The notes under the pieces: model-generated
The model's database searches: none
Seen by the model: the letters and a program-made list of their open reading frames with translations, nothing else
What the model was told of the DNA's origin: nothing
Position numbers and translations under genes: made by a program
DNA from: Bacteroidota bacterium
GTDB lineage: Bacteria; Bacteroidota; Bacteroidia; UKL13-3
Direction of reading: 5' to 3'
DNA length: 36,618 nt
Assembly: GCA_027487625.1 (NCBI GenBank)
Contig: JAIYDG010000029.1
Location: 1-36,618 of the forward strand
In this document: one piece after another, positions 1-36,618 of the stretch
How the letters are laid out: each line of letters opens with the position of its first letter
How positions within the stretch are numbered: the first letter of the stretch is position 1

Positions 1-797
1 ATATTTTTTGAATAGGCTGATAAAGCAAGTTCATTTTTTATAAAGAACTTTTTAGCTATAACTAAGTTTTGGTCAACACTTATAACTGTATTATCTTGAG
101 GTTTTATTTCATAATTGGTAATAACTGCTGAATTTGGGTCATCCTGATGTCTAAGTCCAATTAAATATAAATGTGTTCCTTCTTCTTTACCCAATCCAAT
201 CTTGGCCCCAAATGAAGTTCTTTTATAAGCCCCAGGAATGTTTAACAAACTATCTGAAGCAATTCCTCTTTGAGCAATTCCATAAAATGCAGAAATTCTG
301 ATTTTTTTTGGCTTCCATTCGAATCCTCCTCCAAATACAGGTAAATCACCACTTGTTAATTCTGAAAACTTTGGAACTTGTGTACCGATATAAGCCTGAA
401 AACTTTTATAAGTTGGACTAAAACTAAGTTGATTATAAAAGCTCATTAAATCGCGCCATCTAAATTCTGATGGAATTGGCGATGCATAACCGTATGTACC
501 TTGTTGTAAGGAATATGAAAAAGAAAATGGCAAGGAAAATCTACCATAAGAAATAGTTGTACTTGCAAATAATCTAGAGGATGATTGCGGCCTATAAGCA
601 ATAAATGTTGGATCATTACTAATAGAACTAAACATATCATGAGAAAAAGAAAAATTACCATTCATTTTTAGCTTTTTCTTTTCTTTTTTTTCACCTTGAC
701 CTTTTAAACCTGTTGGGATTAAACAAATTAAAACAACAAGCAATTTTATATAGGATAAAAAAGTTTTTAAATAAGTTGAATTGTAATTGTTTGCCAT
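1..797 (-). CDS. Outer-membrane/secreted protein of unknown function, 3' end truncated by window edge
   Basis: Open minus-strand frame from ATG (CAT at 795-797) to window edge: MANNYNSTYLKTFLSYIKLLVVLICLIPTGLKGQGEKKEKKKLKMNGNFSFSHDMFSS...; signal peptide followed by aromatic/alternating beta-barrel-like sequence. Missing from ORF track because it has no stop in the window. Confidence 0.75.
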   Translation of the reverse strand, partial: MANNYNSTYLKTFLSYIKLLVVLICLIPTGLKGQGEKKEKKKLKMNGNFSFSHDMFSSISNDPTFIAYRPQSSSRLFASTTISYGRFSLPFSFSYSLQQGTYGYASPIPSEFRWRDLMSFYNQLSFSPTYKSFQAYIGTQVPKFSELTSGDLPVFGGGFEWKPKKIRISAFYGIAQRGIASDSLLNIPGAYKRTSFGAKIGLGKEEGTHLYLIGLRHQDDPNSAVITNYEIKPQDNTVISVDQNLVIAKKFFIKNELALSAYSKN

Positions 798-1233
798 GCA
801 TTTTTTTTATCAAACATAAGTGGGGCTTAAAGTTCAATAAGAAAAAAAGGGACAAAAGTATCTTTAAAAGGGACGAATGATGTTTTTGTGTGATGTTTAA
901 AAGAAAAGTAATTGATATTAATCAGCGAAAAATTACTAGTTTAATGAAGGGTTTTTAAACCAAGATGATGCATTAAAGTATAATTTATAGGAGAATAAAA
1001 AGAATCTAACAGCCACTTGAATAAAACAAATTGAAATAGTTTATTCCTTAAAGGAAATTGAGTTTGGTTCTAATTTCAAAGGCTTTTATGCTAATTATAG
1101 TATGCCTTAACTTTAATCGGGTTTAAGCCATCTTGATAAATATACAAGCGTTTCAAATTCCAAAAATTTAAAATAATGTATTGTATCGAAGGAGTTTGAT
1201 TATTTAAGCGTCAAATACTATTAAATCAACAAA

Positions 1234-2208
1234 ATGAAATATAAATATTTAATTGGTATAGCGCTCATTAGTGCTCTAATCTCTTGCAGAAAAGATGATG
1301 AGACAACTGCTGTTGTTAATACTCCTATCAATGATTCTATTGTTATAAAGGTAATGTCGAGTAATTTTTTATCAGGAGGATTAGCTGAACCAATTACCAT
1401 TGTTACACGCACCCTTTCTAATGGTACAACTGCTGAATGTTTCAAAATTGTTACCAAAAGCACTCCAACCGATCACGTTCAAGGACCATGGTGCCCAACT
1501 AATATCTCTGATGATGCTTCAAAAGGTGGTATTTGGTTAGAAAATGGAAATGTGTATGATGTTGACGGAGCTTTTATTAAAAACCTTGCTACTTTTTACA
1601 ACAATACAACTTGGCAAATGTACAATACAACAACTGGTGAAATCACAAAAACATTAACCCAAGCTGATTGTCAAGCAGCGGCAAATCCAAATGTTGGTGT
1701 ACAATACAAAAACTATTGTGTTGAATGTTTACCATCTTATGTATCAACTTTAACAAAAACAATTTATATACCTGTTACACCAGTTAGATTAACTACACCC
1801 ATTAGTTTTGGTGCTGGACCAAATTCATCAGGACCATCAACCAGAGGAATTGCATTTAATGGCGTTGTATTTGATGCACCAGCTCCTGTAAATGCAATTT
1901 TAGGTGCTTATACTTTAGCTCCTTTTGATGATGCCGGTGGTCATATTAACATCGGTGCAGGTTACCATTACCATGCTGCAACTGGAAAATCTACTAAAAT
2001 AACTCAAACAGATGGACATGCGGCAATGATTGGATATGCTCTAGATGGACATGGAATGTATGAAAGATTAAGCGCCGCAGGAACTGAATACACAGATTTA
2101 GATGCTAGTCGCGGACACTATGATTCAGTTAGAGGTTATCATTACCATGTAGATAAAGCAGGTGCCAATAATTTTATTAATAGTCTTGCAGGAGCTTATG
2201 CGAAGTAG
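1234..2208 (+). CDS. YHYH domain lipoprotein
   Basis: Lipobox (ALISCRKDD); YHYH motifs GAGYHYHAATG and RGYHYHVDKAG; DGHGMYE between them. Confidence 0.85.
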   Translation: MKYKYLIGIALISALISCRKDDETTAVVNTPINDSIVIKVMSSNFLSGGLAEPITIVTRTLSNGTTAECFKIVTKSTPTDHVQGPWCPTNISDDASKGGIWLENGNVYDVDGAFIKNLATFYNNTTWQMYNTTTGEITKTLTQADCQAAANPNVGVQYKNYCVECLPSYVSTLTKTIYIPVTPVRLTTPISFGAGPNSSGPSTRGIAFNGVVFDAPAPVNAILGAYTLAPFDDAGGHINIGAGYHYHAATGKSTKITQTDGHAAMIGYALDGHGMYERLSAAGTEYTDLDASRGHYDSVRGYHYHVDKAGANNFINSLAGAYAK

Positions 2209-2863
2209 TTTCAAAAAGAAAATAATCCTATTGCTAATTTTATTAATAGGATGTTTCTATAGCAAAGTCACATTGGCTCATAGTCCTGATTTAGCAAGCA
2301 GTTTGATCTTTGAACAAGACGAAAAAACCTATTTAGTGATAAAAAGTTCTTTAACCGCTTTTGAAGGTGAAATAGATTTTCATTTCAAAAAAGGAGCTTA
2401 TAAAACACCTGAAGAATTTATTCAATTAGTCATTAAACATTTTAGAAATAACTTTTATTTAATAGTAAATGATGATAGTATAAAGTTCAATCATCCACAA
2501 TTGCAGCTTGGACATGAAAGCACCTTGTTTGTTGAATTGCTTAATTTTCCCAAAAATGTAAGTTCAATTTACATTAGCAATACAATTTTCAAAGAAATGC
2601 CCAATAATCAATGCGAATTAATAGTTATGTTAAAAGCATTAAAACAAAAACAGTTTATCTTAAACAATGAAAACAAACATGAAGTAAAATTAGAAGTTCA
2701 AAATGGTGAATTAATCGTATCTAAAAATACAGATACATTATATAATTATTCCCTTTTAATTGCACTTACTTTAATTGGACTTTTTATCAGTGTAGTTTTT
2801 GTTTATTTTAAGAAGATGAGTGTTATTAATACTACCTCAAATAATAAAACAGAATCGATTTAA
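2198..2863 (+). CDS. Secreted/membrane-anchored hypothetical protein, translationally coupled to the YHYH gene
   Basis: ATG at 2198 (ATGCGAAGTAG) overlaps upstream stop by 11 bp; MRSSFKKKIILLLILLIGCFYSKVTLAHS signal peptide; C-terminal TM (LLIALTLIGLFISVVFVYF). Track start 2162 lies deep inside the upstream gene and is less likely. Confidence 0.7.
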   Translation: MRSSFKKKIILLLILLIGCFYSKVTLAHSPDLASSLIFEQDEKTYLVIKSSLTAFEGEIDFHFKKGAYKTPEEFIQLVIKHFRNNFYLIVNDDSIKFNHPQLQLGHESTLFVELLNFPKNVSSIYISNTIFKEMPNNQCELIVMLKALKQKQFILNNENKHEVKLEVQNGELIVSKNTDTLYNYSLLIALTLIGLFISVVFVYFKKMSVINTTSNNKTESI

Positions 2864-2903
2864 AGCTAGAATCAAAAACAAATAATAGTTTTATTTTAAT
2901 GAG

Positions 2904-2940
2904 AAAGGAGGCTGATTTAAAAAGTATGCCTCCTTTTTTA
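2904..2940 (+). terminator. Rho-independent terminator of YHYH operon
   Basis: AAAGGAGGC...GCCTCCTTTTTT hairpin with T-tract. Confidence 0.85.
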
Positions 2941-3080
2941 TTGCTTGTTTTGTAATCATGGGATGAAAATTCTTATTTTTCTAAGGATGAATCTGATCGG
3001 CAATTGAGAAATTAACAAGATTGTTTTAGGATTCCAATTCATCAAATCAATGTAATAATCATTGAAACAAAATGTCTCTG

Positions 3081-3443
3081 ATCCCTCGATTGTCCTGATG
3101 CTTCAGCTCATGGTAATGAGGGAAGAAAAAGATTATTCTATTAATTGAAAAGAAATGTCTCTGATCCCTCAATTGCCCCGTTGCTTCAGCTCGGGGTTAT
3201 GAGGGATGAAAAAGAATATTCTATATTTTAAAATCCAGAAACACAATCAATTTATATAGAAAAATATTCAATTTATATTTCTCAATTCCCAGGGATAAAT
3301 CCGCAGGGCAATTGAGAAATCAGCATAATTGTTTTAGGATTTATAATCCCATAATTCATTGTGATGAATAATGAAATGCTTCTCATCCCTCAATTGCCCT
3401 GATGCTTCAGCTCGGGGTAATGAGGGATGAAAAAGAATATTCT
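3081..3443. repeat. Three copies of an about 60-bp imperfect palindromic intergenic repeat (about 3081-3140, 3164-3222, 3385-3443)
   Basis: Shared core ATCCCTCAATTGCCCTGATGCTTCAGCTCGGGGTAATGAGGGATGAAAAAGAATATTCT; outer arms ATCCCTCA/TGAGGGAT, inner CTGA-TGCT-TCAG. Confidence 0.8.
3277..3320. repeat. Inverted repeat between palindromic repeat copies
   Basis: ATTTCTCAATT ... AATTGAGAAAT, perfect 11-bp arms; degraded relative near 2971-3020. Confidence 0.7.
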
Positions 3444-3659
3444 TTATTTTAATTGATACAGGTTAAACATTCAATCAATATTTCTCATTTTCCAAAAAAT
3501 GAAGCTATTCTTTTGGCGAGTAAACATCTGGATATTTTAAAATTTCAATAAAGATTTTATGATTAACAAAATTTATCCTAATAATATGCAACCTTATTGG
3601 GGCTTAATAATTACTTGTAGTTAATTCAAAATTTTATTAAACGTCTAAAATTCAAACCA

Positions 3660-4475
3660 ATGAAAAAAATTGTATGCATTTTAATAATTTCTATTGCAAT
3701 GATGGATGGCAATTCTAAGTCGCTGAAAGAAATTAAATCTATTGAAGAAAATTTGATGTTTAAACATTCTCAATTGGAGGCATTGACAATAAAAAGTAAA
3801 TTGAAATGTAAATATGATAAAATAGCAGAGTTTGGAGTTTATAAAGACGATTGGGCATTGGTTGAATTTAATGGACAATTTGGTTTCATCAATCATGAAG
3901 GGAAGGAAGTTGTTCCAACAAAGTTTGATAAAATAGCAGAGTTTGGAGTTTATAAAGCCGATTGGGCATTGGTTGAAGTTAATGGACAATTAGGTTTTAT
4001 TAATCATGAAGGAAAAGAAATTGTTCCAACAAAATATGATAAAATAGCCGAGTTTGGGGTTTATAAAGACGATTGGGCATTGGTTGAAATTAATGGTCAA
4101 TTAGGTTTCATTAATCATGAAGGGAAGGAAGTTGTTCCAACAAAGTTTGATAAAATAGCAGAGTTTGGGGTTTATAAAGCTGATTGGGCATTGGTTGAAG
4201 TTAATGGACAATTAGGTTTCATCAATCATGAAGGGAAAGAAATTGTTCCAACTAAATATGATAAAATAGCTGAGTTTGGGGTTTATAAAGACGATTGGGC
4301 ATTGGTTGAAGTTAATGGCCAATTAGGTTTCATCAATCATGAAGGGTTAGAAATTGTAAACACAATTTTTGATGAAATACATGCCTTTGGTGAAATTCAT
4401 TCTGACTGGGCTATGGTTATTAGTTCAGGAAAAAAAGGGTTTATTAATACTGATGGAAAAGTAGTTAAGGATTGA
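3660..4475 (+). CDS. WG-repeat-containing protein
   Basis: N-terminal signal-like segment; five near-identical 37-aa units KIAEFGVYKxDWALVExNGQxGFINHEGKExVPTKxD plus one divergent unit. Confidence 0.85.
   Translation: MKKIVCILIISIAMMDGNSKSLKEIKSIEENLMFKHSQLEALTIKSKLKCKYDKIAEFGVYKDDWALVEFNGQFGFINHEGKEVVPTKFDKIAEFGVYKADWALVEVNGQLGFINHEGKEIVPTKYDKIAEFGVYKDDWALVEINGQLGFINHEGKEVVPTKFDKIAEFGVYKADWALVEVNGQLGFINHEGKEIVPTKYDKIAEFGVYKDDWALVEVNGQLGFINHEGLEIVNTIFDEIHAFGEIHSDWAMVISSGKKGFINTDGKVVKD
3816..4370 (+). repeat. Tandem 111-bp coding repeat, 5 copies, organised as 222-bp higher-order units
   Basis: GATAAAATAGC phase starts at 3816, 3927, 4038, 4149, 4260 (exactly 111-bp spacing). Confidence 0.9.
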
Positions 4476-4514
4476 AGTGTAAATAGTAAGTGACTATGAA
4501 AAAACCTTAATTTA

Positions 4515-4672
4515 TACAAATGATATAATTTCAGTAATAATGCTAAAAATATAAACTTACTGATGAATTTAACCCTGATTTTATTATTACCGATATTACA
4601 AATGAATTTAATATTCAAGCCACAAAAACACCAAAATATTAACTCCTAAAGATTAAAGGGAAAATCATAAAC
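4515..4672 (+). pseudogene. Remnant of PIN-family toxin C-terminus
   Basis: DEFNPDFIITDITNEF... aligns with DECNADFIITGNTNDF of the intact toxin at 5105-5530; frameshift by a 1-bp deletion before the KNTKILTPKDYWENHKPNHY-equivalent nucleotides. Confidence 0.75.
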
Positions 4673-4691
4673 CCAATCATTATTAAACAAA

Positions 4692-4722
4692 AAAACTCAG
4701 CCATCACGACTGAGTTTTTTTG
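4692..4722. terminator. Terminator hairpin (duplicate copy)
   Basis: AAAAAAACTCAGCCATCACGACTGAGTTTTTTT. Confidence 0.75.
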
Positions 4723-4893
4723 TATTAATAATTGTTGATTAAAACCTATTTCAACCTATCGTAATTTCTTTGAATGAAATTGGTAAAATATTATTTAATA
4801 AAGTATCTTCACTTAAGTATAACCAAAAAGTAAAAAACACAACAAATTTTATACATTAATTTATTTTTATTATTTTTGATTAAATAAGTTAAA

Positions 4894-5124
4894 ATGAGAA
4901 CACTAAAGGTTTCAATATCAGATATAGAATTCAACAAATTTGGAATCAAAACGGAAGTTTTAAACTTTACCGAAATCATTGAACTTGTAAGTAAAGAATT
5001 AGCTCGTCAAAACTTAAACAAGAGTATAGAGTTGGCTGAAAAATTTGGATTTTCAAGCTTAACAATGGATGATATTACTAAGGAAGTAAAATTAGTGAGG
5101 AATCATTCAAAAAATCGTAATTGA
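4894..5124 (+). CDS. Putative antitoxin paired with PIN toxin
   Basis: Small 76-aa protein MRTLKVSISDIEFNKFGIKTEVL..., overlapping the start of the PIN reading frame. Confidence 0.7.
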   Translation: MRTLKVSISDIEFNKFGIKTEVLNFTEIIELVSKELARQNLNKSIELAEKFGFSSLTMDDITKEVKLVRNHSKNRN

Positions 5125-5530
5125 TACCAACGTTTTCGTTTCTGCACTCATTCAGCGTAACTACCCATACTATATATTAAATGATTTAGTTTTAGATAAC
5201 AAAATCACACTTTGTGTTTCTGAGGAATTATTAGCTGAATATTTTGAAGTATTAGCAAGACCTAAATTTTCTAAATTTCAAGATTTTTTTGCTCGAGCTG
5301 AATCTTTATTGGTATATATCGAAAACAAAGCAATGGTATTTCAACCAAAAATAAAGCTCAATATTATTTCAGACTTTGATGATAATAAAATTATAGAGCT
5401 AGCTGATGAATGTAATGCTGATTTTATTATAACAGGTAATACAAACGACTTTACATTTTCAAGCTATAAAAACACTAAAATATTAACTCCTAAAGATTAT
5501 TGGGAAAATCATAAACCCAATCATTATTAA
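5105..5530 (+). CDS. PIN-family toxin (PIN_3-like); no canonical start codon, ATT/ATC start assumed
   Basis: Open frame IQKIVIDTNVFVSALIQRNYPYYILNDLVLDNKITLCVSEELLAEYFEVLARPKFSKF...ADFIITGNTNDF...; PIN motifs IDTNVF and TGNTNDF. Track shows only 5309-5530. Confidence 0.8.
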   Translation: MQKIVIDTNVFVSALIQRNYPYYILNDLVLDNKITLCVSEELLAEYFEVLARPKFSKFQDFFARAESLLVYIENKAMVFQPKIKLNIISDFDDNKIIELADECNADFIITGNTNDFTFSSYKNTKILTPKDYWENHKPNHY

Positions 5531-5562
5531 ACAAAAAAACTCAGCCTTTACGACTGAGCTTT
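5530..5562. terminator. Bidirectional terminator between PIN toxin and htpG
   Basis: AAAAAAACTCAGCCTTTACGACTGAGCTTTTT. Confidence 0.75.
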
Positions 5563-5587
5563 TTATTTAATAATTGTTGATTAAAAC

Positions 5588-7396
5588 CTATTTCAACCTA
5601 TCGTAATTTCTTTGAATGAAATTGGTAAGCTCTTCGCCATGTAACAAGTTTTGAGATAGTTTAGCTAAATCGAATGCCTGTTGTAAAACCGGAGTTTTTT
5701 CAGCATCATCTAACTTAACCAGTTTTCTTGCCAAATCATGATTTGTATTTAAAACCACATTCCATGATTCAGGAAAAGCGCCAAACATCGACATTCCTTG
5801 CATTTTTTGCATATCAGCCATACGTCTCTCCCACTCTGGTTTAATTAGGGTTAAGAAATGATCGTCTGGAGCCAAAGCTTCTGTTTCGAACTTAAATTTA
5901 CCTGCTGCTCCAAATTGCTTTTCAAATGATTCTTTCAAGCTGCTTTGTTCTGCTTCACTTAATACACTTTCTGTTTTGATGTCTTTATCAATCAACTTAT
6001 CGATACTCTCACTATCAACACGCTTCCACGTTGTGTTTTCCAATTTGTGTTCGATGTTTGATATAAAATGGTTATCCAAAGGACCATCCATCAAAATAAC
6101 ATCATATCCCCTCTTTTCGGCTGTTTGACAGAAACTATCATGTGCTTTTAAATCGTTTGTGTATAGATAAACTATTTTGTTGTCTTTATCTGTTTGAGTA
6201 GCACTAACCTTTTCTTTGTACTCTTCTAAAGTAAATAATTCTTTGGCTTTGTTTTGTAATAAACAGAATTTGCTTGCTCTATCATAGAACTTCTCATCGG
6301 TAATCATGCCGTATTTAACAAATAAACCAATGCTTTCCCACTTGTTATTGAATTCAGTTCTATCTGCTTTAAAGATTTCTTCTAGTTTATCAGCAACTTT
6401 TTTAGTGATATGTGAATTGATTTTTTTCACGTTTGAATCACTTTGTAAATAACTGCGACTTACATTCAAAGGAATATCTGGAGAATCGATAACACCTTGT
6501 AATAACATCAAGAATTCAGGCACAATTTCTTGAACACTATCGGTAACAAAAACTTGGTTGCTGTATAATTGAATTTTGTTCTTTTGAGGTTCGAAATCGT
6601 TTTTTATTTTAGGGAAATATAGAATACCTGTTAGTTTAAAAGGATAATCTACATTCAAATGAATCCAGAATAAAGGAGTTTCGCTGAATGGATACAATTC
6701 TTTGTAGAAGTTTTCATAATCTTCCTTCGTACATTCAGATGGAGCTTTTGTCCATAATGGAGCAGGATTATTAATTACCTTTTCTTCGTATTCGATTTCA
6801 ACAGGAAGGAATTTGCAATACTTTTCAAGAATACCTTTGATTCTGAAACTATCATTAAATTCCAAAGAATCTTCTGCAAAATGCAAAATTACTTCAGTAC
6901 CTCTTTCCGTTTTATCAGAAGCAGAAATTTCATAAGAGGTGCTACCATCACAAGACCATTTAACTGCAGGAGCATCTTCTTTGTATGATTTAGTAATAAT
7001 TTCAACCTGATGAGCAACCATAAAAGCCGAATAAAAACCTAAGCCAAAATGTCCAATTACTTGTGCCCCTTTGTCTTTGTATTTATCTAAAAATTCCTCT
7101 GCAGAGCTAAAAGCTAACTGATTGATATATTTACCAACCTCTTCCTCTGTCATACCAATACCACTATCGATGATATGAAGGGTTTTAGCTTCAGTATCTA
7201 ATTTTACAAGAATTTTTAAATCACCTAATTCACCTTTAGCTTCTCCGCTAGATGATAAGGTTTTTAATTTTTGAGTAGCATCTACAGCATTGGAAACCAA
7301 CTCCCTTAAGAAAATCTCGTGGTCGCTGTAAAGGAATTTTTTGATAATAGGAAAAATGTTCTCTGTGTGTACACTGATATTACCTTTTGTTGTCAT
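5588..7396 (-). CDS. htpG: Molecular chaperone HtpG (Hsp90)
   Basis: NIFPIIKKFLYSDHEIFLRELVSNAVDATQKL, IIDSGIGMTEEEV, GHFGLGFYSAFMVA. Confidence 0.97.
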   Translation of the reverse strand: MTTKGNISVHTENIFPIIKKFLYSDHEIFLRELVSNAVDATQKLKTLSSSGEAKGELGDLKILVKLDTEAKTLHIIDSGIGMTEEEVGKYINQLAFSSAEEFLDKYKDKGAQVIGHFGLGFYSAFMVAHQVEIITKSYKEDAPAVKWSCDGSTSYEISASDKTERGTEVILHFAEDSLEFNDSFRIKGILEKYCKFLPVEIEYEEKVINNPAPLWTKAPSECTKEDYENFYKELYPFSETPLFWIHLNVDYPFKLTGILYFPKIKNDFEPQKNKIQLYSNQVFVTDSVQEIVPEFLMLLQGVIDSPDIPLNVSRSYLQSDSNVKKINSHITKKVADKLEEIFKADRTEFNNKWESIGLFVKYGMITDEKFYDRASKFCLLQNKAKELFTLEEYKEKVSATQTDKDNKIVYLYTNDLKAHDSFCQTAEKRGYDVILMDGPLDNHFISNIEHKLENTTWKRVDSESIDKLIDKDIKTESVLSEAEQSSLKESFEKQFGAAGKFKFETEALAPDDHFLTLIKPEWERRMADMQKMQGMSMFGAFPESWNVVLNTNHDLARKLVKLDDAEKTPVLQQAFDLAKLSQNLLHGEELTNFIQRNYDRLK

Positions 7397-7443
7397 AAGA
7401 TTACTTTTTGAAGTAGAATAACAAAGAGTATTCCAAGAGGGGT

Positions 7444-7633
7444 TTGGCTGACAATTTGGCGGCTGATTGGCTGGCCGTTGGCTTTTGGCGGTTGGCTGTT
7501 AGCTTAAATTTATTCTAATTAAAAAGTTTTTGCCTTTAATCAAACAACGAATTAAAAACAATCATTAAAGAAAAAGAATTCGCTAACTAACAACGAATTT
7601 TAAGCCAATGGCTAAAAGCAAATGGCCAAAGTT
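7444..7633. repeat. GGCTTTTGGC-type tract and its inverted counterpart flanking an AT-rich spacer
   Basis: 7444-7505 GGCTG..TTGGCGGCTGATTGGCTGGCCGTTGGCTTTTGGCGGTTGGCTGTTAGCTT; 7601-7633 TAAGCCAATGGCTAAAAGCAAATGGCCAAA. Confidence 0.7.
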
Positions 7634-8262
7634 TTTTAGCCCGCTTAAATTTGTGGAATAATAATTTGAGCCAATAATGTATTACGCCATTCAGGGCTGG
7701 TTTCATTTCATAATATAAGTTCTGACATATAGCGCCCATTCAGGGCTTAGATAATTTCTAGTAGTAGAAAATTCTCTCATCCAATATCTTTATAGTAAAA
7801 ATTATTAACCTAAATTAATGTAGCAAATGATGATAATTTCTATAAATTTTATACTTAACAAGGAATAAAAATCAAACTTTATGCAAGAATAAACTTCTAA
7901 CTAACATCGAATTTAAGCCAATGGCTAAAAGCAAATGGCCAATGTTTTTTTAGCCCGTTTAGAATTGTGGAATAATAATTTGAGCCAATAATGTATTACG
8001 CCCATTCAGGGCTGGTTTCATTTCCTAATATAAGTTCTGACATATAGCGCCCATTCAGGGCTTAGATAATTTCTAGTAGTAGAAAATTCTCTCATCTAAT
8101 ATCTATATCGTAACAAATATTAACCTAAATAAATGTAACAAATGATAATATTGACTATAAATTATCTATTTAACAAGGAATAAAAATCAAACTTTAAAAA
8201 GTAGAAATTATTAATTAACAACGAATTTTAAGCCAATGGCTAAAAGCAAATGGCCAAAGTTT
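7583..8262. repeat. Tandem intergenic repeat, about 315-bp period, two full plus one partial copies
   Basis: TAAGCCAATGGCTAAAAGCAAATGGCCAA at 7601, 7914, 8229; internal CGCC(C)ATTCAGGGCT motif twice per unit. Confidence 0.9.
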
Positions 8263-8285
8263 TTTTATAGCTACGCTATAAAAAA

Positions 8286-8312
8286 AACGCCCCCGTTTCC
8301 GGAGGCGTTTTC
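8286..8312 (-). terminator. Terminator hairpin downstream of giant PKD gene
   Basis: AACGCCCCCGTTTCCGGAGGCGTT with T-tract on minus strand (plus-strand AAAAAAAA before it). Confidence 0.75.
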
Positions 8313-8325
8313 AACCTTTACTTAT

Positions 8326-11300
8326 TTATTTGCTTACATTGAATCTGATATGCGTTGGCTTAACATCATCGTCTGTAATCACTACTAAGTAATTTCCTAC
8401 ACTTAAATCGCCACAAATAATGTCGATTTTGTTTTCGTATAAATTCATTTGGATTTGAACAGGAACTTTTCGTCCCAATAAATCCATTACTTCTACTTTG
8501 GTTTTTCTATTTAAAAACTTACATGCAATACTAAATTCACCAGCATTCGGATTAGGATACAGTATATATGAGTTTTCAACCTGAATAGCTCTTTCACTTA
8601 CTCCTGTGCTAGTTTTAGAATCAGCTTTAATCTGGTCAAAATCTAAAACATCTTTATGAGGGAAATTGACTCTAATTGGACGAGCATAACCAAAACATGT
8701 TCCACCAATAACTTGAACTATCATGGTTGTTGTATCATAACAATTTTCTGAACCTACTGCTACCAATGATACTGTATAAGTTCCAGCACTTGCATAATGT
8801 TTATTAAAGATAAAAGCATGCGTTGAATCAACAGTTCCATCACCAAAATTCCAATAGTACTTAGGAATCCATCCAGTACCTAAATACTGTGATGTATTGG
8901 TAAAGTTGAAACTATTTCCAACCAAACATTGAACAGGATTTTCAGTATTAAATGAAGCACTTGGTCCTTTTGCAGTTGAAGGCACATAAACCTGCGCTGT
9001 TGATACACTTGAACAACCAAATGGGTCAATTGCGGTTAAACTCACTGTGAAGTAACCTGTATCGGCATAACCTTTGTTCGGGCTGTTTTGGTTCGATACA
9101 TTTCCATCACCAAAGTTCCATAAATATGTATTAGAACTTCCTGAGCTTGTATTGAAGAATTGAACTTTGTTTGAACAAACACAATTACAAATAGTATTTC
9201 TGAAATAGAATGATGAGTTTACAGAACCTGGACTAGCATTAATTGTTACTGTATCTTTAATCGTAACACTACATCCTGAATTATTAGCCATGGTTAAACT
9301 CACTATATAATCGCCATTTGCACTAAAGTTATGAGAAGCCATAGGGCCACTTGATGTATTAGAACCTGAACCCAAATCACCAAAATTCCAAGAATAAGAT
9401 TCAGCATTTAATGCATCTGCAGTGAAAACAACATTTCTATTACAAGTATTGGTATCAGCAAGCATTCTACCTACAGGAATATCTTGTATTTGAATAAATC
9501 TACTAAAGGTATCTCTGCATGCACCATTAATAGAAACCATAGTTAATGTATGTCCACCAATTGAAGGATTACTAATATTAAAATTCGGACCCCAATTCAT
9601 TAAAACACCATCCCAGAACCAATTAGTTGCTGCTCCATTGGTTGAAATATCAACTGCTTGAACAATATTAGCACAAGTTGAAAGTGTAAAGCTAAATTGA
9701 GCAGATGGAACAGGATTTCCTAGTCCTGGAGGAGCTACAACTGTAAATGTATCAGCATCAAAACAAGAACCTCCATTTGAACCAATCACAATTACCGTAT
9801 AAGTACCACCAACTGCATAAGCATGGGCAGGACTAAATGCATTTGAAACAGGAGAACCATCACCAAAATACCAAGTAAAATGACCAGCATTAACTGATGT
9901 ATTATGGAATTGAATTGCATTCGAACATGGAATAGTATCATAAGTAACACGAATTTGAGGCTTAGTTCCTAATGCAGCCATTAAACCTACATTTTGCTCA
10001 GCACGACAACCATTGTTTCCGGTTCCACTTAAATTAATAAACTTCCAACCTTGAGTTAAATAGGTATGGTACAAAGTATCATTGTTATTTTCCTCATAAA
10101 ATCCATCACCAAAATCCCAGAAATGAGAAAGTGCTCCAGTTGAATTATTCACGATTTCAACCCTCATTCCACAAGCTGCATCTGCAGAAAAATTCAATAC
10201 AGGAGAAGGAAGAACTTTAATAGTTTGATAAGTTGTATCTCTACATCCATTGCTACCAAATCCAACCAATCTAACATGATAAGTTCCAGGAGCAGTATAT
10301 TGCTTGTTGAATGCAAAAGTATTAACCAAATCTTGTGTACCATCACCAAAATCCCAATGGTAGTTCATTGTCCAGCCATTACCTAAGAAGGTAGAGTAAT
10401 TCAAGAAATTAAAGCTATTTCTAAATAAACATTGTTCGTCATCTTCTGGTGTGAATTGAACAACAGGTCCACCTGAATTTGCTAAAACAATCACATTTTG
10501 AGTTAATGTATCATAACAATTTGTGGTAGAACGAGCAATTAATGTAACAGGATAAACACCTGCAATTGGGAATGATTTATTTACATCTCTTAAACCAATT
10601 ACAGAGCTATCATTAAATATCCAACGGTAACAATCATCTAAAGGTGAAGTATTGGTTGATGTATTTGTGAATGCAAATCTGGTAACACAATTTCCAGGTA
10701 ATGGAGCATATGTGAAATTAGCTGTTGGAGCAATTCCTACTGATGACACATTTACCACTCTAGTAAAGGTATCAGTACAATTTTCATCAGTAATTGCAAT
10801 CATTGTTACGGTATAAGTGCCGTTTGATGGATATGTGAATCTTGGATTATTCGCACTTGAAGTATCAGTAGTTACAGAAGGAACTCCAAAATCCCAGATT
10901 AAACTATCAGCATTATCAGTATAATTATTAAACTGTATTACAGTTGTACATCCTAAAGAATCAACTCCAAATACTGCTTTTAATTTAGGACTAACATGGA
11001 TTGGCATGGTAATAGTATCAGCACATAAACCATTATTTCTAGCTATCAAAGTAACATTATAATCACCAGGTCCATATTGATGTGTTATATCAGCAGTTGA
11101 ATTTGTGCAATAAAATCCATTTCCAAATTGCCATTCAAAATCGTTTCCATAATTAGATAAATTATGAAAAGTAACAGTACCATCACAATTTCTAGTATAT
11201 GAGAAATTTGCAATTGGTGGGCCCGCATACACTGATTTTGTAATAGAATCCTTACATCCATAAAAGTTGGTAGCAATTAATTTCACATTATATGCACCTT

Positions 11301-14300
11301 GACTTGTATATGTTTTTACAGGATTGGTATCAGTGCTATAAGTTAAATCTCCGAAATCCCAAGCATAAGAAACAGAAGCACCAGGACTTGAAGATGTGTT
11401 AGTGAAATCAAAATCATGAGAACCGAAACATTGGTTATCATTATTAACAGTAAAATTAGCAACAGGAGGATTGTTAACTATTGCAACTGTTAATGTATTC
11501 GAAGCATTTGATGAACAAGCACCTGAATCAGTTGAAATGATTTTATATGTACCCGCTGCATTGGCAGTATAATTTGAAGAAACCTCTCCTGGAATTAATA
11601 CATTGTCTTTGTACCATTGGTAAGTAAAGTTTACCCCAGTTGTGCTCGATAATGTAGTTTGTCCACCTGTACAAATGCTCGTATTACCTGAGATTACAGG
11701 AGTTGTAACATCACATTTATAACCAGCATCAATTGTAGGATTATGTCTGTTTACACCAGAATTATTTACCAAATTCATTGTAAATACTGGACTTAAACCA
11801 GTAGTTACTGAAGCATCACTATTTCCGTTTACACCAGGAGAAGTATTTCTAGTTGTAAGAACTTTGGTTTGATAATTTAAAGGAAACTGAACTTGATAAT
11901 CAGCACTTTCATCAATGATGAAATTATAATAACCTGGATTTCCTGAACCATCATTTGCAGTTATTGTAGAATCAATTAATACCATTCCTGAACCCATGTT
12001 TCTATATAAATAAACTTTTAATCCATTTATACCATTTGAAGCAGATTCATTTTGCAAACCATTTTTATTGTTATCAACCCAAAGGTAATTACCAATTGAT
12101 CCTAAAGGGTAATAACCAGCATCGATAGTTGTATTGTCTTTATCTTGTCCAGTGCCAGCTGCGTTAATTGTAACAATTGAACTTAAGCCACCAGTTAAAG
12201 AAGCATCGTTATTGCCATCATTTTGATCTGTTTGAATAGCAACAGGACTTAATAAATATTCATTATAAGCAGTTGGAAACTTCACATAATATTTACCTGA
12301 CGCTAATTCAATAAATTTATAGTAACCAGGATTTCCAAAAAAGTCATTTGCTGAAACAGTTGAATCCATTAATACATCATCACCGCCACCAATAGCATTA
12401 TCAGCACCAGCTCCATATAAATAAATCTTCATTCCATTTAAACCCAAAGAAGAAGCTTCATCTTGTAAACCATTTTTATTGGCATCAATCCAAACATAAT
12501 TTCCTAAAGAACCTAAAACAGGTGTACAAGTTGTTCTCATTCCTACCATAATTGGTGTTGTTGGTAACAATTGTGAACTGTTGTCAGCACGAGAAGCTTG
12601 GTACATGATTGAATTGTTCATCAATAAGTTAATTGGAGTTCCAACAGGAGCGCGCATCAACCATTTTAATTCAATCGAATCTAAAGCAGGTAAGACAGCA
12701 GATCTTGTAATTTTTATACCTTTAACAGATGTAATATCCATAGGTGGAGTTGTAGTCCAAGAAGGAGTTGAGCAACCACCTGGATTCGTTGCAGGATTAA
12801 AATCATTTAAACAAGGATTAGTAGTTGTAGTATAATATACTGTTGAACTTGGATCACTTATACTTACAGGACTAACTAAATTAGCAAACCACTGTGAACT
12901 TCTGAAATCACCAATAAAAGGAAACACATCAACCATTACTAAATCTTTAGCAGCAACGTTTCCTAAGTTTTTAATCGTAATTTTATAGTTTACAGGACCA
13001 GCCTCTTGAGCTATCGCATTCGCAGGATAATAAACATATGAAGGATCACAACCATTTTGTCCTTTATAAGCTCTTAATGCAACTGCTGAAATTACTGTTA
13101 CATCAACATCATCAGTAACACCATTAAACAAACCATTTGAACTATTCAAATAAGCTCTATTATGAATACCTGTTGGTGGTGTTCCAGGTTCAATTACAGT
13201 TTGAAATCTGATTGCGTAAGTTTTACCAGTTGTTAAAGTACCAAGTGACCAATTTAAAATTGAATCATTTGTAATCGTTGGGGTAATTGAACTAGGTACA
13301 TTATCTATATATAAAACAGAAGAACCCGGTACATAATTTAATCTTGAATCAAGCGTATCTGTAATTACTACTGAAGTAGCATTAACATTTCCTCCCAAAT
13401 AAGTACTAAATTGATAAGTTATTGTATCACTTGCACGGTAGTTTCCATCAGAATTAATGATTGATTTTCCTGTGAAACCAAATACAGGTTGAGGAATCAT
13501 AATTTCAGCAGAACCATTACAATTTGAATAAGCATTTGAGGTTCCACCGAAGTAATAAAATCCTTCAGAATTATTTGTAACCACAGTACCATCATCACCA
13601 ATATTTGAAGGATTATAAGTAGTACCTTCAACAATTGGGCTGCCATCTTTAGCACCTAAAGCAGATGTTCTTGAATCACCGCAGTAACTAAAATCTTGAC
13701 TTCCACCAATAGGTAAGTTTCCTCTAACAATAAATTTCACTTTGGTAACATATTCAGTTGGAGGTAAACTGATATTGATATTTTGAGTTGACCCACTTAA
13801 TGCAGCAACAGTAACAGAACTATATGTACCTTGGTAAACATAAGGATTGCTGTTTGTTTGGTAATAAACTTCAATACTAGCTGGAGCAACCGAATCAAAA
13901 CCATCATAAACAGGACGTACTTTTATTTCATTGAAATTGATACTTTTATCTACATTATAAATAAGAGTTACTGAATCTAATTCTGTATTTCCTGAATTAT
14001 ACCAACCATTACTAAACCAATTACAAGAAGTACCTGCAAGAATATGTCTGTTCATCCAATAAGCAGTAGCAGCAGTAATACCGCCACCCCAACAAGCAGC
14101 TCCAGGAGTTGGAGTTTCAACATTAAAACAAACATTTCCTGATTTATTACTTGCTGAATAAGTTCCTAAAGGAAGTATCGGAATTTCACCAAATAAATAA
14201 GCTGTATTACAAACCAAATTTCCGATTGAAAAAGTTGGTGAAGTATAACGAACACTTACATAAGCTGAAGAAGAAAATGAAGTAGCAAAAGCAGATGACC

Positions 14301-15063
14301 AAGTCCATGTAATAGTTCTGTTACCAGCATTATAAACTGGAGCACTTGAACCACTAAATCCTGTAGCTTCAACAAAATCAACACCTAATGGCAATGTATC
14401 AACTAAAATAGGGTTATTTAAATTCAATGCTGCTGATGAAGAACTTGATGAAGAAATTCCAATTTGATAAATTGTAATATCATCGATTGCACCACCTGCT
14501 GTTTTATTTTTGTTGATGGTAAATTGGTTATTGGAAATCGCTGTTACATTCAAAATATTTGATGAAACCGGTCCAGTTCCACCACCAATATTTAGATTGT
14601 TATCAGCATCAATAATAGCTACTAAATCTGGTGCGTAGGAATTTGGAGTTACTCCATTTAAGTACTTAAACTTAATTTGCAATTGACCAGTACTACCTGC
14701 AGGAATTGGGTTTACAAAAACTATATCAATTTCGTTGGTACCCGAATTATAAGTAACCGATGAAACTTGACTTTCATCAAACTCAACTGAATTTGCAAAT
14801 GGACTGATTACAAATGGAACCAAATTAGCGGGTAAATCAATATTTGCCCTAACATTGATACCATTAGTTGTTAAACTTGAAACTTGGTAGTTTAAAGTGT
14901 AAATAAACTGATTTCCAGTATTTACAGAAGATAAATTTGAGCTACCCGATAAACTTAATTCAACTGTTGCATTTGCATTTAATCCTAATATACTTAGGAA
15001 AATAACAGCAAATAACTTCATAGAGCAAATGGCTCTATGCTTCATGAAAGTAAAAATTTTCAT
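8326..15063 (-). CDS. Giant multidomain secreted protein: DUF11-like, two SdrD_B-like domains, Ig-like domain, multiple PKD domains, C-terminal T9SS type A sorting domain
   Basis: DSRLNYVPGSSVLYIDN; GSLGNYVWIDANKNGLQDE and GSIGNYLWVDNNKNGLQNE; repeated W(D/N)FGDG..Y..G.Y.V.L; C-term YILYPNPNAGEFSIACKF...DLLGRKV. Start may be an internal Met (MKHRAICSMKLF). Confidence 0.92.
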   Translation of the reverse strand: MKIFTFMKHRAICSMKLFAVIFLSILGLNANATVELSLSGSSNLSSVNTGNQFIYTLNYQVSSLTTNGINVRANIDLPANLVPFVISPFANSVEFDESQVSSVTYNSGTNEIDIVFVNPIPAGSTGQLQIKFKYLNGVTPNSYAPDLVAIIDADNNLNIGGGTGPVSSNILNVTAISNNQFTINKNKTAGGAIDDITIYQIGISSSSSSSAALNLNNPILVDTLPLGVDFVEATGFSGSSAPVYNAGNRTITWTWSSAFATSFSSSAYVSVRYTSPTFSIGNLVCNTAYLFGEIPILPLGTYSASNKSGNVCFNVETPTPGAACWGGGITAATAYWMNRHILAGTSCNWFSNGWYNSGNTELDSVTLIYNVDKSINFNEIKVRPVYDGFDSVAPASIEVYYQTNSNPYVYQGTYSSVTVAALSGSTQNINISLPPTEYVTKVKFIVRGNLPIGGSQDFSYCGDSRTSALGAKDGSPIVEGTTYNPSNIGDDGTVVTNNSEGFYYFGGTSNAYSNCNGSAEIMIPQPVFGFTGKSIINSDGNYRASDTITYQFSTYLGGNVNATSVVITDTLDSRLNYVPGSSVLYIDNVPSSITPTITNDSILNWSLGTLTTGKTYAIRFQTVIEPGTPPTGIHNRAYLNSSNGLFNGVTDDVDVTVISAVALRAYKGQNGCDPSYVYYPANAIAQEAGPVNYKITIKNLGNVAAKDLVMVDVFPFIGDFRSSQWFANLVSPVSISDPSSTVYYTTTTNPCLNDFNPATNPGGCSTPSWTTTPPMDITSVKGIKITRSAVLPALDSIELKWLMRAPVGTPINLLMNNSIMYQASRADNSSQLLPTTPIMVGMRTTCTPVLGSLGNYVWIDANKNGLQDEASSLGLNGMKIYLYGAGADNAIGGGDDVLMDSTVSANDFFGNPGYYKFIELASGKYYVKFPTAYNEYLLSPVAIQTDQNDGNNDASLTGGLSSIVTINAAGTGQDKDNTTIDAGYYPLGSIGNYLWVDNNKNGLQNESASNGINGLKVYLYRNMGSGMVLIDSTITANDGSGNPGYYNFIIDESADYQVQFPLNYQTKVLTTRNTSPGVNGNSDASVTTGLSPVFTMNLVNNSGVNRHNPTIDAGYKCDVTTPVISGNTSICTGGQTTLSSTTGVNFTYQWYKDNVLIPGEVSSNYTANAAGTYKIISTDSGACSSNASNTLTVAIVNNPPVANFTVNNDNQCFGSHDFDFTNTSSSPGASVSYAWDFGDLTYSTDTNPVKTYTSQGAYNVKLIATNFYGCKDSITKSVYAGPPIANFSYTRNCDGTVTFHNLSNYGNDFEWQFGNGFYCTNSTADITHQYGPGDYNVTLIARNNGLCADTITMPIHVSPKLKAVFGVDSLGCTTVIQFNNYTDNADSLIWDFGVPSVTTDTSSANNPRFTYPSNGTYTVTMIAITDENCTDTFTRVVNVSSVGIAPTANFTYAPLPGNCVTRFAFTNTSTNTSPLDDCYRWIFNDSSVIGLRDVNKSFPIAGVYPVTLIARSTTNCYDTLTQNVIVLANSGGPVVQFTPEDDEQCLFRNSFNFLNYSTFLGNGWTMNYHWDFGDGTQDLVNTFAFNKQYTAPGTYHVRLVGFGSNGCRDTTYQTIKVLPSPVLNFSADAACGMRVEIVNNSTGALSHFWDFGDGFYEENNNDTLYHTYLTQGWKFINLSGTGNNGCRAEQNVGLMAALGTKPQIRVTYDTIPCSNAIQFHNTSVNAGHFTWYFGDGSPVSNAFSPAHAYAVGGTYTVIVIGSNGGSCFDADTFTVVAPPGLGNPVPSAQFSFTLSTCANIVQAVDISTNGAATNWFWDGVLMNWGPNFNISNPSIGGHTLTMVSINGACRDTFSRFIQIQDIPVGRMLADTNTCNRNVVFTADALNAESYSWNFGDLGSGSNTSSGPMASHNFSANGDYIVSLTMANNSGCSVTIKDTVTINASPGSVNSSFYFRNTICNCVCSNKVQFFNTSSGSSNTYLWNFGDGNVSNQNSPNKGYADTGYFTVSLTAIDPFGCSSVSTAQVYVPSTAKGPSASFNTENPVQCLVGNSFNFTNTSQYLGTGWIPKYYWNFGDGTVDSTHAFIFNKHYASAGTYTVSLVAVGSENCYDTTTMIVQVIGGTCFGYARPIRVNFPHKDVLDFDQIKADSKTSTGVSERAIQVENSYILYPNPNAGEFSIACKFLNRKTKVEVMDLLGRKVPVQIQMNLYENKIDIICGDLSVGNYLVVITDDDVKPTHIRFNVSK

Positions 15064-15116
15064 TATTTACAATTTTGCCTACGAAAAAACGCAGGACGAT
15101 TTTTAATAAAATTAAA

Positions 15117-15554
15117 TTAGCAGCCTTTGATTACTGAAAAAGTAACAAGACCATCCTTATTGATTCCAATAACAGCCTTACAAGTGCCAGCGGCATTGAG
15201 GTTGTAATGGTATAAGGTATTTTGAATTACTTGGTCGGGTTCACCAAACAAAAAGATGATTTCATCTTTAGTTGTGGTGTGCGAACCAATTGCCTCACTT
15301 TCAATTTGTGTGTTTGTGCCACCAACTTGAAGAGCTTTAATAAGGATTTGCAATTTTTCAAAATAAACAATGCGGTCGTAACCGGCAGCAAGTTTAAATG
15401 ATTCAGAAGTTGCCTTGTCGGCAACCTTGATTTTTGGATCTAAAAGAGCGTCGCTTTCTGAGCCTGAAAAGGCTGCAAGCGCGCTTGATAGAATCCCACA
15501 AAAAATCAGCCCAAGTAAGACCAATTTCTTGAATGAAATTGTAGAAATTTGCAT
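15117..15554 (-). CDS. Secreted hypothetical protein with BamE/SmpA-like KDEI..LFGEPD motif
   Basis: Likely start MQISTISFKKLVLLGLIFCGILSSALAA (signal peptide); TTTKDEIIFLFGEPDQVIQNTLYHYN. Confidence 0.6.
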   Translation of the reverse strand: MQISTISFKKLVLLGLIFCGILSSALAAFSGSESDALLDPKIKVADKATSESFKLAAGYDRIVYFEKLQILIKALQVGGTNTQIESEAIGSHTTTKDEIIFLFGEPDQVIQNTLYHYNLNAAGTCKAVIGINKDGLVTFSVIKGC

Positions 15555-15822
15555 AAATAGAACTAGTAAAGGTTGAAACAAAGATATTTGACAACCTGAT
15601 ACTTAAAGAATTTGATGCCGAAAAAATGACAATCAGAGTGTTTTTAGTGATGAAAATGTGGAAAAGTGCGACAAATGGCGGTTGAAATACTTCAGAATAA
15701 CTCAATTTTTATATTTTATGCTGAAAAATTGACTTTAAAAAGATAGCAATAAGTAAAATATGATAATTTTATTTGAGTAGTTCCGTATATCTTGCTTTGA
15801 ACCCCTATTTTTGAAAAATCAC

Positions 15823-16872
15823 ATGAGAAAAATACTAATCATTTTATTTTCATTATCCAGTTTTTTAAGCAAAGCGCAATTGGGAGGTAATGGAGTTTAT
15901 AACTTCTTATACATGCAGCCTTCTGCTAGAATTGCAGCTTTAGGGGGAAATGCAATTAATAATCCATCTATTGATTTACATTTAATTGCTGGTAATCCTT
16001 CCTTATTAAACTCTGAATTTCACAACCAAGCTGCTTTTAGTTATGTTGGATATTTAGCTGATATTGGTGCAGGGTATGCAGGATATACTCGACATTCAGA
16101 AAAATACAAAACCAGTTTTGCCGGTGGAATCCAATTTGTAAACTATGGTAATTTCAAAAGGTGGGCTCCTGATGGCACTGATTTAGGAACATTTAATGCT
16201 GGCGATTATTGCATGAGTTTTACCGCTTCTCAAGTTAAAGGAAGTTTTCAATTAGGAGCTTCTGCCAAACTAATTTATTCCAATCTTGAATCTTATAATT
16301 CACTTGGACTAGCTGCAGATTTAGCAGCAACTTGGTATAGCAAAAGTAAGTTAATGGTTGCAACAGCTGTTATTAGTAATCTTGGAACTCAAATTAAAAC
16401 CTATACAAATGCCAATAACGAACCTGTTCCTATGAATGTTCAATTGGGGTTTTCAAGGAAATTTGAACACAATCCATTAAGATTAGGCATAGTTCTTCAA
16501 CATCTGGAAAAACCTGGACAATTATTGTATCAAATTGAAAATAGAAACAATAACAATATTGACTTAGAAACTGGATTACCAATTTTAGAAAAATTTAGTT
16601 TCTTTCAACATGCTATGAGTCATGTGGTTTTTAATACTGAAATAGTCCTGAGTAAAAATTTCAATATCAGAGTAGGTTATAATCATTTAAGAAGAAGAGA
16701 GCTTGCACTTACAGATAGAAAAGGAGTTAGTGGATATAGTTGGGGATTTGGTATAAAAATTAATCGTTTCCAAGTACATTATGGAAGTGGAAGTTATTTA
16801 ATTGGAAGAAATACAAATCATTTTAGTGTAGTTACCAATATCAACGATTTTAGCAAGAAAAAGAAACAATAG
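15823..16872 (+). CDS. porQ: Type IX secretion system protein PorQ
   Basis: Signal peptide MRKILIILFSLSSFLSKAQ; GVYNFLYMQPSARIAALGGNAI; immediately upstream of cmk as typical in Bacteroidota. ATG at 15823 preferred over TTG at 15811. Confidence 0.85.
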   Translation: MRKILIILFSLSSFLSKAQLGGNGVYNFLYMQPSARIAALGGNAINNPSIDLHLIAGNPSLLNSEFHNQAAFSYVGYLADIGAGYAGYTRHSEKYKTSFAGGIQFVNYGNFKRWAPDGTDLGTFNAGDYCMSFTASQVKGSFQLGASAKLIYSNLESYNSLGLAADLAATWYSKSKLMVATAVISNLGTQIKTYTNANNEPVPMNVQLGFSRKFEHNPLRLGIVLQHLEKPGQLLYQIENRNNNNIDLETGLPILEKFSFFQHAMSHVVFNTEIVLSKNFNIRVGYNHLRRRELALTDRKGVSGYSWGFGIKINRFQVHYGSGSYLIGRNTNHFSVVTNINDFSKKKKQ

Positions 16873-17564
16873 TGACAAAAATTATCATTGCAATCGACGG
16901 TTATTCGTCGTGTGGGAAAAGTACTTTAGCCAAACAGTTGGCAAAAAAAATTGGCTATCATTATGTTGATACAGGTGCAATGTATAGAGCAGTAACGCTT
17001 TATTTAATCAGAAATCAAATTGATATTCACCACCCTGAAATGGTTGCAGAAGTATTGCCTCAAATTAAAATTAGTTTTGGTTTAGATGAGCAAACACAAC
17101 AACAGTTTACCATATTAAATGGAGAAAATATTGAAAATGAAATTCGCGTCAATCCAAGAGTAGCTGGTTTTGTTAGTGATGTTAGTTCTATAAGCGCAGT
17201 AAGAAGATTTCTCGTTCATCAACAACAAGAAATGGGAAATAAAAAAGGCATCGTAATGGATGGAAGAGATATTGGAACTGTGGTGTTTCCAAAAGCAGAA
17301 TTAAAACTATTTGTTACTGCTGATCCTGCAATAAGAGCCCATAGAAGATTGGATGAATTGGCAGAAAAAGGTCAGAACACCACTTTTGATGAAGTATTAG
17401 CCAATCTTGAAAAAAGAGATCATATAGATAGCACTAGAGCTGATTCACCTTTAATGAAGGCTGAAGATGCGATTGAATTAGACAATTCTAACTTAAGCCG
17501 TGAAGAACAATTAGCTTGGGTATTGAAATTGGTTGAAGAGAGAAAAACGGCAGCAGGCAGCTAG
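16872..17564 (+). CDS. cmk: (d)CMP kinase
   Basis: IAIDGYSSCGKSTLAKQLAKKIGYHYVDTGAMYRAVTLY, MDGRDIGTVVFPKAELKLFVTA; GTG start overlapping porQ stop. Confidence 0.95.
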   Translation: MTKIIIAIDGYSSCGKSTLAKQLAKKIGYHYVDTGAMYRAVTLYLIRNQIDIHHPEMVAEVLPQIKISFGLDEQTQQQFTILNGENIENEIRVNPRVAGFVSDVSSISAVRRFLVHQQQEMGNKKGIVMDGRDIGTVVFPKAELKLFVTADPAIRAHRRLDELAEKGQNTTFDEVLANLEKRDHIDSTRADSPLMKAEDAIELDNSNLSREEQLAWVLKLVEERKTAAGS

Positions 17565-17690
17565 TAGCTGGCTTTTGGCCGCTAGCATCAGGCTTTGGAT
17601 TTGAGGAGATTTTACAATTTTTGAATAATTGGAAATACCTTAAATTTTAATTTGTTGAATAAATTTTCTTCTAATAAAAATCTGGTCATA
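17551..17690. repeat. Dispersed repeat copy 1 (GGCTTTTGGC tract plus AT-rich body)
   Basis: GCTAGTAGCTGGCTTTTGGCCGCTAGC...GGATTTGAGGAGATTTTA...TTGTTGAATAAATTTTCTTCTAATAAAAAT. Confidence 0.6.
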
Positions 17691-17707
17691 TAAAATTTAT
17701 TTTCTCT

Positions 17708-18007
17708 TTAGATTATTTCCCTTCGTTTTAAATCTCTCGAACTGTGATGAATTGTCAATATGTCAATTTTATCTTTATCAATAATCTTATAAATGATTCG
17801 ATAATTCCCTTCAACTAATTCTCTTACAGCCAAATTTCCCTTTTCAATAACTTCTTTACCAATTAGTGGTTTTGTTTTTAAAATCTTTGTCCTTGTTTTA
17901 ATTTTAATTACTTCAAGTTGTGCGTATTTCTTGGATCCTTTTGATATAAAGTCGTAAATACTTTTTAAGTCATCGACTGCAATCTTAGTCCAATTTATTT
18001 GAACCAT
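17708..18007 (-). CDS. Type II toxin, RelE/ParE superfamily
   Basis: INWTKIAVDDLKSIYDFIS...GNLAVRELVEGNYRIIYKIIDKDKIDILTIHHSSRDL. Confidence 0.88.
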   Translation of the reverse strand: MVQINWTKIAVDDLKSIYDFISKGSKKYAQLEVIKIKTRTKILKTKPLIGKEVIEKGNLAVRELVEGNYRIIYKIIDKDKIDILTIHHSSRDLKRREII

Positions 18008-18177
18008 TTTTCAATCTCCTTTTCCAATTCAATCTCACTTATAGTTTCGCCTCTTTCCGATTCCTTTTCAGCTCTCTCAATTTTATCTAGTAAAATAAGT
18101 TTATCAATCAAATCCTCAATTGAAAATTCTTCAGGAAGTTTCTCAAGTGTAACTGTAAGTTGTTTCTTGGTAATCAT
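17995..18177 (-). CDS. Antitoxin of RelE/ParE module
   Basis: MITKKQLTVTLEKLPEEFSIEDLIDKLILLDKIERAEKESERGETISEIELEKEIEKWFK; 13-bp overlap with toxin. Confidence 0.8.
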   Translation of the reverse strand: MITKKQLTVTLEKLPEEFSIEDLIDKLILLDKIERAEKESERGETISEIELEKEIEKWFK

Positions 18178-18235
18178 AAAAAGTGGTTTTGTCAAATATA
18201 AGTTTTTCTTTTTCAAGTTAGAAGTAGGCCTGCAA

Positions 18236-18425
18236 TAGGCTGGTTTTTAGCTTATGACAAAGGCTGCTAGCCGCTGGCTTTTGGCAATTGGCTGTTTGCC
18301 ATTAGCTTTAAATTTGAAGAGATAGCAGGATTTTAGATTAAAAGTAAATTCTTTTTTTATTATTTTGTTGTACAATTATTCTTCTAAATAAAATTTTGCC
18401 AAAAGCAAAAAGCCAAAAGCTAAAG
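18236..18425. repeat. Dispersed repeat copy 2, with inverted GCCAAAAGC terminus
   Basis: GGCTGCTAGCCGCTGGCTTTTGGCAATTGGC...AAATTTGAAGAGA...TTGTTGTACAATTATTCTTCTAAATAAAAT...GCCAAAAGCAAAAAGCCAAAAGC. Confidence 0.65.
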
Positions 18426-18426
18426 T

Positions 18427-18879
18427 TTAAGTACGGTTTCTCTTTCCGAAAAATTTCAAACTAAATTTCGATACAAAAAATATAAAAAGCACACTAGGTA
18501 CTGCAAACAAAATCCAAACAAAAACTGCTTGTTTATGTAGGTTGATGAATAAAATTGAGGCATCAATCCATCCTTTTTCCCATGTTGATTTAAGCAATTC
18601 CATATCAATACCACTTCCTTCTCCTCCAAACCAGGTTTGTCCCAATTGAAAAAATGGTATGAGTAATAACAATTGTAATGGCGAAACCAACCAATGAATC
18701 AATTGAATCAAAACAATATTTAAACGAAATACCAAAGCAATTAAAGCTACTAAAATTGTTGTTGTTCCCATCACAGGAAAAACGCCACAAACCAACCCTA
18801 AACTAATACACCAAGCAATTTGACTAGGTTCTAATCCTTGTTTTAAAATATCTTTTAGCTCTTTTAACTTCTTTTTCAC
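18427..18879 (-). CDS. DUF2062 domain membrane protein
   Basis: EPSQIAWCISLGLVCGVFPVMGTTTILVALIALVFRLN..QLIHWLVSPLQLLLLIPF. Confidence 0.8.
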   Translation of the reverse strand: MKKKLKELKDILKQGLEPSQIAWCISLGLVCGVFPVMGTTTILVALIALVFRLNIVLIQLIHWLVSPLQLLLLIPFFQLGQTWFGGEGSGIDMELLKSTWEKGWIDASILFINLHKQAVFVWILFAVPSVLFIFFVSKFSLKFFGKRNRT

Positions 18880-18964
18880 CTCTGCAATTTATTTGAAAGA
18901 TATCAAACTCATTAAAAATTTTGTATTGGCAAAAAATCAAAGCAAATTGCATCAAAGTATTATT

Positions 18965-21859
18965 ATGAGAATTCTGGCTTTTCTTTTCCTTATTGCTTGC
19001 AGTTTAGTATCGCAAGCCCAAAAACTTCATGAATTGGTTAATCCATTTATTGGCACTGGCGGTCATGGACATACTTTCCCTGGAGCTACTGCGCCATTTG
19101 GAATGGTTCAATTAAGTCCAGATACCAGACTAGAAGGTTGGGATGGTTGTAGCGGTTACCATTATAGTGATTCTGTTATTTATGGATTTTCACATACGCA
19201 TTTAAGTGGCACTGGTTGCAGCGATTATGGAGACGTAATGTTAATGCCAGTGATGGGCGATTTTAAAGATAAAAATGAGGTGTTTAAACCATCTGTTTAT
19301 TCTTCAAAATTCAAACATGAAACAGAAAAAGCTCATGCTGGATTTTATGGTGTTAAACTAGAAGATGATCAAATTCTTTGCAGAATGACAGCTTCAGATA
19401 GAACAGGTTTTCATGAATACCAATTCTTGAATAAAGGCAAAGCTTATTTGGTTTTAGATTTATTACATCGTGATGAATTGCTTGAATCTAAAATAAATAT
19501 CATCAACAAAAGAACAATCGAAGGATTTAGAAGAAGTAAGGCTTGGGCAACCGACCAATGGGTTTATTTCAGAATAGAATTTTCGAAAGATTGTTTTGAA
19601 AAACTAGAATATTCAGGCAAAAAAGGCTTTAAACAAACTGGCATTGCTTTCGGATTTAAAATGAAGAAAAACGAAAAGCTTTATGTAAAAGTAAGTTTAA
19701 GTGCAGTTAATGAAGTAGGTGCAGCAAAAAATATGAGTAAGGAAATTTCACATTGGAACTTCAATCAAACACTTACCGAAACAGAAAATAAATGGGACAA
19801 AGAATTGGGCTTGATAAAAATTGAAGGCAATTCAAAAGACAAACAAATCATTTTTTATACAGCCTTATATCATTCTTTTATTCAACCAAATATTGCTTCT
19901 GATGTAGATGGCAAATACAGAGGCAGAGATAATTTAATTCATGAAGCAAAAGGATTTGATTACTATTCGGTTTTCTCTTTATGGGATACTTTCAGAGCAG
20001 CACATCCTTTGTACAATTTGGTTCAAAGAAAAAGAAGCAATGATTTTATCCAAACTTTCATTCGTCAGTATAAAGAAGGTGGCCGCTTACCCGTTTGGGA
20101 ACTATGGAGCAATGAAACAGATTGTATGATTGGATACCATAGTGTTTCAGTAATAGCTGATGCATGGGCAAAAGGAATCAGAAATTTTAACAAAAAAGAT
20201 GCTATTGAGGCGATGTTACATAGTGCCAACAGAGATGAACTTGGTTTAAAATCATACAAAAAAAATGGTTTTATTTCTATTGAAGATGATGCTGAATCAG
20301 TTTCAAAAACATTGGAATATGCTTATGACGACTGGTGCATTTCAACATTTTTAGAAGGTGAACAAAAGGAAGTTTTTGAAAAAAGAGCTCAATCATGGAA
20401 AAATATATTTGATCCTAAAAGTGGTTTTATGCGTCCACGTTCGAATGGAGGTTTTCTTGAACCTTTTGAGCCAAGAGAAGTAAACAATCATTTTACAGAA
20501 GCTAATTCATGGCAATATTCATTTTTCGTTCCTCATGATATTAATGGTTTAATGCAAGCTTATGGTGGAGTGAAAAATTTCGAGAAAAAACTAGATGTTT
20601 TATTTAGCGAAAACAGCAAAACTACTGGACGAGAACAAGCTGATATTACAGGATTAATTGGACAATATGCGCATGGAAATGAACCTAGTCACCATATGGC
20701 TTGGTTATATAATTTTACTGGAAATACCAATAAAACTCAGGCAATGATTAGAAGAATTCTTGAGTCGCAATACCAAAATGCGCCTGATGGATTAGCAGGA
20801 AATGAAGATTGTGGTCAGATGAGTGCATGGTTTGTTATGAGCTCTATGGGCATTTATAGTGTTTGTCCAGGTACTACATCTTATGAAACGGCAGCACCTT
20901 ATTTTGATAAAATTGTTGTAAAAACTGGAGATTCAAAGAGTTTTAGCATTCTGGCAAATAATGCTGCTGAAAACCCTTTTGTTGCTTATAGAAGTATCAA
21001 TGGGAACACCAATCCTGGCTTTAAACTTGAACATCAACAATTGATGGAAAACCAAATTATATCTTATAAATTGTCAAAAAGTGAATTAAGTTTCCCTATT
21101 AAAGAGAATAAATTACCTGAACTGAAGGGCCTCTTCCCCGCTCCACTTATTAAAGCTAAAAAACAAGCATTTAAAGATAGCATGTTGGTCAGTTTAGAAT
21201 CACTAGAATCACCAAGTTTATTGTATTATTCAATAAATGGCTCCGATAAATTAATTCAATACAAAGCTCCATTTTATATTTATAAAACTACAGATATCAA
21301 ATGTTTGGCAACCGATTTATCAGGTAATAGAAGAAATGAGAGTTTTGCTCATTTTCATTTGATACCTCACAATTGGAGTATTATGTTAAAGTCAAAGATT
21401 ACCAAGCCCTATACTGGAGGTGGTGATGATGCTTTGATTGATGGAATTAGAGGCGATGAAAACTGGAGAAAAGGTTTGTGGCAAGGCTATTGGGGACAAG
21501 ATTTTGAAGCCATCATTGATTTACAAAAAATGAAAAAGGTTAAAACAGTAAAAGCCTCATTTTTACAAGACAGTAAATCATGGATTTTATTTCCAAAAAA
21601 TATGGAAGTAAGTTATTCCATTGATGGTGAAACGTATTTTCCTTTTGGTACAGCTGACTATGATGTAAAACCAGAAAATGAAACAGTAAGTTTATTGACA
21701 TTAAGAACCTATCAACAAAAAGGAATTGAAGCACTGTTTATCAAAGTGAAAGCCAAACATTACGGAAAGCTCCCTGAAAATCATTTGGGTGCAGGATATC
21801 CAGCTTATATTTTTATTGATGAAATTGATGTTTTGGAGGATATTGAAGTAGCCAAGTAA
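18965..21859 (+). CDS. GH92 family glycosyl hydrolase (alpha-mannosidase-like) with C-terminal chitobiase-like/F5-8C-like region
   Basis: VNPFIGTGGHGHTFPGATAPFGMVQLSPDTR..GYHYSDSVIYGFSHTHLSGTGCSDYGDV; EPSHHMAWLYNF, DGLAGNEDCGQMSAWFV. Track TTG start at 18893 replaced by ATG before signal peptide. Confidence 0.93.
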   Translation: MRILAFLFLIACSLVSQAQKLHELVNPFIGTGGHGHTFPGATAPFGMVQLSPDTRLEGWDGCSGYHYSDSVIYGFSHTHLSGTGCSDYGDVMLMPVMGDFKDKNEVFKPSVYSSKFKHETEKAHAGFYGVKLEDDQILCRMTASDRTGFHEYQFLNKGKAYLVLDLLHRDELLESKINIINKRTIEGFRRSKAWATDQWVYFRIEFSKDCFEKLEYSGKKGFKQTGIAFGFKMKKNEKLYVKVSLSAVNEVGAAKNMSKEISHWNFNQTLTETENKWDKELGLIKIEGNSKDKQIIFYTALYHSFIQPNIASDVDGKYRGRDNLIHEAKGFDYYSVFSLWDTFRAAHPLYNLVQRKRSNDFIQTFIRQYKEGGRLPVWELWSNETDCMIGYHSVSVIADAWAKGIRNFNKKDAIEAMLHSANRDELGLKSYKKNGFISIEDDAESVSKTLEYAYDDWCISTFLEGEQKEVFEKRAQSWKNIFDPKSGFMRPRSNGGFLEPFEPREVNNHFTEANSWQYSFFVPHDINGLMQAYGGVKNFEKKLDVLFSENSKTTGREQADITGLIGQYAHGNEPSHHMAWLYNFTGNTNKTQAMIRRILESQYQNAPDGLAGNEDCGQMSAWFVMSSMGIYSVCPGTTSYETAAPYFDKIVVKTGDSKSFSILANNAAENPFVAYRSINGNTNPGFKLEHQQLMENQIISYKLSKSELSFPIKENKLPELKGLFPAPLIKAKKQAFKDSMLVSLESLESPSLLYYSINGSDKLIQYKAPFYIYKTTDIKCLATDLSGNRRNESFAHFHLIPHNWSIMLKSKITKPYTGGGDDALIDGIRGDENWRKGLWQGYWGQDFEAIIDLQKMKKVKTVKASFLQDSKSWILFPKNMEVSYSIDGETYFPFGTADYDVKPENETVSLLTLRTYQQKGIEALFIKVKAKHYGKLPENHLGAGYPAYIFIDEIDVLEDIEVAK

Positions 21860-21878
21860 TTTTAGAAAATGGCATGAT

Positions 21879-21912
21879 AAAGGTTCCGCTGAAATATTCT
21901 TCGGAACCTTTT
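21879..21912. terminator. Bidirectional terminator
   Basis: AAAGGTTCCG...CGGAACCTTTT. Confidence 0.75.
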
Positions 21913-22555
21913 ATTTCCTTCCAATAATCAAATCGTTGCTTTGTTGCAGGTTCTTTAAAACGTGGGTTTTGATTTGATTTTTATTCAGATTTGATAACAT
22001 ATCTTGAAATAAATCCCGTGGCATACTTTGATGAATTGTATTATAAATTAAATGGGCGTTTGGATTCATTAAATCAGCTAAATTTGATAAAAAAGTTTCT
22101 TGGGTAAAAACCTCAGGAATTTTGTCACCTATAAAAATATCAACGATGATTAAATCGAATGTGTTTTTTGCATTTCTTACATACCAAAAGGCATCCTCCT
22201 CTATGATTGTGAGATTTGAAAACTCATTCAATTTGAAATAATCATTAGCAATCTGAATCATTTCTGCATCAATTTCAATAGCAGTGATGTGTGCTGATGA
22301 ACTATAATCTTTCCTGATTGTATGAATAATTGAGCCGGCGCCCAATCCTAACAGTAAAATGTTTTTCTCGTTTGAAAACTTAATTTCTTCCAATCCACGG
22401 AGTAAAATCTTTTGTAATGAACCAAAAGAATAATTACTATCTGCTGAATCTAACTGAGCTTTTCCATTCACCAGATTGATTTCAAGTAGACCATTTAACT
22501 TAGTTCTGAACTCTTTTAATCGCACAGGAAATATATAACTCAAGCCGGTTTTCAT
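21911..22555 (-). CDS. Spermidine synthase-like SAM-dependent methyltransferase fold protein
   Basis: NILLLGLGAGSIIHTIRKDYSSSAHITAIEIDAEMIQIANDYF; FDLIIVDIFIGDKIPEVF. Confidence 0.75.
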   Translation of the reverse strand: MKTGLSYIFPVRLKEFRTKLNGLLEINLVNGKAQLDSADSNYSFGSLQKILLRGLEEIKFSNEKNILLLGLGAGSIIHTIRKDYSSSAHITAIEIDAEMIQIANDYFKLNEFSNLTIIEEDAFWYVRNAKNTFDLIIVDIFIGDKIPEVFTQETFLSNLADLMNPNAHLIYNTIHQSMPRDLFQDMLSNLNKNQIKTHVLKNLQQSNDLIIGRK

Positions 22556-22576
22556 GGGGCTAAAGGTAAGTTAATC

Positions 22577-23486
<910 letters not shown>

Positions 23487-23577
23487 TTTACTTTATATTT
23501 TCGAAAAGAATAAAGTAAAAGCTGCTACTTCAATAAGAAGCCGATAGATAAAAGATACCTATACAACAAACTAATGC

Positions 23578-23698
23578 TTTACACTTTTCGTGAGTGTATT
23601 TTTTGCATAACAATCAGCTAAGTATCTGGCTTATAAGCTAAGCTTATTTACAGTTGCACGACAGCCCACGATTTTCACATGGTTCCTTCTATCTGATT
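23578..23698 (-). ncRNA. Cobalamin riboswitch-like element (aptamer 23612-23698, kissing hairpin about 23578-23605)
   Basis: Minus strand AATCAG-ATAGAAGGAACCATGTGAAAATCGTGGGCTGTCGTGCAACTGTAAATAAGCTTAGCTTATAAGCCAGATACTTAG-CTGATT: B12 core GGAA..GUGAAAAUC..GCUGUCGUGCAACUGUAA, B12-box-like AAGCCAGATACTTAGC, closing stem AATCAG/CTGATT, P6-like ATAAGC-TTA-GCTTAT, L5 TCGTG complementary to CACGA in the downstream ACACT..AGTGT hairpin loop. Confidence 0.85.
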
Positions 23699-23706
23699 AT
23701 TTAAAA

Positions 23707-23735
23707 CAAAAGTATTCTATTTTTTGAAATTCCAA
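23707..23735 (-). promoter_or_regulatory. Bacteroidota-type promoter driving riboswitch operon
   Basis: Minus strand TTG-N18-TACTTTTG (TTG at 23733-23735, TACTTTTG at 23707-23714), just upstream of aptamer. Confidence 0.65.
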
Positions 23736-23737
23736 TA

Positions 23738-24559
23738 TCAAGCTAATGCAATTTTACGAAGAATATCACTTACACCATGTTCAGCATTGCTTAATTGGGT
23801 TTGATAATTTGCGGCTTCAACTATAAGTGGATGTGCATTTTTCATGGCAAAACTAAGCTCAGCTTCCTTCATCAACTCCAAATCGTTTAGATAATCACCA
23901 AAAACCATTGTTTCATATTTTTGGATGCCCATGATATGTTGAACTTTATTCAAAGCCTTTCCTTTATTGGCTCCTTTTATGCTAATGTCAAGCCAAATGA
24001 TTCCTGATACTACCACATTTAAATCAATCATATCATCTTTAAAATGAGGAAATGAATTGGTATTGGGATTAGTAAAATCACAGATGGTTACTTTTAATAC
24101 ATCATCCTGAATTAAAGTTAGATCATCTACTATTTCAACTTTGGCATAATACTTATTTACCTCATGAACAAAAACCTCTGCCCTACTTTCAATATATGCA
24201 GCATTTTTAGCACAAACAATGGTATAAGCATTTTCTAATTTTCTTGCCTTTTGAATAAGAGGAATACACCTTTGCATTGGAATAGTTTCCAAATGAATTA
24301 ATTCATCTTTCTGAGAAACATAAGTTCCATTTTCAGCAATGAATAACATTCTATGAGCAATAGGAGCAAACAGATTTTTCATGTTGTAAAACTGTCGGCC
24401 ACTTGCAACAGCAAATACAATTCCTTTATCGTAAAGTCTTTGTTCTATTTCGAAAAAATCTGAAGACAATTCTTTGTTTTCATTCAATAATGTGCCATCA
24501 AGGTCACTAACAATCAGTTTTACTTTTGAAAAATCAGGTGTTTCTAACATTGTGCGCAA
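23738..24559 (-). CDS. Cof-type HAD-IIB family hydrolase
   Basis: LIVSDLDGTLLNENKELS; GANKGKALNKVQHIMGI; MVFGDYLNDLELMKEAELSFAMKNAH. Confidence 0.92.
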   Translation of the reverse strand: MRTMLETPDFSKVKLIVSDLDGTLLNENKELSSDFFEIEQRLYDKGIVFAVASGRQFYNMKNLFAPIAHRMLFIAENGTYVSQKDELIHLETIPMQRCIPLIQKARKLENAYTIVCAKNAAYIESRAEVFVHEVNKYYAKVEIVDDLTLIQDDVLKVTICDFTNPNTNSFPHFKDDMIDLNVVVSGIIWLDISIKGANKGKALNKVQHIMGIQKYETMVFGDYLNDLELMKEAELSFAMKNAHPLIVEAANYQTQLSNAEHGVSDILRKIALA

Positions 24560-24587
24560 GTTCTGTAAATAAAGGGAGAATCTTGAA

Positions 24588-25148
24588 TTAGAATTTCACT
24601 TTTTTCAAATAAGATTCATAAGCTTCACCAAAAACCTTTTTAAGTTTTAGCTCTTCTAACCTACTACCAATTGGAAGATATATTAGCGAAACAGAAACAT
24701 ACAAGAACCTGTTTAAATGTGGATTTAATAAAAAGAAGCCAATTAAAACTATGATGGTTCCGATATACAATGGATGTCTGAAATAAGCATTGAGTCCACC
24801 TGTGCTTAACTGAACTTTATTATTTTGTTTTATTGATAATCCTAAAAACTCCCGTTTATCGTAGTTTTTAAACGATTTGTAAAGAATAAAAAGTCCAGGT
24901 AAAAGCAATAAAAATGCTATGACTGTTGAGAAAATAGATTTTTCAAACAAGAGTATTTTTTCAAAAGATTCAGCTCTTACATATAAAATTAATAAGAATA
25001 AAACAGAGATTATATTATAAAAAATGCGGTAATACTTGTTTAATGTAGGACTTATTTTTTCAATCATAGACTTCATAAAAAAAGAAGCCAATAAGCTATG
25101 TAGAAAATAATAAAGCGACCAAGAAAGTAGAATTTCGAAGATAATCAT
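24588..25148 (-). CDS. Isoprenylcysteine carboxyl methyltransferase/NnrU-like membrane protein
   Basis: Multiple TMs; GGLNAYFRHPLYIGTIIVLIGFFLLNP..; C-term LEELKLKKVFGEAYESYLKKV. Confidence 0.75.
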   Translation of the reverse strand: MIIFEILLSWSLYYFLHSLLASFFMKSMIEKISPTLNKYYRIFYNIISVLFLLILYVRAESFEKILLFEKSIFSTVIAFLLLLPGLFILYKSFKNYDKREFLGLSIKQNNKVQLSTGGLNAYFRHPLYIGTIIVLIGFFLLNPHLNRFLYVSVSLIYLPIGSRLEELKLKKVFGEAYESYLKKVKF

Positions 25149-25179
25149 TTGATAAAAGTATGGGAAAAATGAGGGAAGT

Positions 25180-25222
25180 TGAAATTACGAATTTTGAATT
25201 ACGAATTACGAATTTCTAATTT
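25180..25222. repeat. ATTACGAATT simple tract
   Basis: GAAATTACGAATTTTGAATTACGAATTACGAATTTC. Confidence 0.75.
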
Positions 25223-25256
25223 ACAAAAATGATTATAGAAAACAAAATATGATGCC

Positions 25257-25311
25257 CCCTCCAGCTCTCAACAACTCGGACCAAAGGTCCGAGTTGTTGA
25301 GAGCTGGAGGG
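25257..25311. repeat. Perfect 26-bp-arm inverted repeat, 3-nt loop
   Basis: CCCTCCAGCTCTCAACAACTCGGACC-AAA-GGTCCGAGTTGTTGAGAGCTGGAGGG. Confidence 0.97.
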
Positions 25312-25339
25312 ATTTTGTATAATTCATTTTTCTATAAAC

Positions 25340-25363
25340 ATATGACCACCTTCGGGGTCATAA
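25340..25363. repeat. Small hairpin TATGACC-ACCTTCGG-GGTCATA
   Basis: 7-bp arms around CTTCGG-containing loop. Confidence 0.7.
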
Positions 25364-25570
25364 ATTTAGATTAACCAGACTAATTCAATCTCAAATTACT
25401 TTTTTAAATTCATTATGAAATTAAAGTTGTTTTTAAAAAAAACTGCCACTTGTAATCATATAAATATTCGAAATTACATTAATAAATTACGAGATTGAAT
25501 GTCTATTTAATTAATAAACCTTGTTTGATATCAACTGACAAATTGATTATTTTCGAACTACTTAATCCAA

Positions 25571-25765
25571 ATGAAAACTATATTAATTCAAATAAAAGAC
25601 CCTAGAGTTTACAAACTTCTTCAAGATTTAGAGGAACTAAATATCCTCGAAATTGTGAAACAAAAAGAATTTGAAAAACTTTCTGAAAAATATGCTGGAA
25701 AACTAAGCTCAGATGTAGCAGATGAAATGCAGGAATATGTAAAAAAAAATCGCGAAGAGTGTTAA
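25571..25765 (+). CDS. Orphan antitoxin-like small protein
   Basis: MKTILIQIKDPRVYKLLQDLEELNILEIVKQKEFEKLSEKYAGKLSSDVADEMQEYVKKNREEC; no intact toxin follows. Confidence 0.55.
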   Translation: MKTILIQIKDPRVYKLLQDLEELNILEIVKQKEFEKLSEKYAGKLSSDVADEMQEYVKKNREEC

Positions 25766-25802
25766 GGTAAGTTAAGAAAAACTTGAGTTAATTAGTGTTA
25801 TA

Positions 25803-25960
25803 AATGAGAATATAGAAACTCAAAAAGTTAAATTATCTGATAAGTATAAAAATGTCTTCACAAAAGAAGATGCAAAAGACTTTATTTACATACCTAATTA
25901 ATGCGCAGAGAATGGGAAAATACTTAATTGACACTTTGTATTCTCAGGTATATTCTATTT
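25803..25960 (+). pseudogene. Decayed antitoxin tail and VapC-like PIN toxin N-terminus
   Basis: NENIETQKVKLSDKYKNVFTKEDAKDF then shifted frame MRREWENT* overlapping MGKYLIDTLYS; layout of overlapping antitoxin/VapC genes. Confidence 0.5.
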
Positions 25961-25983
25961 TATTCTTTCCTGATTTAAAACCT

Positions 25984-27573
25984 ATGAAACAATCCAAATT
26001 CCTTTCTAAAATCCGGTTTAACTCTTATCTGAAAAATTTCGTTTATTTACTTTTCATCTTGTGCTCATGCGGCTCTGAAGCATCCAGTGAAAAGGAAGTT
26101 TCATCACAAACTGAACAAACAAATTCAAATGTATCTGGTTCAACAAAAGTGATTGACAGTCTAATCAGTTATGAGAGTTTTGATTTTGATACCGTTTCTT
26201 CAGAACTTAAATTGGAAATAAATGAACAGACTTTTCATTTCTTTTTTTATGAATATTCTTTAAATGACAGTGGCGTTTTTCAGGAGAAAAAACAATTCAA
26301 CAAAAACAATGAACTGATTTTCAAAAACATCAATTACTTTCATAATAGAGAAATTCATTTTTATGTTCTTAAAAATCAAAGGCCCTTTTTTGATGAAATC
26401 ATTCATAAAAACCTATTCAAATCAATACTTGAACAATCGGAGTTTAATAAAATAAAACTCTTCAATATTCAATATCATCACCGCAAAAATGGAGAATTGT
26501 TTTTCAATACAACATTCATGAGTGCCGATACCAATATCGTTAGAGAAGTTATGTTCTCCATCAAAGATTCTCCTCAGAAAACAAAAAATGAAATAAAAAT
26601 TATCAATCCATTTGAGTATTTTCAATTAGGTAATAATCCTGAAGTCTACGACTTATCTACTTTTCATTTCAACAATAACAAAGAGATTGGATTTATTTCT
26701 TTTTCAGATAAATATCAATTAAACGAAGATTCGGACTCATTGGCTATTCAAACAAAAACTGAAGGTGAATTTGAATATAATAGCAATAAATACTACAGAG
26801 ATGAATACATTAAACTAGATAGTAAACACAGAAAGATGTTTTTAAACAAATTAAAAATCTCCGAAAACGATTCATTATTCATCTATCATTATGCAATGGA
26901 TACAATCATATCATTCAAAATAAAAAACCTGAATGTGGTTGCCTGTATTAATTTTTATAGGCAGGGAGAACAAAGCGAACAAGATTTTGAAGGTTTTGAT
27001 CAATATGATTATATGATTGGATTCGAAATAGAACCTATCATTATAAAACGTTTGGGGGAAAATTATAATCAAAATTTTGTTTGTGTAGGGAAAGTAAATC
27101 CATTTATAAAAAACCAACTAAAGCCTATTGTTTGGACCAAAATCCATAGTTCGCAATTCCCGGGAATGGGCTTTATTACTGCAAATGAATTACTTATAAA
27201 AAGGCAAGCGATTTCATATGATTCTTGTTATCGATTTTCAAATTCAAATTACACGTATTATTTAAAAGATGTTTACAGCAAACAAAGTAGTTATACTTCA
27301 AAAATGAGACGATTGATTGTAACTGAAAATAAAACTGGAGGAATTGTACTTGATGAACTTTTTGATGAAGGAGAAAGCACATCTATTACTCCATTGAATA
27401 ATATGAATACCGAAGAAGGACGAAAGTATATAAATCAATGGACAGGTAAACTTTTTAAATACAAAGCACCTGTTATTTTTGGATTTAACGGTGAATCATT
27501 TGGCTGTCCACATATTTCCTTTCTAGACTTTTCTGAACAAAGCATTTATACTAATTGCGACAATCGACATTGA
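25984..27573 (+). CDS. Large lipoprotein of unknown function
   Basis: Start at MKQSKFLSKIRFNSYLKNFVYLLFILCSCGSEASS (lipobox LCSC) preferred over track start 25852, whose N-terminus runs through a TA remnant. Confidence 0.7.
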   Translation: MKQSKFLSKIRFNSYLKNFVYLLFILCSCGSEASSEKEVSSQTEQTNSNVSGSTKVIDSLISYESFDFDTVSSELKLEINEQTFHFFFYEYSLNDSGVFQEKKQFNKNNELIFKNINYFHNREIHFYVLKNQRPFFDEIIHKNLFKSILEQSEFNKIKLFNIQYHHRKNGELFFNTTFMSADTNIVREVMFSIKDSPQKTKNEIKIINPFEYFQLGNNPEVYDLSTFHFNNNKEIGFISFSDKYQLNEDSDSLAIQTKTEGEFEYNSNKYYRDEYIKLDSKHRKMFLNKLKISENDSLFIYHYAMDTIISFKIKNLNVVACINFYRQGEQSEQDFEGFDQYDYMIGFEIEPIIIKRLGENYNQNFVCVGKVNPFIKNQLKPIVWTKIHSSQFPGMGFITANELLIKRQAISYDSCYRFSNSNYTYYLKDVYSKQSSYTSKMRRLIVTENKTGGIVLDELFDEGESTSITPLNNMNTEEGRKYINQWTGKLFKYKAPVIFGFNGESFGCPHISFLDFSEQSIYTNCDNRH

Positions 27574-27670
27574 TTTTTGATTTACGATTTGGGATTTGGG
27601 ATTGGGGATTTGCGAATTACGATTTTTGATTTACGATTTAGGATTTTTGATTTACGATTTTTGATTTTGG
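27571..27670. repeat. GATTTACGATTT simple tract
   Basis: Repeated TTTTTGATTTACGATTT with GGGATTT variants, beginning at the stop of the upstream CDS. Confidence 0.85.
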
Positions 27671-27948
27671 AAAATCATGCATTGTATTTTTCTAGATAGA
27701 TAAATATTTAAGTGAATATTAAAAATTTACGATATAATTAAAAAACAGGTTTATATCTTTGGGTTTTAGATATTTAAATTTATTACGATAACATTTCATT
27801 CCAAAAACGAGCTTTTCATCCCATTTTGAATCAAAAAAATCAATATAAATAAATGAAGATAATAAATAAGATAAAGATTATCAGCTACTTAATTGATAAA
27901 ATCGATTTAGGAACAAGATTTGATTATTAAATAATAAATCAAAACCCA

Positions 27949-28368
27949 ATGAAAAATTACATTATTATCTTTATAGCTTTTGGCATGGGCCTTGTAAGTT
28001 GTAAAAAAGATCTAATTGAAAAAGCAGAAAAGAATCAAGTAACCAAAACTGCTACTGTTTTTAAAGAAATCAAAACAAGTGATGGTTTTGATTGGTCTAC
28101 TCAAAAAGATGTAGAATTAAGCATTGTTGGAATGGAAACCAACACTCCAATCTACAATACACTTAGAATTACAAGTGTTGATGGAAATTCAATTTATAAT
28201 ACAATGTTTTATAAAATGGAAAGCAGCAGTAAAATCAGAGTTATCCTTCCAAGTGCAATCAACGAATTTAAAGTTGAATATGGCTCAATTAAAAAAGTTG
28301 TAAAAGTAATATCAGGAAAAGCTGATTTCGATTTTCTACCTGTTTTAACAGATGAAATAACTGAGTAA
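27949..28368 (+). CDS. Small lipoprotein of unknown function
   Basis: MKNYIIIFIAFGMGLVSCKKD lipobox; 29 bp upstream of LruC gene. Confidence 0.7.
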   Translation: MKNYIIIFIAFGMGLVSCKKDLIEKAEKNQVTKTATVFKEIKTSDGFDWSTQKDVELSIVGMETNTPIYNTLRITSVDGNSIYNTMFYKMESSSKIRVILPSAINEFKVEYGSIKKVVKVISGKADFDFLPVLTDEITE

Positions 28369-28397
28369 ATTTTAACTAAAAATAAAAAACTATCACC

Positions 28398-29903
28398 ATG
28401 AAATTCAATAAAACAACATTATCATTTATATTCCTAATTTTAAGTGGGATTATCAATGCACAAACAGTGTCGGTCAATTGTGAAGTTGCACCACCTTATT
28501 ATCCAAGAAGTGAAGGAAATAACCGCTTATATGATATTTCAAATTGCTGGGCATTTGGAGCAGTTACTTATACCAGAGTTTCAAGTCAATTAATTACTGG
28601 AAATTTTTCTATGCGCTCTAATACACCTACAAGTTTAGACCCTAATGCTTGTTGGGTAAAATCGCCTTGGATTAAACCAGGTACTGGCAATATTACCTTT
28701 AAAATGAAATTTGAAGCAACATCAGCAGCTACACTTAGAAGAATAATTTTGACATACTGTTCATATGACCCTGCTTCATTATCAAGTTCAAAAGAAGGAA
28801 CCCATATTAGATTTGATTCTATTTCATACGCACCAAATTTACCAACAACAGCACAAACACTTTCATTTGCTGTTCCTGCAGCAATAGCCAATTCAGGTTT
28901 ACCTTATAAAATCAGAATTTCATTTGTTGGAACTGGCGGAACAACACGTTATAATATGGATGATTTAGTTATTCCTGGAACTCATTGGTCAGATCCTTCA
29001 AATAATTGTTTACCACTACCTGTAATTCAAGATGCAGACTCAGATGGAGTTGCAGATGCTGATGATGCTTATCCTAATGATGCAACTCGTGCTTATAATA
29101 ATTACTACCCTGCTGCTGGTAAAGGAACATTAATGTTTGAAGATTTATGGCCTACAACGGGTGATTACGACTTTAATGATTACGTAGCTTCATACCGTTA
29201 TAATTTGGTTACTAATGCTACTAATAGAGTAGTTGAAATGAAATTAGCCTTAACAACACGTGCAATTGGTGCAAGTTTGAAAAATGGATTTGGCTTTCAA
29301 TTGAATAATATCGAACCAATTTACGTTTCATCTGTTACAGGAACTCAAACTAATAACGCTTCTTGGGTTTCAACAGCTTCAAATGGAACTGAAGAAGGTC
29401 AAGATTATGCCAATATTATAGTTTTTGATGATGCTTTTAAAATATTACCTTCTCCTGGTGGAAGTGGTGTAAACGTTGATCCTGCTAATCCTTATGCAAC
29501 TCCGGTGGTGCAAAATATTACTATTACGTTTTCAACTTTAAGTGATTTAATTTTATTCAAAGATGATATTATTTTCAATCCGTATTTGATTGTTAACCAA
29601 GAAAGAGGTCGTGAAGTTCATCTTCCAAATTTTGTACCTTCTAAAAAAGCAAATGTTAGTTTATTTGGAACTGGTCAAGATGCAACAAATCCTAGTGCTA
29701 ACAAATATTATAAAACTAAAAACAATTTGCCTTGGGCACTTCAAGTTGAAGCTGAAATTCCTTATCCAAAAACTAAAATCGATATCTTACAAGCTTATCC
29801 AAATTTTGCTAGTTGGGCAGAAAGTTCTGGAGCAAGTTTTACTGATTGGTATCAAAACCTTTCTGGTTATCGCGATAATACCAAAATTTATATCGAACCA
29901 TAA
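28398..29903 (+). CDS. LruC domain-containing secreted protein
   Basis: Signal peptide; DADSDGVADADDAYPNDATRAYN Ca-binding-like repeat; FEDLWPTTGDYDFNDYVASYRYN LruC signature; GFGFQLNNI. Confidence 0.85.
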   Translation: MKFNKTTLSFIFLILSGIINAQTVSVNCEVAPPYYPRSEGNNRLYDISNCWAFGAVTYTRVSSQLITGNFSMRSNTPTSLDPNACWVKSPWIKPGTGNITFKMKFEATSAATLRRIILTYCSYDPASLSSSKEGTHIRFDSISYAPNLPTTAQTLSFAVPAAIANSGLPYKIRISFVGTGGTTRYNMDDLVIPGTHWSDPSNNCLPLPVIQDADSDGVADADDAYPNDATRAYNNYYPAAGKGTLMFEDLWPTTGDYDFNDYVASYRYNLVTNATNRVVEMKLALTTRAIGASLKNGFGFQLNNIEPIYVSSVTGTQTNNASWVSTASNGTEEGQDYANIIVFDDAFKILPSPGGSGVNVDPANPYATPVVQNITITFSTLSDLILFKDDIIFNPYLIVNQERGREVHLPNFVPSKKANVSLFGTGQDATNPSANKYYKTKNNLPWALQVEAEIPYPKTKIDILQAYPNFASWAESSGASFTDWYQNLSGYRDNTKIYIEP

Positions 29904-29924
29904 ATTTCATTTTATAAAACATAA

Positions 29925-29952
29925 AAGCCAATTCATAACGAGTTGGCTTTTT
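29925..29952 (+). terminator. Rho-independent terminator
   Basis: AAAGCCAATTCATAACGAGTTGGCTTTTTT. Confidence 0.8.
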
Positions 29953-30209
29953 TGTTTTAAAGAAGTTAGCATGCAATTGAGTATTTCTATTTGTATTCTA
30001 TCAAGATTCATTGAGATGTTATAGGAAGTAAACAAAATGGCTATTTAAAAATACTTTGATAAATTAGATAACTATAGTCCTAGATAATATCAAAGCCTGT
30101 TTGAAATTATAACTCAATGTTTGATGCATTACCCGAAATAAAATCATACTACCCAAAAAGAAAGTACTAATGATTTGGTAAGCGGACAATTTGTACTTTA
30201 CTTGCACCC

Positions 30210-30545
30210 ATGAAACGATACCAATTAAATGGCACCTTTTTTTATTGTCCGGTTGATTTAACCCTTTCTATAATTGGTGGTAGGTGGAAAGGACTAGTAT
30301 TTTGGAATTTAAGAAATGAATCAAAAAGATATGGTGAACTAAAAAAAACTTTAGTTGGCATAAATGATAAAATGCTGAGTCAAGTTTTAAAAGAGTTAGA
30401 AGCCAATGGAATTGTTAGCCGAAAAGATTTTGAGACAATCCCGCCTAAAGTTGAATATTCATTAACAGAAGAAGGAAGAAAACTGCTGCCAGTAATGAGT
30501 TTAATGGAAAATTGGGGTAATAAATTTGAATTGAAACAGAAATAA
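30210..30545 (+). CDS. HxlR family winged-helix transcriptional regulator
   Basis: CPVDLTLSIIGGRWKGLVFWNLRNESKRYGELKKTLVGINDKMLSQVLKELEANGIVSR. Confidence 0.93.
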   Translation: MKRYQLNGTFFYCPVDLTLSIIGGRWKGLVFWNLRNESKRYGELKKTLVGINDKMLSQVLKELEANGIVSRKDFETIPPKVEYSLTEEGRKLLPVMSLMENWGNKFELKQK

Positions 30546-30695
30546 AAAACCTAATTTAGACTCATTTTGATAGGATGATAATGTTCATTCACATTATAGC
30601 TTGAGTTAAACAACTCTAGATTAGTAAATCTTTAATTTTAAATGTTTTGATAAAATTTCAATTAGTAGCCAATTAAATTCTGCATATTTGGCGCA

Positions 30696-32138
30696 ATGAA
30701 TCTTCTAAAATTAAGTCCTAAGCAAATTATATTATTCGGCGCACTCGTTCATCTTATAGCAGCCTGGTTTAGTGCAGGTTGGCATCATCCGGATGAACAT
30801 TATCAGCTTTTGGAATTTGCCTACTCAATTGATCATCCTGTTGCTGCTAGTGAACTTCCAATGGAATATGCAGCTCAAATGCGTCCGACTTTCCAAATTT
30901 GGGTAAGTTATGCAGTGATGAAAATTTGCGCTGGTATTGGATTAATGAATCCATTCATGATTAGCTTCTTATTGCGTTGGCTTATCGCATTATTAAGCAT
31001 GTTTGCTGCACTTAAACTTCATGAAGCCTTAGAATTTCCGAATGAAAAAATTAAAAGAATCCATCTATTACTTTCTTTAATTAGCTGGATTGCTGTTTAT
31101 GTACATGTTAGGTTTTCATCTGAAACACTATCAGCCATATTTTTCATATTTGGTTTGATTCCGTTTTTAAAACCTTCCACCTTAAAGGGTTTATTTGTTT
31201 CTGGAATTTTTCTTGGATTAAGTTTTATCACTCGTTTTCAAGCTGGATTTTTTATTGCAGGTTTAGGTTTATATTTCCTCTTCATACAAAGGCCCAATTT
31301 ATTTAAACTACTTGTTCATATTCTAGGATTTGCATTCATTTTGGGCCTTGGCATTATGCTGGATTCAAAATTCTATGGCAACCAAACTTTTACTGCTTGG
31401 AATTATTTCAACCAAAATATCATTCATCAAGTAGCTGCTAGTTTTGGAACTGAACCATTTTACTGGTACTTCTCAACTACATTCGAAAAACTAATTCCAC
31501 CTTATAGTTTAATTCTTATTGTAGGTTTCTTTTTATTAATTATTAAAAGAAGTAAAGACCCAATTACTTGGTCGGTATGGGCATTTGTTTTACTACACAC
31601 AGTAATCGGACATAAAGAATTTAGGTTCTTATTTCCATTAGCCTTTTTTGTTCCTTATATCATTTTATTGGGCTGGGACTCCTTATGGAATCTTTCTCAG
31701 GAAGTAAATCACAAAAGATTTATGAGAGCTTTAGACAGGTTTTTCTTCCCTGTAAATGCATTGGTATTGATACTAATTATGCTAAAACCAGCTCATGAAC
31801 TGGCACCATTGTATGAATTCATTTATGATGATATTCCTGCAGGAAGTACCATTTATTTCGAAAAATCTGACCCTTATTTAAGTGGTAAAAATGAAGCAAG
31901 ATTTTACCTTAAGGAAGATATCAGTAGAGTTAAATGGAATATTGATTCAATTCAAAAAACAGATAAACCAATCTATTTACTTAGTGAAGAATGGAAACAG
32001 CCTGCAATACCTAGTGGAATGCAGGCTGAATTAAAATATAGTTCTATACCAAATTGGATTGCAAAATTTAACTTCAATAACTGGCTTGAAAGAAGTAATT
32101 GCTATAAAGTTTATGAATTAAAATCTCAAGCAAAATAA
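30696..32138 (+). CDS. Polytopic GT22/Alg9-like mannosyltransferase family protein
   Basis: N-term GWHHPDEHYQLLEFAYSI (loop acidic motif), AAQMRPTFQIWVSYAV, GHKEFRFLFPLAFFVPYI (HKE(F)RF motif of GT22). Confidence 0.8.
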   Translation: MNLLKLSPKQIILFGALVHLIAAWFSAGWHHPDEHYQLLEFAYSIDHPVAASELPMEYAAQMRPTFQIWVSYAVMKICAGIGLMNPFMISFLLRWLIALLSMFAALKLHEALEFPNEKIKRIHLLLSLISWIAVYVHVRFSSETLSAIFFIFGLIPFLKPSTLKGLFVSGIFLGLSFITRFQAGFFIAGLGLYFLFIQRPNLFKLLVHILGFAFILGLGIMLDSKFYGNQTFTAWNYFNQNIIHQVAASFGTEPFYWYFSTTFEKLIPPYSLILIVGFFLLIIKRSKDPITWSVWAFVLLHTVIGHKEFRFLFPLAFFVPYIILLGWDSLWNLSQEVNHKRFMRALDRFFFPVNALVLILIMLKPAHELAPLYEFIYDDIPAGSTIYFEKSDPYLSGKNEARFYLKEDISRVKWNIDSIQKTDKPIYLLSEEWKQPAIPSGMQAELKYSSIPNWIAKFNFNNWLERSNCYKVYELKSQAK

Positions 32139-32974
32139 GATTCTTCAATGATTTGATTCACTCTTATTCCTTTTTCTGTTTGATTTACTGTACAAGCAGC
32201 ATGAAAGGGGTCGTGCTCAAAATACAAAACATAATTGTTTTCAGCAGCCATTGTTAAAATATCTTGTTTTTCCTTCATGGTATCTAAAGGACGAACATCA
32301 TAACCCATTACATAAGGAACTGGAATATGTGCCATGGTTGGAATTACATCAGCCAAATAAATAACATGTGTGCCTTTATACGGAATAACAGGATGCATCA
32401 TTCCATTTGTATGTCCTTGAGAAAACAAAATATCGATGTCTTGGTGAAATTTTTCTGATTTTCTAATCAGTTTTAACTGACCACTTTCTTCAATAGGTTT
32501 AATATTTTCTTGAAGGAAACTCGCTTTTTCTCTAGGATTTGGATTCATACTTTCCATCCAATGTTCCTCACCAACCCAATAAGTTGCATTTGGAAATGCC
32601 GTTTCATATTTGGTTCTATCAGCATTCCAATTGATACTGCCACCACAATGATCGAAATGTAAATGTGTGAGCACCATATCGGTGATATCATTTCTATGAA
32701 AGCCCAATTTCTGCAATGATTTGTCTAAAGTATCATCACCATGAAGGAAATAGAAACCAAAGAATTTTTCACTTTGTTTAGTTCCCATTCCATTGTCAAT
32801 TAGCATGAGACGTTTGCCATCTTCAATAAGCAAACATCTCATAGCCAAACTAATCATATTGTTATCATCAGCAGGATTTTGTTTGTGCCAAATTGATTTT
32901 GGAACAACGCCAAACATAGCTCCTCCATCCAATTTAAACCTTCCTGTTTCAATTACATGAAGTTTCATATCCAA
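32126..32974 (-). CDS. MBL-fold metallo-hydrolase
   Basis: DMVLTHLHFDHCGGS; SQGHTNGMMHPVI; YLADVIPT. Confidence 0.92.
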   Translation of the reverse strand: MDMKLHVIETGRFKLDGGAMFGVVPKSIWHKQNPADDNNMISLAMRCLLIEDGKRLMLIDNGMGTKQSEKFFGFYFLHGDDTLDKSLQKLGFHRNDITDMVLTHLHFDHCGGSINWNADRTKYETAFPNATYWVGEEHWMESMNPNPREKASFLQENIKPIEESGQLKLIRKSEKFHQDIDILFSQGHTNGMMHPVIPYKGTHVIYLADVIPTMAHIPVPYVMGYDVRPLDTMKEKQDILTMAAENNYVLYFEHDPFHAACTVNQTEKGIRVNQIIEESYFA

Positions 32975-32989
32975 TAAAATTAAAAACGA

Positions 32990-34060
32990 TTATTCTCTAC
33001 TTCCTAAGGTCTTCATGGTTCTAACATGTGATGCCAAAGCACCAATCATAGTAGGATTGCAATGGTATTCAATTCCAAATTTATTACATGTTTCTGCTAC
33101 AATTTTCTGAATTGCAGGGTAATGCACATGACTCACATGTGGAAATAAATGATGCACAACCTGAAAATTTAATCCACCTACTAAAAATGAAATTACTTTA
33201 TTGTTAGGAGCAAAATCTGCAGTGGTTCTAATTTGGTGTACTGCCCAATCATCTATTTTAAGTGTTTCATTTTGTTCTGATTTTTCAAATTCTGTAATTT
33301 CAACTACATGTGCTAATTGAAACACTACTGATAACCAAGTACCAAAAATAAAATTCATGGCAAAATAACCAGCTAACCAAATCCAAAATCCATGAATCCA
33401 AATTGGAATTGCACAAAATACTATAACATAGTAAAGTTTACTTATCCAAAAGATAAAATGCTCATGAATTGGCATATTCCAACGCTTATGGCTACCAATT
33501 TTATCAGAAAAGTACTTTTGCGCATCTGTTACAAAAGCCCAAAAAATACTACTTACACCATAAAGAAAGAACATATAAACATGCTGAAATTTATGTGCAG
33601 GTTTCCAAGGTTGAGTTTTGCAATGACGCAATAATGGTGATTTTTGAATATCATCATCTACCCCATCAATATTAGTATAGGTATGGTGAATAACATTGTG
33701 CTTTTGCTTCCATAAAAAAGCATTACTACCAATTAAGTTCATTGATAAACCTACTATTTCATTTACCCATTTCTTTTTACTATAAGCACCATGACAAGCA
33801 TCATGCATAATATTAAAACCGATACTTGCACCAAAGAAACCCAATAAACCACACATTAATAAACTAGGTACTACAGGCATTTTTACCATCATCAAAACAA
33901 GATAGGTAGCTACAAATCCTGCCAAAAACAAACCAGTTTTAAAATAAAGTACTCCATTTCCGGTTTTCTCCTGATTTGTATTCTTAAAATACAAATTCAC
34001 TTCTTCTTTTAGAGTTTTCCAAAAATTCTGATGGTCGTGACCAAAACTTACTTGCTTCAT
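32990..34060 (-). CDS. Fatty acid (acyl-CoA) desaturase
   Basis: His boxes HDACHGAYS, HNVIHHTYTNIDGVDDDI, QVVHHLFPHVSHVHYP. Confidence 0.93.
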   Translation of the reverse strand: MKQVSFGHDHQNFWKTLKEEVNLYFKNTNQEKTGNGVLYFKTGLFLAGFVATYLVLMMVKMPVVPSLLMCGLLGFFGASIGFNIMHDACHGAYSKKKWVNEIVGLSMNLIGSNAFLWKQKHNVIHHTYTNIDGVDDDIQKSPLLRHCKTQPWKPAHKFQHVYMFFLYGVSSIFWAFVTDAQKYFSDKIGSHKRWNMPIHEHFIFWISKLYYVIVFCAIPIWIHGFWIWLAGYFAMNFIFGTWLSVVFQLAHVVEITEFEKSEQNETLKIDDWAVHQIRTTADFAPNNKVISFLVGGLNFQVVHHLFPHVSHVHYPAIQKIVAETCNKFGIEYHCNPTMIGALASHVRTMKTLGSRE

Positions 34061-34213
34061 GTATAAAATTTAAACGGGCAATATAGGAGTTTCAATTAAT
34101 TCTAAAGTTAAAGCTGGACATGTTTTACAAAATGTGGGAAATTTTTACTCTGTCAAAAATCCTAGTATAGTGCGTAAACATAGGAATCTTAGTACTTTTG
34201 ATACACTAAAATT

Positions 34214-35554
34214 ATGACAAAACGAATCCACTTTATTTCAATTGGAGGTGCTGTAATGCACAATATGGCAATTGCCCTTCATAAAAAAGGATATATTATT
34301 ACTGGAAGTGATGATGAAATATACGAACCGGCCAAATCAAGATTAGCTAAATATGGTATTTTACCAACAGAAATTGGCTGGAATACCCAAAACATCCATT
34401 CGGATTTAGATGCTGTTATTCTTGGTATGCATGCCAAAGCCGATAATCCGGAAATAGCTGCTGCAAAGCAAATCGGACTAAAAATTTATTCTTTTCCAGA
34501 ATATATGTACGAACAAACCAAGGAAAAGAAAAGAATTATTGTTGGAGGAAGTCATGGAAAAACTACAACCACTGCCATGATTTTACATGTATTAAACCAT
34601 TACCAAAAAAAGTTCGATTACCTGGTTGGTTCTCAATTAGAAGGATTTGAAACCATGGTTGGTTTTCTTGAAGACAGTGATTTAGCTGTTTTTGAAGGTG
34701 ATGAATACTTAACTTCTGCTTTAGACCTAAGACCTAAATTCCATGTGTACCAAGCAGAAATTGGCATTATTACTGGCATAGCTTGGGACCATATTAACGT
34801 GTTTCCTACTTATGAAAACTATTGTAATCAATTTAAAATATTTGCTGAAGCATTACCAGAAAATGGAGCTTTGATATACTGTGAATCAGACCCAGAGGTA
34901 AAACGATTGGTTGCAGAATGGAACATCAAAGCTAGAAAAATACCTTATTCTACTCCGCAATTTGAGGTACACAATGGTATTGTTGACATGGAATTTGAAA
35001 AAGAAAAATACCAGTTAAAAGTATTTGGCACACATAACCTACAAAACATGATGGCTGCTTTGTATGCATGCAAAGAAGCTGGTATAAATGGAGAAGAATT
35101 TATGGAAGCCATTTCATCATTTAAAGGAACAGCTAAAAGATTAGAAACCTTAAAAGAAACAGCTGATTCAATTATATACAGAGATTTTGCCCATGCACCA
35201 TCTAAATTAAAAGCAACTGTTAATGCTGTAAGAGAATTATATCCTGAAAGAAAAATGATTGCAGTATATGAACTACACACCTACAGTAGCTTAAACAAAG
35301 CATTTTTACCTCATTATACTGGTAGCATGGATTTAGCAGATTTTAAAGCCGTTTTATTCAGCAAACATGCATTAGAAATGAAAAAAATGCCCATGTTAAA
35401 TGAAGAAGAAGTAGCCTTAGGTTTTGGTGATGAAACCCTGGCCTTCAGCAATAAAAACGAACTTAGAAACTGGATTGAAAAAAATTATACCGGCAAAGAA
35501 AACCTGCTTTTAATGAGCAGCGGGACCTTTGATGGAATGAGTTTGGAGTTTTAG
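34214..35554 (+). CDS. mpl: Mur ligase family, Mpl-like (UDP-N-acetylmuramate:tripeptide ligase)
   Basis: IHFISIGGAVMHNMAIALHKKGYIITGSDDEI; VGGSHGKTTTTAMI; FEGDEYLTSALD; DFAHAPSKLKATV. Confidence 0.85.
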   Translation: MTKRIHFISIGGAVMHNMAIALHKKGYIITGSDDEIYEPAKSRLAKYGILPTEIGWNTQNIHSDLDAVILGMHAKADNPEIAAAKQIGLKIYSFPEYMYEQTKEKKRIIVGGSHGKTTTTAMILHVLNHYQKKFDYLVGSQLEGFETMVGFLEDSDLAVFEGDEYLTSALDLRPKFHVYQAEIGIITGIAWDHINVFPTYENYCNQFKIFAEALPENGALIYCESDPEVKRLVAEWNIKARKIPYSTPQFEVHNGIVDMEFEKEKYQLKVFGTHNLQNMMAALYACKEAGINGEEFMEAISSFKGTAKRLETLKETADSIIYRDFAHAPSKLKATVNAVRELYPERKMIAVYELHTYSSLNKAFLPHYTGSMDLADFKAVLFSKHALEMKKMPMLNEEEVALGFGDETLAFSNKNELRNWIEKNYTGKENLLLMSSGTFDGMSLEF

Positions 35555-35617
35555 GGGAATGAAGTAATAATTGTTGCTTCTACACATACATTTTAGGTTA
35601 TTGAACTCCACAAAAAA

Positions 35618-35636
35618 GCCATCTTTTTGAGACGGC
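35618..35636 (-). terminator. Terminator hairpin of M48 gene region
   Basis: Minus strand GCCGTC-TCAAAAA-GATGGC followed by TTTTTTG. Confidence 0.6.
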
Positions 35637-35654
35637 CTTTAATATTAATACTAT

Positions 35655-36461
35655 TTATTTTGCTGCTGTTTTATAATACTCCAGCGCTTTTGGCATCCAT
35701 TTGTTGATGTCGGCGATGCGGGTTTCTGGACTTGGGTGTGTGCTCATAAATTCTGGTGGGCGAGCTCCGCCTGTACCGTTCATTCTTTGCCAGAATGCAG
35801 GTGCTTGTTTTGGGTCGTAACCGGCCATTGCCATAAAGTACAATCCCATTTGGTCAGCTTCCGATTCATGCATTCTGCTAAAGGGTAACATGACTGCATA
35901 TTGTGCGCCTAATCCATAAGCAGCAGCAAATATTTGTTGTGTTTGTTGTGGCTTACTTGCCAATGCTACAGATAGTGCTTGTCCACCAAATTGTTGTGCC
36001 AATTGCTGACTCATTCTTTCGTTACCATGACGTGCTATAGCATGTGCAATTTCATGTCCCATAACTACTGCAATTCCTGTTTCATCTTTACATATCGGAA
36101 GAATTCCTGTGTAAAAAGCAACTTTACCGCCAGGCATACACCAGGCATTAACAGTGGCATCTTCAATTAAATTAAATTCCCAATTAAAGCCAGCAATTTG
36201 GTCCGACATTTTATTTTGTTGTAAATAAAGTGCTACCGATTTCGCTAATTTATCACCAACTCTTTTTACCATAGCTGCATCATTTCCTGTTTTAACAACT
36301 TTACTTTTCGATAAAACATCGTTATAAGAAGTTAAACTCATCGACATCATTTGGCTTTCAGGCAAAAGTTTTAACTGTTTACGACCTGTAATTGGAACTT
36401 TAGAACAAGCTACGATTAATACAACAGCTAACAATAAAGGGATAATAATTCTGGTTTTCAT
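35655..36461 (-). CDS. M48 family metallopeptidase, lipoprotein
   Basis: LLAVVLIVACSKVP lipobox; VVMGHEIAHAIARHGNERMS; HESEADQMGLYFMAMAGYDP. Confidence 0.92.
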   Translation of the reverse strand: MKTRIIIPLLLAVVLIVACSKVPITGRKQLKLLPESQMMSMSLTSYNDVLSKSKVVKTGNDAAMVKRVGDKLAKSVALYLQQNKMSDQIAGFNWEFNLIEDATVNAWCMPGGKVAFYTGILPICKDETGIAVVMGHEIAHAIARHGNERMSQQLAQQFGGQALSVALASKPQQTQQIFAAAYGLGAQYAVMLPFSRMHESEADQMGLYFMAMAGYDPKQAPAFWQRMNGTGGARPPEFMSTHPSPETRIADINKWMPKALEYYKTAAK

Positions 36462-36558
36462 CTTTTTTAATTATTTAACAAATATCTTGATTAAGAATTA
36501 GGATATCAAAAAATAAGCCAATCATTTAAAAATATATTGATTTAATCATTTCAACCCA

Positions 36559-36590
36559 TAAAAAAAGGCAGAAACGTAAACGCTCCTGCC
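36559..36590 (-). terminator. Terminator of a minus-strand gene located beyond the right edge
   Basis: Minus strand GGCAGGAGCG-TTTA-CGTTTCTGCC followed by TTTTTTT. Confidence 0.75.
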
Positions 36591-36618
36591 CCTTTAGAAA
36601 AAACAAAACTAAACACAA

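What the first reader, a model, noticed from the sequence alone, without database searches (positions are those of the whole stretch)
23578..23698. Compact cobalamin riboswitch with a sequence-visible L5-L13 kissing loop
Minus strand shows GGAACCATGTGAAAATCGTGGGCTGTCGTGCAACTGTAA, a hairpin ATAAGC-TTA-GCTTAT, then AAGCCAGATACTTAGC, all enclosed by AATCAG/CTGATT (23693-23698 with 23612-23617). About 15 nt downstream a hairpin ACACT..AGTGT exposes CACGA (23588-23592), the exact complement of TCGTG in the L5 position (23657-23661). This matches the loop-loop pseudoknot of cobalamin riboswitches. The short peripheral region suggests a compact class rather than the long btuB type.
Basis: partly seen in the sequence, partly recalled or inferred. 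Interest (0 to 1): 0.75.

Follow-up and report, generated by a model that had tools for sequence, protein, structure and literature searches.

The report
Compact B12 riboswitch over likely transporter
The sequence is a real but unusually short vitamin B12-sensing RNA switch in a Bacteroidota genome, and it sits directly in front of an uncharacterised membrane protein (DUF6580) that is probably a vitamin B12 importer, so it both enlarges a known switch family and suggests a function for an unknown protein family.

Summary
The element (minus strand, about 23713-23570) scores 49.9 bits against Rfam RF01482 (cut-off 50, E 2e-8) and 33.0 against RF00174 (cut-off 31.5). Homologues keep the core. The kissing loop covaries: 27 of 28 relatives keep at least 4 contiguous L5-L13 pairs, with TCGTG/CACGA, TCGCG/CGCGA, TTGCG/CGCA, TAGCG/CGCT and ACGGG/CCCG. 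It lacks the class I extension and the class IIb UCU motif, so it fits neither class cleanly; several close relatives fall below every Rfam cut-off. A Bacteroidota promoter lies just upstream. The likely mechanism is translational OFF: the L13/P13 3' strand can instead pair with the 5' arm of a hairpin that buries the DUF6580 start codon; the kissing loop would release that arm. Thirteen of 56 related DUF6580 genes carry this compact switch, and several operons continue into cobT-cobS-cobC. The DUF6580 model has the S-component fold; its best PDB match is the B12 transporter BtuM, but without BtuM's essential cysteine. The host genome uses B12, lacks CobT, CobU and EcfT, and has a BtuB-like operon under a second switch. 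Ligand binding, regulation and transport are untested.

The parts
23707..23735 (-). Bacteroidota-type promoter, TTG-N18-TACTTTTG (TAnnTTTG -7 motif), just upstream of the aptamer
   Evidence: Sequence; TAnnTTTG lies within 140 nt upstream of 23 of 37 homologous riboswitches against 3.5 expected in shuffles
23609..23701 (-). P1-enclosed aptamer core (P1 23701-23693 with 23617-23609; GGAA J3/4; P4; P5/L5; P6; GCCAGAUAC)
   Evidence: RF01482 49.9 bits, RF00174 33.0 bits; P4 covariation in 28 homologues; fold
23657..23661 (-). L5, TCGTG, kissing-loop strand 1
   Evidence: Covaries with L13 in 28 homologues; permutation p below 1e-4
23580..23598 (-). P13 hairpin TACACT-CACGAAA-AGTGTA, with L13 CACGA at 23588-23592
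   Evidence: Sequence, fold, covariation
23575..23590 (-). Proposed anti-sequestor strand 1: the 3' part of L13 and the 3' strand of P13 (CGAAAAGTGTAAAGC)
   Evidence: Duplex with 23501-23524 of -15.5 kcal/mol, z -2.67; cognate better than swapped partners
23501..23524 (-). Proposed anti-sequestor strand 2 (CAGCTTTTACTTTATTCTTTTCGA), overlapping the 5' arm of the start-codon hairpin
23486..23520 (-). Start-codon hairpin, perfect 11-bp stem TTTTACTTTAT/ATAAAGTAAAA; the 3' arm ends on the A of the DUF6580 ATG (23486-23484)
   Evidence: Fold; -11.4 kcal/mol for the stretch, z -2.26
22920..23486 (-). DUF6580 membrane protein, 188 aa, the gene the riboswitch precedes; predicted ECF S-component fold, BtuM-like
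   Evidence: PF20221 E 3.8e-43; AlphaFold2 pLDDT 93.3; Foldseek top match BtuM 8ovv, TM 0.65/0.69
22577..22927 (-). Cys-rich CWC plus DUF5522 protein, 116 aa, overlaps the end of DUF6580; conserved second gene of the operon
   Evidence: PF14375, PF17653; same order in orthologous operons
21911..22555 (-). Spermidine-synthase-like methyltransferase, third gene on the same strand; membership of the regulon uncertain
   Evidence: PF01564 E 5.4e-14; not seen in the orthologous operons examined

Best explanation
A compact cobalamin (most likely adenosylcobalamin) riboswitch that represses translation of a DUF6580 B12-uptake gene when the vitamin is plentiful. Without ligand, the 3' part of L13 and the 3' strand of P13 pair with a segment 15-38 nt before the DUF6580 start, keeping it off the start codon, so the gene is translated. 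With ligand, L5-L13 kissing stabilises P13; the freed segment pairs with the sequence up to the A of the AUG and hides the start codon. DUF6580 of this subtype is proposed to be a solitary S-component-fold importer of cobalamin (or a close corrinoid) across the inner membrane. Shown here by sequence and covariation: the aptamer, the kissing loop, the promoter position and the B12 gene context. Inferred: the alternative pairing as a switch, the OFF sign, the ligand form and the transport function. The confidence given is for the riboswitch identity plus control of a B12-uptake gene; for start-codon occlusion as the mechanism about 0.65, for transport by DUF6580 about 0.55.
For: Aptamer. P4 99% paired in 28 relatives, permutation p 0 of 5000. 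Kissing loop: 27 of 28 with at least 4 pairs against 15.2 under permutation, p below 1e-4. Expression platform: in all 13 DUF6580 leaders tested the L13/P13 3' strand can pair upstream of the start codon (-10.6 to -19.0 kcal/mol; z -0.4 to -4.5, window -2.67); cognate sum -153.3 against -113.3 for swapped partners, 0 of 20000 permutations. No terminator-like site on the minus strand of 21700-23900. Gene link: 13 of 56 subtype DUF6580 genes carry the compact switch upstream and 2 more an extended class I type; 15 of 56 have cobT, cobS, cobC, cobU or btuF-like genes within 5 kb, whereas none of the 28 other DUF6580 loci of the same family does (flanks 1.5 kb only), and 27 of those form a separate clade, support 100/100. 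Structure. Host: B12-binding domains present; CobT, CobU and EcfT not found; BtuB-like operon under a second cobalamin riboswitch.
Against: No binding or expression data. The leader as a whole folds no better than shuffles (z -0.82), and start-codon hairpin z-scores in several orthologues are near zero. The cognate-versus-swapped test is partly confounded by shared ancestry. The RF01482 score is 0.1 bit below cut-off. The fold match is not substrate-specific: the non-B12 DUF6580 paralogue also matches BtuM (TM 0.65) among other S components, both matches have Foldseek E above 0.001, and BtuM's essential loop-3 cysteine is absent (against PMC6072759). One FecCD-type ABC permease exists in the genome and could be BtuC, although it lies beside a FUR-family regulator.
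Confidence: 0.8

Rival explanations
1. The riboswitch is genuine but acts by transcription attenuation: the kissing loop favours a terminator in the leader or early operon.
For: The P. megaterium metE switch uses P13 3'-strand pairing to control a terminator (PMC10653944).
Against: No intrinsic terminator-like site on the minus strand between 21700 and 23900; the downstream hairpin reaches the start codon in the window.
Confidence: 0.1
2. The DUF6580 protein moves a B12 precursor or part (cobinamide, lower-ligand base or alpha-ribazole) rather than complete cobalamin, feeding the CobT-CobS-CobC steps next door in relatives.
For: Co-operonic cobT, cobS and cobC in UKL13-3 and relatives.
Against: The window's own genome (98% complete) has neither CobT nor CobU yet keeps the riboswitch-DUF6580 pair; Ignavibacteria/Kapabacteria loci pair it with a secreted protein and no cob genes within the held flanks.
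Confidence: 0.25
3. It senses methyl- or hydroxocobalamin rather than adenosylcobalamin.
For: Compact switches include class IIa, which prefers MeCbl/HyCbl (stated in PMC11260477); some relatives score best against RF01689.
Against: The window scores best against RF01482 and has the GGAA J3/4 motif reported for class IIb (PMC11260477); this is indirect.
Confidence: 0.25
4. The element is a decayed riboswitch without function.
For: RF01482 score just under cut-off; sparse presence, 4 of 66 genomes of the order with a model match, one of them upstream of a ribonucleotide reductase gene rather than DUF6580.
Against: Core, kissing loop, promoter and start-codon distance are all kept, and the elements covary in distant relatives.
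Confidence: 0.04

Closest known systems
Rfam RF01482 AdoCbl riboswitch (cobalamin clan CL00101)
   Same: Full-length match, short P6 without peripheral extension, GGAA J3/4, L5-L13 kissing loop
   Different: 49.9 bits against a cut-off of 50; L5 is TCGTG and not the UCCCG consensus cited in PMC10653944; J6/3 side lacks the UCU motif (AAGCCAGAUAC)
Class I cobalamin riboswitch (RF00174; E. coli btuB type)
   Same: Core and B12-box-like GCCAGAUAC; 33.0 bits, above cut-off
   Different: No P8-P12 extension; the same genome has a long one at G000:C191 (97 bits) for comparison
M. tuberculosis ppe2 switch, proposed variant of class IIb (PMC11260477)
   Same: No P8-P12 extension, GGAA in J3/4, no UCU in J6/3; acts as a translational OFF switch there, proposed here
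   Different: Different phylum and gene; its reported uORF coupling was not looked for here; ligand preference of ours unknown
P. megaterium metE corrinoid riboswitch expression platform (PMC10653944)
   Same: The 3' strand of P13 pairs with the 5' arm of the regulatory hairpin in the unbound state
   Different: There the hairpin is a terminator; here it covers a start codon
BtuM, solitary cobalamin transporter with S-component fold (PMC6072759; PDB 8ovv, 8c7p)
   Same: Six helices, top Foldseek match, no EcfT found in the genome, B12-linked neighbourhood
   Different: No detectable sequence relation, and the invariant loop-3 cysteine is absent from DUF6580 (loop 71-84, [14 protein letters not shown])

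Membership tests
Cobalamin riboswitch (clan CL00101) | Covariance-model score at or above a family cut-off | tested here: met
   RF00174 33.0 bits against 31.5; RF01482 49.9 against 50, just missed; nothing listed in the fast gathering scan
Cobalamin riboswitch (clan CL00101) | L5-L13 kissing loop, conserved by covariation | tested here: met
   27 of 28 homologues, permutation p below 1e-4
Cobalamin riboswitch (clan CL00101) | Controls B12-related genes | tested here: met
   Relatives precede DUF6580-cobT-cobS-cobC operons, ribonucleotide reductase, metE-like and TonB-receptor genes
Cobalamin riboswitch (clan CL00101) | Binds a cobalamin and changes structure | not testable with these tools
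   Needs probing or calorimetry
Class I cobalamin riboswitch | P8-P12 peripheral extension after P6 | tested here: not met
   Only a 6-bp P6 hairpin lies between ACTGTAA and AAGCCAGATAC (compare extended relatives)
Class IIb cobalamin riboswitch | GGAA in J3/4 and no extension | tested here: met
   GGAACC 23686-23681; criterion from PMC11260477
Class IIb cobalamin riboswitch | UCU motif in J6/3 | tested here: not met
   J6/3 side reads AAGCCAGAUACUUAGC; criterion from PMC11260477
Class IIa cobalamin riboswitch (RF01689) | Best score to RF01689 and MeCbl/HyCbl preference | tested here: inconclusive
   RF01482 outscored the other clan members in the window; ligand preference not testable
BtuM family (DUF6580 protein) | S-component fold with six transmembrane helices | tested here: met
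   pLDDT 93.3, six helices; BtuM top match, TM 0.65/0.69, Foldseek E 0.025; control paralogue also S-component-like
BtuM family (DUF6580 protein) | Invariant cobalt-liganding cysteine in loop 3 | tested here: not met
   Loop 71-84 has no cysteine in the window protein, and no cysteine is invariant or nearly so in 45 homologues
BtuM family (DUF6580 protein) | Sequence similarity to BtuM | tested here: not met
   Profile search of PDB sequences, no match at E up to 10
BtuM family (DUF6580 protein) | Host lacks an ECF module | tested here: met
   No PF02361 (EcfT) found in the genome, which is 98% complete

The most novel reading that the evidence does not exclude
The riboswitch-linked DUF6580 subtype is a new family of solitary vitamin B12 importers of Bacteroidota and relatives (Ignavibacteria, Kapabacteria), with the BtuM/S-component fold but without BtuM's cobalt-binding cysteine. 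It is controlled by a compact cobalamin riboswitch group that is neither class I nor typical IIb and that switches by burying the start codon itself in a phylum that rarely uses Shine-Dalgarno pairing.
Probability: 0.5. Interest if true: 0.7.

Novelty: new variant of a known kind. Interest (0 to 1): 0.5.

Why it matters
Many B12-dependent bacteria without BtuCDF have no identified route for B12 across the inner membrane (introduction of PMC6072759). A B12-sensing RNA placed repeatedly in front of one DUF6580 subtype, together with cobT-cobS-cobC neighbours and a BtuM-like predicted fold, gives a specific and easily tested candidate in Bacteroidota. The RNA adds a compact group that Rfam partly misses (several close relatives below all cut-offs) and offers a clear test of how a riboswitch controls translation in a phylum where, from general knowledge, Shine-Dalgarno pairing is little used.

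Tried and rejected
Whole-window Rfam scan at gathering thresholds listed nothing, so sensitive scans and an own model (R1) were used. A papers search for 'Cbl-II' with 'kissing loop' and one for DUF6580 found nothing. The idea that all DUF6580 genes belong to the B12 regulon was rejected: 64 of 66 genomes of the order have a DUF6580 gene, but only the subtype with the FTWFYEG motif has the switch, and the other copies form a separate clade. The idea that the fold match alone proves B12 transport was rejected after the control paralogue matched BtuM equally well. Transcription attenuation is disfavoured by the lack of a terminator-like site. A viral fold library gave nothing. R1 hits in class Bacteroidia include extended class I switches upstream of metE-like, TonB-receptor and other genes; these were separated by the presence of the extension.

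Full report
Observation. P1 can be extended to 9 bp (23701-23693 with 23617-23609). The fold of the leader shows P1, P4, P6 and P13 as described, plus an 11-bp hairpin at the start codon.

Identity. A sensitive Rfam scan gives a full-length RF01482 (AdoCbl riboswitch) match of 49.9 bits, E 2e-8, 0.1 bit under the curated cut-off. A whole-genome search with RF00174 gives 33.0 bits, over its 31.5 cut-off, and finds a second, long class I riboswitch (97 bits) at G000:C191. A gathering-level scan of the window missed the element.

Relatives. Two orthologous leaders were found upstream of DUF6580 in the same order and used with the window for a model, R1. R1 found 4 of 66 genomes of the order, 36 of 392 of the class and 16 of 398 of the phylum sample. 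The matches are a mixture of compact switches and extended class I switches. Genes directly downstream are DUF6580, a hot-dog (4HBT) thioesterase, CWC/DUF5522 proteins, class I ribonucleotide reductase beta subunit, metE and TonB receptors; the ribonucleotide reductase and metE genes were named by eye from their translations, not by a profile search. A search of genomes of 85,462 species for the DUF6580 subtype returned 56 loci; 13 have the compact switch directly upstream and 2 an extended one, in Bacteroidota and in MAGs labelled Ignavibacteria, Kapaibacterium and Chlorobiota.

Covariation. P4 is 99% paired in 28 compact sequences with several pair types. L5 and L13 change together: TCGTG/CACGA, TCGCG/CGCGA, TTGCG/CGCA, TAGCG/CGCT, ACGGG/CCCG. 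27 of 28 have at least 4 contiguous pairs against 15.2 with shuffled partners, p below 1e-4. One of the 28 in the kissing-loop test (L135) was an extended type kept in the set.

Class. The element has no P8-P12 extension, so it is not class I; it has GGAA at J3/4 but no UCU at J6/3, so it does not meet both class IIb criteria as stated in PMC11260477. The M. tuberculosis ppe2 switch was described with the same combination. Among DUF6580-linked relatives, several reach no Rfam cut-off (L035, L036, L039, L043, L044).

Expression platform. A Bacteroidota promoter (TTG-N18-TACTTTTG) ends about 6 nt before P1, and such motifs are enriched in relatives, 23 of 37 against 3.5 expected. In the window, CGAAAAGTGTAAAGC (3' part of L13 plus P13 3' strand) can pair with CAGCTTTTACTTTATTCTTTTCGA (23524-23501), -15.5 kcal/mol, z -2.67. 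The same segment supplies the 5' arm (23520-23510) of the hairpin that reaches the A of the start codon. All 13 DUF6580 leaders tested can form the equivalent pairing at a similar place; cognate partners are better than swapped ones (-153.3 against -113.3 in total, 0 of 20000 permutations), a test partly confounded by relatedness. No terminator-like site lies on this strand. Hence translational OFF control by start-codon occlusion is the preferred model. It is inference and not shown.

Controlled gene. The first gene is DUF6580 (PF20221), the second a CWC/DUF5522 protein, the third a SpeE-like methyltransferase. In Bacteroidetes bacterium UKL13-3 (CP012155.1) and two relatives the operon runs DUF6580, DUF5522, thioesterase, secreted T9SS protein, CobT, CobS, CobC. 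15 of 56 subtype loci have cobT, cobS, cobC, cobU or btuF-like genes within 5 kb, and none of 28 loci with the other DUF6580 type has any (shorter flanks for the latter). The other type is nearly universal in the order and forms its own clade.

Protein fold. The AlphaFold2 model is confident (pLDDT 93.3, pTM 0.87). Its best PDB matches are BtuM bound to hydroxy- and cyanocobalamin (TM 0.65 normalised by the query, 0.69 and 0.68 by the target), then ECF S components, with Foldseek E-values of 0.025-0.06 for the best three. As a control, the non-riboswitched paralogue also gives S components including BtuM. The fold therefore says 'S-component', and the riboswitch and gene neighbours say 'B12'. 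BtuM's invariant cysteine is not conserved and no sequence similarity was detected.

Host context. The genome has several B12-binding domains, some in long frames of the size of MetH and mutases (the enzymes were not identified individually), no CobT, no CobU, no EcfT, a BtuB-like receptor operon under the second riboswitch, and a single FecCD permease beside a FUR-family regulator. It is probably a B12 scavenger for which DUF6580 could supply the inner-membrane step; BtuCD function of the FecCD system cannot be excluded.

Verdict. The riboswitch is a variant of a known kind. What is most worth testing is the prediction that riboswitch-linked DUF6580 is a B12 importer.

Noticed in passing
G000:C191 (locus L151, about 1351-6562): A second, long class I cobalamin riboswitch precedes a BtuB-like receptor, a DUF4465 T9SS protein, a secreted protein resembling gene 4 of the DUF6580 operons, and a DUF5074 protein with weak beta-propeller matches.
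   Followed up: partly
L067/L087, L068/L090, L094, L071/L096, L118, L073/L123, about 30-52 nt upstream of the aptamer GGAA: A boxA-like GTTCTTTGA(C) motif follows the promoter in six DUF6580-linked leaders (expected 0.1 by shuffling), but not in the window; possibly an antitermination element.
   Followed up: partly
L074 (G112:C36), about 2053-2160 +: A well-conserved relative of the riboswitch with no same-strand gene directly behind it; the next genes are on the other strand. Rearrangement or assembly join.
   Followed up: no
L002 (G039:C7) and L045, L048-L050, L052, L059: Compact cobalamin riboswitches upstream of a class I ribonucleotide reductase beta-subunit gene; in several of them a hot-dog thioesterase gene follows.
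   Followed up: partly
window 17708-18007 (-): ParE-family toxin gene (PF05016); a possible antitoxin frame lies beside it.
   Followed up: no
window 25250-25315: Long inverted repeat around CAACTCGGACC/GGTCCGAGTTG between genes, a terminator-like or mobile-element-like hairpin.
   Followed up: no
window 8326-15063 (-): A 2245-aa open reading frame, not examined.
   Followed up: no
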